Shown: positions 1-64,000 of the stretch, piece by piece
Layout of the letters: each line of letters opens with the position of its first letter
Numbering within the stretch: position 1 is the stretch's first letter
DNA from: Chitinophagaceae bacterium
GTDB lineage: Bacteria > Bacteroidota > Bacteroidia > Chitinophagales > Chitinophagaceae
DNA length: 64,000 nucleotides
Direction of reading: 5' to 3'
Assembly (NCBI GenBank): GCA_947446645.1
Contig: CANFHA010000015.1
Span: 1-64,000 of the forward strand
The notes under the pieces: model-generated
Told to the model about the DNA's origin: nothing
The model's input: only the letters and a program-made list of their open reading frames with translations
Database searches by the model: none
Translations under genes and position numbers: made by a program

Positions 1-3000
1 GTATTTGTGCTTGTCCATATTCCGCCCGGTGATGCATCGCTAACTGTGGTAGTTAAGCCAACACATACTGATGGATTACCAAGTATCGGAGTAGGAACAG
101 GCAGTACAGACACAGTTGTAGTTGCATAAGCAATACATCCTGTACCTGTTGATATTACGGTAACCGTATAGGTTCCGCTCATGTTAGTAGCAGATGGCGC
201 CAGCGCAGTATTCTGCGTTGTTGCAGTAAACCCTAAAGGTCCGCTCCATGCATAACCTGTAGGAATGCTCGTACCACCTGGTATTGAAGTAAGCGTATTT
301 GTGAGGCCCGCACATGTAGGACCGTCATTGAACGCATTGATTGAAAGAGATTTAATAACCACATTGGTTGTTCCAACCGCTGTACATGCTGAACCTGCCG
401 CATTCACCGTAACTGTATACACACCGTCATTTGCAAATGTTACAGGAGCAACAGATGTAATCTGGTTTGTATTGGTAAATGATGCAGGACCGCTCCATGA
501 ATAAGAAGTTGGCACAGCAGAACCTGATGGTGTAGCAGTCAGAATGACAACATTACCAAGGCACGCAGGACCATCATTGCTGGCAGCGACACCCAGATCA
601 TTAACCACAACGTTTGTAGTAGTCGTACGGATACAATTTGATCCGTTAGCTAACACGGTAACGGTATAGACACCGGTCATCGGTACTGTAGCGCTTGTAG
701 TCAGATTTGGACTCTGCTCTGTAGATGAATAAGTCAAAGGACCGACCCAAGTATAGCGGGTAGGAGCCGTTGAACCTGAAGGTGTAGAGGTAAGGTTAAC
801 CGTACCACCTACGCACGCAGGAGCGTCATTAGATGCTGTGATACCGAAGCTGTTTACGACAATTGAAGTTGTGCTTGTCGTAGAGCAACCAGTGCCTACA
901 CCACTCATAACTACAGTATAAGTACCAGTCATTGGCCCTGTAGCTCCTGTAATTACAGGATTTTGATCAGTTGAAGTATAACCTAATGGACCAGACCAGT
1001 TATAGTTGGTTGGTACCAGGCTGCCTGAAGGCGTTGCAGTAAAGTTCACTGTACCGCCAACACATGCAGGAGCATCATTTGCAGCTACCACACCCAGGTC
1101 ATTAACGGTAACGTTAGTAGATCCTGTGCGGATACAACCTGAACCCGATGCAGTAACTGTGAATGCATACGTGCCTGTCATATCAGTAGTTACACTGCTA
1201 AGCGATGTATTAGCCGTAGCAGCTGAGAACGAAGGACCACTCCATGAGTAGCTAGTTGGAACTGCTGTACCGGTAACATTAGAATAAAGATTAACCAGGT
1301 TACCCACACATGCAGGGCCATCGTTAGACGGTGCTGTAGCAAGTGTATTTACAACAACGCTGGTTGTGGTTGTAACAGAACAGTTTGAACCACCTGCTGT
1401 CATTGTTACTGTGTAGATCCCAGTCATTGCTGCTGTACCATTTGTAGTAAGTGTTGGGCTCTGAAGGCTTGAACTATAAACCAGAGGACCGCTCCAGCTA
1501 TAACCTGTAGGTGAAGCTGTGCCCGATGGCGTAGAGCTAAGATTAACCGTACCGCTTTCGCAAGCAGGACCATCATTAGATGCTGTAATACCGATTGTAT
1601 TTACAGTAACAATTGTCGTAGCTGTAACACTGCAACCAGAGTTACTATTGCTTGCAGTCACGGTGTATGTACCGTCATACGTAAGGTCAACATTAGTTAT
1701 TGCAGGATTCGAAACTGTAAATGTATGACCCGATGGACCGCTCCACGCATACAAAACACCAGGTGCCGTACCAGTCTCTCCCGAGAAGATGCCAACAGTT
1801 CCTCCTACACATGCCGGACTATTATTAGTTGGTGCTACTGCAATCGTATTAACCGTCACTACTGTAGTTGCAGTAGCACTGCAACCAGAGTTGCTGTTGC
1901 TTGCAGTTACAGTATATGTACCATCATAGGTGAGGTCTACACTAGATATTGCAGGCTCAGACACAGTAAATGTAAAACCTGAAGGACCACTCCATGCATA
2001 AACAACGCCAGGAGCCGTACCGGTCTCACCAGAGAAGATACCAACAGTACCACCCACACACGCAGGGGTATTGTTGGTTGGCGCAACGACTATTGTGTTT
2101 ACTGTTACGATAGTTGAGCTTGAAGCGGTGCATCCCCCACCAGTTAATGTTATCGTATAAGTACCACCCATAGCGGTGCCAGTTACGTTTAATACCGGGT
2201 TTGAAAGAGAGCTAGTATAAAATGCCGGGCCATTCCATGCATAAGTTACAGGCGATGCAGTGCCAGACTCAACAAACGCAAGCCCTACAGTACCACCTGT
2301 GCAAGCTGGGCTGTTGTTGCTTGGAGATACAGATAATGTATTTACTGTTGTAGTATTAGTCGCAGCAACCCCTGTCAGCCCATCAGGATCTGTATAATTA
2401 ACCGTTACCGTTTTCGATCCCGGAGTCACCCAATTAAGGGTAACAGTATTGTCCGAAGCACCGATGCCGCCGCTAGTAATTGTATAATCCACTCCGCCAC
2501 CTGTTCCGGGTACGCTCCAGATATAATTAGTCATACCAGCTTCGGTAGCGTATGTCACAGAAGTACCTGCACATGCTAGAGAACCCGGCGCCGAAGTAAA
2601 CGAAGGCGCTGGTGCGCTGATACCGCTAAAGTCAGCAGTAGGAGCTGTTGTGATTCCAAATGCAAGGGTACTTGCTATTTCGGTTGCTCCCAATACCCAT
2701 GGCAAAGATCCTGTCCACCTGCCCGCATGCACATTACCTTCTGTTCCAACTACATCACCTGGACTCACATAGTTTGCAGATGTTACAGAATAGTTAGTGA
2801 TACCTGAAGTTGCAACATGCCAGTAGCGATTGATATAATCTGTAGCATCTCCGTTATTAGGATGCTTGATATTCCTCACATATACACCTGCATTGCCAGC
2901 ACCTGTAACACTAAGTGTTATAGGTGAATAAGCGGGCGTTGCATCCCCGATAGGATACACAAATGAACCACTGCCGCTGAATTGTTTTTGAATCTTACCG

Positions 3001-6000
3001 GATGCATCGTCAGCTATGATCATATTTGAAGACGAGAACGAACCTGATACAGAGGCCGAAGTACCTAAGCTGAGCGTATTTACACCAACCGTAAGGTTAC
3101 CTGCGGTAAGCGTTAATACACCATTTACCGTACTATTGCCATTCTGGCTTGCTCCGCTTGCGTTATTTAATGTAAGGTTGTTATACGTTCCAGCCACTAC
3201 TGTCTGCGAGCCTGATCCAGCATAAACTACTTTACCACCCCAGGTATAGCCCGCGGGCAGCGGAATAGATCCGGTATTTCCGGTCTGGATAGTACCGCTG
3301 TTAGACACTGTAGGTGTGCTGGTGAGCGCAAAGGTGCTCATATCCAGAGTTGCTCCGGCCGGAATGGTAATCGTACCCGTTGGGTTGAACGACGCATTGT
3401 TGGTCATTGTAACTGCATTGCTTATCGAAACGTTGTTTGGCGCACCAGGTGCTGAAACCCATGGTGTTGTAATGTCACCTGCCGCACTGAATACATAATT
3501 AGCACCTGCATTAAATGTCTTAGTGCCAGATGTACTGATGCTACCTGTAAGGCCTGTTGTGCTTGCCGTGTTTACGGTAGCACCATTGTTCAGAGTAAAT
3601 GCACCGCTACCGCTTACAGAATTTGTCCCGGTGCTGAGTGTACCATTTACGATCATTGGGCAAGTACTTGCCAGTGGCAGAGACGTACTCAATGATACAC
3701 TGCAGGTCGCATTAACGCTGAATGTCGAATTGCTCATCGTTGTTCCGGACCAGGTTATGGTTTGAGTTGAAACACTGTTCCTGAAATTAAGAACACCTGC
3801 TGAGGTAGGTGTGAGCCCACCGCCTGCACTGCTGTTATTCAGATTACCAGTCAGGTTAATGGTTTGTGCGCCCGTATTGGTAAGCGTACCGCCAGACAGG
3901 TTAAGGTTGCCGGTAATATTCAGCACCTCCCCGGTAGCAGCTGTTACCGTACCTGACGCCACCGTTAGGCTACCGCTTATGTTTTCAGTTCCGCTCGCCA
4001 TCGTACCTGTGCTAGAACCCGAATAAACTAGGTTACCAAAGGTTGTTAGCGGAATGGATTGAGGTGCGGCAGCGTTGAAGATAACAGTGCTTGCCGCGTC
4101 CAGTGTGCGGAGCGTAGGAACAGAAGCATTCGTAACAGTAAGAGTAGCAGTTGCCGCAACATCAACTATACCGGTAAATGAATTACCTGATGGTATTGTG
4201 AAATTAACCGCAGTTGCGCCGTCGCCAAGTGAAACATACGATGCAGTACCAGACACCGTCCAGTTTGCATTCAGCGTAGGGTTAGTGCCATTCTTAATGA
4301 TAAAATGCTCAAGACCTGAAGTAAAGCTTGTTGGAGCAGTACCGCCTGTTCCCGTTGCACTGGTTGTCCAGCTCGACAGGTTGTTAAGGTTTACACCGGA
4401 ACCAACAACGTCATAATAAATAACCGGAGGGTTAGGAATATTGAACGCATTGGAAGTAACGGTGCGTGTACCTAACACACCAGAAGTAATAGAAAAAACA
4501 ATAGTTGCACCAGTTACCGCCGCTGCACTCGTCGCAGACAAGTTAGTATAGGTTGCAAGACCGGATACACCATTCTGGTTAACTGTTCCACCTAATGTCC
4601 ACGTACCTGCGCCTACAGAAGCCGTAACGTTAGCCGTGCTGGTTGTAGCATTGCCATACTGATCCAGTATGTTCACCGCTGGCTGGGTAGCCAGGTTAGC
4701 ACCGTTTGTTGGTGGCGCTGTTGGCTGTATGTTCATTGTAAGCGTTGCACCTACACCCGCAGCTATCGGCTGGTTCACCGCATCATCCGTATAGCCGGTT
4801 GCCTGAACAGTAACTGACTTAGTGCCCACAGACTGAAGCAATACAGAGTTTGCTGGAATAAGTGTCAGAGTTCCTGCACTTGTGCTCCATGCTGTAGGAG
4901 GTATAGTCGTACCACCTACTTTCACGCTGGTAATAGCACCGCGCCATGTAGCATTTTCTGTAAATGTTATGTTGATCGGATTATCCACTGTAGCACCAAC
5001 TGCCGCAGTAAGTGCAGGTGGGTTGGGTGCAGGTAGATTAAAGGAATTCGAAGTCACAGGTGTCAGTGCACCACTTGTAAATGTAATGGTAGCACCTGTT
5101 ACTGGTCCTGCGCTAGATGCAGTAAGACCCGCAAAAGCCGCGCTTCCTGTACCCGTTGCAGTTATAGAACCACCTGGGGTCCATGCACCCGCTCCCGTAG
5201 TGGCAGTCACAGTTGCGGATGAGCCTGCGATATTGCCATACTGGTCTGTGATGCCAATAACTGGTTGCGTTACAAAAGCACCCGGGTTAGTAAGCGGAGC
5301 CGTAGGCTGTGTAGTAATGGAAAGCGCAGCTGCAGCACCTGCGTTTATTGTTTGCACCAGTGTAGCCGCAGTATAACCTATTGATGAAATTGTTATCGTG
5401 TAAACACCTGATGTAGTCAGGTAGTTATCCGTGTTTGTTGGGATCAGGGAGAATGAACCTGTCGTTGCCAGCGGTAGCAGACCAACGGCAAAGTCTGTAC
5501 CACCGCCGGTAAGCGTATGCGTACCCGTTGGTCCGGTAGCTGTTACCAGTGTTATATGCGATTTCCAGTCAGCAATCGACGGGAACCCGGTTGCCGGGCT
5601 CAGCGTATAAGTAGCTGGTGTTGATGATGCATTATCTTCATTCACTCCGCTTGCCGCTGTAAATGTTGGTGGCGTATTTGCGTCATTGAGACCTACAACA
5701 AATGCGCCGGAATTCGTAAATGCAGAGATACCTACATTAGAAACAAGCGTCGTATTACCTGTAGGCTGTGTAGTGTTAGAAACCATTACAGTACCCCATG
5801 ATGATGAAGTATTGTTGTAGATCTGAGATACCCAGCCAGTATTAGAACCGCCGCCAATATCCGCATTGTTATACGTAAACGTTGGAGACACGGAAGAAAT
5901 GCCGGTAACACTCAAAGGAGTTATTGTCCAGTAGTGTGCTACATCGTAAGTACCATCCACAACCGAACCTGCATAAGAAGGATGATTGCCGTGCGCTACA

Positions 6001-9000
6001 GTAACATTGAAACTACCACCGGTTGCTGTGCCTGAAGGTGCAATGCTCACAGGTGCATAGTTGATGTCACCCACTTCATAATTTACATCCGTTGCGTTGT
6101 TAGTCGGCTTAGTCAGATTACCGAACACAAAGTTGGATGAGGTAGATGCTGTGCGTGATACGTTTGCAGCTGCAGCAGGAACAGTGAGCGTGTTAGCGCC
6201 TGTAGACAAAATACCATTGCTGAGTGTAAGTGTACCTGTAAGTGTAGTATTAAGCCCAATCGACAAACCGGCAGCGTTATTCAATGTAAGCCCGGAGAAA
6301 CCGGTTCCAGTAGATCCGCCGATTGTCTGCGCGCTGCTGCCGTTGAAGGTAACGCTGGTAGTGCCCGGTGTAAGTACACCTCCGTTATTGGTCCAGTTGC
6401 CGGTAAGCGACAGTGCATTGCTGCCTGTAATAAGAGTACCAGCTGAAAGCGTGATATTGCCTGCCGTTTTACCTGCATTTTGCGTTATAGTAAGACCTGG
6501 CTTGTTTACCGTTACGTTACCATCAAATATGGCTGGCCATTCATTGCTTGTCGTAGGACTTGCGCTGGTACCAAGATTCATATAGGTAAGGTTAACACCG
6601 CTGTATACAGCCGGTGCAGTAACCAGTGAACCTCCATCTACATTTACGTTTGAGCCGCTGCTCATAGACAGGTTAGTACCGTTAGCAAATGCACCTGTTT
6701 GCAGGTTCAGCGTTTTACCTGAAGCAAAAGTTGTAGCAGAGTTAAGTGTGATACCGCCTGTGTTGGCAATAGTAAGTACATTAAATGTAGTACCGAATGA
6801 TCCGCCGATTGTATTAGCAACAGATCCTGTGCATACTACCGTTCCTGTACCTGCGCTGAATGAGCCGCTACCTGCATTATTTGTCCAGCTACCTGAAGTG
6901 GTAATGTTTTTACTACCTGCTGACAATGTACCTTCGGTAAGCGTAATATTTGAAGCTGTTCCTGTAAGTGTTTTTGATGCGTCAAGGGAGATAGTAGCTC
7001 CTGTTTTGTTAACTGCTACATTACCAGAGAATGATGCAGGCCAGTCCGTAGTACTGGTTGTAACTCCAAGATTATTGTTACCTAGGTTTTTATAGGTAAG
7101 GTTTACACCAGGGGCCGCAGGATAAGTGACAGCAGCACCGGTAAAGTGGCCATTGTCTACATTCACATTTTGCCCGCCAGCAGCCTGGAATGCCAGGTTG
7201 GCAGTACTGAAATTACCATTTTGCAGATTCAACGTACTGCCAGTATTAAAAGTGGTAGCTGCTGATAAAGTAGTGGTACCGGTTGAGTTATTAATGGTTA
7301 CATAGCTGCCGGATGGCACAGGAGTTGCCGCTCCAAAAGCTCCTGTAGTAACTGCACCCGAGCCATAAAACACATAGTTCGAGCCGTTGGTAAATGTCCT
7401 GGTAGTTGTAGTAGCCGACCCAGCCAATCCTGATGTGTTAGCGGTATAAACTGTACCACCCGCGAATACCCTGAAATTACCCGATCCGCTGATCACGTTG
7501 GTTGACATATCAACTGTACCGTAAACGTCCAGATACTGGTTTACGCTAATAGTCGCCCAGTTAGCGTTGAGCTTCGCAAAAGCATTTGGTTGTACAATAA
7601 TCTGCGGATAGTTTTGTGTAACACCGCTCGTATTAAATGTTATCAATTGAGGGCTTGTAATGGAAGACGTGGTTGTATTATTCATACGAAAAACGCTAAA
7701 TACGCCAGTATTATTCAATTGTGCAGTTCCTGTTACCGTCAGGTTGCCTTGCATCCAAAGATTAATTTGTGCCGCGCTGCAGAAAAATACAGATGTTCCA
7801 CTAAGTGTTGTGTTTCCACCTATGTACATGGTCGCAGAGGCTGAAGCTGAAGAGTTGGTTGGGCGGAAGTTACCAGAGGAAAGTGTAAAGTCACGGCTAA
7901 TATTAAAAGTGAGTACACTCGCGCCAAAGTAGACAACATCCCCGGTACCATTCAGCGTCAGGCTGCCCAATATATTATATATCCCTGTTTGCAAGATACC
8001 CTGGTTGGTACCGGAAAGGGTTAAATTACCATAACTAACAGTATTAGGGATATTTTGTGGTGAACTACTATTGAATACTACAGTACTTAATGAGTTAAGC
8101 GTTCCAAAAGTTGGCACACCGGCACCTATGGTCAATGTAGCATTCGCATTCACATTTATTACTCCAGTCAGTGATGCTGAAAGTGGAAGAATACAATTGA
8201 TGGCTGTAGTACCGTCACCCACTATCACATAAGAACCCAGACCACTTACCACCCAGTTATCAGAAATAGTTGGTGTAGTGCCGTTCACTACTTTGAAAGC
8301 CTGGCTTGGCGAGGTAAAGTTAGATGGGTGAGCGCCTGTACCATCCGCATTCAGTCCCCAGTTGTTTACGTCGGTTAGGTCTATGCTTGTACCTGGTTTA
8401 TTATAATAAGTAGTCGGCGGGCTTGGAATATTGAAAGTTGCAGAGGTAACAGACGCAAGTCCTGAACTGCTGAACACAATCGTTGCGCCGGTAACTGCTG
8501 CCGGGCTACTCGATGTAAGGTTGCTGAATGTGGCTGTACCTGCAACTGCAGTAGCGGATAATGATGGTCCACCTAGTGTCCACGTACCTGCGCCAACGGC
8601 AGAAGTAACCGAAGCCGTGCTATTAACAAGATTGCCGTATTGGTCCGTAACCTTTACTACTGGCTGTGTACCGAAATTTCCACCGTTATATGGCGGCGCT
8701 GTTGGCTGAGTTACCATCACGAGCTTATTGGCCGCGCCTACACCTATCGTCTGTACGCATGAGGTTGACGCAAATCCGGTTGCCGCAACAGCAACGGTAT
8801 ATGTACCTGCTGTCTGTAGCAATGCAGATAATGCAGGACTAAGTGTTAAGGAACCTGATGTCAGCGACCATGCTACTGCAGGAAGAGTTGTACCATTTAT
8901 AGTTACAGATGTAGGAGTTACTGCAGCACGCCACGTAGCATTATCTACAAATGTTATAGTGAATGGATTATCCACTGTTGCACCCCCTGCCGCTGTAAGC

Positions 9001-12000
9001 GTTGGCGAGTTAGGTGCAGGAACAACAAAGGTTGCTGAAGTAGTAGCAGTAAGTATGCCGCTTGTAAACAGTATAGTACCTGTTACCGGACCTAAGCTGG
9101 TAGCAGTAAGCCCGCTGAATGTAGCGGTACCGCCAGATGCAGTTGCCAATAAACTCGGACCGCCAAGTGTATATGAACCTGAACCTACCGATACCGTTAT
9201 CACTGCTGAGCTTGGTGTAGCATTACCGTACTGGTCTTTAACTGAAACTACAGGTTGTGTTACCAGCGCGCCGCCGTTGACAGCAGGTCCCACAGGCTGC
9301 GTGGTCATCACCAGGTGATGAGCTGCACCATTATTTACTACCTGGTTCACCGTTGCGCCGGTATATCCCGTTGCATATACAGATATTGTGTAGATGCCCG
9401 CAGTATCAAGGTACGTATGCCCACCGCCGTTTGGTATCAGTGACAGTGTGCCGCCTGGGCCGCTTACTGTATAATCTACACCCAATGTAAGTGTATTGAT
9501 CAGTGGGCTGCCGGTACGTTGCGATGTAACACTTGTAAAGCTTTCAGCCCATACAGCGTCATCTGTAAACGTTATCGGATGGCTGCCCAGATTGTCAACT
9601 GTCGGCGGGGTGAAATCTGCCGTCAATATTGGAGGTACTCCCGCTGGGTTCTGCCCTACTGCATAATCGCCTGTGTAAGATGCCGTGCCGCTGCTCAGTG
9701 TGGTTGACGGGGTAGCATTGTTGGTAGCAGGCAATATTGAGCCCCATGTTCCTGAGCTGTATCTCTGCGCTACAAATGTGCTGTTATCACCACCGCCTAT
9801 ATCAGCGTTATTGTATGTAAATGTTGGTGTAACATTGGTAAAGCCAGCAGCTGCCGATTGACTTATTGTCCAGTAATGCGATACATGGTTCACACCATCT
9901 ATCCCAGACGTACCCAGGTTAGGGTGGTTGCCGTTTGTTACTTTCACACTAAGGCTGCCACTTGTTCCGCCGGCACCGTCAAGAGCCAGGCTCACTGGCG
10001 CATAATTAAGATCGCCTGTTTCAAAGTTTACAGCCGGGATACCGCCCGTAAGTGTTTTTGTGAGTGTTCCCGCTACATATCCACCAGCGCTACGTGTTAC
10101 ATTGCCGGCACCACTTGGTGTGGTCATTGCGTAGCTGCCTGTTGTAAGTACATTACCGCCGAGCGCCAATGTGCCGTTAACTGATGTATTTACGTTCAGG
10201 CTTGCCGCTGCGCTCAGAGTGAGATTATTGAAGGTAGTAGCTGTTGTTCCACCGATAACCTGTGAGCCGCTGCCTGACAGCTGCACTGTGCTTGTGCCGC
10301 CAGAAAACGCACCACCGTTGTTAGTCCAGTTACCCGTTATTGGTAAGGTGAACGAGCTACCGCTTAATGTACCTGCAGTAAGGGTCACATTGCCGGTAAG
10401 CAATGTTTTCGTGGCATCCAGTGTCACTGTGCCTGATTTGTTCACGGTAACATTACCCGTCAATGAAGCTGGCCACTCAACACTTACGGTTGGGCTTGCG
10501 TTGGTACCAAGATCAGCATAGGTAAGATTAATGCCCGAATAACCTCCGGATGGCGTGGTGCTGAATGTACCACCATCCCTTACTACGTTCGATCCGCTGC
10601 TCATAGTAAGTGCCGCAGTCAGCGTTAATGTTCCGTTCTGCAATTGCACCGTGGCTCCTGACCCTATGCTTGTTGCCTGGTTAAGTATTACCCCTCCGGT
10701 GTTATTGATATTAAGTATGTTCCAGGTTGTTGGTGCTGACGACGCAATGCTCTGGGGCGATGAGCCGTTGAAGCTTACCGTACCGGTACCCGCATTAAAG
10801 TTTGACGTATTTGCGTTCGTCCAGGTGCCCTTAAGTGACAGCGTACTGCTTCCTGCCGACAGCGTACCATTAGTAAGGGTTACTGCGCCTGAGCCGGTAG
10901 AATTCACTACTGCTTTACTTGCATTAAGAGAAATAGTAGCACCTGGCTTGTTCACCGTTACGTCACCATCAAATGATGATGGCCACTCCGTATTTGCCGT
11001 ATTTACAGCAAGGTTATTATTTCCAAGGTTCAGATACGATAAATGTATGTTGCCGTAAGTACCTGGCGTAGCATTAAAATGGCCATTATCCACCTTTACA
11101 TTCGCGCCGGTAGACAGTGTCAGGTTGGTAGTGCTCATCGTTCCGGTCTGCAGATTCAGCGACGCCGACGAATTCACGGTAAGAGCCGCACTAAGTGTGA
11201 GGTCAGCGGCGGTACCGGCAGTATTATTGCACGTGATAGATCCGCCTGAAGTTATGTTGCTGGTAACGTTAAGTAAGCTGGCAAAATGTATACCGCTTAC
11301 CTGCGCAGCTGTACCGTTAAATATATAATTTGCTCCGGAATTCAATGACACCCTCGCAGGGGTATTGGTAAATCCAAAAAGCGTAGTTCCAGTTGTTAGA
11401 TTTATACCGGAAGGATCTCCTATTATCATGGTAGCGCCACTTGCCACAGTTAAAGTGGAAGATGTATAGCCAGCACTTACTGATTGGTCCCGGAGGTATG
11501 AAGCTGCAGGAATGATCAGCGTTCCATTTACCGTCATACCGTTCATGGTAGCACCACCAGTCAAAGCAACATCAAATTCTGTGCTACCTATTTTAGACAC
11601 TGTATTTGCTGCAATGACATATTTAGCATAGAAGGATAAATTGGAACTGCTGAAATATAGTATCTGCGGATTTGATACAGAGGAAGACGTGTTATTCATA
11701 ATGAATGTAACGCCATTCGCCTGGCCTACACCATTCTGAATGCTAGTAGACCCCATAAGCGAGTCATTACCTGATATATTTACAGTACATGTGATATTAG
11801 AACCACTGGCTGAACTGTTAAAATAAGCGGCATTTGACATGACATAGTTACCTGTAACGTTTATTATAGTGTTTCCTACACCAGTACATTGCAACACACC
11901 ATTTGTGAACAATGTACCGATCCCTGAAAGCTTTAAGTTGCCGCCAATATTGTAGGTACCCTGTGGCATACTTATAGTTTGTGTATTAGTACACGTAACA

Positions 12001-15000
12001 TTACCATAATTATTACCGGTAGAAGAAGGGAAGTTATAATTCACACTTCCTCCCAATATCAGCGTACTTGCGGCATTCACCGATGCTAATGTAGGCACAG
12101 TACTGCTTTCCACGTCTAGGGTTCCTGTTGCCGATATATTCACGGTTCCCGTCATTGTTACCCCGGAAGGTATTGTAAAGTTGATAGCAGTTGCGCCACC
12201 TACAACTACGTTAGAACCACTGCCCGAAACCACCCAGTTGGATGCCAGTGAAGGGCTTGTACCAAAATCTATTGTATAGGTCTGGCTGGCATTTGTAAAG
12301 TTTAATGGGGCTGCACCTGCACCTCCGGACGCATCAGATGTCCAGCTGGATAATAAAGAGAGGTCGGCACTTGACACGCCTGCCTTAGTATGCCACGTTT
12401 GTGCACCCGTTGGTGGTATGCTGAATGTGGCAGTAACAGAGGAAAGGCCGGCGCTTGTAAACGCAATGGTTGCCAGCGTAGCCGCACCTGCAGAAGAAGC
12501 AGTTAGGGCAGATGGGCTACCATATGTTGCGAGGCCCGACACCGCATTTTCAGAAGTTGTGCCACCTATAGACCATGTGCCTGTTGCCGTTGATGCAGAT
12601 GCCAGCACAGTAGCAGTTGAGCTGGAAACAATGTTGCCAAACTGGTCGCCAATACGTATCACAGGCTGTGTGACCAGTGCGCCACCGTTGGTAAGCGGGC
12701 CTACAGGGGCAGTAGCTACTATCAGCTTGTTAGCTGCACCAGCAGTTATTGTTTGTGTAGCGGCATCATCGCCATATCCTGTAGCATATATTTTTATGGA
12801 GTAAGAGCCTGCAGTAGTAAGGTATCCATTACTTGCTGTAGGTATCAACCTCAGGTTACCGGCAGTGATCACATAGTCGATACCCGCTGTAAGCGTATTG
12901 ATAGTGCCCGCACCCAATTGTGCAGTTATCTGTGTTATTGCGCCTCTCCAGGTAGCATCTTCGGGGAATGTTATGTTGTGCGACCCATCGCCAAGGTTAT
13001 CCTCTGTAGCTGCAACTGGTGTAAGTGCAGGAGGAGGAGTAACTTGTACACCTACTGCATACACGCCAATAGCAGATGCAAGTGGCGATACTGCAGCAAC
13101 TGTTGATGTATATGGTCCTGCACCAGCATTGGTGGGCGTCAGCACACTACCCCATACACCGGCCGACTTGATCTGTGCCTTAAATGTAGATTGGGTACCA
13201 CCGGTCACAGTGTTGTAGGTAAACTGGGGTGAAATGGCAGTAGGCCCTGCGGCTGCGGAGTTTATCAACGTCCAGAAGTGGCCCGTATTGAGGCCCGATG
13301 AAATATAAGAGCCGGAAATGGTTGATGGGCTGTTATTGCAATTTACACCTATGCTTCCCCCTGTTCCCGCACCGGTAAAGGTGAGGGTTGCCGGCGCATA
13401 GTCAGCGTCGCCTACCTCATACGTGAGTGAGCTGAAACCATTGATCGCCTTTACAAGTGTACCATTTACAAAATTTGAAGTTGTAGATGCCGAGCGCGTT
13501 ACCGCAGATGAACCTGTTACCGCCACTGAATAGCTACTGGTTGTGCTCAGTATACCGCTGGTAAGTGCCAGGGTGCCGGCAACATTTACATTAGCGCCAA
13601 GGGTTGCACCCGTACTGTTATTAAGCGTTAGATTATTAAATGTAGTGGTTGATGTGCCACCTATGGTTTGTGCGCTGCTGCCATTAAAATTTACCGTACT
13701 TGTATTAGCGTTAAATGTGCCATTATTTATCCAGTTGCCGGTTAATGACAAAGTATTTGCGCCACCTGCAAAAGTGCTGCCGGAAGTTATGGTCACTTTA
13801 CCGGTAAGGGTATTGCTTGCGCCAAGTGTTACTACGGCTGTTTTATTTATTTGTACGTTGCCGGTAAAAGGAGTGGGCCATTCAAAACCGGTTGTCTTTG
13901 TTGAATTATTACCCAGGTTAACATAGTTAAGACTTACACCGCTGTTTATTGTGGGTGCTGTTGCAAAAGAACCGTTATCTACATTTACTGTTGCCCCGGA
14001 TGAAATGTTACAAAAAGTAGGTGTTGCCAAAAAACTCAATACACCATTCTGAAGATTTAATGTAGCACCTGTGCTTATAGTAATGACAAAGCTGCCTATT
14101 GACACTGTAGCATTCGTGGTGTTATTTATGGTAAGGCTTCCCGGGCTGACTATTGTTCCAGGGAAACCAGTACCGAGGCTCTGCGCTGCGTTGCTGTTAC
14201 AAATGTAATTTGCCGTTGTTGGGTATGTCCTGGTACCTGTAGACTGTATGCACCCTGCTGCTCCGGTTGAATTGAATGCCGTTGCATTAATTCCAGTTGC
14301 TAGAGTGCCATTAGCACCCAATACAAAAGTACAAGTTCCCGTCACCAGGAAACCATTGCAGTTAAGCCCGCCATTTACAGTAAATGTACTGGTCGCATTA
14401 GCCCCCCAGTTGCTGTTCATTTGCATAAAGCAACCAGCATCGATCGTCCACCTGACGTTGGCCGAAGTATTCACAGAACTGTACGTCTTAGGTGAGGCCA
14501 TTGTAGACGCACCGTTAAAGCGTATCGTCATTACAAACGACGAAATGGTAATGACGCCCGAACCGGAACGGAGGTGGTTACCACCTACAACGGCAACTAC
14601 AGCACCCGCAGTATTATCACGAAGCACGCCTGTACCGGTAATATTCAGGTCGCCGCCGATATTCAATGCTACCGGGGCTGTAAATGCGCCGGAAGTAATG
14701 CTTAGCGAGCCCCCAATGGTCCATGATGACCCTGCAAGAACAGTAGGTGTTACAGTGCCGGAACCAGAAACTGTCCATGTATCCCCGCTATTGGCAAATG
14801 TTGTGGGCACCCCGGTCGATGTCGCGCCCGAAACATCAGTCGTCCAGAACGACAATGAGGTATAGTCTAAGCCCCCCCCCGTATACCGGTAATAGTTTGT
14901 GGCAAACGCGCTGGCGCTCGCGAACACTAGTAGCAAACTGGCTACAGCCATTCTCATGCGCTTGTTATTAGCGATGGTAGAAAAAATAGCTTTCGCTATT

Positions 15001-15080
15001 CTTGTCCAAAGCGACCCGGCACCATTCTTGGTCGCGACTGTACCGGCATTGATGTACTGCTTCGTGTTAAAATTTCTCAT
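1..15080 (-). CDS. Giant secreted adhesin-like protein, partial (C-terminus beyond left edge)
   Basis: From the ATG at 15078-15080 the minus strand reads through to base 1: at least 5,026 codons with no stop met while reading. The N-terminus has an unusually long leader (about 40 residues, Lys/Arg-rich) followed by a clear signal peptide starting at MRMAVASLLLVFASASAFA, near residues 41-60; a second in-frame ATG there (near 14960) could be the true start. The mature chain is almost entirely Thr, Ser, Gly, Asn, Val and Ala with short beta-strand repeats (LTL..G, NWTNNGG, FNGSSAQTIGG), repeated EVGD.xYAP and FTYNNADIGGG elements, and five blocks centred on DQ(Y/F)GN near 4665, 5235, 8637, 9230 and 12643 that resemble invasin-type Ig folds. 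Sequences such as TWRGAIT..VxxGT resemble DUF1533-type domains. The distal part is Ig-like repeats with paired Cys. Such giants in Bacteroidota are usually T9SS-exported surface adhesins; a sorting domain would lie outside the window. Function is inferred from composition and architecture only. Confidence 0.85.
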   Translation of the reverse strand, partial: MRNFNTKQYINAGTVATKNGAGSLWTRIAKAIFSTIANNKRMRMAVASLLLVFASASAFATNYYRYTGGGLDYTSLSFWTTDVSGATSTGVPTTFANSGDTWTVSGSGTVTPTVLAGSSWTIGGSLSITSGAFTAPVALNIGGDLNITGTGVLRDNTAGAVVAVVGGNHLRSGSGVITISSFVMTIRFNGASTMASPKTYSSVNTSANVRWTIDAGCFMQMNSNWGANATSTFTVNGGLNCNGFLVTGTCTFVLGANGTLATGINATAFNSTGAAGCIQSTGTRTYPTTANYICNSNAAQSLGTGFPGTIVSPGSLTINNTTNATVSIGSFVITISTGATLNLQNGVLSFLATPTFCNISSGATVNVDNGSFATAPTINSGVSLNYVNLGNNSTKTTGFEWPTPFTGNVQINKTAVVTLGASNTLTGKVTITSGSTFAGGANTLSLTGNWINNGTFNANTSTVNFNGSSAQTIGGTSTTTFNNLTLNNSTGATLGANVNVAGTLALTSGILSTTSSYSVAVTGSSAVTRSASTTSNFVNGTLVKAINGFSSLTYEVGDADYAPATLTFTGAGTGGSIGVNCNNSPSTISGSYISSGLNTGHFWTLINSAAAGPTAISPQFTYNTVTGGTQSTFKAQIKSAGVWGSVLTPTNAGAGPYTSTVAAVSPLASAIGVYAVGVQVTPPPALTPVAATEDNLGDGSHNITFPEDATWRGAITQITAQLGAGTINTLTAGIDYVITAGNLRLIPTASNGYLTTAGSYSIKIYATGYGDDAATQTITAGAANKLIVATAPVGPLTNGGALVTQPVIRIGDQFGNIVSSSTATVLASASTATGTWSIGGTTSENAVSGLATYGSPSALTASSAGAATLATIAFTSAGLSSVTATFSIPPTGAQTWHTKAGVSSADLSLLSSWTSDASGGAGAAPLNFTNASQTYTIDFGTSPSLASNWVVSGSGSNVVVGGATAINFTIPSGVTMTGTVNISATGTLDVESSTVPTLASVNAASTLILGGSVNYNFPSSTGNNYGNVTCTNTQTISMPQGTYNIGGNLKLSGIGTLFTNGVLQCTGVGNTIINVTGNYVMSNAAYFNSSASGSNITCTVNISGNDSLMGSTSIQNGVGQANGVTFIMNNTSSSVSNPQILYFSSSNLSFYAKYVIAANTVSKIGSTEFDVALTGGATMNGMTVNGTLIIPAASYLRDQSVSAGYTSSTLTVASGATMIIGDPSGINLTTGTTLFGFTNTPARVSLNSGANYIFNGTAAQVSGIHFASLLNVTSNITSGGSITCNNTAGTAADLTLSAALTVNSSASLNLQTGTMSTTNLTLSTGANVKVDNGHFNATPGTYGNIHLSYLNLGNNNLAVNTANTEWPSSFDGDVTVNKPGATISLNASKAVVNSTGSGAVTLTNGTLSAGSSTLSLKGTWTNANTSNFNAGTGTVSFNGSSPQSIASSAPTTWNILNINNTGGVILNQATSIGSGATVQLQNGTLTLTAALTMSSGSNVVRDGGTFSTTPSGGYSGINLTYADLGTNASPTVSVEWPASLTGNVTVNKSGTVTLDATKTLLTGNVTLTAGTLSGSSFTLPITGNWTNNGGAFSGGTSTVQLSGSGSQVIGGTTATTFNNLTLSAAASLNVNTSVNGTLALGGNVLTTGSYAMTTPSGAGNVTRSAGGYVAGTLTKTLTGGIPAVNFETGDLNYAPVSLALDGAGGTSGSLSVKVTNGNHPNLGTSGIDGVNHVSHYWTISQSAAAGFTNVTPTFTYNNADIGGGDNSTFVAQRYSSGTWGSILPATNNATPSTTLSSGTASYTGDYAVGQNPAGVPPILTADFTPPTVDNLGSHPITFTDDAVWAESFTSVTSQRTGSPLINTLTLGVDYTVSGPGGTLSLIPNGGGHTYLDTAGIYTISVYATGYTGATVNQVVNNGAAHHLVMTTQPVGPAVNGGALVTQPVVSVKDQYGNATPSSAVITVSVGSGSYTLGGPSLLATASGGTATFSGLTATSLGPVTGTILFTSGILTATTSATFVVPAPNSPTLTAAGGATVDNPFTITFVDNATWRAAVTPTSVTINGTTLPAVAWSLTSGSLTLSPALSALLQTAGTYTVAVAATGFASTSCVQTIGVGAANKLVMVTQPTAPPYNGGNFGTQPVVKVTDQYGNLVNSTASVTSAVGAGTWTLGGPSLSATAVAGTATFSNLTSSSPAAVTGATIVFSSSGLASVTSATFNIPSPPTTYYNKPGTSIDLTDVNNWGLNADGTGAHPSNFTSPSQAFKVVNGTTPTISDNWVVSGLGSYVIVGDGTTAINCILPLSASLTGVINVNANATLTIGAGVPTFGTLNSLSTVVFNSSSPQNIPNTVSYGNLTLSGTNQGILQTGIYNILGSLTLNGTGDVVYFGASVLTFNISRDFTLSSGNFRPTNSSASASATMYIGGNTTLSGTSVFFCSAAQINLWMQGNLTVTGTAQLNNTGVFSVFRMNNTTTSSITSPQLITFNTSGVTQNYPQIIVQPNAFAKLNANWATISVNQYLDVYGTVDMSTNVISGSGNFRVFAGGTVYTANTSGLAGSATTTTRTFTNGSNYVFYGSGAVTTGAFGAATPVPSGSYVTINNSTGTTTLSAATTFNTGSTLNLQNGNFSTANLAFQAAGGQNVNVDNGHFTGAAVTYPAAPGVNLTYKNLGNNNLGVTTSTTDWPASFSGNVAVNKTGATISLDASKTLTGTASNITLTEGTLSAGSKNITTSGSWTNNAGSGSFSAGTGTVVCTGSVANTIGGSFGTTFNVLTIANTGGITLNSATTFASGKTLNLQTGAFANGTNLSMSSGSNVNVDGGSLVTAPAVYSGVNLTYMNLGTSASPTTSNEWPAIFDGNVTVNKPGLTITQNAGKTAGNITLSAGTLITGSNALSLTGNWTNNGGVLTPGTTSVTFNGSSAQTIGGSTGTGFSGLTLNNAAGLSIGLNTTLTGTLTLSNGILSTGANTLTVPAAAANVSRTASTSSNFVFGNLTKPTNNATDVNYEVGDINYAPVSIAPSGTATGGSFNVTVAHGNHPSYAGSVVDGTYDVAHYWTITPLSVTGISSVSPTFTYNNADIGGGSNTGWVSQIYNNTSSSWGTVMVSNTTQPTGNTTLVSNVGISAFTNSGAFVVGLNDANTPPTFTAASGVNEDNASSTPATYTLSPATGFPSIADWKSHITLVTATGPTGTHTLTGGGTDFAVGLLPLATTGSFSLIPTNTDNYLTTSGVYTITISSIGYTAATLVQTINAGAAAALSITTQPTAPLTNPGAFVTQPVIGITDQYGNIAGSSATVTATTGAGAWTPGGSITATGTGSAAFAGLTASSAGPVTGATITFTSGALTPVTSNSFNLPAPNPPALTAAVGATVDNPINITFTENATWRGAITSVKVGGTTIPPTAWSTSAGTLTLIPANSVLLQSVGTKSVTVQATGYTDDAVNQPIAAGVGATLTMNIQPTAPPTNGANLATQPAVNILDQYGNATTSTANVTASVGAGTWTLGGTVNQNGVSGLATYTNLSATSAAAVTGATIVFSITSGVLGTRTVTSNAFNIPNPPVIYYDVVGSGVNLNNLSSWTTSATGTGGTAPTSFTSGLEHFIIKNGTNPTLNANWTVSGTASYVSLGDGATAVNFTIPSGNSFTGIVDVAATATLTVTNASVPTLRTLDAASTVIFNAAAPQSIPLTTFGNLVYSGSSTGTMASGTENISGSLTVASGTVTAATGEVLNITGNLNLSGGTLTNTGAQTINLTGNLNNSSAGGGLTPTSAGVLNFRNSVSTQTITWSGTTMSNSTFSVNATCSVSLSTSLPLASTCPMIVNGTLSTGTNSVSGSGAFTLNNGATVNTASTTGLTGSISTSGTKTFNAGANYVFSAAGDITTPWVSAPGAPNNVSISNAVTMTNNASFNPTGTITIPAGATLDMSTFALTSTPTVSNSGTIQTGNTGSIPLPAGYTWGGKVVYAGSGSQTVVAGTYNNLTLNNASGASQNGNSTVNGVLTLTAGNLTVGVNTLSLGTSASVSGSFSSSNMIIADDASGKIQKQFSGSGSFVYPIGDATPAYSPITLSVTGAGNAGVYVRNIKHPNNGDATDYINRYWHVATSGITNYSVTSANYVSPGDVVGTEGNVHAGRWTGSLPWVLGATEIASTLAFGITTAPTADFSGISAPAPSFTSAPGSLACAGTSVTYATEAGMTNYIWSVPGTGGGVDYTITSGGIGASDNTVTLNWVTPGSKTVTVNYTDPDGLTGVAATNTTTVNTLSVSPSNNSPACTGGTVGLAFVESGTASPVTYAWNGPAFYTSSLSNPVLNVTGTAMGGTYTITLTGGGCTASSSTIVTVNTIVVAPTNNTPACVGGTVGIFSGETGTAPGVVYAWSGPSGFTFTVSEPAISSVDLTYDGTYTVTASNSNSGCSATATTVVTVNTIAVAPTNNSPACVGGTVGIFSGETGTAPGVLYAWSGPSGHTFTVSNPAITNVDLTYDGTYTVTASNSNSGCSVTATTIVTVNTIGITASNDGPACESGTVNLSSTPSGTASPTGYSWSGPLVYSSSLQSPTLTTNGTAAMTGIYTVTMTAGGSNCSVTTTTSVVVNTLATAPSNDGPACVGNLVNLYSNVTGTAVPTSYSWSGPSFSAATANTSLSSVTTDMTGTYAFTVTASGSGCIRTGSTNVTVNDLGVVAANDAPACVGGTVNFTATPSGSLVPTNYNWSGPLGYTSTDQNPVITGATGPMTGTYTVVMSGVGTGCSTTSTTSIVVNSFGITASNDAPACVGGTVNLTSTPSGSTAPTRYTWVGPLTYSSTEQSPNLTTSATVPMTGVYTVTVLANGSNCIRTTTTNVVVNDLGVAASNDGPACLGNVVILTATPSGSAVPTSYSWSGPASFTNTNQITSVAPVTFANDGVYTVTVNAAGSACTAVGTTNVVIKSLSINAFNDGPTCAGLTNTLTSIPGGTSIPTGYAWSGPLGFTATTQNTALAPSATNMSGTYTVTVISTGTGCIAYATTTVSVLPVPTPILGNPSVCVGLTTTVSDASPGGIWTSTN
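60..2340 (-). repeat. Tandem Ig-like repeats, about 249 bp (83 aa) each, inside the giant protein
   Basis: Reading the minus strand, the motif N(D/N)xPxCxGG recurs with its first base near 2330, 2080, 1830, 1580, 1330, 1080, 830, 580 and 329, a spacing close to 249 bp. Each unit continues with a Y.WSGP core and a YTVT segment and closes with a GC pair, so every unit has two cysteines placed to form a disulfide. The two units near 1565-1812 and 1812-2063 are almost the same protein but differ at many third codon positions. This is the stalk pattern of long surface adhesins. The last partial unit at the left edge has a different ending (SDASPGGIWTSTN), typical of PKD-like repeats in this phylum. 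Confidence 0.8.
2600..14894 (-). repeat. Large-scale module repeat within the giant protein
   Basis: A module-opening motif (two aromatic residues, G, then L..W, then GTxP) occurs with its first aromatic codon at 14894, 12395, 8408 and 4418. The intervals are 2,499, 3,987 and 3,990 bp, that is 833, 1,329 and 1,330 codons. Modules 2 and 3 therefore have nearly the same length and carry the same order of parts: opening motif, beta-helix-like section, NFETGD/NYEVGD block, FTYNNADIGGG block, then DUF1533-like and DQYGN blocks. The fourth module is cut short by the Ig-like repeats. DNA identity between modules looks modest by eye, so this is an old duplication. Confidence 0.7.
14872..14880 (-). 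repeat. G9 homopolymer at the start of the mature adhesin
   Basis: The plus strand shows nine consecutive C at 14872-14880, read as G9 on the coding strand. It encodes a Gly-Gly-Gly stretch about six residues after the predicted signal peptidase site. With nine G the long frame is open; gain or loss of one G would stop translation shortly downstream. The position is typical of contingency loci that switch surface proteins by slipped-strand mispairing, but only one allele is visible here. Confidence 0.6.
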
Positions 15081-15670
15081 AAACGGGGGAGTTTAGAATT
15101 TTAGCAAACGTTAATTACCTGGTTATTTATTTTGTGTACTTGTCTTTTCAATTAGTATATACTCCTAAACGCAAAGTGGCATTCCGCAAACCATTACCAC
15201 TGTTTCCTTTCACGCACTGGTCACTACTACAAAAAACTACTGCAACTGAACTTAGATGAGATACAGGCCCGGGGCTTCACAACACTATCGGTAACTACCT
15301 GTTTTTTATTAATTTTTATTACTTTTTTTCCTGCAAACGAACAACGGTTATCATAAAATTTGTCAAAAAAATAACTTAGCAGGACAATAAAAATAGTTTA
15401 ACAAGTTGATTTTCGTACTATTCACATTGTTAATAACAAACGAATTAAATAATACTAAATGTGCTTTCTTGAATTATTGTCTTGGTGTTAATATTTGTGT
15501 ATGACTTATATACTTACACGAAAAATCAAAATAAACCTTTGCAAACGATGATTTTATTAGGAATGCAAAAGTGTTACCTACACAATGAAAACAGTATGCT
15601 TTAACTATAATTAACGCGCTGTCTGGTGTTACGCCCACACCAACAAAATATCTTCGTGAAAAAAAATAGT
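15081..15670. other. 590-bp intergenic region between divergent genes
   Basis: This AT-rich stretch separates the start of the giant adhesin (minus) from the alpha/beta hydrolase (plus). It must hold the promoter of the giant gene. AACGTTTG, one mismatch from the phylum's TAnnTTTG box, lies just upstream of the adhesin start on the minus strand, but no matching upstream element was found. No ORF with a plausible start and no RNA gene was recognised. Confidence 0.5.
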
Positions 15671-16481
15671 ATGCGCACACTCTTCCTCATTGTATTTATC
15701 GTCTCTTGCATAAGCACTTACGCCATCAAGCCACCAAAAACCTATTTAGTTGTTCCTGACACACTTAAGCTGCCGTATGAAAAAAAACGAGATTACAACA
15801 CCAGACAAATTCAAGCTTAAATCGTGGACCTTTCTGCCGTCAAAAGAAGCAGACAATCACACATCGGTGGTACTCGCTTATGCTGATGCAGGCAATATGT
15901 CTTGGTGGCTCACACAGGCTACAATCCTCTCACAGGTGGGCTTCACGGTTGTCATGTTCGACTATCGCGGGTTCGGCGAAAGCGACAATTTCGCCATTGA
16001 CCCAAGAATGCTTTACTACAACGAATTTGCTACCGACCTTGAAGCGGTAATGAACTTCGCCAGAAAAAAATACGCTAAAAATAAAACCGGAGTTTGGGCA
16101 TTCTCAATGGGCACAATAGTTACAACGTTAGCAGCTAAAACCGTACGTCCTGATTTTATCATAGGAGATGGATTCGTTACAGACCCAGCTGCACTAAAAG
16201 CATTCTACGCAAAGAAAAACGATGAAATAAAGTTGCCCGCCGGGGCGGGAGCCTATCCCGCTGCGTTGCAAAATATAAAAGCACCCATGCTGCTGTTCTC
16301 CGGCACAAAAGATGAGATCACACCGGGCAGCGCCATAAAAAAACTAAAAGAGACCAAACCTGCAATAAAAATTAAAAGCTACGAGGGTGGCCACATGGAA
16401 GGCTTCTATATGCTATCAAAAGATTTTCCGGGCTCTGAGTATATTGCCTCCATAACACACTTCCTAAAGCTGCACAATTAG
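15671..16481 (+). pseudogene. Alpha/beta hydrolase lipoprotein, frameshifted in an A8 run
   Basis: The N-terminal part starts at ATG 15671 (MRTLFLIVFIVSC, a lipoprotein-type signal with Cys near residue 13) and reads to a run of eight A at 15780-15787. There the frame runs into early termination at 15820. Removing one A joins it to the open frame that continues to 16481, giving 269 residues. The downstream part has the hydrolase fold landmarks: DYRGFGESD, the nucleophile elbow WAFSMG (Ala where the first Gly is usual), an acid in GTKDEITPG and a histidine in EGGHMEG. The gene is thus a disrupted, possibly slippage-controlled, periplasmic esterase or peptidase-like protein. It could also be a homopolymer sequencing error. 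The downstream ATG at 15750 is an unlikely start because it drops the signal peptide. Confidence 0.75.
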
Positions 16482-16584
16482 CCGGACATTTGATTCCCTT
16501 TGATAAATGTTGAACGTATTACAAGGGCACTATCCGGGAAATGAATCAAAAGTTTGTGACATGCCGCGCAAGTAGCACCATCAG

Positions 16585-17628
16585 CTACTGCATAGCAGTA
16601 ATGGCCTTCCTTATCCGCTCCTGCTGCTCTGCCGGTGCTTTAGCCAGCGCCGCCTTATAGTTAGTTACCGACTGTTTTTTGTCGCCGGCTCTGCCATACG
16701 CTTCTGCCATGCTATCATATGCATTCCACCTGTCCGGGTGCTTCTTCACGTTCATTTTAAACACCTCAAGGGCACCCTGCATGTCGTCCTCATTCATCAG
16801 CTCATAGGCAAATTGGTTGGCACCGGTCTCACTGGCCTGCCCCACCAGCTCCATCATTTTTTTCCTTGTCACCGCAGCACCTGCCGCATCACCGGCAAGC
16901 TGCTGCAGCTGTGCCTTAGCAGCAAGGTTAGTGTAGTTCTCTTCCATCCTTATAGAATTATCTGCCCACTGCATGCCTTCCGCGTAGTTTATCTTGTTTA
17001 CAATGCAGTAGTGTGCCGCTTCTTCCCAGCCATGCCAGTTGAAGCCAGCAGTGTTTCTCAGCTGTTCACGAAAATGCCTCAGTGCCACAGCATCTACATC
17101 CACAGCTACGGTAAACGATACTTTCACCTTTTCCCAGCTCATCGTCACCTTAGCAGATGCTGCTTTCCTGTCGGTGAATGTATAGTCCAGCCATTCCTGC
17201 ATTTCGTGTGGTTCAGGTTTAGCAGTTACACGCAGTGCATCTTCCTCCTTCTTATAAAAAAAGCTGCCCCATGATGTGTGGTTCTTTGAAAAAATGATCG
17301 TCCATTCATCTTTACCGGGAATCAAATGCAAGCCATAGATACCTGCCGCCAGCGGCTTTCCGTTTATAGTCACATCATCATTAAAAGAAATGGTGGTATT
17401 ATCATTAGCACCCGCACGCCACACCTGGCCATAAGGCACCAGGTCATCCCATATCTTCCTGCCATTCACATTCGGACTATAGTACACAATGTCCACATCA
17501 GTATAGCCCAGCCGCTGCACCACCTACGATCGCTGGCTTACCTGCGGCAGCACCAGGTCCTGTGCAAATGATGTGGTGGAAACAAACAGGCATACAAGGC
17601 CGGCTAATATCAGAAGTCTGGTTTTCAT
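16585..17628 (-). pseudogene. DUF2911 protein with TPR-like C-terminus, interrupted by an in-frame TAG
   Basis: The gene starts at ATG 17626-17628 with a clean signal peptide (MKTRLLILAGLVCLFVSTTS, ending FAQ). At codon 35 (17524-17526) there is a TAG, after which the same frame continues open to 16585. Residues after the stop contain the DUF2911 core: YSPNVNGRKIWDDLVPYGQ, VWRAGANDNTTISF, GIYGLHLIPG. The C-terminal third is helical with TPR-like repeats ending KAALAKAPAEQQ. DUF2911 proteins are common, uncharacterised secreted proteins of Bacteroidota. The GTG codons just after the TAG could restart translation but would lose export. Recent nonsense mutation, readthrough or sequencing error are all possible. 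Confidence 0.8.
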
Positions 17629-17784
17629 TTGTGTGTTTTTGAAGTGTGATGCTGCATTAAAGTTAAGCTCAATCTACGTAAGCAGCGGCGTGAAAAAAAG
17701 GGGGAGTTCAGACCTCGGAAAGTTAATTGACAACAGCTCTTACTATGCTCATACCGCAGGCATCAAACAGTGCGTCCAAAACGC

Positions 17785-17817
17785 AGATGTGCCACACCTC
17801 AGCGGTGTGGCACATCT
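17785..17817 (-). terminator. 14-bp perfect hairpin downstream of the DUF4412 gene
   Basis: AGATGTGCCACACC at 17785-17798 pairs perfectly with 17804-17817 around a 5-nt loop. On the minus strand it is followed shortly by TTTT. It sits between the end of the DUF4412 gene (17879) and the DUF2911 gene, so it probably ends the DUF4412 transcript. Confidence 0.6.
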
Positions 17818-17878
17818 ATCTGGTAAGTTACCTTGTAATACGCCCTGGATAAAATTCGAGCCTTTTACTTTTACCTTT

Positions 17879-18625
17879 TTAATGCTGCTGATATTTTTGT
17901 TGCATCTCCTTTATATACTGCTGCCTTTCTTCCGGAGTCATTGCTTTCAGTTCTTCTACTGTCTTACCACCAAGGCCGGGGATAGCAGTACCCGCCGTCT
18001 TATTATACCCGCTAAGACTGAAGCGTGAGGCCTCAATCTCCCGCTTCTCCGCCTTTACAAGATCCATCTGCATCTTTTCGCCACCCCGACCACCGGCAGT
18101 TAAAAGTCGCACTACAAAACCATCCGCCCCTTTTGCTTTCAACTGATCAAAGAACTTAGACCCGCCCAGGTAGTTGTTCTTGATGCTTGTATAGTTTGCG
18201 TATCCAGCTATTTCTTTTGATAGCCACATTTCAGTTTCATGCTGTCCTTTTTTAAACCGCACTTTTACATGTACACAATTATAATTATTTACTCGTTCCT
18301 TGCCTATCACAGTTACTTCTATTTCATCATCATACGTTTTATCGGCCTTTCCGCCCTGCATCTCAGAATAGGTCTTATTCTGGTCGTTCAGCGTATAGAC
18401 TATATTTGGTGTTGAGGCCAGCATCAGCGTCCCGGTTTCAAGGGGGTCTTTCATAGCTGCCATCTTCATGCTCATTTCACTTCGGGTATTACCATCGGCA
18501 GACCAGGTCTTGCTTGTGCCTGACATCATGCCACCAGACATTTTAAATTCAAGGTAATAGCCCTCCTTTGCAAACGAAGCAGTAGCAAAAAGGAAAAGGA
18601 CGACAATAAGCAGGTAGTTCTTCAT
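17879..18625 (-). CDS. DUF4412 domain-containing secreted protein
   Basis: 248 residues. I chose the start at 18625 because it gives a standard signal peptide (MKNYLLIVVLFLFATASFAK); the frame is open further upstream but that stretch is not protein-like and overlaps the opposite gene. After export the chain reads EGYYLEFKMSGGMMSG and continues with the beta-rich DUF4412 pattern (YTLNDQNKTYSEM, VKVRFKKGQHETEMWLSKEI), followed by a charged C-terminus with MTPEERQQYIKEMQQKY. Members are periplasmic or outer-membrane associated proteins of unknown role. It is divergent from the amidohydrolase gene, with only 63 bp between starts. Confidence 0.75.
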   Translation of the reverse strand: MKNYLLIVVLFLFATASFAKEGYYLEFKMSGGMMSGTSKTWSADGNTRSEMSMKMAAMKDPLETGTLMLASTPNIVYTLNDQNKTYSEMQGGKADKTYDDEIEVTVIGKERVNNYNCVHVKVRFKKGQHETEMWLSKEIAGYANYTSIKNNYLGGSKFFDQLKAKGADGFVVRLLTAGGRGGEKMQMDLVKAEKREIEASRFSLSGYNKTAGTAIPGLGGKTVEELKAMTPEERQQYIKEMQQKYQQH

Positions 18626-18654
18626 AACGATCATTTTATCGAATATTTGTTTTG

Positions 18655-18662
18655 CAAATGTA
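18655..18662 (-). promoter_or_regulatory. Candidate -7 box upstream of the DUF4412 gene
   Basis: On the minus strand TACATTTG fits the TAnnTTTG box of Bacteroidota housekeeping promoters and lies about 30 bp before the start. No clear -33 TTG was found at the usual spacing. Confidence 0.35.
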
Positions 18663-18688
18663 GTACTATTGTAACCACACATTATTTT

Positions 18689-19969
18689 ATGAAGAGACTT
18701 CTTTTTTCATTTCTTATATGCTGCGTTGCAGGTAGAGCGATGGCTCAGAAAACTTACATCCAGTGCGGCAGGATCATTGATGGCGTTTCAGACAAGGAAC
18801 GCAAGACCGTAACTATAATCACAGAGGGAAAGAAAATACTCGATATCAAAGACGGATACCTGAGTGGCGGCTCATCGGACAGCATCGTCGACTTGAAGAA
18901 CAAGACAGTTATGCCGGGTTTCATCGACTGTCATGTTCATCTCGAGTTTCAGATCAGCAAAACGTCCTTCATGGATGGCTTCAGACTTTCCGATGCTGAT
19001 ATCGCGTTTCAGTCAGCCATCTACGCCCGCCGTACACTGATGGCAGGCTTCACTACTGTGAGAGACCTTGGCGGCACCGGCGTTAATATAGCGCTACGCA
19101 ATGCCATTGATCGCGGTCTCACAGAGGGTCCGCACATCCTCACGGCTGGCAAAGCGATTTCGGCTTCGGGCGGCCACATGGATCCATCAGTAGGCATAAG
19201 AGAAGATGCCATGCGGAAAAATCCTGGCCCGGAAGAAGGAGTAGCCGATGGCAAAGACGAATGTATAAAAGCAGTTCGCTACCAGTTTAAGGCAGGCGCA
19301 GACCTTATCAAAATCGCATCTACCGGCGGCGTGCTCGATCTCAGTACCGAGGGCTCAGGTGCAGAGTATAGCGTAGAAGAAATAAAGGCAATAACAGAAA
19401 CCGCAAACGACTATGGCATGCGCGTAGCATGCCATGCACATGGCGCCGAGGGGATAAAACGCGCCATCCTGGGCGGAGTAAACTCTATTGAACACGGCAC
19501 CTTTATGGATGATGAAGACATGGCCCTCATGAAGCAGCACAATGTATGGTACGTGCCCACGCTCACCGCAGGCCGCTCAGTCGGCGACTCGGCAAAAGTT
19601 CCCGGCTATTTCGTTCCGGTTGTTGCCGCTAAAGCTTCAGTAGTAGGTCCCACTATTCAAAAAACATTCGCAAAAGCATGGAAGGCGGGTGTCAAGGTCG
19701 CATTCGGTACAGATGCAGGTGTTTTCCCGCACGGCAAAAACTACCTGGAGTTCCAATTCATGACCGAGGCGGGTATGTCGCCTATGGATGCTATAAAATC
19801 TGCCACCACCAGCGCGGCTGAGCTACTCGGAATAAAGGAGGAAAGAGGTTCGCTGCAGGCTGGCAAGATCGCAGATATAGTAGCGGTTGCCGGCAATCCC
19901 CTCCAGGATATTACCACACTGGGCAACATGGTGTTCATTATGAAAGAGGGTAAGATCTATAAAAAATGA
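18689..19969 (+). CDS. Secreted amidohydrolase, imidazolonepropionase-like / prolidase-like
   Basis: 426 residues with a signal peptide (MKRLLFSFLICCVAGRAMAQ), the reason for choosing 18689. The binuclear metal site of the amidohydrolase superfamily is complete by eye: HxH in FIDCHVHLE, a candidate bridging lysine in ADLIKIASTGG, histidines in VACHAHG and SIEHGTF, and the aspartate in AFGTDAGVFPHG. The C-terminal AGKIADIVAVAGNPLQDI is the usual closing beta-sandwich strand. Family members of this type hydrolyse cyclic amides or X-Pro/Arg-type dipeptides; the substrate cannot be told from sequence. With the signal peptide it should act in the periplasm. Confidence 0.85.
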   Translation: MKRLLFSFLICCVAGRAMAQKTYIQCGRIIDGVSDKERKTVTIITEGKKILDIKDGYLSGGSSDSIVDLKNKTVMPGFIDCHVHLEFQISKTSFMDGFRLSDADIAFQSAIYARRTLMAGFTTVRDLGGTGVNIALRNAIDRGLTEGPHILTAGKAISASGGHMDPSVGIREDAMRKNPGPEEGVADGKDECIKAVRYQFKAGADLIKIASTGGVLDLSTEGSGAEYSVEEIKAITETANDYGMRVACHAHGAEGIKRAILGGVNSIEHGTFMDDEDMALMKQHNVWYVPTLTAGRSVGDSAKVPGYFVPVVAAKASVVGPTIQKTFAKAWKAGVKVAFGTDAGVFPHGKNYLEFQFMTEAGMSPMDAIKSATTSAAELLGIKEERGSLQAGKIADIVAVAGNPLQDITTLGNMVFIMKEGKIYKK

Positions 19970-20033
19970 CCGCAGGCCGGTATGGCGAAGATTCATATTG
20001 TTAAAAATAGTTAACCCTCCCATCATTATATCC

Positions 20034-20062
20034 TTGAATGCCCGTGGTTTTTTATATTTTTG
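20034..20062 (+). promoter_or_regulatory. Candidate promoter of ftsX
   Basis: TTG at 20034-20036 and TATTTTTG at 20055-20062 match the TTG / TAnnTTTG promoter pattern of Bacteroidota with an 18-bp spacer (19 is usual). The start of ftsX lies 60 bp further on. Confidence 0.45.
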
Positions 20063-20121
20063 AGCATTGCCACAGGTATTAACGTCCTTTATAAAATACA
20101 GGCTGGAAGAAAACGACAAAT

Positions 20122-20979
20122 ATGGCTACAGGAAAAAAAGGGAAGGCAACCTACTTTAACGCGATCATGGGCGTGGCGCTTGTGCTGTTCCTCATAGGTG
20201 TGCTTGGTTGGCTGCTCATAAATGGCAGGGCATTGTCACGCGCATTCAAAGAAGACCTTGAAATAAATGTTGACTTTCATGATAATGTATCTGATGAAAG
20301 TGTAAACAGGATGAAAGCTATACTCATGAAGCAACCCTTTGTAAGAGAAGCACGGGTGATTTCAAAGGAAGAAGCCATGAAAATGGAGAACCAGATGGAA
20401 GGCGGCAACATTGTTGATTTCCTCGGTTACAACCCGCTATTTGTGTCTATAGCCATGAAGATGAACGAAGAGTATGTGAACAAGGACAGCCTGGAGAAGA
20501 TAAAAAATTTCATGCTGCAGAGCAACGTAGTGAGAGATGTGACCTGGCAAAACCGGGTGGTAGATAAGATGGACAGCAACCTGAAAAAAATAGGTATTAT
20601 ACTGGGCGCTATCTCCTTTGTGCTACTGCTGGTAGCCATCTTCCTCATAGATAACACGGTCCGTCTCGCTATGTTCAGTAACCGTTTTATTATCAAAACC
20701 ATGCAGATGGTGGGCGCCACCCGCTCATTCATCACCCGGCCTTTCGACCTAAGGGCTTTCGCTAATGGACTGATCAGCGGCTCCATAGCCGTGGTAGGCC
20801 TGTGGATAGTAATGTCCTTTGCTAACGCCCAGTTGCCGGAGCTCAAGTCGCTTACGGACACATTGCTGCTCACCATCCTTATAGTAGGTATATTGGTTCT
20901 TGGTATTATTATTTCCATGATAAGTACACACAGATCGGTAATAAAATACCTGAAAATGCATATTGACGACCTTTATTGA
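20122..20979 (+). CDS. ftsX: Cell division protein FtsX-like ABC permease
   Basis: 285 residues. One membrane segment near residues 13-35 is followed by an extracytoplasmic domain of about 120 residues (VDFHDNVSDESVNRMKAIL, the FtsX ECD pattern), then three membrane segments near 152-178, 205-232 and 242-268. This is the standard FtsX topology. FtsX works with the ATPase FtsE and activates cell-wall hydrolases at the division septum. ftsE is not adjacent, which is usual in this phylum. A DUF3098 gene follows after 40 bp, an order I recall as common in Bacteroidota, and a terminator after it suggests a two-gene unit. Confidence 0.9.
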   Translation: MATGKKGKATYFNAIMGVALVLFLIGVLGWLLINGRALSRAFKEDLEINVDFHDNVSDESVNRMKAILMKQPFVREARVISKEEAMKMENQMEGGNIVDFLGYNPLFVSIAMKMNEEYVNKDSLEKIKNFMLQSNVVRDVTWQNRVVDKMDSNLKKIGIILGAISFVLLLVAIFLIDNTVRLAMFSNRFIIKTMQMVGATRSFITRPFDLRAFANGLISGSIAVVGLWIVMSFANAQLPELKSLTDTLLLTILIVGILVLGIIISMISTHRSVIKYLKMHIDDLY

Positions 20980-21019
20980 TCCCTATCGATTTCATTTTTT
21001 TATACTAATATTGCGAATT

Positions 21020-21373
21020 ATGTCAACAGGAAAAACAACACCAACACCGGTAACACCAGCTGCAAAGCCGGCTACAACAACCACAACTACTTCATCTGCC
21101 ACGAGGATGACGTCTAAAACCGCACCTGGTAAAGAGATGTTCTTTTTGTTCGACAAGGAGAATTATATGTGGATGATCGGCGGCGTAGCGCTTATACTCA
21201 TCGGCTTCATGCTGATGGCGGGAGGCAAGAGCCCTAACCCACACGAGTTTCATTACGAAGAAATATACAGCTTCCGCCGCATCACACTGGCGCCTATAGT
21301 TATTTTGCTGGGCTTCGCAGTTGAAGTTTATGCTATCATGAAAAAGCCAAAGGAAACAGCCCAGGCATCCTAG
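21020..21373 (+). CDS. DUF3098 family membrane protein
   Basis: 117 residues. I chose the ATG at 21020, after which comes a Thr/Pro/Ala-rich tail (about 40 residues), then FFLFDKENYMWMIGG and two membrane segments near residues 51-70 and 92-112. The motif GGKSPNPHEFHYEEIYSFRR between them is diagnostic of DUF3098. The role is unknown; the gene typically follows ftsX, which hints at an envelope or division function. Confidence 0.85.
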   Translation: MSTGKTTPTPVTPAAKPATTTTTTSSATRMTSKTAPGKEMFFLFDKENYMWMIGGVALILIGFMLMAGGKSPNPHEFHYEEIYSFRRITLAPIVILLGFAVEVYAIMKKPKETAQAS

Positions 21374-21399
21374 TCTTAGAAATTCATTTAAATAATTTC

Positions 21400-21430
21400 A
21401 AAAAAGGTAAGCTTTCCGCTTACCTTTTTT
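21400..21430. terminator. Bidirectional rho-independent terminator
   Basis: A6 plus GGTAAGC (21400-21412) pairs with GCTTACC plus T6 (21418-21430) around TTTCC. It ends the ftsX/DUF3098 unit on the plus strand. Confidence 0.85.
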
Positions 21431-21455
21431 CGTGTTCTTCCTGCCTGGATTTCAT

Positions 21456-21484
21456 AAAAAAAGCGGCACATTTTCATGTGCCGC
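21456..21484 (-). terminator. Terminator of the histone H1-like gene
   Basis: On the minus strand a 9-bp stem (GCGGCACAT with its complement, loop of 4 nt) at 21463-21484 is followed by T7. It lies 23 bp after the stop of the H1-like gene. Confidence 0.8.
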
Positions 21485-21506
21485 CATCTTTCATTTTTAC
21501 AAAATA

Positions 21507-22154
21507 CTATTCAGCAGCCTGGGTAGTTGACGTTTCGTCATTCTGCGGCATATCGCTGCTGCTATCGTTGTTATTGTTTGTGTTGTCCTTATTGCTGTCC
21601 ATTGGCAACTGTGGCATCTCCATCTCTGGTGCCGCAGGTGCAGGCATTGGTTGCTCCACCGGTGCCTTTGTTGGTACAGCCTTTTTAGGAGCGGCCTTCT
21701 TTGCAGGTGCAGCTTTGGGTGCAGCTTTAGGCGCTGCCTTCTTTACAGGTGCAGCTTTTGGTGCAGCCTTCTTTGCAGGTGCCGCTTTCTTTGCAGGTGC
21801 GGCCTTTTTCGGTGCAGCCTTCTTTGCTGGCGCAGCTTTTTTAGCAGGTGCTACCTTTTTAGGTGCGGCCTTCTTTGCAGGTGCGGCCTTTTTAGGTGCA
21901 GCCTTTTTTGCGGGAGCGGCTTTCTTTGCTGGAGCAGCTTTCTTTGGCGCTGCTTTCTTTACAGGTGCGGCTTTTTTAGCAGGTGCGGCTTTCTTCGGAG
22001 CAGCCTTCTTTGCTGGCGCAGCCTTTTTAGGTGCAGCCTTCTTTGCAGGTGCTGCTTTCTTTGGCGCTGCTTTCTTCGCAGGAGCGGCTTTTTTTGCAGG
22101 TGCTGCCTTTTTAGGTGCTGCCTTTTTTGCTGGTGTTTTCTTTGAAGTTGCCAT
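21507..22154 (-). CDS. Histone H1-like Lys/Ala/Pro-repeat protein
   Basis: 215 residues. Residues from about 6 to 150 are near-perfect repeats of PAKKA and PKKA, as in histone H1 C-terminal tails and bacterial HctB/AlgP-like proteins. Residues from about 160 on switch to an acidic, Asn/Asp/Ser-rich tail (KDNTNNNNDSSSD). It very likely binds DNA by charge and acts in nucleoid packing; sequence specificity is not expected. The DNA repeat is imperfect, so repeat number could vary. The opposite strand is also open over this stretch, but its Phe/Ala/Gly translation is only the shadow of the repeat. Confidence 0.8.
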   Translation of the reverse strand: MATSKKTPAKKAAPKKAAPAKKAAPAKKAAPKKAAPAKKAAPKKAAPAKKAAPKKAAPAKKAAPVKKAAPKKAAPAKKAAPAKKAAPKKAAPAKKAAPKKVAPAKKAAPAKKAAPKKAAPAKKAAPAKKAAPKAAPVKKAAPKAAPKAAPAKKAAPKKAVPTKAPVEQPMPAPAAPEMEMPQLPMDSNKDNTNNNNDSSSDMPQNDETSTTQAAE

Positions 22155-22366
22155 GATCTAATTGTTTGTTAGTGAGCGATAAAAAGTTGTTTGAGTTGGG
22201 TAAACAAAAATCAGAGTTCAAGTTATGCAAACAAAATAAAATAATCGTACTTTATTTCATTTTTTTTTGCACAAAAGCGTACGCACAGTACATCACGTTA
22301 GTTGCTGCAGGCCAACGTTTGAATATCAGTTCTTTGTTATTAAGTTTGAGGTAAATATTTACTCCC

Positions 22367-22777
22367 GTGAAGAATCTGATCGCTGTATCGCTGTTGTCCC
22401 TCACCGCAATCTCCTGCGGCCCTAAGAATCAAAAACCTTCTGCCCAGTATGAGCAGAAAAAAGCCTCGCTGGAAGATATGGAGCGCGACAGCCCGCTTCG
22501 GTTCCTGAGTGTATCAGGCTCACACCGCGGCAACCTGGTCAACCAGACCGTAGTAGAAGGCGAAATAACGAATAAGGCTACCGTGGTAAGCTATAAGAAC
22601 ATAAGCCTGCAAATAAAGTTTCTTGATAACGAGGGTAGCGTAATTGAAAAGCAGAAAAAAGTGCTGGATGAAACAGTGAAGCCCGGCGCTGCAATAGAAT
22701 TCAAGATAAAGACCAGCCACGTAAAAGGTGCAAACGCCGTAAATATTGACATAACTGACGCCACGGCAGACAAGTGA
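22367..22777 (+). CDS. Lipoprotein with FxLYD-like domain
   Basis: 136 residues, GTG start. The leader MKNLIAVSLLSLTAISCG gives a lipobox with Cys near residue 17. The mature part has VVEGEITNKATVVSYKNISL, then KFLDNEGSVIEKQ and KPGAAIEFKIK, which follow the FxLYD pattern (a small beta-sandwich of unknown function in envelope proteins). It is a lone gene between the H1-like gene and the sigma factor operon. Confidence 0.7.
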   Translation: MKNLIAVSLLSLTAISCGPKNQKPSAQYEQKKASLEDMERDSPLRFLSVSGSHRGNLVNQTVVEGEITNKATVVSYKNISLQIKFLDNEGSVIEKQKKVLDETVKPGAAIEFKIKTSHVKGANAVNIDITDATADK

Positions 22778-22962
22778 GAAGATCGCCTGATGGCAGGCGC
22801 ATAGTAACTTTAACACAGCCAAAAGATTAATTAGTAGACTTGCGATGGTTTGTAGTATTGCCAACCATAGCCGGCAGTACAAATGCAGGTATCAGGAAAT
22901 ATCCGGACTGCAATGCACATTCTTGTGCTACTCAAAAAAAATCTTCAGAATCCTGTAACTTT

Positions 22963-22970
22963 TATTTTTG
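22963..22970 (+). promoter_or_regulatory. Candidate -7 box of the sigma factor operon
   Basis: TATTTTTG fits TAnnTTTG and lies 20 bp upstream of the sigma factor start. No -33 element at proper spacing was found. Confidence 0.35.
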
Positions 22971-22989
22971 TCACCCGATATACTAAGGA

Positions 22990-23466
22990 ATGGAGGTTAA
23001 TGAGTACAATGCATGTGTGCGTGACTGGGCTGATGCCCTATTTCGCTTTGCCTGCAAATGCACCGGCCAGCAAAGCGACGCCCACGACATTGTACAGAGC
23101 AGCTTCGAAGTTCTTTGGATGAAAAGGAAGGACGTGGAAGCGGGTAAAGCGAAAGCCTACCTCTTCCAGGTAGCATACCGGAGGTCAATAGACAGCTACC
23201 GGAAAAAAGTAAAGGTCTCTTTCGTGGCGCCGCCGGAAGAGTCTTACTCTCACTCCAACCCTGACCTGAAAAAGATACTGGACCGCGCACTGGCCCAGCT
23301 CTATGAACAGTCAAGGGCCCTTGTACTGCTCAAAGACTACGAAGGATATCGCTATGATGAAATAGCGCAAATAACAGAGCTCTCGGAAACACAAGTAAAA
23401 GTATACCTGCACCGTGCAAGAAAAGTATTGAAAGAGTACCTGGTAAGTGTTGAAAACATAATATAG
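22990..23466 (+). CDS. ECF-type RNA polymerase sigma-70 family factor
   Basis: 158 residues, the usual ECF size. Region 2 is seen at about residues 10-75 (LFRFACKCTGQQSDAHDIVQ, then AYLFQVAYRRSIDSYRK) and region 4 at about 100-150 (LVLLKDYEGYRYDEIAQIT, then ETQVKVYLHRARKVLKE, the DNA-binding helix-turn-helix). The next gene starts 1 nt after the stop and encodes a membrane-spanning protein, which fits a cognate anti-sigma factor. The third gene of the unit is an outer-membrane barrel, so the system probably responds to envelope status. Confidence 0.9.
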   Translation: MEVNEYNACVRDWADALFRFACKCTGQQSDAHDIVQSSFEVLWMKRKDVEAGKAKAYLFQVAYRRSIDSYRKKVKVSFVAPPEESYSHSNPDLKKILDRALAQLYEQSRALVLLKDYEGYRYDEIAQITELSETQVKVYLHRARKVLKEYLVSVENII

Positions 23467-23467
23467 T

Positions 23468-24325
23468 ATGATCAGCTGGGAGAACTATGAGGAGTATATG
23501 ATAATGCACGCCGATGGCGAGCTGCAGCCGGCTGAGGAGCAGGCGCTGATGGCATTCGTGGAGGCGCACCCCGAACTGAAGAGCGAACTGGCTATTTATG
23601 ATCGTACACATTTGGTACCCGACGAAACGCAGGTATATGCTGATAAAAGTTCACTGCTTCAGCGCGAAACTTCAACCCGCATCATAGCATTCCCTCAGTG
23701 GAAAAGATATGCGGCAGCGGCCAGCATCGCAGCGCTATTGTTTATATCGTTTTTAAAATACAAGGTAACAAGCAATAGTGGCAGCGAACTGGTAAAGACA
23801 GACACTATAAAAAAAAATGCACCAGCGCCTCAAAACAATACACCTGCGCCTTTAGCACAGATACCAGAACAGAACAATCCAATAGCGCCATTACAGAAAG
23901 AGAAAATAACAGATCCTGCACACCAAGTACAAAATGTGGCGGTTGTTCATAATACAAAAGTGAAACATACAGTGCAATACCCGAAAACCCTAAATGAAAA
24001 AGATGATGTTTGTGGCCATGTTTTGACATCAGAACAAATGGAAGCTGCCCCAATAGCTGAGGTACAATTGCTGAACAACAATAGTAAGGCAGAGCCTGCG
24101 CTTAGCCCGCTGGAAGTACCGGTGTTCAAAGCCTTAGCAGCAAGCCCGGCTGACCACGAAAAGGATGGTTCATTTATTGATAGATTGCCAATTGACGAGT
24201 CTAACAAAAATCAACTAAAAGCCATAGCAAGGCTGGCAGATGGCGCTGCAAAAGCCAAACAGCACCTGGATGATAACCGGCTAACCTTTAGAGTAGAAGA
24301 CAAAAAACTTAAGATCTCATTTTAA
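23468..24325 (+). CDS. Probable anti-sigma factor (single-pass membrane protein)
   Basis: 285 residues. The N-terminal 60 residues (YEEYMIMHADGELQPAEEQ, then ALMAFVEAHPELKSEL) follow the pattern of short anti-sigma domains in this phylum, which bind the ECF factor in the cytoplasm. A membrane segment lies near residues 78-95. The rest is a low-complexity, Pro/Gln/Asn-rich periplasmic part. No zinc-binding HxxxCxxC motif was seen. Assignment rests on this layout plus the coupled position after the sigma gene. Confidence 0.7.
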   Translation: MISWENYEEYMIMHADGELQPAEEQALMAFVEAHPELKSELAIYDRTHLVPDETQVYADKSSLLQRETSTRIIAFPQWKRYAAAASIAALLFISFLKYKVTSNSGSELVKTDTIKKNAPAPQNNTPAPLAQIPEQNNPIAPLQKEKITDPAHQVQNVAVVHNTKVKHTVQYPKTLNEKDDVCGHVLTSEQMEAAPIAEVQLLNNNSKAEPALSPLEVPVFKALAASPADHEKDGSFIDRLPIDESNKNQLKAIARLADGAAKAKQHLDDNRLTFRVEDKKLKISF

Positions 24326-24336
24326 TCAGAAACTTT

Positions 24337-25590
24337 ATGAAAAATATATTTCGCACAATAGCCTTATTGGCCTGTATAACATTTGTCATATCTGCACAGG
24401 CGCAGGAGAATACGGGTGTAAGAAAAGGTAAACGAGCAACCACTTTCACACTCGGCGCAAAAGGATTCAGACTTGAAAATGCTGAAGACTGGCTCCACAC
24501 AAATCCTTCATGGCAGGAAACAAACTCACGGTACGCCATGACCCGTATAGATAGCAACGATTATGTCTACACCATTCCAAACCTGCGCAGCTACTATGGA
24601 GTAAGCACCGACTCACAGATCAGGAAGATCGGTATCATATTTAAGGACTCCCTGGGTGAAAAGAAAACCAACCCTATGTTCATACCAGTTTGGCGCACAG
24701 CAACTGCCGGGGGAAAGCAATCGGCCAACTGGCAGAAATATATCCCCCCTGGAATCACGGTTGAGTATACACCTGTTTACGACAGTACGGAAAGTGTTAT
24801 CATTCACTTTCATCCCTACACCAATACACATGGAGGTAAAACCCTGAAAGGTTTTAATGGAACTATATTTGTTTACTCGGGCGTGTTAACAAAATCAGCA
24901 AATGCTCATGAAGGGGATAGCGATGATAAAGAAGAAGGCGATTTCGATTCACACTGGGGTATCCTGGACATAGGTGCTAACATCATCAGCGATAATACTG
25001 ACTACAACTCCCCTGCCGTTAAAAACTTCCTCAATGTGCCTGCCGGTCGCCAGAATGGAAGCCTGCTTGATCTCCGCCACAGCAAGTCTATCAATGTGAA
25101 CATTTATCCGTTCATGGAGACATTCTATGCACTTAAAAGGAAGAACCAGAAGATCAATATATCCACAGGTATAGGTTTGCAGCTATACAATTTCAGGTAC
25201 GAAAACCCCATTACTTACACCCGCAATCCTAATACCATAGTGCTCGATTCACAGACCTATAAAAAGAATAAACTGGGAATGGACTACCTCAATGTGCCGC
25301 TGATGATCACTTTTAAAACACGGCTGCATAGAGACAGGTGGCTGATATATGGTGCAGGCATTACCGCCGGCTACGATATAGCTACATGGACGAAGAAGGT
25401 TATCGGCCACGACAAGTCAAAAGTTCATGACGACTTCGGATTCGCCAGCTTTAATAGCTGCGTTACTGCGGAGATAGGAATTTCAGGCATACGCTTTTAT
25501 GGCACTTACCAGCTTACGAACATGTTCAGTTCTGCAACGGGTATGGATCAGCACCCGATCAGCTTTGGAATTCGCTTCTTTGCTATCTGA
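24337..25590 (+). CDS. Outer-membrane beta-barrel protein with an N-terminal amylase-type beta domain
   Basis: 417 residues with signal peptide (MKNIFRTIALLACITFVISA, cut near QAQ). Residues 45-190 (SNDYVYTIPNLRSYYGVS, KIGIIFKDSLGEKK, LKGFNGTIFVYSGVLT) resemble the N-terminal beta-sandwich found in Bacteroidota alpha-amylases. An acidic linker (EGDSDDKEEGDFDSHWG) then leads into a barrel pattern (LDIGANIISDN, LLDLRHSKSINVNIYPF, INISTGIGLQLYNFRYENP, ISGIRFYGTYQL, ending FGIRFFAI). The barrel half fits the porin-family proteins that usually close such sigma/anti-sigma operons. The fused domain is unusual in that setting. Substrate or signal is unknown. Confidence 0.65.
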   Translation: MKNIFRTIALLACITFVISAQAQENTGVRKGKRATTFTLGAKGFRLENAEDWLHTNPSWQETNSRYAMTRIDSNDYVYTIPNLRSYYGVSTDSQIRKIGIIFKDSLGEKKTNPMFIPVWRTATAGGKQSANWQKYIPPGITVEYTPVYDSTESVIIHFHPYTNTHGGKTLKGFNGTIFVYSGVLTKSANAHEGDSDDKEEGDFDSHWGILDIGANIISDNTDYNSPAVKNFLNVPAGRQNGSLLDLRHSKSINVNIYPFMETFYALKRKNQKINISTGIGLQLYNFRYENPITYTRNPNTIVLDSQTYKKNKLGMDYLNVPLMITFKTRLHRDRWLIYGAGITAGYDIATWTKKVIGHDKSKVHDDFGFASFNSCVTAEIGISGIRFYGTYQLTNMFSSATGMDQHPISFGIRFFAI

Positions 25591-25649
25591 CGATTAGATT
25601 TTAACTTAAGGTTCAATTTGGTTGGCACACTTTCTGCTGTATTTGTAGC

Positions 25650-25763
25650 ATGAGAAAGAGTAGAAGATTATTATTCGTTCTCCTGGCCGCTGCCGTCACC
25701 TTTTCCTCGTGTGCTAAAAAGCACTATGGCTGCCGGGATCACCATACATATGAGTATTGGTAA
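25650..25763 (+). CDS. 37-residue small lipoprotein
   Basis: MRKSRRLLFVLLAAAVTFSS followed by Cys 21 is a full lipoprotein signal, after which only 16 residues remain (AKKHYGCRDHHTYEYW). The tiny mature part with a GC pair and His/Tyr residues resembles the short Cys-Pro/Gly lipoproteins often seen in Bacteroidota, whose role is unknown. It lies alone between the barrel gene and metH. Confidence 0.55.
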   Translation: MRKSRRLLFVLLAAAVTFSSCAKKHYGCRDHHTYEYW

Positions 25764-25870
25764 ATTGACTAAATACATTGATGCTGCGCCTCGCCGGTGT
25801 GGCATCAATTGTATAATTAGGTAGTTCCTCATTTCCGCTCTTTGCACAGCCAAATAAGCATTCAAACACC

Positions 25871-25878
25871 TACCTTTG
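25871..25878 (+). promoter_or_regulatory. Candidate -7 box of metH
   Basis: TACCTTTG matches TAnnTTTG exactly and is 24 bp upstream of the chosen metH start. A TTG lies upstream at 25842, but at a longer spacing than usual. Confidence 0.4.
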
Positions 25879-25901
25879 CAGCGTTTTTACAAATATTAAT
25901 A

Positions 25902-28622
25902 ATGTCTGAAATAAGACCCTTTTTGAGGCTAAGCGGCCTGGAGCCGCTGGTGGTGAGGCCGGAGAGTAATTTCCTGAATGTAGGTGAACGTACCAATGTT
26001 ACCGGCTCAAAGAAATTTGCCCGCCTTATCCGCGAGAATAAGTATGAAGAAGCGCTGTCTGTAGCCCGCCAGCAGGTAGAGGGTGGCGCGCAGATACTGG
26101 ATATAAACATGGACGATGCGCTGCTAGACGGTGTACAGGCCATGACCACGTTCGTGAACCTGCTGCAGGCAGAGCCCGATATCGCCCGTATCCCCATCAT
26201 GCTCGATTCTTCAAAGTTCGCGATCATTGAAGCCGGGCTGAAATGCATACAGGGTAAGTGCATTGTTAACTCTATCTCCATGAAGGAAGGAGAAGAGAAA
26301 TTTACAGAGCAGGCAGAAATATGCCGCAGTTACGGAGCATCTGTTATTGTAATGGCATTTGATGAAACCGGCCAGGCAGATACGCTGGAAAAGAAAGTAA
26401 ATATCTCTGAGCGCGCGTATAAAATACTAACGGAGCAGGTAGGCTTCAATCCTCAGGACATTATTTTTGACCCGAACATTTTTGCAATTGCCACTGGCAT
26501 AGAGGAGCACAACAATTACGGTGTGGACTTCATCGAGGCTACCCGCATCATAAAGCAAAGAATGCCGCTTACAAAAGTGAGTGGTGGTGTCAGCAACATA
26601 TCTTTTTCATTCCGAGGCAATGATACCGTGCGTGAGGCAATGCATGCAGTCTTCCTCTACCACGCCATAAAGGCCGGTATGGATATGGGCATAGTAAATG
26701 CCGGTGCATTGGTAGTGTATGATGAGATCGAACCCAAACTTCGGGAACTGTGTGAAGATGTGATTCTTAACAGGAACCCTGACGCCACAGAGCGCCTGGT
26801 AACCTTTGCTGATACCGTAAAGGCTAAAGGCAAGGAAGAAAAAGTGGACGAAGCATGGCGCGGCAATGCCGTGGAAGAACGGCTGAAACATGCGCTTGTG
26901 AACGGTATTACAGACTTTATAGACGCAGACACTGAGGAAGCACGCCAGAAATACCCAAAACCGCTGGATGTAATAGAAGGGCCGCTGATGGACGGCATGA
27001 ATGTGGTGGGCGACCTGTTTGGCAGCGGCAAAATGTTCCTGCCGCAGGTGGTAAAAAGCGCACGCGTCATGAAGAAAAGCGTGGCCTACCTTTTCCCCTT
27101 TATTGAGGCAGAAAAAGAAGAACGGCGCCTGGCACATATAAAAGCAGGAACAATAAACGAAGAATCTGCCGGTGCTGCTAAAATATTAATGGCCACCGTA
27201 AAAGGTGATGTGCATGATATAGGTAAGAACATAGTAGGCGTGGTACTGGGCTGCAACGGATATGATGTTATAGACATGGGCGTAATGGTGCCTGCCGATA
27301 AAATACTGGATGCCGCTCAAAAGGAGAATGTGGATATCATAGGCCTCAGCGGCCTTATCACACCCTCTCTGGATGAAATGGTACATGTGGCCAAAGAAAT
27401 GAAGCGCCGCGGCATGATGCAGCCGCTGCTCATAGGCGGCGCCACCACCAGCCGCATGCACACTGCTGTTAAGATTGCCCCGCAATACGACAATGGCGTA
27501 GTGTATGTGCTTGATGCCAGCCGCAGTGTCACCACCGCAGGCAACCTGCTGAATAAAGAACAGAAGACAGCATTCCTCGAAAACATTAATAAAGAATACA
27601 CCAAATTGCAGGAAGACTTTGAAAACAAAAAGTCAGCTAAGCAATACATATCATTTCAGCAGGCCCAGGCTAATGCAGCTAAGATAGACTGGGCAAACTA
27701 CACGCCACCAAAGCCGGCAGAGTTGGGCACCAAAGTATTTGGCGACTATGATCTCAATGAGATACGCAGGTATATCGACTGGGGCCCATTCTTTATAGCC
27801 TGGGAGATGAGGGGTAAATTCCCTGATATCCTCAGCGATGCAACCGTAGGCGCAGAAGCAACAAAGCTATTCAACGATGCTAACGCACTTCTTGATAAAG
27901 TGATCTCCCAAAAATGGCTAACCGCTAAAGGCGTTATCGGCTTCTGGGAAGCACGTAAAATTGCGGCAGATACCATAGTAATAAAAGATACACATGGCAA
28001 AGACCTCGCGCACCTCGAGTCTCTGCGCCAGCAAATAAAGAAGGCTCCTGGCCAGCCTAGCTTCTCTTTGTCCGATTTCGTTCGGCCTTATGGCTTTAGC
28101 AACGATCACGAGGTAAAGGATTACATGGGCGCATTTGCTGTAAGCATACACGGCATAGAGCCGCACCTGCAGAAATTTATGGCCGATCATGATGACTACA
28201 ACAAGATCATGCTCCAGGCCCTTGCCGACCGCCTTGCCGAGGCTTTCGCCGAGTTGCTGCACCTGCGTGTAAGAACAGAATTCTGGGGCTATGCAAAAGA
28301 TGAGCAAATTGCTATACCCGATCTGATAAAGGAAGATTACCGCGGCATCCGCCCTGCGCCAGGCTACCCTGCCTGCCCTGACCATACGGAGAAATACAAA
28401 TTGTTCGACCTGTTGAATGCCACGGAAACGGCAGGTATCACGCTTACTGAATCATTGGCCATGTATCCCGGCGCATCAGTTTGCGGCTGGTATTTCAGCC
28501 ACCCTGATAGCCATTATTTTGGCATAGGCCACATAGAAAAAGACCAGCTTGCCGACTACACAAAACGCAAGGATATGAGCAGGGAAGAAATGGAACGCTG
28601 GCTATCACCGATATTAGATTAG
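25902..28622 (+). CDS. metH: Methionine synthase, cobalamin-dependent, lacking the homocysteine-methyltransferase module
   Basis: 906 residues from ATG 25902, the start that directly precedes [15 protein letters not shown]. Modules in order: methyltetrahydrofolate-binding barrel (about 10-290; [20 protein letters not shown]), cobalamin cap (about 330-420), B12 domain with the ligand loop DVHDIGKN (His 438 binds cobalt) and [15 protein letters not shown], and the C-terminal AdoMet activation domain (about 575-900; [22 protein letters not shown]). The N-terminal zinc/homocysteine module (about 330 residues in E. coli MetH) is absent. Bacteroidota often encode it as a separate gene, which is not in this window. 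Reaction: methyl transfer from methyl-THF to homocysteine through B12. Confidence 0.93.
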
Positions 28623-28654
28623 TTGTTTAGATTTGTAACACAATCATATTAATA

Positions 28655-29704
28655 ATGGAAACAAAGCATTTATCTTACTTCAAAGTAGAGAACTTTAAAC
28701 GGTTTGACAGCCTTGAAGTAAATGATATAGGGCAGTTCAACTTGATTGTTGGAGATAACAATGTTGGTAAGACCACATTGCTGGAAGCTTTGTTATTTAA
28801 TGAGCGAAATTATGATCAGTTTTTACTTAACTTGGAGTTCGCACTAGAAAACAGAGAATTAGCTACGGATAAAAGAATAAACTACGTTGAATCTTATTTA
28901 AGGAATAAAAACAAAAGTTTAAATTATACGTTCCAATTTACCAATAGCGATAGGAAAAATAATTTAACAGTAACAAAGAAAAACATTAACCAATTATCTG
29001 AGAAGGAGATAGGAAATGATATATTACTGCAACTCAAACTAAACAAATCAGTAAATATTGTACAAATTGACTTGGATGGTAAATCGAAAATAAAAGCAGT
29101 TACTTTATTTGATGAAAATAGCAATTCGGCATATTATCATTTCCCTTTGCTTGGCTCAAGGCTTTTGTACGATGAAGAAACATTTAATTTTACGCTAACT
29201 ATCTCTGCAAGCAATTCAAAACTCGAAAGTTTTAAAAGTGACTTGCGATTTTTTCTTCCGGATATTATGTCAATAGAAGAAGGCACTTCTGCAATAAATG
29301 GAGACACTAATCTAATTATACGCGAAACCAATTCCGATAATCCTTTGCCTCTTGCTGCATATGGAGACGGATTTATAAAATTCTTTCGTTGTTTATTAAA
29401 AATGGAGCTTTCAACAAATAAGCGCCTAATGATAGACGAAATAGATGCAGGCATTCACCATAGCAGAATGAAGGGTTATTTGATACAAATACTACAAAGC
29501 GCTAAAAATAAAAACGTCCAAATCTTTGCGACTACACACTCTAAAGAGTGCCTTCAATATTATACAGAAGCCTTACAGGAACTCGGCTATGAAAATGACG
29601 GAAGAGTTATAAAGATAGCTAATACCAAAAGTGGCATTAAGGCTTACGCTTCACGGTTTGGCCAGTTTGAAAATTCTTTATCTGCTGAAAGTGAAATAAG
29701 ATAG
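28655..29704 (+). CDS. ABC/OLD-type AAA ATPase, first gene of a putative defence pair
   Basis: 349 residues. Walker A is at 33-40 (GDNNVGKT) after FKVENFKRF, the usual start of RecF/OLD-like ATPases. AAYGDGFIKFF looks like the ABC signature region, Walker B with its glutamate is at 257-262 (LMIDEID), the D-loop is DAG, and the switch histidine is in FATTHSKE near 295. The region between has a long insert of mixed helix and strand. No nuclease domain is fused. The next gene, 2 nt after the stop, encodes a TOPRIM-like protein, so the pair resembles a split OLD system such as PARIS (AriA/AriB). The gene is clearly more AT-rich than its neighbours, which suggests horizontal transfer. The defence role is inferred. 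Confidence 0.8.
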   Translation: METKHLSYFKVENFKRFDSLEVNDIGQFNLIVGDNNVGKTTLLEALLFNERNYDQFLLNLEFALENRELATDKRINYVESYLRNKNKSLNYTFQFTNSDRKNNLTVTKKNINQLSEKEIGNDILLQLKLNKSVNIVQIDLDGKSKIKAVTLFDENSNSAYYHFPLLGSRLLYDEETFNFTLTISASNSKLESFKSDLRFFLPDIMSIEEGTSAINGDTNLIIRETNSDNPLPLAAYGDGFIKFFRCLLKMELSTNKRLMIDEIDAGIHHSRMKGYLIQILQSAKNKNVQIFATTHSKECLQYYTEALQELGYENDGRVIKIANTKSGIKAYASRFGQFENSLSAESEIR

Positions 29705-29706
29705 TT

Positions 29707-30300
29707 ATGCAGGAATTCAGAATTTTCACGGAAGGTCCAGGCGATGTTAAGTTTATCAGCGACTATGTAGAAGAACATTTCGGCATTGCACTAAACAACA
29801 GCCATTTCGATGTTCTCAAATCCTGGTGCGGTTATAAAGAAGCAGACCAGATGAAAACTGAAATTTTGCAAAACCGCGACAATGGTAGAGAGACGATAAT
29901 AATTCTGGATGCTGACAGTGACTTCATCACTAGACAATCCGAAGTATTGGCCGATTTTCTAAGCTACAACGTCCCTATTCATTTATTTCTATTTCCAAAC
30001 AATGCGCAAACCGGCACTATCGAAAATCTGCTTTGTGAAATTGCGGTTGAACAAAGTATTCTTCGTTGCTTTGAGCAGTACGAAACCTGTATTGCAGGGC
30101 ATGAGTCACCAGTTATAAAATCAAAGGTCTTTGCATACCTGGATGCAATCTTGCCATCAGTAAATAAAAGAAATAATAAAAATGATCTAATTCAGGAGGC
30201 TAACAGAAATTATCGAAATACGGCACACTGGAATCTACATCATGAATACCTGCAACCTTTGCATGGTTTTCTGTCACCGTTCTTTACAGAACCAACTTGA
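29707..30300 (+). CDS. TOPRIM-like (DUF3226-type) protein, partner of the ATPase
   Basis: 197 residues. The TOPRIM acidic residues are visible: Glu 9 in IFTEGPGDVKFI and Asp 68/Asp 70 (with Asp 72) in IIILDADSDF, followed by FPNNAQTGTIENLL with Glu 106. This spacing fits DUF3226, a compact TOPRIM family that occurs beside AAA ATPases. In PARIS the partner (AriB) is a larger DUF4435 TOPRIM nuclease, so this would be a different and shorter effector. Start ATG 29707 is 2 nt after the ATPase stop, implying coupled translation. It shares the AT-rich composition. Likely a metal-dependent nuclease held or activated by the ATPase; not proven. Confidence 0.75.
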   Translation: MQEFRIFTEGPGDVKFISDYVEEHFGIALNNSHFDVLKSWCGYKEADQMKTEILQNRDNGRETIIILDADSDFITRQSEVLADFLSYNVPIHLFLFPNNAQTGTIENLLCEIAVEQSILRCFEQYETCIAGHESPVIKSKVFAYLDAILPSVNKRNNKNDLIQEANRNYRNTAHWNLHHEYLQPLHGFLSPFFTEPT

Positions 30301-30314
30301 TCTTCGTGAGCGAA

Positions 30315-30983
30315 ATGCAACAACCCAATGTCGACCAACAAATAAAATCACAACAGCCAAAAGCCCTTAAGGTATTGGCTGAAGTGATATCGTATGTATT
30401 CCATCCTATCTTCATGCCGCTGGCTATGTCAGTAGTTTTGTGGAAGCTGGAGCCGTCAGTTTATGCACCATTTGTCGCAACTATAAAATTGTGGCTGGTC
30501 AGCATCGCCCTTTCTACTTTATTCCTCCCCTTGTTCACCATATTCCTCATGCGGCAACTGGATTTTCTCAGTAGCTACAAAATGCCAACCACCCGAGACC
30601 GCATCGGCCCGCTTTTGGCTATGATGATCCTGTATTTCTGGATAAGCCATGTGTTTAACAGTATCCAGGGGGTAATAGTTCCCCTAAGCCTTAAAGTGCT
30701 ATTTCTGGGAAATTTCTGGGGGCTTATTGCTGTATTCATTGTAAACATCTTCACCAAGATAAGCATGCACACCGCAGTAGCTGGCGGCATGATAGGCATT
30801 ATAATTGTGCTTATGATGACAAGCCCCGGCAACATGGTGATACCGCTATTTGTCGCCATCATCATTGCTGGCATCATGGGTACTGCCCGTATGATTCTTG
30901 GTGCGCACCAGCGCGGCGATATCTGGCTGGGTTATATTATTGGCATAGTAGTTCAGCTCGGTGCTTACATATACATGAGGTAA
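30315..30983 (+). CDS. PAP2-like polytopic membrane protein
   Basis: 222 residues from ATG 30315; TTG 30297 and GTG 30306 are possible earlier starts, and TTG would overlap the TOPRIM stop. About six membrane segments are visible. The stretch KISMHTAVAGGMIG followed by ARMILGAHQRGDIWLGYIIG resembles the C-terminal PAP2 phosphatase motifs (SxxxH and R..H...D). The substrate would be a lipid phosphate, for instance undecaprenyl diphosphate, but the first motif is weak. Its base composition returns to that of the surrounding chromosome, marking the right border of the AT-rich cassette. Confidence 0.55.
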   Translation: MQQPNVDQQIKSQQPKALKVLAEVISYVFHPIFMPLAMSVVLWKLEPSVYAPFVATIKLWLVSIALSTLFLPLFTIFLMRQLDFLSSYKMPTTRDRIGPLLAMMILYFWISHVFNSIQGVIVPLSLKVLFLGNFWGLIAVFIVNIFTKISMHTAVAGGMIGIIIVLMMTSPGNMVIPLFVAIIIAGIMGTARMILGAHQRGDIWLGYIIGIVVQLGAYIYMR

Positions 30984-31069
30984 CAAAGTTCTGGCTTTTC
31001 AGAAACACAATCAAAAGCGCAAAAAACTTGCAGCGGGGTTCAAACCGGTTGAACTTTAAATCTGCACTA

Positions 31070-31235
31070 ATCCCCGTCATTGCGCGCCACGATGTTTAGC
31101 TTCGTGCGCTGGCCGTGACAAAGCAATCTTACGAACATCAATTTGGCAATCAGTGTGGTTTAAAAGCCTGGTCGCAAAACACCTTTGCAACCTTCAAAAG
31201 GCAATAAGGAACCAGCGTCTTTGCGAGGAATATTT
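31070..31235. repeat. Partial copy of a dispersed intergenic repeat
   Basis: CCCGTCATTGCGCGCC at the left, TTAGC in the middle and CAAAGCAATCTTAC at 31120-31133 match the outer 60 bp of the larger element at 42155-42615. A second TTTGCGAGG half-site is near 31220. It lies in the 280-bp gap between the PAP2-like gene and the convergent TonB receptor gene. The inner part of the larger element is not present. Confidence 0.5.
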
Positions 31236-31262
31236 CTATGCAGCGTATAGCCATTGAGGGGA

Positions 31263-33659
31263 TTAGTTCACCCCAAAGTCTATCCGGTAATAAAATATCG
31301 GCAAAAAGCCCAATTGGTAAGTATAGTAAAATGGCTCTTTACCCGCTGTCTGCTGGTTTAGCCCGTAGCTATAAGTCGCAGCCAGGGTATTCTTGGTGTT
31401 AAAAATATTCACCAGGTCCAGCCCTATTTCGTGCGTCAGCCTGTTGCCGTTTATCCGCAGCCCCAGCTTCAGGTCGGTCCGGAAATACGGATTAAAGTGA
31501 AGCGTGTTCCGCTGGTTATCCACTACTATTGCTTCACCATATGCGTTAGATGCTGCTGTATCTATTGGCGAGTAAAGCTTACCGCCTATCATTGTTGCCT
31601 TCACGCCCGTTATGAGCGTGTTATACTTGCCTAGCTTCACCTCGTACCCACCCAGCACATTCACAGAGTAGTGCGTATTATAATCCGTATTACGGAATAC
31701 CCCATCATTGCCCTTTGCCTTCGAGTCATAAACTGAGCCAGTAAGCAGGAAATAATATCCACGGTTGAACGATTTTTCAATCGTCAGCTCCAGCCCGTAA
31801 TTATAACCCTTCCCTGTATTTTGCAGCTGCCCCGGAAAATCGCGGGAGTAGCCCGTACCCTGGTCAAGCGCAGAATAAGAAGAACCAGCCCTTGTTTCCA
31901 CAGGCACATCAAAAAGATACTGGTAGTAGGCTTCAAGGCGGGCACCCAGGTTCTTACCCAGCGACCGGTCATAGCCAAGCACTATATGATGGCTGCGGGT
32001 GAACCCTACGTTGTAGTTAGGTTTCAGTGCCGGGTTAGCAGTATCTCTCGCAAAGAACTGGTACATTGGTATCATTTGGCTGTGCAAGCCGTAACCCAGG
32101 GTTACCACGTCATTGTCACTAAGTTGTGTTTTTGCCCCCACCCTTGGCTCTATAGATAGCGCCTTGTTGTGGGTCAGGTACTGACCATGTATCCCTGCTG
32201 TTATTGTTAGTATTTCCGCTGGTTTGTATTTATACTGTACATATGCCTGCGCCAGGTCTGTAGTACCCTTGTAGTTTTCACGGGTCTGCCAGTCCGTGCG
32301 CGTAGGTGGATATTGCCTGCTGCTGTCCAAATAATTTACTTTGTAGAAGTTGTTCACGATGCCAAACTTTATCGTTTGCCTTGAAGACAGTCTTTTGTTC
32401 AGATACCAGTGCGCGACCGCGGTCACCGTCTTAAAGTCATACCCTAGTATCGGCTTCAAAGGATAGATAGCGGCATTTGAAGCATCACGGAAAATATAAT
32501 CATGATGCGCGTTTACATCACTTATCGTACCCGCGATAACGAGTTTCGTATAGGTATCAGGGTTTATCGTGTTGGCATAGGAAATACCACCTACCCCTGT
32601 GTTAGACGTAAAGTATTGGTTCCTGTCCGACTCGCCATACAGCTGTGGTGTATTCTCCTTCAGGTTATCCACCACAAGATTTATATTACTTAGACCACCA
32701 ATACCAAACAGCGCCACAGTTGCATTTTTACTAACCGGGAAATTAAGCTTGAATGTAAGGTCCTGGTACTGCGGTATCGATGTCGTACCGATCTTAATAT
32801 TGAGCCCCTGGAAAAGTTGGAGCGTAGAATAACGGTAGTCGATCAGGAACGACGATCCGCTCTTATAGTCTATAGGCCCTTCGGCGGCTACTTCTGTACC
32901 CAGCAGACCCAGCTGTGCGGTAAATTCATACCGGTCCTTATTACCGTTGCGCAGCCGCACGTCAAACACTCCTGCCACAGCATCACCATACTCTGCCGGA
33001 AAAGCGCCCATAAAGAAATCACTGTTTGCAAGTGTATGGCTATTGAGCATGCTTACCGGTCCTCCGCTGGTACCGGGTATAGAGAAGTGATTAGGGTTGG
33101 GTATATCCACCCCTTCCATACGCCACAGCACACCCTGCGGGCTGTTACCCCGTATGATGATATCATTCCTTGAATCGTCACCACCCTGCGTACCGGCAAA
33201 GTTTGATGCCATACGGGCCGGGTCCGACCTGCTCCCTGCATATCGCTCCGTCTCCTGCACATCAAATGTGCGGGTACTTACCAACGCCATATCGTTTATG
33301 TGATCGCGCTTGTGGGTCACCGTCACCGCATTCATCGTAGTCACAGACTCCTCCATCTCCACATCCACTACAGTCTCCTTGCCCGATGTTACCAATATGT
33401 CATTCAGGACAATTGTCTTATACCCCATATAAGTTATAGACATCGAGTGCTTACCCACGCGTACATTATCGATCTCGTAGTCGCCGCTCTTTTCCGTAGC
33501 AGCACCCACAGGTGGAGTAAAATCAGTTATCGCCACAATCACCCCCGCAAGCGGAGATTTAGATTCTTTATCCACCACACGCCCTTTTACCGTTTGCATA
33601 CGCTGGGCAATGGACAATACAGGCAACAACACGAGCACAACAAGAATGGATCTGAACAT
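31263..33659 (-). CDS. TonB-dependent outer-membrane receptor with carboxypeptidase-regulatory-like domain
   Basis: 798 residues. Signal peptide MFRSILVVLVLLPVLSIAQ; then a regulatory-like beta-sandwich (about 24-110: VKGRVVDKESKSPLAGV, SITYMGYKT), the plug (about 130-250: RNDIIIRGNSPQGVLWR, GVDIPNPNHF) and a beta-barrel to the aromatic end FYYRIDFGVN. This is the one-piece receptor type without a SusD partner next to it. It takes up an unknown ligand with energy from TonB/ExbBD. The gene is divergent from the beta-rich protein at 33748. Confidence 0.9.
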   Translation of the reverse strand: MFRSILVVLVLLPVLSIAQRMQTVKGRVVDKESKSPLAGVIVAITDFTPPVGAATEKSGDYEIDNVRVGKHSMSITYMGYKTIVLNDILVTSGKETVVDVEMEESVTTMNAVTVTHKRDHINDMALVSTRTFDVQETERYAGSRSDPARMASNFAGTQGGDDSRNDIIIRGNSPQGVLWRMEGVDIPNPNHFSIPGTSGGPVSMLNSHTLANSDFFMGAFPAEYGDAVAGVFDVRLRNGNKDRYEFTAQLGLLGTEVAAEGPIDYKSGSSFLIDYRYSTLQLFQGLNIKIGTTSIPQYQDLTFKLNFPVSKNATVALFGIGGLSNINLVVDNLKENTPQLYGESDRNQYFTSNTGVGGISYANTINPDTYTKLVIAGTISDVNAHHDYIFRDASNAAIYPLKPILGYDFKTVTAVAHWYLNKRLSSRQTIKFGIVNNFYKVNYLDSSRQYPPTRTDWQTRENYKGTTDLAQAYVQYKYKPAEILTITAGIHGQYLTHNKALSIEPRVGAKTQLSDNDVVTLGYGLHSQMIPMYQFFARDTANPALKPNYNVGFTRSHHIVLGYDRSLGKNLGARLEAYYQYLFDVPVETRAGSSYSALDQGTGYSRDFPGQLQNTGKGYNYGLELTIEKSFNRGYYFLLTGSVYDSKAKGNDGVFRNTDYNTHYSVNVLGGYEVKLGKYNTLITGVKATMIGGKLYSPIDTAASNAYGEAIVVDNQRNTLHFNPYFRTDLKLGLRINGNRLTHEIGLDLVNIFNTKNTLAATYSYGLNQQTAGKEPFYYTYQLGFLPIFYYRIDFGVN

Positions 33660-33747
33660 AGCATTTTCGATTACGGGAAGTAAGATAAGAAAATCTAAAA
33701 TTATATAATAGCGGCGCGCATAATCGGGAAAATCAGTAGCTTTAAAA

Positions 33748-34728
33748 ATGAAACGCCTTATCCTGTTACTGGTATTTTTCTGCAGGGTATTTATAGCCCC
33801 CGCACAGCAGGGATGGGTGTATCATGGCAATTTCAATTTTGGCTGCAACTATGCACTCAACTACAGCAGGGGAAGCACAGCTTTCCCCGGGCTCAAGCTC
33901 TTTTGCGGCTTTTCTGCCAACGCTGTTTATAAAGGCCACTTCATTCTCAATTACGGCCCGTCATTATCCTTTTACACAAAATCCATAGGCGCTAACCTCA
34001 ACCCGCTTATTTCCGACCTGCAGATAGACCTCGTTAACTCTATCTCTTTCGGTGCCGGAGCCAACGACTTACCGTACTTTAAGTTCTTCCGTACCCTGGA
34101 TAATGCTTCGTATTATAATGTACTGCTCAATAAAGATTATGCATTCCTGCTCACCAGCAACTTTATCCTCAATAATCATAAACGCAACCAGGTAAACGGC
34201 TCCATAGCATTGTCCTTTCCCCAGTTCACGCTCAACTATTACAACGATGGTGGCGCACCCTTTTACCGCATACCCATTGCCGACAACCTCGATCGGTATT
34301 GGACAGGCGGTTTCGCTGTCTTCGTTCACAACAAGAGCGACTACAAGCTCGCCTACAACAGCGTAGAGCTCAGCTTCGACCAGTTCACCGGCTACAGTCC
34401 CTTGCTTTTCGAAGCCTGCAATATGCTGGGCATCTACATCCCCAATTACAACCTGCAATACGATGAAGATACCCATGGCCCCAAACCTACCAACTACAAT
34501 ACCTCCATGTACAGCCTTAAAGTATACCTCATGCGCGGCTACAGCATAGACATAGGCGCTATGGGCTCACTCAAGGATGTCTCTACAAGAAAAAAGAAAG
34601 AGATCTATTACAGCCTGCAGGACATTATCCACATTAAGGGAGGCTTCTCGCTTCACCCTAATAACGATAATCAGCACTTCTTCATTGGCGGCACTTACAA
34701 CAACTTTACAGATGTCAACATTAAATAA
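33748..34728 (+). CDS. Secreted beta-rich protein, possibly 'bacterial toxin 23'-type domain
   Basis: 326 residues with a signal peptide (MKRLILLLVFFCRVFIAPAQ). The mature chain is dominated by aromatic beta strands (YHGNFNFGCNYALNYSRG, NFILNNHKRNQVNGSIALSF, LNYYNDGG, DRYWTGGFAVFVH, SFDQFTGYSPLLFEA) and ends FFIGGTYNNFTDVNIK. It looks like a small outer-membrane barrel. I have a weak recollection that similar Bacteroidota proteins are annotated 'polymorphic toxin type 23', but see no toxin-system neighbours, so I do not assign that function. The downstream lipoprotein overlaps it by 17 bp, so the two are co-translated. Confidence 0.6.
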   Translation: MKRLILLLVFFCRVFIAPAQQGWVYHGNFNFGCNYALNYSRGSTAFPGLKLFCGFSANAVYKGHFILNYGPSLSFYTKSIGANLNPLISDLQIDLVNSISFGAGANDLPYFKFFRTLDNASYYNVLLNKDYAFLLTSNFILNNHKRNQVNGSIALSFPQFTLNYYNDGGAPFYRIPIADNLDRYWTGGFAVFVHNKSDYKLAYNSVELSFDQFTGYSPLLFEACNMLGIYIPNYNLQYDEDTHGPKPTNYNTSMYSLKVYLMRGYSIDIGAMGSLKDVSTRKKKEIYYSLQDIIHIKGGFSLHPNNDNQHFFIGGTYNNFTDVNIK

Positions 34729-35386
34729 AATATTGCTTCTGTTCATAGTGGCCGGCACCTTGTTTGGGTGCTCACCGCGCAATATTGCTTTCAGCACCAA
34801 CAATTTCTCTAACCCTTCATTTTACCAGGCACTTCCTGCCATCCTCAATAAAGATGTGCATCCGGATTCCGTTATCATCTACGAAACCACCTTCGAGGAA
34901 AAACCTTATGAAGGTTACTATGTTATAGACTACTCCGAAGTCAACTCTAAGAACGATAACAACATCCTGCACTACAAGCGTTTCAAAGGGTATTATCAGA
35001 AGCTATACCTGCTAAAACTGGTCACTCATCCCCGCGACTCCATCACCATCTACTTCTCGCTCAAGTACAACATTTTCGACCAGTGCATCGGGTTCGGCCC
35101 CACCTACATCGGCACTATGGATGAGAGTAAGAAACTCGTATTCTTCAATGGCGAAATGTATACCCGCAACAAGAAAAACAACTACAGCCTTAAAAAAAGC
35201 CGCCTGCCACTTGCCCTGTATATGAACGCCGAAACAATGATACCCGGTCGCTATATCAATATAGACAAGATGATTGTAGAAAAGTCTTTTGAGCTTGGCA
35301 ATAATGTAGTTATAGATATACCACGTATATTTCATGATTCTGCCGCCCTTAAGTTTGAATATATTGACACAAGGTCAATAAAATAA
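34712..35386 (+). CDS. Lipoprotein of unknown function, coupled to the upstream barrel-like protein
   Basis: 224 residues. The ATG at 34712, overlapping the previous gene by 17 bp, gives a proper lipobox (MSTLNKILLLFIVAGTLFGC). The mature part (YQALPAILNKDVHPDSVIIY, EGYYVIDYSEVNS, IFDQCIGFGPTYIGTMDESK) matches no family I know. The overlap with the preceding outer-membrane-like protein suggests that both act at the same place, for example as a barrel with a periplasmic accessory lipoprotein. Confidence 0.65.
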   Translation: MSTLNKILLLFIVAGTLFGCSPRNIAFSTNNFSNPSFYQALPAILNKDVHPDSVIIYETTFEEKPYEGYYVIDYSEVNSKNDNNILHYKRFKGYYQKLYLLKLVTHPRDSITIYFSLKYNIFDQCIGFGPTYIGTMDESKKLVFFNGEMYTRNKKNNYSLKKSRLPLALYMNAETMIPGRYINIDKMIVEKSFELGNNVVIDIPRIFHDSAALKFEYIDTRSIK

Positions 35387-35408
35387 CCCCCCTAATAAAA
35401 CAAACACC

Positions 35409-36017
35409 ATGAATGAACTGATCCGCGCCTTTGTACTTCTCTTTGCGGTCATTGACCCCTTAGGCACCCTGCCCGTATTCCTGTCCGTTACAAAAAATTT
35501 TGACACCGCCAAAAGCAGGAAAGTGGCCGTTTTCGCTATCCTGCTTGCTGCCGCCATTTTACTTTTCTTTATTGTTGTCGGCCAGGTACTCATCGAGCAT
35601 ATGGAGATCTCACTGGCTGCATTCAAAGTGTCTGGAGGTCTTATCCTGCTCCTGTTTGCATTAACCATGGTCTTTCGCAATTCGGTGCATGGCGGCGAGG
35701 TGGAGGAGTCAGACTATAGGCACGTAGCTGTTTTCCCCATGGCCATACCCTCTATTGCATCGCCGAGTGCAATACTCGCAGTGGTGCTGCTTACCGACAA
35801 TAACCTGTACACCTTTGGACACCAGGCACTCATCACCGTTATTGTCTTTGGCATTCTTGCTATCACGCTTGGCCTGCTCATGGCTGCCGACCGCGTACAA
35901 CGAGCCATCGGCACCACAGGCATTACTGTCATCACCAAGATCATGGGCCTGCTGTTATGCAGCCTTGCTATGGAAAGCATCCTGTCCGGCATCAAAACAT
36001 ACTTTACTTTAGGTTGA
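35409..36017 (+). CDS. MarC family integral membrane protein
   Basis: 202 residues, the usual MarC size, with six predicted membrane segments. The opening LIRAFVLLFAVIDPLGTLPV and the middle FPMAIPSIASPSAILAVVLL are the two family hallmarks (repeated re-entrant P-rich motifs). MarC proteins were once thought to affect multiple antibiotic resistance, but their transport activity remains unknown. It follows the lipoprotein gene by 22 bp and may be transcribed with it. Confidence 0.85.
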   Translation: MNELIRAFVLLFAVIDPLGTLPVFLSVTKNFDTAKSRKVAVFAILLAAAILLFFIVVGQVLIEHMEISLAAFKVSGGLILLLFALTMVFRNSVHGGEVEESDYRHVAVFPMAIPSIASPSAILAVVLLTDNNLYTFGHQALITVIVFGILAITLGLLMAADRVQRAIGTTGITVITKIMGLLLCSLAMESILSGIKTYFTLG

Positions 36018-36104
36018 TAGGATGAATGTTTAGTCTGAGCTTCTCCTGTCGGTATATGCCCTGTATTTGTCGCTTTAGTCCCGCTGAGTAAAGCACCTAA
36101 AAAC

Positions 36105-36112
36105 TACATTTG
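36105..36112 (+). promoter_or_regulatory. Candidate -7 box of the DUF1801 gene
   Basis: TACATTTG fits TAnnTTTG and lies 20 bp before the start codon. No -33 element recognised. Confidence 0.35.
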
Positions 36113-36131
36113 TGCTTTAAAAGCACTTTCA

Positions 36132-36527
36132 ATGAAACCTGCCACAGTAGATCAGTATATAGCCGCTCAGCCTGCCGAAGTAGCACAGATGCTTGAGCAG
36201 TTAAGGAGCATCATTAGATCTGTAGTTCCGGAAGACACAGAAGAAATCATCAGCTACATGGTGCCGTCTTACAAGTATCACGGCATGCTTGTAGGCTTTG
36301 GCGCCCGCAAGAGTGGCTGCAGCTTCTATGCCATGAGCAATACCATTCTATACGAATTTGAGAAAGAGTTGCAGGGACTTACTTATAACGTCTCTACCCT
36401 TCACTTCGACCTGGGCAAAAAATTGCCGGTCACGCTCATTAAAAAAATAACAAAGCAGCGCATAAAATACAACAAGGAAAAAGCCATCTTAAAACAACAA
36501 CTAAAAAACAATAAACTAAAAAAATAG
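36132..36527 (+). CDS. DUF1801 family protein (YdhG-like)
   Basis: 131 residues. The family pattern is clear: VDQYIAAQPAEVAQMLEQLR, PEDTEEIISYMVPSYKY, LVGFGARKSGCSFYAM and STLHFDLGKKLPVTLIKKI, ending in a Lys-rich tail. The family has an alpha/beta fold like frataxin-type iron chaperones, but function is not established. It is 4 bp before the VOC gene, so the two likely form an operon. Confidence 0.85.
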   Translation: MKPATVDQYIAAQPAEVAQMLEQLRSIIRSVVPEDTEEIISYMVPSYKYHGMLVGFGARKSGCSFYAMSNTILYEFEKELQGLTYNVSTLHFDLGKKLPVTLIKKITKQRIKYNKEKAILKQQLKNNKLKK

Positions 36528-36531
36528 CACC

Positions 36532-37005
36532 ATGCAAAAGATCACACCTTTCCTTTGGTTCAATGACAATGCGGAAGAAGCCGCCGCGTTCTACACCTCT
36601 ATTTTCAATAATTCAGGTACTTGTGAGGCAGCTCGCTACTCCGATGTTGGCCCCGGCCCCAAGGGTTCTGTAATGGTGGTCCCGTTCACAATTCAGGGCC
36701 AGGAATTTATCGCGCTCAATGGAGGCCCTATTTTCAAGTTTAACGAAGCAATCTCCTTCGTGGTAAGCTGCAACTCACAGGAGGAGGTAGACTACTACTG
36801 GAACGCCCTTACAGAGGGTGGAGCAGAAAGTATGTGTGGCTGGCTCAAAGATAAGTTTGGCGTTTCATGGCAAATAGTACCCGCAATGCTTCCAAAAGTA
36901 ATGACAGGGCCCGATGCGGCAGGCTCGAAAAGAGCTATGGAAGCCATGATGAAAATGAAAAAGCTGGACATCGCCACACTACAGAACGCATATGATGGCA
37001 AGTAG
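36532..37005 (+). CDS. VOC family protein, PhnB-like
   Basis: 157 residues: ITPFLWFNDNAEEAAAFYTS at the N-terminus, VPFTIQGQEFIALNGGP in the middle and EEVDYYWNALTEGG, CGWLKDKFGVSWQIVP at the C-terminal half. This is the PhnB / '3-demethylubiquinone-9 3-methyltransferase-like' branch of the vicinal oxygen chelate fold, a pair of beta-alpha-beta-beta-beta modules. The enzymatic activity of this branch is mostly unknown. It lies in a run of closely spaced plus-strand genes. Confidence 0.85.
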   Translation: MQKITPFLWFNDNAEEAAAFYTSIFNNSGTCEAARYSDVGPGPKGSVMVVPFTIQGQEFIALNGGPIFKFNEAISFVVSCNSQEEVDYYWNALTEGGAESMCGWLKDKFGVSWQIVPAMLPKVMTGPDAAGSKRAMEAMMKMKKLDIATLQNAYDGK

Positions 37006-37010
37006 TTAGT

Positions 37011-37018
37011 TATCTTTG
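37011..37018 (+). promoter_or_regulatory. Candidate -7 box very close to the pseudouridine synthase start
   Basis: TATCTTTG matches TAnnTTTG and ends 8 bp before the ATG at 37026. If used, the transcript would have almost no leader. Alternatively it is chance in an operon. Confidence 0.3.
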
Positions 37019-37025
37019 CTCCCCA

Positions 37026-37685
37026 ATGGCCACTACGCCCACAACGGCAGAAGACGTAACGATTGAGTCCCCTGAAAATGACGGGCCCAATCGTTATTTT
37101 ATTATTAATAAACCATACAATATGGTATCGCAGTTCGTTAGCCCGGACCGCGTGCGCCTGCTCGGCGCTATTGACTTCAAATTCCCGAAAGGCATTCACG
37201 CCATCGGCAGGCTCGACAGCAATTCAGAAGGCCTGCTGATACTCACCACTAACAAGCGGGTCACCAAGCTGCTTTTCGAAAGCAAGATACCCCACAAGCG
37301 CACCTACCTGCTCAAGGTAAGGCACCCCATGATTCAGGAAACTGTTCAGCGCCTGAGAGACGGCGTAGAAATACGAATCTCCGATAATGTACTGTGGAAA
37401 ACAACACCCTGCGAGGTGGAGATCGTAGATAAGCCGGAAGGCCTGTTCTCTTATCCCCGCGACCGGCAGGATTATGTAGCGCATACCTGGCTCACCATCA
37501 CGCTTACCGAGGGTAAGTTCCACCAGGTCCGTAAGATGACAGAGGCAGTAAGGCATCGCTGCATACGCCTCATCCGCATCTCTATAGAAGACCTTTTACT
37601 TGGCGATCTCCAGCCGGGCTGCGTGCAGGAATTCGAAGAAGAGCGATTCTTTGAACTATTGAAGATTACCAACTGGCGCAAGTAA
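37026..37685 (+). CDS. rRNA pseudouridine synthase, RsuA/RluE type
   Basis: 219 residues. The catalytic motif GRLDSNSEGLLILTT contains the essential Asp; FIINKPYNMVSQF and GKFHQVRKMTEAVRHRCIRL are further family motifs. There is no N-terminal S4 domain, and the size fits RluE (23S rRNA U2457) rather than RluB/RluF. The first 22 residues are a Thr/Glu-rich extension. It isomerises uridine to pseudouridine in rRNA. Specificity for RluE is likely but not certain. Confidence 0.85.
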   Translation: MATTPTTAEDVTIESPENDGPNRYFIINKPYNMVSQFVSPDRVRLLGAIDFKFPKGIHAIGRLDSNSEGLLILTTNKRVTKLLFESKIPHKRTYLLKVRHPMIQETVQRLRDGVEIRISDNVLWKTTPCEVEIVDKPEGLFSYPRDRQDYVAHTWLTITLTEGKFHQVRKMTEAVRHRCIRLIRISIEDLLLGDLQPGCVQEFEEERFFELLKITNWRK

Positions 37686-37739
37686 CTATTGCATCACACA
37701 TCGCCCATATTCAACTTTATACCACACCGCATTTCCTCA

Positions 37740-38333
37740 ATGAATTTAAACGAATTAAAAGAACATTTCGCAGCCGATACTGCCTTCGACAGTCTCTATC
37801 CTATTCACATTCAAAAGCTCTCCGCAATACACTGGACGCCGCTGCACGTTGCGCTCACAGCAGCCCGTTTCCTGGCACCCAATAAAAAAGCACATGTGCT
37901 GGACATAGGCGCCGGAGTAGGTAAGTTCTGTATCACCGCCGGCATGTTTACCAAGGGTAAATTCACAGGCATCGAACAAAGAAAAAATTTCGTCCAGGCA
38001 GGCAATAAGGTCATCAGGCAAATGGGCCTTACAAACGTAGAACTGTTACACGGCAACTTTACCGACCTCGACCCTACCCAATACACCGGCATCTATTTCT
38101 ACAATTCATTTCACGAAAACATAGTGCTCGAAGACTCCCTCGATGAGAGAGTAGAAAGGTCATCTGAACTATACGATCACTACACCACTCATTTGCTGTA
38201 TCAGCTCAACAGTATGCCCGTTGGCACACGTCTCGCCACCTACTGGCTGTCCATAACAGAGATACCCGGCAGCTACAGGATGACAGAGCAGCACTACGGC
38301 AGCCACTTGAAACTGTGGATAAAAGAGAGATAA
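37740..38333 (+). CDS. SAM-dependent methyltransferase, class I
   Basis: 197 residues from ATG 37740 (MNLNELKEHFAADTAFDSLY). The SAM-binding loop is HVLDIGAGVGKFCI; the second acidic strand is FTGIEQRKNFV, and motif IV looks like YTGIYFYNSFHENI. The substrate is not evident. It follows the pseudouridine synthase closely and might modify RNA or a ribosomal protein, but this is only a guess from position. Confidence 0.75.
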   Translation: MNLNELKEHFAADTAFDSLYPIHIQKLSAIHWTPLHVALTAARFLAPNKKAHVLDIGAGVGKFCITAGMFTKGKFTGIEQRKNFVQAGNKVIRQMGLTNVELLHGNFTDLDPTQYTGIYFYNSFHENIVLEDSLDERVERSSELYDHYTTHLLYQLNSMPVGTRLATYWLSITEIPGSYRMTEQHYGSHLKLWIKER

Positions 38334-38344
38334 TCAAACAGCAA

Positions 38345-39094
38345 CTAATTTATAATTTCCCCGTTGCTATTGTCCAGCCTTTCCCGCCATTTTTGCACGT
38401 CCTCCGGCTTTTGCCTCGCCCACTCTGTTACTTCCCCTGTTATCTTTAAAGGCGCTTCGGTACGGTAAGAACGCGTCGGATTACCCGGAAATTTTTTATT
38501 CGTTACGTTTGGGTCATTTTCGAATGCTCCGGTAGGCCCCACTATATATACTCTTTCTTTGGCATTCCCTTTCGCCAGGGCCGCAGCAAGCCCCGCACCA
38601 TTCACCTGCGCCGTAAAATAAATATGGTTCATCTGCAGGCCTTGTTTATAGTTGGAATTATGCCCGGCGATCAGCAGGTCACCCACCTGCATATCTGCCC
38701 TCGTGCCATGATAAAAAGGCCCCTTGTCAGATGGGTTGCCGGAGCAGGAGCTCGCCGATTCATAGTTCTCTTGTGCTTTGGCAAGGTCGCCCATATCCTC
38801 ATAGCATTTTGCAATGCTTGTGTATAGCAAGGCAAATGCCGCGTTCACAGCATCGCTGTTTATGATTCGCGCCAGCTGCAGAGCTGTTTCGTACCATCTT
38901 AATTTTTCACCAGCATTTGTTTGCTGCCTTGCAACATGATACGCAGCAATAACTTTTTCAAAATCATTAGCTGCGTCATTCCACGCCTGTTGAAATAGCG
39001 CAATGGCTTCTTCTGCCTTGCCATTCTCCTCCATATCCATTCCTTGCATACAGAGTTTCACAATCGCATTCCGCGGATCAAATTCCATCTTCAT
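38345..39094 (-). CDS. TPR domain fused to rifamycin ADP-ribosyltransferase (Arr)
   Basis: 249 residues. Residues 1-118 are helical repeats of TPR type (IALFQQAWNDAANDFEKVIA, YTSIAKCYEDMGDLAKAQEN). Residues 124-226 are an Arr domain: FYHGTRADMQVGDLL (His 129), MNHIYFTAQVNGAGLAAALA (Tyr 159), ERVYIVGPTGAFENDPNVT (Asp 194), GNPTRSYRT and the closing GEVTEW. The H-Y-D set matches the NAD-binding and catalytic residues known from mycobacterial Arr. Arr inactivates rifampicin by ADP-ribosylating its ansa-chain hydroxyl. Stand-alone Arr is about 140 residues, so the TPR half is an addition. The native target could be something other than an antibiotic. Confidence 0.85.
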   Translation of the reverse strand: MKMEFDPRNAIVKLCMQGMDMEENGKAEEAIALFQQAWNDAANDFEKVIAAYHVARQQTNAGEKLRWYETALQLARIINSDAVNAAFALLYTSIAKCYEDMGDLAKAQENYESASSCSGNPSDKGPFYHGTRADMQVGDLLIAGHNSNYKQGLQMNHIYFTAQVNGAGLAAALAKGNAKERVYIVGPTGAFENDPNVTNKKFPGNPTRSYRTEAPLKITGEVTEWARQKPEDVQKWRERLDNSNGEIIN

Positions 39095-39342
39095 AGTCGG
39101 CTTCTATTCTTAATTACTGCTATTATTTGGTGCCGCACCATCGCAAACTTCATTCTCGCATCAAGACCAGGGTTGCGGGCGAGCAGCACGAACCCTGCTC
39201 ATGCGGTACTGCAAAGATAGGCTCAAAGCACTCTCCTGGAAAAGACAGTAACAGTAAATAAATTCACACATATCTTTATACCACACCCGTGCTCTGCTGA
39301 TAAAAAAGATGAGCTGAGAAGATTAACTGCAATCATCCGGAT

Positions 39343-39864
39343 ATGGAAAATACAACAAATTCAAATCTTGTTCCCATCTTTCAATTTCTATCGGTTGTGC
39401 TTACAGGCCTTGTGGCGGGCCTACTGTATGGCTATGATTGTTCCGTTATCAAAGGCCTTGGAAACCTGGAAAATGAAAGCTATCTGAAGGCTTTCCAATC
39501 GATAAATAAAGCGATACAAAATCCATATTTCTTTACAAGCTTTATGGGTTGCCTGCTTGTGTTGCCGGTAACATGTTGGCTGAGCTATAAAACTAACCAA
39601 CCAACGTTTCATCTTTCCCTCGCAGCCGCCTTGGTCTACCTTATTGGTGTATTTGGCGTCACGCTTTTTTGCAACGTGCCCCTTAATCAGCAATTAGAGC
39701 ATTTCAATATATCTGCCGCACCCGAAACTCAAATAGCAGCAATGAGAAGGGCTTTCGAACACTCCTGGAACAAGTATCATACCATACGTACAATCGCTGC
39801 TATCATCGCTTTTAGTTTGCTGATCCTTTCCTTGCTAAAACGGGACAACAGCTTGCACCCATAA
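39343..39864 (+). CDS. DUF1772-type four-helix membrane protein
   Basis: 173 residues with four membrane segments (about 12-30, 62-82, 90-112 and 148-166). The pattern VLTGLVAGLLYGYDCSVIKG, FGVTLFCNVPLNQQLE and SWNKYHTIRTIAA fits DUF1772, a family also called anthrone-oxygenase-like. Enzyme activity is shown for only a few fungal members. No operon partner is evident. Confidence 0.75.
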   Translation: MENTTNSNLVPIFQFLSVVLTGLVAGLLYGYDCSVIKGLGNLENESYLKAFQSINKAIQNPYFFTSFMGCLLVLPVTCWLSYKTNQPTFHLSLAAALVYLIGVFGVTLFCNVPLNQQLEHFNISAAPETQIAAMRRAFEHSWNKYHTIRTIAAIIAFSLLILSLLKRDNSLHP

Positions 39865-40242
39865 AGCACAGCGACCAACTCAGGCAAGGTAATATTCTCT
39901 TTCTCTCGAACGTTCCCCACATTGCTTACTATTCATTGTTTCGCAATTATTTGCCAACAGCTAGCATTCGAAAAACATCCCACCACCACATAGATAGCCC
40001 CAACTTTACCTTATAAAAGCTTTAACATTCCTGTTAAACCAGCAAAATGTTACAACAACTACCTTTTTATTATTCACTATAAGTCACTGAAATAACAACT
40101 ATATCCACGGCACGGGAATATTTAGAATTCACCCGCATTTCCTGCGATATTGGTATTCAACAGCTGTTCATGTGCCGCTTGGCACAAAAATTTTTATTGG
40201 AGAAGTGTGGAAACAAATAAACGAACACTAAAATCCAATGTT
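39865..40242. other. 378-bp intergenic region with a small hairpin
   Basis: No gene seen. At 40171-40186 TGTGCC-GCTT-GGCACA forms a 6-bp stem with a 4-nt loop, followed by A5 and T5. It lies about 57 nt before the first paralog gene and could be a leader attenuator or a weak terminator. Confidence 0.4.
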
Positions 40243-40785
40243 ATGAAACGACTAATTCTGATCTCAGCCTCTGCACTGCTGGCGTCTTCTGCTTTTGCAC
40301 AGTCGCCATGCGTATCTGGCCAGGTGAACTTAAGTGCCAACCAGGTCACCATCACAAGTAGCGGTAACAAAAGCGTTACCAATGAAAAGCAATACATCTA
40401 TTATACGCGCAGGCATCATAAGAAGCATGATCGCGAATACGCTGTAGCAGGCATCTCAGATAAATGGCCCTCACAACCTTTGCTGCTCAACGCAGACAAG
40501 AAAGTGGTAGCCCTGCCTGAAGCATACAATGTATCACTAAGCACACCGGGCAATGCAACCATTTGCCCTGATTCTGCAGCCAACGTATCTGCAACGCTCA
40601 ATGTAGAAAGGATATCATCGTACACCGGCAACTATCCCGGTACTACGGAAAATCCTACCTACAAAAAAGTAAGCAAGCACCACTATAAAGTAGCTGCAAG
40701 AAAGTTGCGCAAAATTAAACGCAACGAAGAAAAAGTGGCGCGTAAAACTGGCCATGCAGTGGAGGCACATTCAAAACAAGCGTAA
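40243..40785 (+). CDS. Secreted basic protein of unknown family, paralog 1
   Basis: 180 residues, signal peptide MKRLILISASALLASSAFAQ (reason for start at 40243). The mature protein has a YYTRRHHKKHDRE motif, a beta-like middle (EAYNVSLSTPGNATICPDSA), the block SSYTGNYPGT and a strongly basic helical tail (YKKVSKHHYKVAARKLRKIK, ending ARKTGHAVEAHSKQA). No known family recognised. The following gene shares all these blocks, so this is a local duplication. The basic tail could bind nucleic acid or cell-wall polymers. Confidence 0.75.
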   Translation: MKRLILISASALLASSAFAQSPCVSGQVNLSANQVTITSSGNKSVTNEKQYIYYTRRHHKKHDREYAVAGISDKWPSQPLLLNADKKVVALPEAYNVSLSTPGNATICPDSAANVSATLNVERISSYTGNYPGTTENPTYKKVSKHHYKVAARKLRKIKRNEEKVARKTGHAVEAHSKQA

Positions 40786-40827
40786 ACGATCAGCACAAAT
40801 CATCTAAAATCATTAAAAATTACAGCT

Positions 40828-41817
40828 ATGAAACGACTCATTTTAATATGAGCATCCTTAATGATTGCCGCATCCACTTTTGCACAGTCTGATGCTAACT
40901 CGGTTTATTCTTTTGATAATGCAGGCCAGCCAAAGGTGATCCGCAAATTAGGCGCAGCACCTGAGTTTCCTTTCCTTCGAAATTTATCTACTCCTGCACA
41001 GGTATATGCAGCCATAAAAAAGCAGGAAAGGCAAAACACTGTGGCCAGCCGTAAGCTTGATGATCTGCTCATGCAGCTCGGATATGCCAATGGTATAAAA
41101 GACCTTAAACAGTCTGATATCTCTGCCGACTATGTAAAGCCTGGTACTGAAGGCAACATGGGCAGCAGGGGCTATACTTACAATTACGCACGCCTCGAAG
41201 GTGGTAGCTCAGAATTCAAAGCCTGGAAAATAGCGGCTAACAAGAGCGGCAATAATAATGCTCCCCTTTACCTGATGGCAAAATGCGGCAACGCATTTTG
41301 TTCAAAAACAGCAAAGCGCACAGCTTGTGTAAATCTGCCCGTAAACATTACGCCGGATCTGAAGCAGGTTAACCTCCCCGGTAGTGGTGCTGTCGTTGCT
41401 GAAAAGAACGAAACCTTCGTTTATTACAGCCGTAAACACCACAAGAAGCGCGAAGTTGCCAGCAATATACCCGGCATCTCAGGTAAATACATTTCTGGTC
41501 TTGTAAAAATTGACGCTGAAAAAGACGTGAACGTAATGCCCCAGACCTATACCGTTTCACTGAACAATCAGCAGAACAAAATGGTTACCGCCTGTGCCGA
41601 TTCAGGTGCGCTGAATCTTACTGCCGGTATCAACGTAGAGAAGTCATCGTCCTATACCGGTAACTATCCTAACCAGGATAACAAGAACTATAAAAAAGTA
41701 TCTAAGCATACCTATAAAATGGTTTCCAGGAGAATGCGTAGGATAGAGCGCAAAGAAAACAAGATAGCCCGCAAAACAGGAGTAGCCGTAGATGTAAGCA
41801 CCAACAAGCAAGCTTAA
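40828..41817 (+). pseudogene. Paralog 2 of the secreted basic protein, TGA in the signal peptide
   Basis: From ATG 40828 the leader reads MKRLILI, then TGA at 40849-40851, then ASLMIAASTFAQ in the same frame and on to 41817 (330 codons). In paralog 1 the aligned codon is TCA (Ser), so one base change made the stop. The rest of the frame is intact and well conserved: an extra N-terminal domain of about 140 residues, then the shared YYSRKHHKKRE, SSYTGNYP and YKKVSKHTYKMVSRR blocks, ending ARKTGVAVDVSTNKQA. A restart at ATG 40861 would leave no usable signal peptide. A terminator follows at 41855. Confidence 0.75.
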
Positions 41818-41854
41818 AGACTATCCGTTTCGGCTAATTAATAAGCCAGGTATG

Positions 41855-41890
41855 CCGGGGAAAATACAGCAATGTATTTCCCCGGTTTTT
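41855..41890 (+). terminator. Rho-independent terminator after the paralog pair
   Basis: CCGGGGAAAATAC pairs with GTATTTCCCCGG (one bulged A) and is followed by T5ATTT. Confidence 0.85.
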
Positions 41891-42154
41891 ATTTGATGGA
41901 ATCAGCCATGCAACCGATTTATACCGATTGGATTTTTAAAATTGGCATTGTGATTAGCGTCAGTACGGCTTCCTGCCGTCAGACGCGTTAAGGGAATCGT
42001 GCTTATTTTTAATGTTCATTTGGTATTAATGCAATCTTGAATAATTACAAGGAACAAAGCGAGAAAGAAACCCACAATACCCGTATAAGCAATACGTCTT
42101 GGCTCGCTTCAAATCGCTCCGTAAATTTGTGCCGGAATTGACCATTTCTACTTA
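41891..42154. other. Intergenic region without recognised gene
   Basis: No ORF of convincing composition. A short hairpin-like ACGGCTTCCTGCCGT lies near 41966. The dispersed repeat begins around 42155. Confidence 0.4.
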
Positions 42155-42615
42155 TGCGACCACCCGTCAATGCGAGCCCCATAGCTTAGCCTTGCGGGGT
42201 AGAATGGGGCAAAGCAATCTTACAATACCATTGAAACCGCAAGGGAGTTGAGAAACCACGATTACCGCATTTCCCATAATTCTTAAGCTCCATAGATCAC
42301 GGTTCACACTGTGTAACAACGGGGTAAGAATGGGGTAAAATGGGAAATTTTACAAATCTCTAATATCAACACCTAAAGCACTCGAAATGAAACAATTGGC
42401 TGTAGCACAGGTAAAACAAAATGCCCCATATCGTCGTTTTTTATATTCCCTAAGAAATGGGGCATTTTGAAAAAGGAACTAAAAAATAGCACAGCAAAAA
42501 CCGGAAGAGATACAACAATTTCAGTGGTTTGCGGCAACCGGAAATTTCCCCGCAAAAACCCGCAATTTCCAACACATAAATCACTAACAATCAATCACAA
42601 CATGTGCAAATTCAG
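42155..42615 (+). repeat. Dispersed repeat element, copy A (about 460 bp)
   Basis: This stretch aligns along nearly its whole length with the reverse complement of 63537-63985. Shared landmarks in order: CAAAGCAATCTTACAA, TTCTTAA, TTCACAC.G.GTAACAA.GGG, a TGGGG..AATGGG block, CACCTAAAG, the inverted repeat AAAATGCCCCAT...TGGGGCATTTT (42419-42471), AAACCGGAAGAGAT, and CACATAAATC with CAATCACAACATGTGCAAATT at the end. Identity looks around 80% by eye. The only ORF-like stretch, starting at 42421, is broken by two 1-nt insertions relative to copy B. No transposase is present, so it is a non-autonomous or structural intergenic element. Confidence 0.8.
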
Positions 42616-42785
42616 TTTTCTCAACCCACCCGCAACTTTAGACACCTCATAGGAGAATGCGCCTTTACAAGAAATCTTTTCCGTGGCTTATTTAATGTCT
42701 GCTGTGGTACAACGGGTAGAACATCTACATGAAGTTGACGTTTCTTCGCAATTTGTAAACTATGACTAAAAGACCGTTTTCTAGA
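42616..42785. other. Short spacer without recognised features
   Basis: Between the repeat element and the cphA terminator; nothing seen. Confidence 0.4.
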
Positions 42786-42820
42786 AAAGCAAAAACCCCT
42801 TTCCAAAAGGAAAGAGGTTT
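42786..42820 (-). terminator. Terminator of cyanophycin synthetase gene
   Basis: On the minus strand ACCTCTTTCC and GGAAAGGGGT form a stem around TTTT, followed by a T-rich run. It starts about 20 bp after the cphA stop. Confidence 0.8.
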
Positions 42821-42840
42821 AGTTTCTGTTACTTGTAAGC

Positions 42841-45462
42841 TTAGGCTACAACGCCGTCTTCTTTGGCCTTGTAGTGTTTTACCTGATCCAGCGCATCTGG
42901 CACTACGTCGCTGGTGATAACGATGAAGCTGTCCTTTACTGCATTCTTAAATGCGTAGTCTATTGCTTCACTTTCTTTCTTTATCACCACTATTTTTTTG
43001 TTCTTGTCTACGTTGTGTATGCCCAGGGTCATCAGGTCTATGATCTCCTGTTCGGTTCGGCCACGCAGGTTCTTGTCCTGGCGTATAATGATCTCGTCAA
43101 ACACTTTCGCAGCAGCCTCGCCCAGCGATATGATGTCTTCATCTCTGCGGTCACCCACACCGGCTATGATGCCCACTTTTACAGATGCATCTACAGACTT
43201 TACAAATTTGCCTATAGCCATAATGCCATGCGTATTATGCGCATAGTCTATCATCACTGAGTAATTGCGGAAGTGGAACAGGTTCATGCGGCCCGGCGTA
43301 AGCGCAGGTGACGGCACAAATGTCTGCAGGCCCAGGCGTATATCTTCTATCTTGAAGTCCTGTACATATACAGCCAGCACGCCTGCCAGCACATTGGCAA
43401 TATTGAACTCTGCCATACCCGAAAAGGTAAGTGGAATATTGGTTACTTTCTCCACCCTTATCTTCCAGGTGCCTTTCTGTATGGTCACATATCCGTTCTC
43501 ATAAATGGCCGCAATACCGCCCTTTGAGCAATGGCGTTTTATGCGGGCACTGTCTTCCCTTAGCGAGAAGTAGGCCACTTTACAATCAAGGTCTTTGTGC
43601 ATGTCATACACCAGGTCATCATCGGCATTCAGTATAGCATATCCGTGCTTGAAAACGGTATGCGCAGCTACAGCTTTTACTTTTGCCAGTTTGTCCAGGG
43701 TGTCTATGCCACCAAGTCCCATATGGTCCTCGGCTACATTGGTCACAACAGCTACATCGCAATTATGGAAACCAAGCCCTGCGCGCAGTATGCCGCCACG
43801 GGCGCACTCCAGCACGGCATAGTTCACCGTAGGGTCGCGCAGCACAAACTCTGCCGATACCGGGCCGGTGCAGTCGCCCTTCATCATCATCTGGTTTTGT
43901 ATGTACACACCGTCCGTTGTCGTGTAGCCCACCTTATAGCCCATCTGCTTTACTATGTGCGCTATAAGCCTTGTAGTGGTAGTTTTACCATTGGTACCAG
44001 ATACAGCTATAATAGGTATGCGGGCCGATGAGCCGGGAGGATATAGCATATCTATTACAGGTTCGGCCACATTGCGCGCCAGGCCTTCAGTTGGGTCCAG
44101 GTGCATGCGGAAACCCGGTGCGGCATTCACCTCCAGCACAGCCCCGCCATTGTCTGCTATAGGCGTAGAGAGGTCAGAGGCCATAATATCTATACCACAG
44201 ATATTGAGGCCTATAATGCGGGCAATGCGCTCGCACATAAACACATTGGTAGGGTGCACAAAGTCGGTCACATCGGTGGCTGTGCCGCCGGTGCTTAAGT
44301 TCGCGGTTGGCTTCAGCCACAGTTCTTCCTTGTTCTTAAGCACTGTATCCAGCGTATATTCTTTCTTGGCCAGCATGTCCATAGTAAAGGCATCTACCTT
44401 TATGGCGGTAAGCACTTTTTCATGTCCATAGCCCCTGCGTGGGTCACTGTTCACTATATCTATCAGCTGCTGCACGGTATGAACACCATCGCCTGTCACA
44501 GCGGCCGGTGTACGCAGCGCAGCCGCTACAAACTTATAGTTGATGACCAGCACACGGAAGTCGCGCCCGGTTATGAATTTCTCACAAATCACAGCGCGGC
44601 CGTAACCCTTGGCAGCAGCAAGCCCCCCTACCGCGTCCTCCCATGTGCGAATGTTGGTAGTAGCACCCTTGCCATGGTTGCCATTCACTGGCTTGGTAAC
44701 TATCGGGTAACCTATTTTGTCTATGGCGTTCTTAAGATCATCTTCATCATAAATGATGCGGCCACGTGGCACGGGTATCTCTGAGGCTTCAAGCAGGTTT
44801 TTGGTCTCTTCCTTATCACACGCTATCTCCACCGCTATGCTACTGGTAGTGCTGGCCACCGTAGCCTGCACACGGCACTGATTGATGCCGTAACCTAACT
44901 GCACAAGTGAATGCCTGTTGAGCCTTATGTAGGGTATCTTTCTTTTTATTGCTTCTTCTACTATGGATCCGGTGCTGGGGCCAAGTCGCTCATCTTCACG
45001 TATCTCGCGCAGGTTCTGTATGTCGGCCTCCAGGTCGTAAGGGTCGCCATCTGCAAGCGCTTGAGCCATTTTCACGGCAGCCTTTGCAGTGTATACGCCG
45101 GCCTTTGCTTCCTGGTACGAAAACACCACATGGTAAATGCCCGGATCCTTGGTCTCGCGGGTGCGGCCAAAGCCGGTATCCATGCCGGCAAGCGTCTGCA
45201 GTTCCAGGGCTATGTGCTCAATTACATGGCCCATCCAGGTGCCTTCTTTTATGCGCTCAAAGAAACCACCAGGCACCCCTTCTGAGCAGCGATGTTCATA
45301 CAGCGATGGCATGAATGCCGATATGCGCTCAAGAAAGCCCGGTATTTTGTCAGTGGGTTTTTGCTCCATGTCCTCAAGGTCCAGCAGCATTACAATAAGT
45401 TTATGCCTGTTCACTGACCAATAGTTAGGTCCGGCCATTGTTTTTATTTCAAGTATCTTCAT
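42841..45462 (-). CDS. cphA: Cyanophycin synthetase
   Basis: 873 residues, the usual CphA1 length. Order: N-terminal domain (1-160; MKILEIKTMAGPNYWS, GTWMGHVIEHIALELQ), ATP-grasp domain (about 215-480; IVTKPVNGNHGKGATTNI, EVNAAPGFRMHLDPTEG) and a Mur-ligase-like domain with P-loop SGTNGKTTTTRLI near 488, followed by DYAHNTHG and AGVGDRRDED. The first active site adds Asp to the backbone, the second adds Arg to the side chain, building the storage polymer multi-L-arginyl-poly-L-aspartate. The P-loop is intact, unlike CphA2. The start is divergent from the cyanophycinase gene, 246 bp away. Confidence 0.95.
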   Translation of the reverse strand: MKILEIKTMAGPNYWSVNRHKLIVMLLDLEDMEQKPTDKIPGFLERISAFMPSLYEHRCSEGVPGGFFERIKEGTWMGHVIEHIALELQTLAGMDTGFGRTRETKDPGIYHVVFSYQEAKAGVYTAKAAVKMAQALADGDPYDLEADIQNLREIREDERLGPSTGSIVEEAIKRKIPYIRLNRHSLVQLGYGINQCRVQATVASTTSSIAVEIACDKEETKNLLEASEIPVPRGRIIYDEDDLKNAIDKIGYPIVTKPVNGNHGKGATTNIRTWEDAVGGLAAAKGYGRAVICEKFITGRDFRVLVINYKFVAAALRTPAAVTGDGVHTVQQLIDIVNSDPRRGYGHEKVLTAIKVDAFTMDMLAKKEYTLDTVLKNKEELWLKPTANLSTGGTATDVTDFVHPTNVFMCERIARIIGLNICGIDIMASDLSTPIADNGGAVLEVNAAPGFRMHLDPTEGLARNVAEPVIDMLYPPGSSARIPIIAVSGTNGKTTTTRLIAHIVKQMGYKVGYTTTDGVYIQNQMMMKGDCTGPVSAEFVLRDPTVNYAVLECARGGILRAGLGFHNCDVAVVTNVAEDHMGLGGIDTLDKLAKVKAVAAHTVFKHGYAILNADDDLVYDMHKDLDCKVAYFSLREDSARIKRHCSKGGIAAIYENGYVTIQKGTWKIRVEKVTNIPLTFSGMAEFNIANVLAGVLAVYVQDFKIEDIRLGLQTFVPSPALTPGRMNLFHFRNYSVMIDYAHNTHGIMAIGKFVKSVDASVKVGIIAGVGDRRDEDIISLGEAAAKVFDEIIIRQDKNLRGRTEQEIIDLMTLGIHNVDKNKKIVVIKKESEAIDYAFKNAVKDSFIVITSDVVPDALDQVKHYKAKEDGVVA

Positions 45463-45708
45463 ACCCAGCGATATTTTAGCTTATCAAGGTACTGATTTTC
45501 AGATACAATCAATGGCTGTAAAGAAAAATGTTCACCGAAGAAAGTTTTAGGATTTTTCTAAGCTTGATCTTTCCAATGGGCCAAAGTTGGCGCAGAAATT
45601 GCTTGTATAGTATTTGTTCGTTTTATAGGAGAGAAGGTTAGGCACGCACCTCTTTGGCAGGAATGTATTAGTTTTGCTGTTTTATTTTTTACCAAACTTT
45701 CATAGCAA

Positions 45709-46581
45709 GTGACATATCCCCTCGGGCATTTAGTAGCAGTTGGTGGCGCAGAAGATAAAGGAACAGACCTTGAGAAGGGTATTTTACAACGAAACCGACT
45801 CAATTTCTTTGAGCTAGGTATCCTTAAAACCATCGTGAGCCTTATAGGTGCCGACGGCCCGTCTGTAGAAGTTATTACTACTGCTTCGTCTATTCCTGAC
45901 GAAGTGGCGCAAAACTACATGGATGCGTTTAAGAAGCTGGGCTGCCTTAACGTGGGGCATATGCGTATTCGCAACCGTGAAGACGCCTCGCTTCCTGAAT
46001 ACACTGAGCGGTTAAAGGCTTGTAACTGTATCATGTTCTCGGGCGGTAATCAACTACGGCTGTCCTCTATTTTTGGCGGTACCACTTTCCTTGATGTGCT
46101 GAAGCAGCGCTACGAGGAAGGGAATTTCCTGATAGCTGGTACGAGTGCCGGGGCAATGGCGATGAGCAATACCATGATCTATGAAGGTAATGCGGCACTG
46201 GCCCACCTCAAGGGCGAAGTGAAGATAACTACAGGGCTGGGGCTGATACAAAATGTGATCATTGATACCCATTTTGATCAGCGCGGCAGGTTTAACCGTC
46301 TGGCGCAGGCGGTAGCCGCACAGCCTGGGGCAATAGGTATAGGCCTTGGCGAGGATACAGGTATGATCGTAACCGAGGGGCGTGAGCTCAAGGCTATTGG
46401 CTCGGGCAGTGTAGTAATTATAGACGGCAGAAAAATAGAGCACAACAATATTGCAGATATTGAATTCGGCATGCCTATATCGGTAGAGAACATAATTGTC
46501 CACATCATGTCGAAGGGTGACATGTATAACCTGGAGACAAGGAAATTCATGGGCACGGAAATAGTCATGAATGAGCCGTAA
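45709..46581 (+). CDS. cphB: Cyanophycinase
   Basis: 290 residues, GTG start (an in-frame TAG lies two codons upstream, so no earlier start exists). The peptidase S51 landmarks are present: LVAVGGAEDKG, the nucleophile in GTSAGAMAMS (Ser 146), and DTHFDQRGRFNRL. It cleaves cyanophycin to beta-Asp-Arg dipeptides in the cytoplasm. There is no signal peptide, so it belongs to the intracellular CphB type rather than secreted CphE. Facing cphA, it forms a make-and-degrade pair; the shared 246-bp region probably carries both promoters. Confidence 0.93.
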   Translation: MTYPLGHLVAVGGAEDKGTDLEKGILQRNRLNFFELGILKTIVSLIGADGPSVEVITTASSIPDEVAQNYMDAFKKLGCLNVGHMRIRNREDASLPEYTERLKACNCIMFSGGNQLRLSSIFGGTTFLDVLKQRYEEGNFLIAGTSAGAMAMSNTMIYEGNAALAHLKGEVKITTGLGLIQNVIIDTHFDQRGRFNRLAQAVAAQPGAIGIGLGEDTGMIVTEGRELKAIGSGSVVIIDGRKIEHNNIADIEFGMPISVENIIVHIMSKGDMYNLETRKFMGTEIVMNEP

Positions 46582-46615
46582 CAACCAGAATAACTTATTC
46601 TTACGATGAAAGGCC

Positions 46616-46653
46616 GTAGAGGCCTAAATACACGAGTTGCTACTAGGCCTCTA
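46616..46653 (+). terminator. Hairpin between convergent cphB and isoaspartyl peptidase genes
   Basis: TAGAGGCCTA (46617-46626) pairs with TAGGCCTCTA (46644-46653), followed on the plus strand by TTGTTTTAT. It covers the stop of the opposite gene, so it probably serves cphB. Confidence 0.7.
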
Positions 46654-47578
46654 TTGTTTTATATATCAGCACCTCATTTCTGCCATTGTTGCTCTTGCAG
46701 GCGCGGTACATGCCTTCGCTGTTGAAGGGCATTTCGATATTTCCCGATTTGTCTATAGCAATGAGGCCACCTTCGCCACCAATCTTTACCAGTTTGTCGT
46801 AAACTACCACATCGCATGCCTCTTTAAGCGATAAGCCTTTATACTCCATTAAGCAGGAAATATCATAAGCAACCACGCAACGCAGAAATAGCTCGCCATG
46901 ACCGGTGCAGGAAATCGCACAAGTGTTGTTATTGGCGTAAGTGCCGGCACCAGGCACTGGGCTGTCTCCTATCCGCCCAAATTTTTTGTTGGTCATACCA
47001 CCTGTACTTGTTGATGCGGCCAGGTTGCCATGCTGGTCAAGAGCTACGGCACCAACAGTGCCAAACTTTTTCTCCGAATGGTCCAGTTGCACACGGTCTT
47101 CCTTAAGTGCGTCCTGCCATTGCTGGTATCGTTGCTCGGTGTAGAAGTAGGCATCGTTCTCGAAGTCTAGGCTCTGTAGTTTAGCGAATTGCTCTGCCCC
47201 CGCCCCGCATAGAATAACGTGGGGGCTTTTGTCCATAATCGCCCTTGCCAGTTTCACTGGGTTTTTTATGTGGCTTATGCCGCAGGCTGCACCCGCTTCA
47301 AGCCCTTTGCCATACATGATGGATGCGTCCATTTCGTGGCCGCCGACATTATTGAAAACAGCCCCTTTGCCTGCATTAAACAGGGGGAAGTCTTCCAGCT
47401 TCACCACCGCGGCCTCTACGGCATCAAGGCTGCTGCCGCCAGCTTCCAGTATTTTGTACCCCGTATCGAGCGCATCCTGCAGTCCTGCCTCATATTGAGC
47501 CTGCAGATCAGGCGTCATCGTACTGCGCAGTATGGTGCCTGCGCCACCATGTATTGCTATAGATATTTTATTGGCCAT
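46643..47578 (-). CDS. iaaA: Isoaspartyl peptidase / plant-type L-asparaginase
   Basis: 311 residues from ATG 47578 (MANKISIAIHGGAGTILR); upstream codons are open but not family-like. This is an Ntn hydrolase: the chain self-cleaves before Thr 174 in KKFGTVGAVALD, with later GGMTNKKFGRIGDSPVPGAG and TGHGELFLR binding substrate. Such enzymes split beta-aspartyl dipeptides. Next to cphA and cphB this fits the last step of cyanophycin use: beta-Asp-Arg to aspartate plus arginine. The gene has no signal peptide, consistent with a cytoplasmic pathway. Confidence 0.92.
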   Translation of the reverse strand: MANKISIAIHGGAGTILRSTMTPDLQAQYEAGLQDALDTGYKILEAGGSSLDAVEAAVVKLEDFPLFNAGKGAVFNNVGGHEMDASIMYGKGLEAGAACGISHIKNPVKLARAIMDKSPHVILCGAGAEQFAKLQSLDFENDAYFYTEQRYQQWQDALKEDRVQLDHSEKKFGTVGAVALDQHGNLAASTSTGGMTNKKFGRIGDSPVPGAGTYANNNTCAISCTGHGELFLRCVVAYDISCLMEYKGLSLKEACDVVVYDKLVKIGGEGGLIAIDKSGNIEMPFNSEGMYRACKSNNGRNEVLIYKTIEA

Positions 47579-47669
47579 TTGAGTGTAAAGGAATGAATAA
47601 AATTGGGGATTTGGCAAATTGATTGTTACTCGTTTATGCCTTATCTTTAATAGACTAAAGTTTATCATT

Positions 47670-48158
47670 ATGAGTACTGAAAAGGCGATTTTGGCAGGTG
47701 GGTGTTTCTGGGGAGTGGAAGAGCTGATACGGCATCGGCCGGGAGTTAGTGATACGGTTGTAGGCTATACCGGCGGTGACGTGCCTAACGCCACGTACCT
47801 TAATCATGGCACCCATGCAGAGGGGATACAGGTGACTTTTGATCCTGATATTTTAAGTTACCGTAAACTGCTCGAGTATTTCTTCCTGATACATGATCCT
47901 ACCACGCGAAACAGGCAGGGTAACGATAGGGGCACTTCCTACCGGTCTGCCATTTTCTACAACAGCGAAAGCCAGCGTGATACGGCAAATACCCTGATAG
48001 CCGAAATGGATGCCTCGGGTAAGTGGCCAGGAAAAGTAGTGACAGAAGTAGTGCCTGCTGCAGACTTCTGGGATGCAGAAGCAGAGCACCAGGATTACCT
48101 AAAGAAGCACCCTGGCGGGTATACTTGTCACTTTGAGCGGCCAAACTGGAAACTCTAG
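47670..48158 (+). CDS. msrA: Peptide methionine sulfoxide reductase MsrA
   Basis: 162 residues from ATG 47670. The active-site motif [10 protein letters not shown] is at residues 8-17 (catalytic Cys 11). [40 protein letters not shown] and [19 protein letters not shown] complete the family pattern. It reduces methionine-S-sulfoxide in proteins. It is cytoplasmic (no signal peptide) and not fused to MsrB. Divergent from iaaA by 91 bp. Confidence 0.93.
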
Positions 48159-48642
48159 GGATATTTTACCACCATAATTCATAAGTTCGACATTGAGTAT
48201 AATACGTGCAGAAAAACAATAGCAAATAATTATTGGCTACTAACCATAGTAGTTAATTCGACATCCGGGTTATTACCTTTACTCCTTAATTTTTTTGTTG
48301 AAAGGATAGCTGCAACAGCAATAAAAATACGAGAAGGATTTCATAGTGATAGGTTTATAGGGGCTGGCTTGTTCTCAAGCTGGCTTTTTATTGAGGGCAT
48401 AGTGATTGTAATTGGTAATAATAAAGCGAAGTCCAGATGACTGAAACATAGAGGTTTCCCGAGGGCACTATTGCTATTTGCCAGCACCGGGTAAGGCGTG
48501 TAGAAATAGTCACCGGGAACGAATAACTAACTCCAGATACATTTTTTGTAAGCGGCGTGCCCGTAGCTGTCTCGCGGTCAAGCCCTGCAGCGCCATAGGT
48601 ATATTTATTCAGTCTGGGAGCACAATATTTGCTTTTCAAATC
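48159..48642. other. 484-bp region without a supported gene
   Basis: A minus-strand open stretch (48388-48639) translates to YTYGAAGLDRETATGTPLTK and similar, which may be a decayed fragment, but it has no start context and matches nothing I recognise. No RNA or terminator is clear. Confidence 0.4.
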
Positions 48643-49746
48643 TCAGGCTGCTATGACAATAGATTTCATGTCATTAAGCATTTGCAATATCACTCGTTCT
48701 TCACCTTTTAACTCCCCAGTCGCTTCAGAATTCAAGAGGTCGAAAACTGAAAAATATTTTTCAATGTTTTTATTCGAATAGTGCTCCAGGATCATAGGAT
48801 GCACATAGTACTTACGGCATACATTGCGGGTGTTACCCAGCTACCCTGCCGCGAAATCCAGGACATCAACAATGTTCTTTTTTGTGCCACTTATTGTATC
48901 GCAACACCCCATTTGCCTGAATGCCTGGAAGGCGTAGGTAGTGCCAGCCCATGTCCGAAAATCCTTGGACGTGAAATGCGCACCGGATATGCTTTTTATG
49001 TAATCGTTGACCATACCTGAATCAATTGGTTTACGCTGTCCTGCATCATCATAATACTGAAACAATTCCTGCCCGGGTATATCCCGGCACCGTGATACTA
49101 TGCTTGCAAGGCGCTTGCTTCGCAGGCTTATATCGTGGTACACACCTTTCTTTCCTTTAAACAAAAAGTTGATTTCGTCACCGGCAATTTTTACATGTTT
49201 GTCTTTCATGGTGGTGAGTCCGAATGAGCCGTAAAGTTTTTCGTATTCATTACTTCCTATGCGGATACAGGTACACTGCATAAGAGACACGATGGTTGCC
49301 AATACTTTGTTCAAGGGCAGGCCAGGCAAAGCCATGTCTCGGTTTATACGCCGTTTTATTGCCGGTAGCGCTATCCCGAAATCCAGCAAGTGAGAAAATT
49401 TAGTAAGATTACGTAAGCTGTTCCACGAAGAGTGGTATCGATATTGCTTCCTGTTTTTTGTATCCAGCCCTGTAGCCTGCAAATGGCCGTTGGCGTGTCT
49501 GCAGATCCATACATTCTTCCATGCGGGAGGAATGACGAGGCTTTTGATTCTTGCCAAGGTATTAGCATCTGTTATCAACTTGCCATTTAAAAGGTATTGA
49601 AACGAGCCTCCTTTGCTTATGCGAGCGATTCCCGGCTCCGTATCATATACATATTTGAGACTGGCTGCCGCGGCAGTTTCTGCGTTGTCGGTGGTCAACT
49701 TTCTTAGCCGGCTTGTTCTTATTGATATCTGCTTAGCTGTGCTCAT
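48643..49746 (-). pseudogene. Type IB DNA topoisomerase with in-frame TAG before the catalytic tyrosine
   Basis: 367 codons from ATG 49746 to TGA at 48643-48645. The body is typical bacterial/poxvirus TopIB: SLKYVYDTEPGIARI, PPAWKNVWIC, QYRYHSSW, LATIVSLMQCTCIRIGSNEY, KHVKIAGDEINFLFKGKKGV, and HFTSKDFRTWAGT. At codon 302 (48841-48843) a TAG interrupts the frame, which then continues LGNTRNVCRKYYVHPMILEH, where the active-site tyrosine lies, plus a 50-residue tail. Stopping at TAG would leave an enzyme unable to cleave DNA. A CAG-to-TAG change is the simplest origin. Homologues relax supercoils by 3'-phosphotyrosyl chemistry. Confidence 0.88.
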
Positions 49747-49891
49747 ATAATTTCGATTACACCATGCAATATAAAATTGTGCCGTGCGCCACTAGCCTAC
49801 GACTATTTACTTACCATTCTTTTAACGCATCTGGGAATGATTTTTACAACCTTGACCCGAGAATGATTTTGTGAACCTAAACAGAACGGAT

Positions 49892-50152
49892 ATGAAAAAG
49901 ATGATGATAGCGCTTGCAATACTGGGATTCACCTGGTCAGGCGCACAGGCACAAACCAACAGATGTCTATGCCCACAGGCAAAAAAGGCTAAAGCGCATA
50001 AACTAGCACATGTGGCCCGGCCTCGTGTGAATACCGTCTCTTCTACACGTACTTATCAGGTATGCAGAGAAGAAGGTGGCTACTATACTTGCTGCCTGTA
50101 TACAACAACTACTACTAAACCTGCGTTTGAAAAATCAGTAGCGTTGAAGTAG
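49892..50152 (+). CDS. Small secreted Cys-containing protein
   Basis: 86 residues from ATG 49892 (MKKMMIALAILGFTWSGAQA signal; an upstream GTG at 49871 is less likely). The mature 60 residues have CLCPQAKKAKAHKLAHVARP, a basic stretch, and YQVCREEGGYYTCCLYTTTT, with five cysteines overall. No family recognised. The next gene has a nearly identical type of signal peptide and starts 27 bp later, so both are probably one transcript. Confidence 0.6.
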   Translation: MKKMMIALAILGFTWSGAQAQTNRCLCPQAKKAKAHKLAHVARPRVNTVSSTRTYQVCREEGGYYTCCLYTTTTTKPAFEKSVALK

Positions 50153-50179
50153 AACTTTTAACTCGAAAAAACAATTAAA

Positions 50180-50656
50180 ATGAAAAAAGTAATAATGGCG
50201 CTGGCAATTGCCGCATGTGCGTACTCCGGCGCGGAAGCACAAGTTTGTAAGACACAGCCTGTTGTAAAGCATACAAGAAAACCAGTTTACAAAGAGCTGA
50301 TACAAAAAGTAGCGGTACAGCAACCACAGCCCCTTCAGGAAACAAAGACTGTTTCGGAGTCTTGCAAAATGGTTCCTTACGATGTTTGTAAAATTAACGC
50401 TGACCGGAAGTCAGTAAGCTGTTTTAAAACCATGGATCCCGATTCAATACAACCGCTGAATACGGAGGAGGTTACCACTTATGGAGCTACAGGTAGCATG
50501 CCGGGAGAAGCCCCCAAACCGACGGTGGAGACTATAATAATAAAAGGGCCGAATAAAGGTGACTATTGCAAGAGAAACGATGCGAATAATGCCACAATCT
50601 GCTACCACAGCGGCGTGCATATGACGCGTGATGAAGAAGGCTATTATCACTATTAA
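50180..50656 (+). CDS. Secreted protein of unknown function
   Basis: 158 residues; signal peptide MKKVIMALAIAACAYSGAEA. Mature chain: KTQPVVKHTRKPVYKELIQK, Cys residues at SCKMVPYDVC and SCFKTMD, Pro-rich middle, ending GDYCKRNDANNATICYHSGV and EEGYYHY. The EEG(G)YY motif is shared with the gene just upstream, so the two may be distantly related. Unknown role. Confidence 0.65.
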   Translation: MKKVIMALAIAACAYSGAEAQVCKTQPVVKHTRKPVYKELIQKVAVQQPQPLQETKTVSESCKMVPYDVCKINADRKSVSCFKTMDPDSIQPLNTEEVTTYGATGSMPGEAPKPTVETIIIKGPNKGDYCKRNDANNATICYHSGVHMTRDEEGYYHY

Positions 50657-50684
50657 TAATCCCCCCAAAAGAAGATAAAATGGA

Positions 50685-50720
50685 AATGACCGCTCTCACC
50701 ACGAGCGGCCATTGTTTTTA
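50685..50720 (+). terminator. Terminator between convergent genes
   Basis: ACCGCTC and GAGCGGC with flanking AATG/CATT form a stem with one mismatch and a 7-nt loop, followed by GTTTTTA. Confidence 0.65.
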
Positions 50721-50740
50721 AGCCCATTATCTTGGTACCA

Positions 50741-51430
50741 TTAATAATTAAGCCAGTGCCGGTAGTTGCGGACTTTCCTGTAATGCCCCATGTTGCGAAG
50801 CCCTCTCCAGTGATGGTTATCGCTGGTGCGGCTGGATCCAATGTGATGTGGTCGGCAGCCGCCCATTTTAAAGCCACCTGTTATACCAATGTTTGATGTT
50901 TTAATAAAGTTCTTGTCGTCACCACCAATAACAAGATTGGTCATACCCATCCAGTAACTAAGGCGCAGGAACCAATGCTTTCCTACACGATAGCCCGCAT
51001 TTGCAGTAAGTCCGAAATCTTTGGTTTTGAGATAATCAGTTTCATAATAGCTTGTACTATTAATAAAACTGAGGTACGGTCCGGCACCAAAAAATGCGCG
51101 GCTGCTGCATTTGGTCCCTGACTGGTATTGTATAACCAGCGCAGCCGTAGTAGTGTTGAACGAAACCGGGGCTGTAGAACCATCTGTAAGGACGATATTG
51201 CAGCCATCGCCTTTATAAAACAGCCATGGCTCAAAATATACGTGGTCAGACATCGCGATCTCCCCCACAAGGCCGATCATTGCCATAGTTCTAAACTTAG
51301 TTTTCACCTGGTCTCCCTTTGCTTTTATTGCCAGGTTTGCGAGGGTAACTCCCCCTTCCATAGATATTTGAGCCTTTGCAGCAGGTGCAAGAAACAAGGC
51401 GAGCGCTAATGATAAAATAAAGGTTCTCAT
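50741..51430 (-). CDS. Outer-membrane beta-barrel protein
   Basis: 229 residues, signal peptide MRTFILSLALALFLAPAAKA. Alternating beta strands follow (ISMEGGVTLANLAIKAKG, MIGLVGEIAMSDHVYFEPWL, AALVIQYQSG, FFGAGPYLSFINSTSYYETD, FGLTANAGYRVGKHWFLRLS, NIGITGGFKMGG), as in small OmpA-like/PorT-like barrels. After the expected last strand, a His/Arg-rich tail of about 37 residues (RPHHIGSSRTSDNHHW...) follows; this unusual tail may reflect a late frameshift. Function unknown. Confidence 0.7.
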   Translation of the reverse strand: MRTFILSLALALFLAPAAKAQISMEGGVTLANLAIKAKGDQVKTKFRTMAMIGLVGEIAMSDHVYFEPWLFYKGDGCNIVLTDGSTAPVSFNTTTAALVIQYQSGTKCSSRAFFGAGPYLSFINSTSYYETDYLKTKDFGLTANAGYRVGKHWFLRLSYWMGMTNLVIGGDDKNFIKTSNIGITGGFKMGGCRPHHIGSSRTSDNHHWRGLRNMGHYRKVRNYRHWLNY

Positions 51431-51718
51431 TTAGGTATATTTAATTTTACAGTCCTTAAAATTGAAAAGGAAAAGGTAGTGCAAAGAAAATACATTGTTT
51501 TTTAATTATGGGTAAATCTGCACAAAACAAGCAAAAAATATAGCCGATATTCATTATTTGGCCTAGTCTGATCTTCAAACAAACGCTTCGCGAGACTCAA
51601 TTCAGCTATTCTGTCTTAGGCGAATACCGTATAACTTATTATTGTGTATGTTAACATAGCGGTTTATTAATTTGTTATCACATAATTTTGCTACCGGTAT
51701 ACAAGTCAATACTATAAT

Positions 51719-52819
51719 ATGAATTTAGAAACAGGTATGACTTCAGAAACGATGGAGGCCCAAATGAGGTCTGTGACAAATCATGTTTCCGCCTTGCTTG
51801 GGTATTGGGACAAAGACCTGGTATGCCGGTTTGCGAACAATACTTATTCAAACTGGTTTGGCAAAACACCCGGTGAGATGATCAATAAAATTACCATGGC
51901 GCAACTTGTTGGCGCGGAGGTATTTGATAAAATTTTACCAAATGTACAGGCCGCGCTGCGAGGGGAGCCACAAACTTTTGAGCGCGAAATCCCGTTTCAA
52001 TCGCATGAAGGCATACGGTTTACACTAGCCAATTATATTCCTGACGTAGTAGATGGTAAGGTACTGGGGTTTTTTGTACACATAGCAGACATTAGCGGCA
52101 TTAAGGTGCTGGAAAGGGAATTGCTCAAGTCGAATGAGACGATTAAGGAGCAAAATAAGCGACTGATAAATTTTGCTAATATAGTAACGCACAACCTTAA
52201 GTCTTATGCCAATAACTTTAAGCAGATATTAGAACTGCTGCTGCAGGCAGAATCAGAAGCTGAGAAAAATGAGATGCTTGCCTTCCTGAAAGATATATCT
52301 AAAGAATTCAGCCTCACGATAGATCACCTTACAGAGATTGCAGATACGCAGAATAACAGCAAACCGAGGTTGGAGCAAGTTAATCTCTATGAATATTTTC
52401 AACGTGCTGTTGAGACATTAAGTATTGAAATGCGGTCAACTAATGCTGTTGTACACAACAAAGTAGACCCGCAATTAACATTGGTATCAAATCCTGCTTA
52501 CCTGGATAGTATTATCTTAAACCTGCTAAGCAACTCAATAAAATATCATCAGCCGGGCCGGCCAGCCATTATCGAACTGGATGCTTCAAAACAGGGCGAC
52601 GAAGTGGCGATACTGGTAAGGGACAACGGACGCGGTATAGACCTGGAAAAGAACCGCGACTCGCTTTTTGGCATGTACAAAACCTTTCACGGCAATAAGG
52701 ATGCGAAAGGTGTAGGCTTATTCCTGGTAAGGTCGCAGGTAGAAGCGCTTGGCGGGCGAATAGAGGTAGAGAGTGAAGTCAATACAGGGACGACTTTTAC
52801 ACTTATCTTCAAGCTATAG
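51719..52819 (+). CDS. Cytoplasmic PAS sensor histidine kinase
   Basis: 366 residues without membrane segments. A PAS domain spans about 15-130 (ALLGYWDKDLVCRFANNTYS, GFFVHIADISGIK), a coiled linker 130-150, then the H-box NFANIVTHNLKSY with His 158, and the ATPase domain: N-box LDSIILNLLSNSIKYH, G1 VRDNGRGIDL, G2 KGVGLFLVRSQVEALGG. The residue after His is Asn rather than the more common Glu, as in a branch often seen in Bacteroidota. No response regulator gene is next to it, so it is an orphan kinase here. Confidence 0.88.
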   Translation: MNLETGMTSETMEAQMRSVTNHVSALLGYWDKDLVCRFANNTYSNWFGKTPGEMINKITMAQLVGAEVFDKILPNVQAALRGEPQTFEREIPFQSHEGIRFTLANYIPDVVDGKVLGFFVHIADISGIKVLERELLKSNETIKEQNKRLINFANIVTHNLKSYANNFKQILELLLQAESEAEKNEMLAFLKDISKEFSLTIDHLTEIADTQNNSKPRLEQVNLYEYFQRAVETLSIEMRSTNAVVHNKVDPQLTLVSNPAYLDSIILNLLSNSIKYHQPGRPAIIELDASKQGDEVAILVRDNGRGIDLEKNRDSLFGMYKTFHGNKDAKGVGLFLVRSQVEALGGRIEVESEVNTGTTFTLIFKL

Positions 52820-52849
52820 CGACTCAGTAAGCCGGTGTCCATTAATCTT

Positions 52850-54493
52850 TTAACGTACGTTGCCTTGTGATTTCCAGATAAGCCGCGACAGGTCGTTTGG
52901 GTCCGTAATAATATTCGCTTTATAATAGATCACATCATCCCATTTCTTCTGGTATGGATTCCAGGTTTCCAGCAGTGCGCTCCATTGGATATTTTTTTCA
53001 GGCGACAGGATAAAGGTTTTGCCGTAGGGACCGCAGATGTTCGCAAAAATGGAATGGTTGGGAAGCTTAATGAGATTGCTGCCTTTAGAAAACACGCTAT
53101 AAGCAGAAAGGGTAGTTGCGGCAGGCAGTGTTACCTTTTCTCCGCCGGCCTGTTCGTATTGCTTTCTGGCGATCACGTCATCAAAGTTGCAAGTATACGC
53201 CCAAACTAGCTTGAGTGTATCCGCCGCGGTTTCAGGTTCGTCAAACATCAATATTTGCGGCAATTCACCTTTGTGACAGGTGTTATTATTGTAGAGGTAC
53301 AGCTTTCCATCAGTAGTAAGCTTGCAACTGTGCTGCCCGCAAAAGGGCTGGCTCGTATTGCCGCTTTTTGTAAGCGTGGCTAACTTGCCATAAGCATCTG
53401 TTACGTTCCCTTCCGGATATTTTACTTTCAGGATGGTGCTTATGTTTTTGAATGACACATAAATAACCCTTTCTTTTTCGTCAAAGTAAAATGCATTTTC
53501 ATGCACATCTTCTGTGCCCTGCGGTGCGAGCGGATCGTAGAGGTCTGATTTCAGAAATTCAGCGGGGACAGTTTTGAAATATTCGGCAGATCGCCAGCTC
53601 CAGACTATTTTCCCGGCCGGATCGTATTCAACTATGGTACCGAAAGCAGCAACGTTTTTTGATGAAGTATCTGCGGTCTTCAATTTTTCACCTGTGGCAG
53701 CTTTGTACTGAGGAACTTTCATTGTTATAAACTCATTTCCCAAAACCATATAGTTGCCGTTGCGGAGCCGTGTAAATTCGTGGTGATAGTGGGCCGATGT
53801 ATCTTTTCCGTTTTTATCGTTGTCAGGCCCTTCCCACAGTAATTTGCCATTATAGTCAACCTCAAATATTTTCTGCCCCATAAGAAAGGTTATAGTGCCT
53901 TGTGGTGTTAACTTCAAATCCATTATCTTATTTTTATTACGGGCTAGCTTACCAGTGAGTGGTAAGTACCATAAGGGATTGCCATCCATGTTGTAAAGTG
54001 CAATCGAGCCATCCAGCAGCACATGTGCATCCTTATATGTTTCTGCAGCTTTCAGTACTACCAACCGTGTAACATTGGTGTCTACTTCATCCGCAATTGC
54101 CACGTTGAAATGGTGTAGTTTTCCTGTCGATATTTTGCCTTTGCTGCTACCGGCTGTCCGCCAGGTATATTCACGGCCAAATGAGGGGAGCTCTACAATG
54201 ATTCTATTTTCGGAAGAGGGCAGTCTTTTGTAAATATTCTTCTGGAACGTACTATCCGCATTATAATTGCCCACAGCTACCTCCACCGTATAGACATTGA
54301 CGCCCGCAATTGGAGGAAAAGAAAATCCTGCAAGCCTGTAGTTAAGTGAACTGTTTTCAGCCGGAAATATTTGTGCAGCTGCGTTGGTGCATTGCATCAG
54401 CAGGATAAAAAGCAAGTAAATTACTTGCTGTAATCGTTTAAGAGGATAAAACCGGGAAAATGCTTCGCTTATAAAACTACCTTTACTTATCAT
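52850..54493 (-). CDS. Aryl-sulfate sulfotransferase (ASST family)
   Basis: 547 residues from ATG 54493 (after KRLQQVIYLLFILLMQCTNA an export signal ends at AAAQ). Family features: HHEFTRLRNGNYMVLGNEF, FGTIVEYDPAGKIVWSW, EDVHENAFYFDEKERVIYVS, FCGQHSCKLTTDGKLYLYNN. The six-bladed propeller carries several conserved His residues, one of which becomes sulfated in the known PAPS-independent mechanism. It moves sulfate between phenolic compounds in the periplasm. The start overlaps the end of the aldo/keto reductase gene by 11 bp, so the two are translated together. The known dsbL/dsbI partners of E. coli-type ASST are absent. Confidence 0.8.
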   Translation of the reverse strand: MISKGSFISEAFSRFYPLKRLQQVIYLLFILLMQCTNAAAQIFPAENSSLNYRLAGFSFPPIAGVNVYTVEVAVGNYNADSTFQKNIYKRLPSSENRIIVELPSFGREYTWRTAGSSKGKISTGKLHHFNVAIADEVDTNVTRLVVLKAAETYKDAHVLLDGSIALYNMDGNPLWYLPLTGKLARNKNKIMDLKLTPQGTITFLMGQKIFEVDYNGKLLWEGPDNDKNGKDTSAHYHHEFTRLRNGNYMVLGNEFITMKVPQYKAATGEKLKTADTSSKNVAAFGTIVEYDPAGKIVWSWRSAEYFKTVPAEFLKSDLYDPLAPQGTEDVHENAFYFDEKERVIYVSFKNISTILKVKYPEGNVTDAYGKLATLTKSGNTSQPFCGQHSCKLTTDGKLYLYNNNTCHKGELPQILMFDEPETAADTLKLVWAYTCNFDDVIARKQYEQAGGEKVTLPAATTLSAYSVFSKGSNLIKLPNHSIFANICGPYGKTFILSPEKNIQWSALLETWNPYQKKWDDVIYYKANIITDPNDLSRLIWKSQGNVR

Positions 54494-55340
54494 TACTGAG
54501 CCCGTATAGTTCTTCTTTTTCTTCTGCTGTAAGCACAATAGCCGGAGATAGCATGTTTTCCTCCAGGTGTTTCACTTTCGATGTGCCTGGTATCAACAAT
54601 ATGTTCGGAGAATGGTGGTAAAGCCAGCTAAGCGCTACCTGGTGTGGTTTTGCGTTATGTTTTGCCGCAATTTCATTCAGCTTTTCTTCTGACAAAATGT
54701 TTCCCGCATTTATAGGGTTCCAGGGTATGAATGCTATACCATGTTCGTTGCAGTATTGAAGTTCTCTTTCCCAGTGCCGGTCTACAATGCTGTATTTGTT
54801 TTGCAGGGATACGATTGGTACGAAGTCCTGTGCTTTTTCAATATCGGTGACACTGACTTCTGAGAGCCCAATGTGTTTTATCAGGCCTTCCCGCTGCGCC
54901 TGCTGTAAGAAACGCAGCGTGTCTTCGAAAGGCACTTTGGGGTCTATCCTGTGCAGCTGGTAAAGATCGATAGAGTCAAGCTTTAGTCTTTTGAGGCTCC
55001 CCTCCAGTGCTTTTCTAAGGTGATCGGGATGGCTATTGATGTGCCATTCCCTTGGACCGGTGCGCATAAAGCCCCCCTTTGTAGCTATTGCAAGTCCGGG
55101 AGGGTATGGGTAAAGTGCCTCCGCGATCAGGTCTTCTGACACATAAGGCCCGTAGCTGTCGGCCGTGTCAATGAAATTCACCCCAAGCTGTGGCAGGCGC
55201 TTCAGTACACGCAATGCTTCGTCCCGGTCATCTGGTTGCCCCCAGATACCAAAACCCGTAATGCGCATCGCGCCATATCCCATGCGGTTTACTGCCAGGT
55301 CATTGCCGATTTTGAACGTGGTATTAGTTGCGTTATTCAT
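54483..55340 (-). CDS. Aldo/keto reductase
   Basis: 285 residues. The catalytic set is present: Asp and Tyr in NFIDTADSYGPYVSE, Lys in IATKGG, His in LYQLHRID. NADPH-binding end: ILLIPGTSKVKHLEENM. It reduces carbonyl compounds with NADPH; substrate unknown. It belongs to the YdbC/AKR group of single-domain oxidoreductases rather than the potassium-channel subunit group. Operon with the sulfotransferase downstream (11-bp overlap), which suggests a role with aromatic compounds, though this is only contextual. Confidence 0.88.
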   Translation of the reverse strand: MNNATNTTFKIGNDLAVNRMGYGAMRITGFGIWGQPDDRDEALRVLKRLPQLGVNFIDTADSYGPYVSEDLIAEALYPYPPGLAIATKGGFMRTGPREWHINSHPDHLRKALEGSLKRLKLDSIDLYQLHRIDPKVPFEDTLRFLQQAQREGLIKHIGLSEVSVTDIEKAQDFVPIVSLQNKYSIVDRHWERELQYCNEHGIAFIPWNPINAGNILSEEKLNEIAAKHNAKPHQVALSWLYHHSPNILLIPGTSKVKHLEENMLSPAIVLTAEEKEELYGLSNDK

Positions 55341-55467
55341 GGTGTGTGATTTTAAAATGAGGTTTATTGCGCTCTGACACTAAGAGCTTGCTTCCGTTAT
55401 ACTAAACTACGCATTTCCGGTTAATGACAGAGGGCCGGATTGCCGAACAGGGCAAAGATCCAATCCA

Positions 55468-55986
55468 TTACATTCCCGGAAACACAAGACTGTCGAGAAA
55501 AGCGTTCGCTTTTATTTCGGGCACTTCTCCTTTTGTGAGCACATACATTACGGATACATACTTGCCATTCGTCCAGCCTTTTACTTTCCAGTTGGCTCCG
55601 TCCTCGTCTTTCCAATAGTCAACAATGCCACGTGTGTTTTCTTTTTTCTTCAGGCGGTGGCCTTTGCCATATCCTGCGGCAGTGGTGACTTTAAATGAAG
55701 ATTTCAGAAAATCGAGGTACATCACCAGGAGATTCTCCGCCACAGACATATCATCGTAGGTGTCCTTTAGCTTTACACATATCGCGCCGTAGGATACACT
55801 GTCTTTTGTACATTCACCGGTATACACTTCTGACGAGTCAGGACTTTTGTCTGCGTTAAACTCCCCGGGATTGCAGAGAAAATAGGCATAGCAGCCACTT
55901 TTGCCCAGCGGGTATTTTTTGAGAGACTGAGCATGGCCATTGCCGGCAAGCAGTATGAAGAGTAGCAGGTACAATGATCGTTGCAT
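55468..55986 (-). CDS. Secreted protein of unknown function
   Basis: 172 residues, signal peptide MQRSLYLLLFILLAGNGHAQ. The mature part (YPLGKSGCYAYFLCNPGEF, DSSEVYTGECTKDSVSYGAI, KVTTAAGYGKGHRLKKKENT, ANWKVKGWTNGKYVSVMYVL) is a single alpha/beta domain with three Cys. Not recognised. Similar small exported proteins are frequent in Chitinophagaceae genomes. Divergent from the HExxH gene. Confidence 0.65.
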   Translation of the reverse strand: MQRSLYLLLFILLAGNGHAQSLKKYPLGKSGCYAYFLCNPGEFNADKSPDSSEVYTGECTKDSVSYGAICVKLKDTYDDMSVAENLLVMYLDFLKSSFKVTTAAGYGKGHRLKKKENTRGIVDYWKDEDGANWKVKGWTNGKYVSVMYVLTKGEVPEIKANAFLDSLVFPGM

Positions 55987-56079
55987 TTTGTAAAAGTAGG
56001 AAATAGTTTCAGGTAGTTCCGGCAGGGCTATGGTGGTTCTTTTTCCGGCCTGATCAGTTACCTTTAGTTCAGTAAAAAC

Positions 56080-56847
56080 ATGATGAGAATGAGACCGATA
56101 AAAAAATGGGCATTGAGATTAGGTGTTACGGTTGTATTTATCGCAGGGCTGCTAGCAGGAATTGTTTTGAAACCATCCTTGCTATACGCGCACAGCTCTG
56201 AAGTAGGTAATTTCACTATCCTGCACCAGCACAAGCTTGATCCGCAGTTTGTCGCCAGGCTCATCAATGCAGACACTTTGTTGAAATCAAGCGAAATATA
56301 CGATAGCAGCCTTAAATTGTCGGTCTGTTTAAATGATGGATCTTACTATCCACAGCTGGTACAGGATATAGGCGGGAGGGTTTTCGGTCGTGGCTTTGCG
56401 GACATACTGGTCTTGGGTGGTACACTTCATGCAGCCCAAAACTATGTGGAGCTCAATGGCTACAGGTGGAACCTCACGGAGCTTCTGGCCCATGAAGCGG
56501 TGCATTGCCTGGAGTTTAACCGTTACGGCCTGTTGAACTCCAATGTTATAGGGCATAGGCACGAAGACTGGAAATGGGAAGGGTATCCTGAATATGTGGC
56601 CAGAAAAAGAAGGGCGGACCTGGCGAAGAACATTGCTCACCTGGTGGCTACCGAAAGAACGGACAATAACAACTGGATCTTTTTTGATGATAGCACGGGC
56701 ACGGTTATACCATACTATAAAGCATGGTTGTTGGTGCAGTATTCTTTAGATATCAGAAAGCTGAGCTTCGACCAGTTGCTGAAGGACACTGCGAGTGAGC
56801 AGTCGGTAACTGTGAAAATGCAGGATTGGTATAATAAGCAGATGTGA
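56080..56847 (+). CDS. Membrane-anchored HExxH protein, putative metalloprotease
   Basis: 255 residues with an N-terminal membrane segment (WALRLGVTVVFIAGLLAGIV) and the rest outside. LLAHEAVHCLEFNRYG (HEAVH near residue 147) is a zinc-binding HExxH motif, and EGYPEYVARKRR about 35 residues later offers the third glutamate ligand, as in gluzincins. No pro-domain or known peptidase family is evident. With the short soluble part (about 215 residues) it may act on envelope proteins, or be a degenerate member. Family unassigned. Confidence 0.6.
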   Translation: MMRMRPIKKWALRLGVTVVFIAGLLAGIVLKPSLLYAHSSEVGNFTILHQHKLDPQFVARLINADTLLKSSEIYDSSLKLSVCLNDGSYYPQLVQDIGGRVFGRGFADILVLGGTLHAAQNYVELNGYRWNLTELLAHEAVHCLEFNRYGLLNSNVIGHRHEDWKWEGYPEYVARKRRADLAKNIAHLVATERTDNNNWIFFDDSTGTVIPYYKAWLLVQYSLDIRKLSFDQLLKDTASEQSVTVKMQDWYNKQM

Positions 56848-56897
56848 TTAAGCATTCTAAATTCTTTGAGTATATTTACTTCAATCAAATTTTTCTT

Positions 56898-57314
56898 ATG
56901 AAGCCTCCATTGTTCTTACACTATATCCTGTTATCAGGTCTGCTTATGGTAGCTGCCTGTAATAATGTAGCCACCGGAGGTAATGCGGCGGCTAAAGCGA
57001 AAAGTGTTTTACCTGGCCAATGGAAGATTGTTCACATTACAAATGATCCGAAGGATGATTCTATAGGCGGCAATCCGGATGACAACAATATCATTATCAC
57101 ATTTAAAGAAGATGGCTCTGGCAGCTCATCTTCTGCATCGGGCGGCAGCTCATTTAAGTGGACGGTGGGAGAAAGCGACAACTGGCTCAGGATCACGGAC
57201 AATAGCACAGGGCAGGTAAACGCACTTTCTCTTACAAAGATGTCCTCCTCATCGTTTACCGTAAGAGATACATCGGCACACCCGGTGCAATGGGAGACAT
57301 TTCAGAAGCAATAA
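56898..57314 (+). CDS. Small lipoprotein, lipocalin-like
   Basis: 138 residues from ATG 56898. Lipobox: MKPPLFLHYILLSGLLMVAAC. Mature part GQWKIVHITNDPKDDSIGGN, IIITFKEDGSGSSSSASG, FKWTVGESDNWLRIT follows the short beta-barrel pattern of the lipocalin-like DUF4923/'lipocalin_4' proteins in Bacteroidota, with a Ser/Gly-rich loop. Ligand unknown. The stop shares one base with the start of the NUDIX gene (TAATG). Confidence 0.65.
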   Translation: MKPPLFLHYILLSGLLMVAACNNVATGGNAAAKAKSVLPGQWKIVHITNDPKDDSIGGNPDDNNIIITFKEDGSGSSSSASGGSSFKWTVGESDNWLRITDNSTGQVNALSLTKMSSSSFTVRDTSAHPVQWETFQKQ

Positions 57315-57919
57315 TGATACATAAAACAGAGATCGCGAGCTTTGTGACGACCTACTTAGCACAATTCCCGGATGAAGCAGGGACTACGAAATTATTTGCC
57401 GGCTTTCTAGGGAGGAACGGGCAATCGGCGCTGTTCAGCCGTAAAAATTTCGACGGGCATATTACAACCAGTGCATTTATCATAAACGATAGCTACTCTG
57501 AGATTTTGTTGCTAAAACATAAGTCGCTGAACAGGTGGCTGCAACCGGGTGGACATGTGGAGGGTGATGAATCTCTTTTGCTGTCAGCGCTGCGGGAAGC
57601 CCATGAGGAGACCGGTATACCGGTTAATGAGCTACATAATATACCAGCATTCCCAGATGCTGCCCTACCGTTTGATATTGACTCGCACTACATACCTGCC
57701 AATCCTAAAAAAATGGAAGACGGTCATTACCACCATGACCTCCGTTACCTGTTCGTTTATAGAGGTGATGGCAACATCACTTTCAATGCCGACGAATCGA
57801 CAGGCCTGAAATGGGTGAAATTTACCGAGTTAACGGATGACGATACTTTTGGCGCGGTGATAAGGAAGATCAATGCCTTCCTGTATCCATCAACTCCAAG
57901 TGCTATAAAACAAGGGTAA
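57314..57919 (+). CDS. NUDIX hydrolase
   Basis: 201 residues from ATG 57314, overlapping the previous stop by one base. The NUDIX box is complete near residues 81-103: GGHVEGDESLLLSALREAHE then ETGI. The N-terminal part (TSAFIINDSYSEILLLKHKS) and the C-terminal FRY-like RYLFVYRGDG segment fit the ADP-ribose/nucleotide pyrophosphatase branch. It hydrolyses nucleoside diphosphate-linked compounds; substrate not predictable. Confidence 0.9.
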   Translation: MIHKTEIASFVTTYLAQFPDEAGTTKLFAGFLGRNGQSALFSRKNFDGHITTSAFIINDSYSEILLLKHKSLNRWLQPGGHVEGDESLLLSALREAHEETGIPVNELHNIPAFPDAALPFDIDSHYIPANPKKMEDGHYHHDLRYLFVYRGDGNITFNADESTGLKWVKFTELTDDDTFGAVIRKINAFLYPSTPSAIKQG

Positions 57920-57934
57920 CTGGATTATTTGCGA

Positions 57935-57942
57935 TATTTTTG
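57935..57942 (+). promoter_or_regulatory. Candidate -7 box of the radical SAM gene
   Basis: TATTTTTG fits TAnnTTTG and lies 17 bp before the TTG start at 57960. No -33 element at standard spacing. Confidence 0.35.
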
Positions 57943-57959
57943 TATCTAAATAACGTTGT

Positions 57960-60158
57960 TTGAGCGCTTCTGTTTTTTTAATAACTCCTCCCTTTACGCA
58001 GCTGAATACGCCATACCCGGCTACTGCCTATCTGAAAGGATTTCTGAATACGAAGGGAATTACTTCTTTCCAGGCAGACCTTGGCATTGAAGTTACGCTC
58101 GAGCTTTTTTCCAGAAATGGGCTAAGCCAATTGTTTTCGCAGATAGAAGCGAAAGCGAAGGAGCCATCAGAGAATGCAATGCGTATAGTGTCGCTGCAGG
58201 AAGATTATATCAATACCATTGATGTGGTCATACTGTTTCTTCAGGGCAAGGACCCGACCATGGGCCAGCGCATAGCCCAGCGGGGCTTCCTTCCTGAAGC
58301 ATCCAGATTTGCACAGATAGATGATCTGCATTACGCATTTGGCAGCATGGGCACGCAGGACAAGGCCAAGCACCTGGCGACCATGTATCTTGAAGACCTC
58401 AGCGACCTGATCATGGAATGTGTGGATCCGCATTTCGGGTTTAGCCGATATGCAGAGCGCCTCGGCAGGTCGGCGAATAGCTTTGATGAACTATATGCGG
58501 CTTTGCATGCCGACTTTACGTTTGTAGACTATATTTTGATGAAACTGCTTGCTGCGCGGATGGAAGAGACAGATCCGAAGCTGGTGGCTATATCAGTGCC
58601 TTTCCCCGGAAACCTATATGCAGCATTCCGTATTGCTCAGTGGATAAGGAAGAACAGGCCTGCCGTTAAGGTTGCTATGGGCGGTGGGTTTGCTAATACA
58701 GAATTGCGCTCATTGTCTGACGCGAGGGTGTTTGAGTTTTTTGATTTTATTGTACTTGATGATGGGGAAGCGCCCATAGAAAATATTATACGGCATTTAA
58801 ACGGAGAGAAGGGCATTGACGAACTGAAGCGCACGTTTGTACTAAAGGATGGAGTAGTAACCTACATGAATAACAAGGCGTGTACGGACTATAAGCAGGG
58901 AGAGGTGGGCACACCCGACTACAGCGACTTTCTTTTAGACAAATACATTTCTGCGATTGAGGTAGTAAACCCAATGCATAGCCTATGGAGCGACGGCAGG
59001 TGGAATAAGCTTACCATGGCGCACGGCTGCTATTGGGGGAAGTGCACTTTTTGCGACATATCGCTCGATTACATAAGGCTATATGAGCCTGTTGCTGCTC
59101 AGCTGCTTTGCGACAGGATAGAAGAGATAGTGGCACAAACCAGGCAGACAGGCTTTCACTTTGTGGATGAAGCGGCACCTCCTGCACTGATGCGCGCATT
59201 GGCCCTGGAGTTGATTCGCAGGAAAATAACCATATCCTGGTGGACCAATATCAGGTTTGAAAAGAGCTTTACACGTGACCTGTGCGTGCTCCTTAAGGCA
59301 TCGGGCTGTATAGCGGTGTCTGGCGGGCTTGAGGTGGCTGCAGACCGGCTACTTGCACTGATACAGAAAGGCATAACGGTGGAACAGGTGGCGCGGGTAA
59401 ACAAGCACTTTACCGAGGCCGGTATAATGGTGCATGCATACCTTATGTATGGCTTCCCCACGCAGACGGCACAGGAAACGATAGACTCACTGGAGATGGT
59501 GCGCCAGATGTTCCAGGCCGGCATTTTGCGCTCGGCTTTCTGGCACCAGTTTGCAATGACAGCACATAGCCCTGTTGGGCTGGACCCGGGCAAATTTGGT
59601 GTAAAGAAGGAAACCGAGGCGACAGGCGCCTTTGCAAATAACGATATAGCGCATGTCGATCCCACCGGGGGAGAGCACGACACATTTACTATGGGGCTAA
59701 AGAAGTCTCTGCTCAATTATATGCATGGGGCGTGCTTTGACTATCCGCTACAAAAGTGGTTTGAAATGAAGGTGCCTAAGACAACAATAAAGCCTGACCA
59801 TATTGCTGCAATACTGAACGAAGAAGAGTATGCTACCTCAAATCCGAATGCGAAGATAGTATGGCTGGGAAAGCAGCCCAGGACAGAAACGGTTACCAAA
59901 TCTAAGAAAGGCAACACCTGGGAACTTACATCGCTGACCTTCCAAAGCAAGCAGGATACTGTGAGCATAAAGGTAGATGCGGCCCAAGGTGCGTGGCTGG
60001 CAGATATGCTGCCCAAGCTTTCTGTAAATAATCTGAAGGCACTTACTTACCGGGAAGTAGAGGAAAGCTTCTACGCCGCCGGGCTCGAAGATTTTGAGCT
60101 ATTCTGGGATAACAAACCGATTAACGGGCTGTATAAGTTTGGACTACTGAAACTCTAG
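57960..60158 (+). CDS. B12-binding-domain radical SAM protein
   Basis: 732 residues, TTG start (no earlier start in frame; an in-frame TAA is just upstream). Residues 1-280 hold a B12-like Rossmann part (VFLITPPFTQLNTPYPA, KLVAISVPFPGN, VKVAMGGGFANTEL, FIVLDDGEAP). The radical SAM core begins near 352 with KLTMAHGCYWGKCTFCD: the cluster cysteines are spaced C-x4-C-x2-C, not C-x3-C-x2-C. Downstream GGLEVAADRLLALIQKG and AYLMYGFPTQTAQE are SAM-domain motifs. A C-terminal domain of about 150 residues is unassigned. Related proteins modify peptides or small molecules; the substrate is unknown and no precursor peptide gene was seen nearby. Confidence 0.8.
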   Translation: MSASVFLITPPFTQLNTPYPATAYLKGFLNTKGITSFQADLGIEVTLELFSRNGLSQLFSQIEAKAKEPSENAMRIVSLQEDYINTIDVVILFLQGKDPTMGQRIAQRGFLPEASRFAQIDDLHYAFGSMGTQDKAKHLATMYLEDLSDLIMECVDPHFGFSRYAERLGRSANSFDELYAALHADFTFVDYILMKLLAARMEETDPKLVAISVPFPGNLYAAFRIAQWIRKNRPAVKVAMGGGFANTELRSLSDARVFEFFDFIVLDDGEAPIENIIRHLNGEKGIDELKRTFVLKDGVVTYMNNKACTDYKQGEVGTPDYSDFLLDKYISAIEVVNPMHSLWSDGRWNKLTMAHGCYWGKCTFCDISLDYIRLYEPVAAQLLCDRIEEIVAQTRQTGFHFVDEAAPPALMRALALELIRRKITISWWTNIRFEKSFTRDLCVLLKASGCIAVSGGLEVAADRLLALIQKGITVEQVARVNKHFTEAGIMVHAYLMYGFPTQTAQETIDSLEMVRQMFQAGILRSAFWHQFAMTAHSPVGLDPGKFGVKKETEATGAFANNDIAHVDPTGGEHDTFTMGLKKSLLNYMHGACFDYPLQKWFEMKVPKTTIKPDHIAAILNEEEYATSNPNAKIVWLGKQPRTETVTKSKKGNTWELTSLTFQSKQDTVSIKVDAAQGAWLADMLPKLSVNNLKALTYREVEESFYAAGLEDFELFWDNKPINGLYKFGLLKL

Positions 60159-60211
60159 TTGGTGGTCTATAATGTGTCCATATTTTGTCGCAATTATTTT
60201 ATCTTCACTTA

Positions 60212-60658
60212 GTGATATCTACTATAGCATTGCGTTCATTTGTTGCTTTTATGCTGGTACTTAGCTGTGCGTGTGGGGTTGCGCATAAGGCACATGTAGA
60301 GGCTAATAGCTCTGTTGCTGTAGCCCCCGGAAGCTGCAGCGTGCGCGGTAAGATCATATGTATTGTGACGCCATCAGGTGCTGACACTGCCGATATTTGT
60401 TCTAAATATGCATGTCGCGCGCAGGTGCAAATTATAGGGGTGGCTGCCTGCGGAGCCGGTGTTTCGCTACCCGTGAATGCCGGCGAACTTGTAGAAATGA
60501 AGTTTGCCTACACACTGCATAGCTCAGAAGTAATACCAGGCCTTAGGACTAAATTCCCTGGAATGAAAAAGGGAGACGTATTCACAGCCAATGTCTCGCA
60601 GCGGCTGGTTATGGGTGGCACCAGCGAATTCGTAGTATATGACTACGATGTAAAGTGA
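60212..60658 (+). CDS. Secreted lipoprotein-like protein of unknown function
   Basis: About 148 residues if the GTG at 60212 is used (VISTIALRSFVAFMLVLSC AC looks like a lipobox); a TTG at 60185 or ATG at 60251 are alternatives. Mature chain: GSCSVRGKIICIVTPSGADT, CSKYACRAQVQIIGVAACGA, FAYTLHSSEVIPGLRTKF, KGDVFTANVSQRLVMGG. It has several Cys and a beta-rich end. No family recognised. The T9SS protein gene follows after 68 bp. Confidence 0.55.
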   Translation: MISTIALRSFVAFMLVLSCACGVAHKAHVEANSSVAVAPGSCSVRGKIICIVTPSGADTADICSKYACRAQVQIIGVAACGAGVSLPVNAGELVEMKFAYTLHSSEVIPGLRTKFPGMKKGDVFTANVSQRLVMGGTSEFVVYDYDVK

Positions 60659-60726
60659 CGCCTGGTGTTATAGTCTGCTTTCGCCTTTGGTATAACAATC
60701 GTATCTTTAAGGTTATAACTTTTTTT

Positions 60727-63522
60727 ATGATCAATAAAAGGACCGTCGTGCCTCTATTAGGCATGTTCATCGTTGCCGCATTTTATATGCTGGCAAGTGC
60801 TAACCGCCCGGGCTACGAGGAGCGGAGGGAAAGGGAAGCGCAAGGCGCAGGTGATGATGACGCCGGCAGGGAGGAATACGAGTTCATGCGGCTACGTGAC
60901 CCGGCCACCGGTAAGATACCCGATAATATACGTGCAAAAGAGCTGGCATATGGCTCAAATCTACCGAATGACTTTGACAAAATGCTGGCCTCCTACGCAT
61001 CAGGCCGGACCACTGCGCTGGCATGGCAGCCAAGAGGCCCATGGAATGTAGGAGGCAGAACGAGAGCACTAGGCGTAGATGTGACCAATGAACGCAACCT
61101 TATTGCAGGCACCGTATCGGGAACGATGTGGCGGTCTACAGACGCGGGGGTAACCTGGGTACCTACTACGCCGAGCATGCAATACAAGAGCGTAACTGCT
61201 GTAGCGCAGGATACCCGCCATGCACATACGAATGTGTGGTACTACTCTACCGGCGAGGGTTTCGGCGCATCTGCCAGCGCTACGGGTGCGTACTACCTGG
61301 GGGATGGCATATACAAGTCGGTAGATAGCGGAGTGACCTGGTCGGTGCTGCCATCTACTCTTACAGCAAATCTTACCACCTTCGACACCTGGAGCGATAT
61401 AGTATGGAATATCGCGACCTATCCTGCTGATACTGTGAATGATGTAGTGTTTGCAGCAGTGTATGGAGGTATCTACAAGTCTATGGATGGCGGCAGCACA
61501 TGGACGTTCATCTTAGGGTCCGGTAATAGCTATTTCACTGATATTGCAGTGACAAAGACAGGTGTTGTATATGTAACTATGAGCAGCGATGGCTTGCAGC
61601 ATGGAATATTCCGCTCAACAGACGGGACTACCTTTACCAACATAACTCCTACAGGATGGCCAGCTACTTTCAACAGGATAAAGATCGGTATAAACCCTAC
61701 GGATGAAAGCCAGGTATACCTGCTTGCCAATACACCTGGCTCTGGTACTATAGATACCAACTACCTTGGCAATTTAGAGTATAACAGCCTATGGAAGTAT
61801 AAGTACCTGTCCGGAGATGGCAGCGGCAGTGGTGGATTGTGGAATGACTACTCATCCAATCTTCCCAATTCCGGTGGTTTCTTTGACCGGTTTACATCGC
61901 AAGGGTCTTATAACCTGGTAGTGCGGGTGAAGCCCGATGACAGCAATACCGTATTCGTTGGCGGGTCAGGCTTATACCGCTCCACGTCTGGGTTTGCGGA
62001 TAATACGCATACAACTATAATTGGGGGCTATCTGCCCGGTGCAACGTTGCCGGTAGTTGGCCTTTATGCCAATCACCATCCCGACCAACATGAGCTCATT
62101 TTCCTGCAGAGTGATCCGGCAAAAATGTATAGCTCGAATGATGGTGGCATATTCTTCACCAACAACGATACTGCTGCCACTGTAGCCTGGACACCACGAA
62201 ACAATGGTTACCTGACTACGATGTTTTACTCCTGCGCCATAGACCATGCGACAACAAGCGATATAATAATTGGCGGTGCCCAGGACAATGGTAGCTGGTA
62301 TACCAACTCTGCATCGCTTACCGCACCATGGGTAACTCCGCGCGGCGGGGACGGATCTTTCTGCGCGATAGCTGATAACGCCACTGACTTCTATTTTAGC
62401 CTGCAGCAAGGCAAAATGTGGCGTACAAAACTTAACGCATCGGGTGGTGTAGACAGCTCAGCACGTATAGATCCGATTGGTGGATTTGGCTACCTGTTTG
62501 TAAACCCGTTTGTAATAGATCCGAATAACAATAACATTATGTACCTGGCAGCGGGAAGATGCCTGTGGCGTAACAATAATCTTTCGGGCATACCCCTGGT
62601 AAATAACTGGGATAGCATAACTACGAACTGGGTCAAGTTTACCGATTCGCTGCCGGCAGCGGGCACGCAGATAACCGCTATTGCAGCGTGCAAGACACCG
62701 GCAAACCGTGTATACTACGGATCGTCCTACAAACGCCTTTACCGCATAGAAAATGCAAACGTAGGTACACCTTCGCGGGTAGATATAACTTCGTCACTTT
62801 TCCCGGGCGGAAGCAACATTTCCTGCGTAGCTGTAGACCCATCTAACGGGGACAACCTGCTGGTGGTGTTTTCCAACTATGGGTCTTATAGCTTATTCTA
62901 CTCTACAGATGCCGGCGCCACCTTTAAGAAAGTGGGCGGTAACCTGGAGGAGCACCCCAGTGGCGGTGGTAACGGACCATCCATACGCTGGGCAACCATA
63001 ATACCACTGGCGGATGGTACTGTGTACCTGGTAGGGACAAGCGTGGGCTTGTTTGCTACGACTCACCTGCATACTGAAGCAGACTCTACCGTATGGGTGC
63101 AACAGGGGTCTACGACGATAGGATCGTCTGTAGTGAACATGATAGACTACAGGGCAACCGACGGGCTGGTAGTGATAGCAACCCACTCAGCCGGCATGTT
63201 CTCCACGCATATAAACAGCATAGCAGATGTATCTACGGCTACGCCGACTGTGAACAACCATTTCGACCTGGATTTCAACAACTTCCCGAATCCATTTACC
63301 AATACTACTACCATAAGGTTTAGCCTTAAAGAAAGCAGCAATGTGACCCTGAAAGTGTATGACGGGCAGGGACGACTTGTGAAAATACTGGCCAACGGAC
63401 CTATGAATGCCGGCGAACAAAACTTCACCTTTGAGCCTAGTATACTATCAGCAGGTGTGTATTACTGCACGCTGACTGCTGATGGATATACGGAAACGAG
63501 AAAACTGATGTTGCTGAGATAG
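60727..63522 (+). CDS. T9SS-exported beta-propeller protein (BNR/VPS10-like)
   Basis: 931 residues from ATG 60727 (MINKRTVVPLLGMFIVAAFY signal-type N-terminus; the extra 24 codons upstream are not protein-like). From about 90 to 840 the chain has repeated Asp-box-like motifs (TMWRSTDAGVTW, GIYKSMDGGSTWTF, GIFRSTDGTTF, KMYSSNDGGIFF, LFYSTDAGATF), as in sialidase/VPS10-type propellers. The C-terminal 80 residues (FNNFPNPFTNTTTIRFSL, VTLKVYDGQGRLVKIL, LSAGVYYCTLTADGYTETRK) are a type A T9SS sorting domain that directs it across the outer membrane. Catalytic function, if any, is unknown. A dispersed repeat begins about 15 bp after its stop. Confidence 0.88.
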   Translation: MINKRTVVPLLGMFIVAAFYMLASANRPGYEERREREAQGAGDDDAGREEYEFMRLRDPATGKIPDNIRAKELAYGSNLPNDFDKMLASYASGRTTALAWQPRGPWNVGGRTRALGVDVTNERNLIAGTVSGTMWRSTDAGVTWVPTTPSMQYKSVTAVAQDTRHAHTNVWYYSTGEGFGASASATGAYYLGDGIYKSVDSGVTWSVLPSTLTANLTTFDTWSDIVWNIATYPADTVNDVVFAAVYGGIYKSMDGGSTWTFILGSGNSYFTDIAVTKTGVVYVTMSSDGLQHGIFRSTDGTTFTNITPTGWPATFNRIKIGINPTDESQVYLLANTPGSGTIDTNYLGNLEYNSLWKYKYLSGDGSGSGGLWNDYSSNLPNSGGFFDRFTSQGSYNLVVRVKPDDSNTVFVGGSGLYRSTSGFADNTHTTIIGGYLPGATLPVVGLYANHHPDQHELIFLQSDPAKMYSSNDGGIFFTNNDTAATVAWTPRNNGYLTTMFYSCAIDHATTSDIIIGGAQDNGSWYTNSASLTAPWVTPRGGDGSFCAIADNATDFYFSLQQGKMWRTKLNASGGVDSSARIDPIGGFGYLFVNPFVIDPNNNNIMYLAAGRCLWRNNNLSGIPLVNNWDSITTNWVKFTDSLPAAGTQITAIAACKTPANRVYYGSSYKRLYRIENANVGTPSRVDITSSLFPGGSNISCVAVDPSNGDNLLVVFSNYGSYSLFYSTDAGATFKKVGGNLEEHPSGGGNGPSIRWATIIPLADGTVYLVGTSVGLFATTHLHTEADSTVWVQQGSTTIGSSVVNMIDYRATDGLVVIATHSAGMFSTHINSIADVSTATPTVNNHFDLDFNNFPNPFTNTTTIRFSLKESSNVTLKVYDGQGRLVKILANGPMNAGEQNFTFEPSILSAGVYYCTLTADGYTETRKLMLLR

Positions 63523-63536
63523 ACCAGAGAAGCGAA

Positions 63537-63985
63537 ATTTGCACATGTTGTGATTGACTATTAGCGATTTATGTGTTGAAAATTGCGGATTTTTGCGGGA
63601 GAATTTCCGGTTGTTGCAAACAACTGGAATTGCGGGATCTCTTCCGGTTTTTGCTTTGCTATTTTTAGTGCCTTTTTCAAAATGCCCCATTTCCCTGGAA
63701 AAATAAAAACAGCGATATGGGGCATTTTGTTTTAGCATGCGCCAGCATATTTTTCATAATTTCAACACTTTAGGTGCTATATCAGCAATTTATAAAATTC
63801 CCCATTACACCCCACTCTTTCCCGATTGTTACGCTGTGTGAACGGGAATTTAAGAATATCCGGAATTGCGGCAGTTTATCATTTTCATCCCCCATACCCC
63901 AGGGGTGTCCCGGTGTTGTAAGATCGCTTTGCACTATTCTTCGCGTGAGGCTACGCTATTGGGCACAGCCGGGGGTGGCTTCACA
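63537..63985 (-). repeat. Dispersed repeat element, copy B (about 450 bp)
   Basis: This is the inverted counterpart of 42155-42615. On the minus strand it reads GCAAAGCGATCTTACAAC, TTCACACAGCGTAACAATCG, AAAATGCCCCATATCG with its inverted partner TGGGGCATTTT, AAACCGGAAGAGAT, CACATAAATC and CAATCACAACATGTGCAAATT. Its outer end lies near the right window edge and may continue. It contains a 54-codon ORF (63561-63725) described separately. Confidence 0.8.
63561..63725 (-). CDS. 54-residue ORF inside repeat copy B, possibly coding
   Basis: From ATG 63725 to TAA 63561-63563: begins MPHIAVFIFPGKWGILKKAL and continues KIAKQKPEEIPQFQLF, ending RNFQHINR. In copy A the same frame is broken by one extra T (run of six) and one extra A (run of six). 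The codons around the start (ATGCCCCA) pair with the codons for TGGGGCAT further in, so the start would lie in a hairpin. However, another frame is equally open in both copies and changes between copies are not clearly biased to silent sites, so the element may not be coding at all. Confidence 0.3.
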   Translation of the reverse strand: MPHIAVFIFPGKWGILKKALKIAKQKPEEIPQFQLFATTGNSPAKIRNFQHINR

Positions 63986-64000
63986 CATTGAATTCAGCAA

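Follow-up and report, generated by a model that had tools for sequence, protein, structure and literature searches.

A premature TAG ahead of the catalytic tyrosine of topoisomerase IB in a Chitinophagaceae bacterium: probable recent loss of an accessory enzyme

Introduction

The best solved relative of the gene described here is 2f4q, which we take to be the topoisomerase IB (TopIB) of Deinococcus radiodurans (2f4q/3m4a), a poxvirus-like enzyme. Both Pfam domains, Top1B_N_bact and Topoisom_I, are common to the two, and given readthrough the homology would extend over the full length, including the catalytic tyrosine region. Unlike the Deinococcus enzyme, the present frame ends at codon 302, ahead of Asn305 and Tyr314. 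The Deinococcus TopIB relaxes supercoils and interacts with the repair protein PprA, according to the available part of PMC3893189.

Bacterial genes interrupted by in-frame stops form the second group for comparison. The background pseudogene fraction is given as 1-5% in most prokaryotes (available part of PMC522871). Bacterial genes with in-frame stops are argued often to hold dN/dS under 1 and possibly to be read through, with readthrough proposed as frequent, and such stops were found to be mostly short-lived (available part of PMC7918605). The present gene resembles recent nonsense pseudogenes in its lone stop, its otherwise intact and recently selected frame, its accessory nature and its restriction to a single genome. 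It is distinctive only in that the stop lies shortly ahead of a catalytic residue.

The gene is located in a stretch of 64,000 nucleotides, referred to as the window (contig CANFHA010000015.1, positions 1 to 64,000), of a Chitinophagaceae bacterium (GCA_947446645.1). The genome, denoted G000, is a draft assembly of 32 contigs.

Structure of the gene

The TopIB gene is encoded on the minus strand and comprises 367 codons, with the ATG at 49746, the coding sequence at 49746..48646 and a TGA thereafter. Codon 302 is an in-frame TAG (CTA on the plus strand) situated 12 codons ahead of Tyr314, which aligns with the variola nucleophile Tyr274. Beyond the TAG, the frame reads LGNTRNVCRKYYVHP and 50 further residues up to the TGA. 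The sequence-only reading had described a TAG just before the catalytic tyrosine, a frame continuing to a normal stop and the loss of the tyrosine upon termination, and each of these points was confirmed. The features of the gene are as follows.

48841..49746, minus strand: truncated TopIB frame, ATG to premature TAG, 301 residues (Pfam Top1B_N_bact and Topoisom_I)
48841..48843, minus strand: premature TAG, codon 302 (sequence and genus alignment)
48646..48840, minus strand: 65 post-stop codons with homology kept, containing Asn305 and Tyr314 (domain and structure matches)
48643..48645, minus strand: native stop TGA (sequence)
49261..49263, minus strand: Arg162, aligning with variola Arg130 (alignment with 2h7f, codon read)
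49150..49152, minus strand: Lys199, aligning with variola Lys167 (alignment with 2h7f)
48955..48957, minus strand: Arg264, aligning with variola Arg223 (alignment with 2h7f, codon read)
48832..48834, minus strand: Asn305, aligning with variola His265, missing after termination (alignment with 2h7f, codon read)
48805..48807, minus strand: Tyr314, aligning with variola Tyr274, missing after termination (alignment with 2h7f, codon read)

Residue equivalences were counted from the printed row ends of the alignment with 2h7f, presumably the poxvirus (variola) topoisomerase, whose catalytic residues are taken to be Arg130, Lys167, Arg223, His265 and Tyr274. The catalytic set is split by the stop, with Arg162, Lys199 and Arg264 before it and Asn305 and Tyr314 after it. 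The truncated frame passes the Pfam cut-offs for both domains (Top1B_N_bact 78.5 bits, cut-off 27; Topoisom_I 101.3 bits, cut-off 23.7). When the post-stop part is added, the Topoisom_I score rises to 107.3 bits and the match to 2f4q rises from 165.8 to 190.5 bits, which indicates that the post-stop part is real homology. As read from its sequence, the gene is a disrupted bacterial topoisomerase IB, predicted to be nonworking under the standard code.

Several other features were observed in the window. One uninterrupted frame spanning 5026 codons or more occupies positions 3-15080 on the minus strand and runs off the window start. A repetitive lysine/alanine/proline-rich protein of 215 residues, which we take to be histone-H1-like, is encoded at 21507-22154 on the minus strand, and an AbiL-like gene pair (first gene AbiLi, 2.6e-40; second gene AbiLii, 6e-6; PADLOC) lies at 28655-30300 on the plus strand.

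Codon 302 in related sequences

A total of 128 loci were scanned for the LGNT...Y.HP motif; 13 on which the pattern failed were left out, and in at least two of these, L034 and L156, the gene is intact but its motif varies. Among the 106 distinct motif-bearing sequences, a stop at codon 302 occurs in the window alone. The other 105 carry a sense codon for Lys (46), Arg (15), Gln (15), His (14) or Glu (10), and more rarely for Ser (2), Leu, Ala or Val (1 each). A conserved stop at this codon was therefore rejected, and since the position is variable, no conserved residue was hit. The expectation of Gln or Lys at this codon held in part: Lys is the commonest residue and Gln is well represented, but Arg, His and Glu are also usual. 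The full-length alignment with seven genus orthologues (G004, G005, G014, G015, G016, G025 and G027) contains whole-codon gaps only, and none of these orthologues has an internal stop. A second genome of the same species was not found in the genome collections searched.

Reading of the TAG codon

Release factor RF1 is intact in the genome (488.8 bits, cut-off 423.25), and none of the 37 tRNAs located by Rfam, with anticodons assigned by ARAGORN, has a CUA anticodon, a result that covers only tRNAs within the reach of Rfam. TAG is an ordinary terminator that ends 14 of 41 window genes, hand-picked from the lists of open reading frames. No premature stops were present in 39 ABC_tran matches and 67 HATPase_c matches in the same genome. 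Three TAGs flagged in HATPase_c matches might have favoured recoding but were rejected, each being the gene's own stop at the domain end. A recoded TAG under an alternative code was rejected on these grounds.

The premature TAG is followed immediately on its 3' side by a CTG codon. The RNA fold near the TAG resembles that of shuffled sequence (z of -0.26 downstream, -1.39 upstream and -0.25 across), and no Rfam match was found within 48100-50200, so a readthrough-stimulating RNA structure was rejected. Re-initiation past the TAG at an ATG, GTG or TTG was also rejected as a means of restoring the nucleophile, because the earliest such codon in frame, codon 315, lies beyond Tyr314. The earlier proposal that the stop might be suppressed is thus unsupported by the release factor, the tRNAs, the normal use of TAG, the RNA fold and the 105 related sequences.

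Elsewhere in the genome, at L176 (contig C20, ~15038-15352, minus strand), the frame of a histidine kinase terminates in TAG and at least 60 open codons follow, an arrangement taken as chance.

Selection and age of the stop

In the protein tree, G000 groups with G005 and G015 with a support of 89, whereas the G005-G015 pair has a support of only 60. The G000 branch is longer (0.233) than those of G005 and G015 (0.092 and 0.109, respectively). Under the codon model, omega was 0.051 on the G000 branch and 0.070 elsewhere (2dlnL 0.97), and relaxed selection along this branch was not found; the long branch reads as a matter of length rather than relaxation.

A neutral terminal fraction of 1, 2, 3 or 5% of the G000 branch costs 0.60, 1.42, 2.37 and 4.47 log units, respectively. 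If the stop inactivates the gene, the neutral end of the branch is limited to ~2.5% at most, or ~0.1 neutral substitutions per codon, as a rough 95% limit, approximate because substitutions on this branch approach saturation (5.3 neutral ones per codon). The same test applied to G020 was compatible with 12% of its branch. For the post-stop codons alone, omega on the G000 branch was 0.142 against about 0.096, and this relaxation was not significant (p 0.09). Non-synonymous differences were found in 22 of the 65 post-stop codons between G000 and G005 and in 11 of 65 between G005 and G015, a comparison that appears to lean towards relaxation but is not significant. The suggestion that the gene had been lost very recently is supported by this limit on the neutral end of the branch.

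Distribution and disruption of TopIB

The disrupted gene provides the only PF01028 match in its genome, with no second copy. A TopIB protein was matched in 12 of the 35 genus genomes; one match (G032; E 9e-4, 29% identity, 741-codon frame) was dropped, leaving 11. In the family, 148 of 394 genomes have a match. This distribution indicates that the enzyme is dispensable.

TopIB is disrupted in two further genomes of the genus. In G020 (L006; L150:7790-8956), codon 158 is TAA and the remaining frame is conserved. This codon is TGT or TGC, two changes from TAA, in six of the eight aligned sequences (G000, G004, G005, G015, G016 and G025), and its counterpart is GAG in G014 and CAG in G027. In G030 (L022:1432-2256), approximately the first 116 residues are missing from a gene on a short contig, and the stated completeness of this genome is 59%. 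The TopIB gene of G022 is interrupted by a contig end, and that of G027 (L011) ends normally. More distantly, G091 contains an internal TGA, the G280 match is in several pieces, and the TopIB genes of a Cellvibrionaceae bin (L054:4001-4911) and Chitinophaga sedimenti (L102:4010-5007) lie in two frames, as from a frameshift.

Among the matches listed for the family, 14 were flagged with stops, one of them being the window. Twelve others were rejected as premature, since their positions fit normal gene ends 57 to 63 codons past the motif start with the frame open before them; one of the 12 examined, G374, is cut by its contig. Among the matches listed, premature stops occur in 2 of the 11 genus genomes with TopIB and in none of the 145 drawn from elsewhere in the family (Fisher p 0.0045), a post hoc comparison that covers nonsense codons only, assumes none beyond the matches listed and is not relied on. 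In control genes of the 35 genus genomes, no internal stop was found in 40 matches to a family that we take to be cyanophycinase-like or in nine Nei-like matches, and 15 Ku matches contained a single TAA, which falls in an incomplete G006 match.

Origin of the premature stop

The stop is probably a very recent nonsense mutation that inactivated the genome's only, dispensable TopIB gene. Ribosomes would halt at codon 302, and the released fragment of 301 residues would keep the N-terminal domain together with Arg162, Lys199 and Arg264. Lacking Asn305 and Tyr314, the fragment would be unable to cleave DNA, and it would presumably be inert or degraded. The stop would then be real in the organism, the TAG allele may be segregating within its species, and the remaining frame would be intact because there has been too little time for decay. 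The evidence for recent loss comprises the stop itself, its privacy among the sequences seen, the disrupted relatives, no sign of suppression, and purifying selection to near the present. Counting against it, the stop is the sole sign of decay, with neither a frameshift nor a raised omega, as would equally be expected from an error or a tolerated stop, and the Nei and Ku genes that accompany TopIB have stayed intact in the same genome.

The main rival, which we consider unlikely, is an error in base calling, in polishing or in the consensus of mixed strains that placed a stop in an intact gene. The assembly is a draft, a single codon is changed in a frame otherwise under purifying selection, the post-stop region is without significant relaxation, and the lack of decay fits an error equally well. 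However, the stop in G020 is a different one, two changes from the codons of its nearest relatives, and together with the deletion in G030 it makes real disruption look common, although both of these genomes are drafts too. The 106 domain matches free of premature stops in G000 also argue against a high error load.

Basal or regulated readthrough of a leaky TAG, yielding a little full-length enzyme from a gene functional at low dose, is very unlikely. It is consistent with the conserved frame past the TAG and has its basis in the argument made in the available part of PMC7918605 on read-through of in-frame stops, which is general rather than specific to this gene. A recent stop would give identical conservation, and the intact RF1, the 37 tRNAs, the ordinary RNA fold, the lack of an Rfam match and the sense codons of all 105 relatives argue against it. 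It is extremely doubtful that the TAG acts as a leaky, recent dosage valve, in which traces of full-length TopIB would be made and the cleavage-dead fragment would compete for DNA, in a genus where TopIB is repeatedly disrupted although the Nei and Ku genes that usually accompany it persist. Retention of the 301-residue fragment in its own right as a cleavage-dead DNA-binding protein, with only the tail free to decay, is scarcely credible: omega on the G000 branch is 0.041 before and 0.108 after the stop, and the post-stop non-synonymous differences from G005 are likewise in its favour, but two extra parameters in the two-part model bring a gain of only 2dlnL 4.71 (9.74 on the G005 branch), the tail is variable in intact genes too (tree-wide omega 0.096 post-stop against 0.060), selection predating the stop explains the pre-stop omega, and no other sequence seen has the truncation.

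Co-occurrence with a Nei-like glycosylase and Ku

A Nei/Fpg-like glycosylase (H2TH and Fapy_DNA_glyco domains) co-occurs with TopIB. Within the genus, the glycosylase is present in eight genomes, all eight of which have TopIB; the three genomes that have TopIB but no glycosylase have stated completeness values of 65, 70 and 85%. In the 394 family genomes, 112 contain both genes, 36 TopIB only, 11 the glycosylase only and 235 neither, or 106, 42, 9 and 237, respectively, when eight weak glycosylase matches are removed; Fisher values for this association ignore relatedness and overstate the case. Ku is found in 15 of the 35 genus genomes, including 10 of the 11 with TopIB. In G004 (L152:5570-6301) and G020 (L150:7089-7820), the glycosylase gene immediately precedes TopIB in the same orientation, and in G000 it is intact on a different contig (L179:4750-5481). 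A search of the open-access literature on topoisomerase IB and endonuclease VIII in Bacteroidetes found nothing, and no claim of novelty is made.

Recent loss of TopIB brings no new mechanism. If the stop is real, the gene provides a snapshot of the ongoing loss of an accessory enzyme in a genus, a loss restricted here to the final part of the lineage's past. The co-occurrence of TopIB with the glycosylase is more interesting than the premature stop and, together with Ku within the genus, is a testable hint to the role of bacterial topoisomerase IB.
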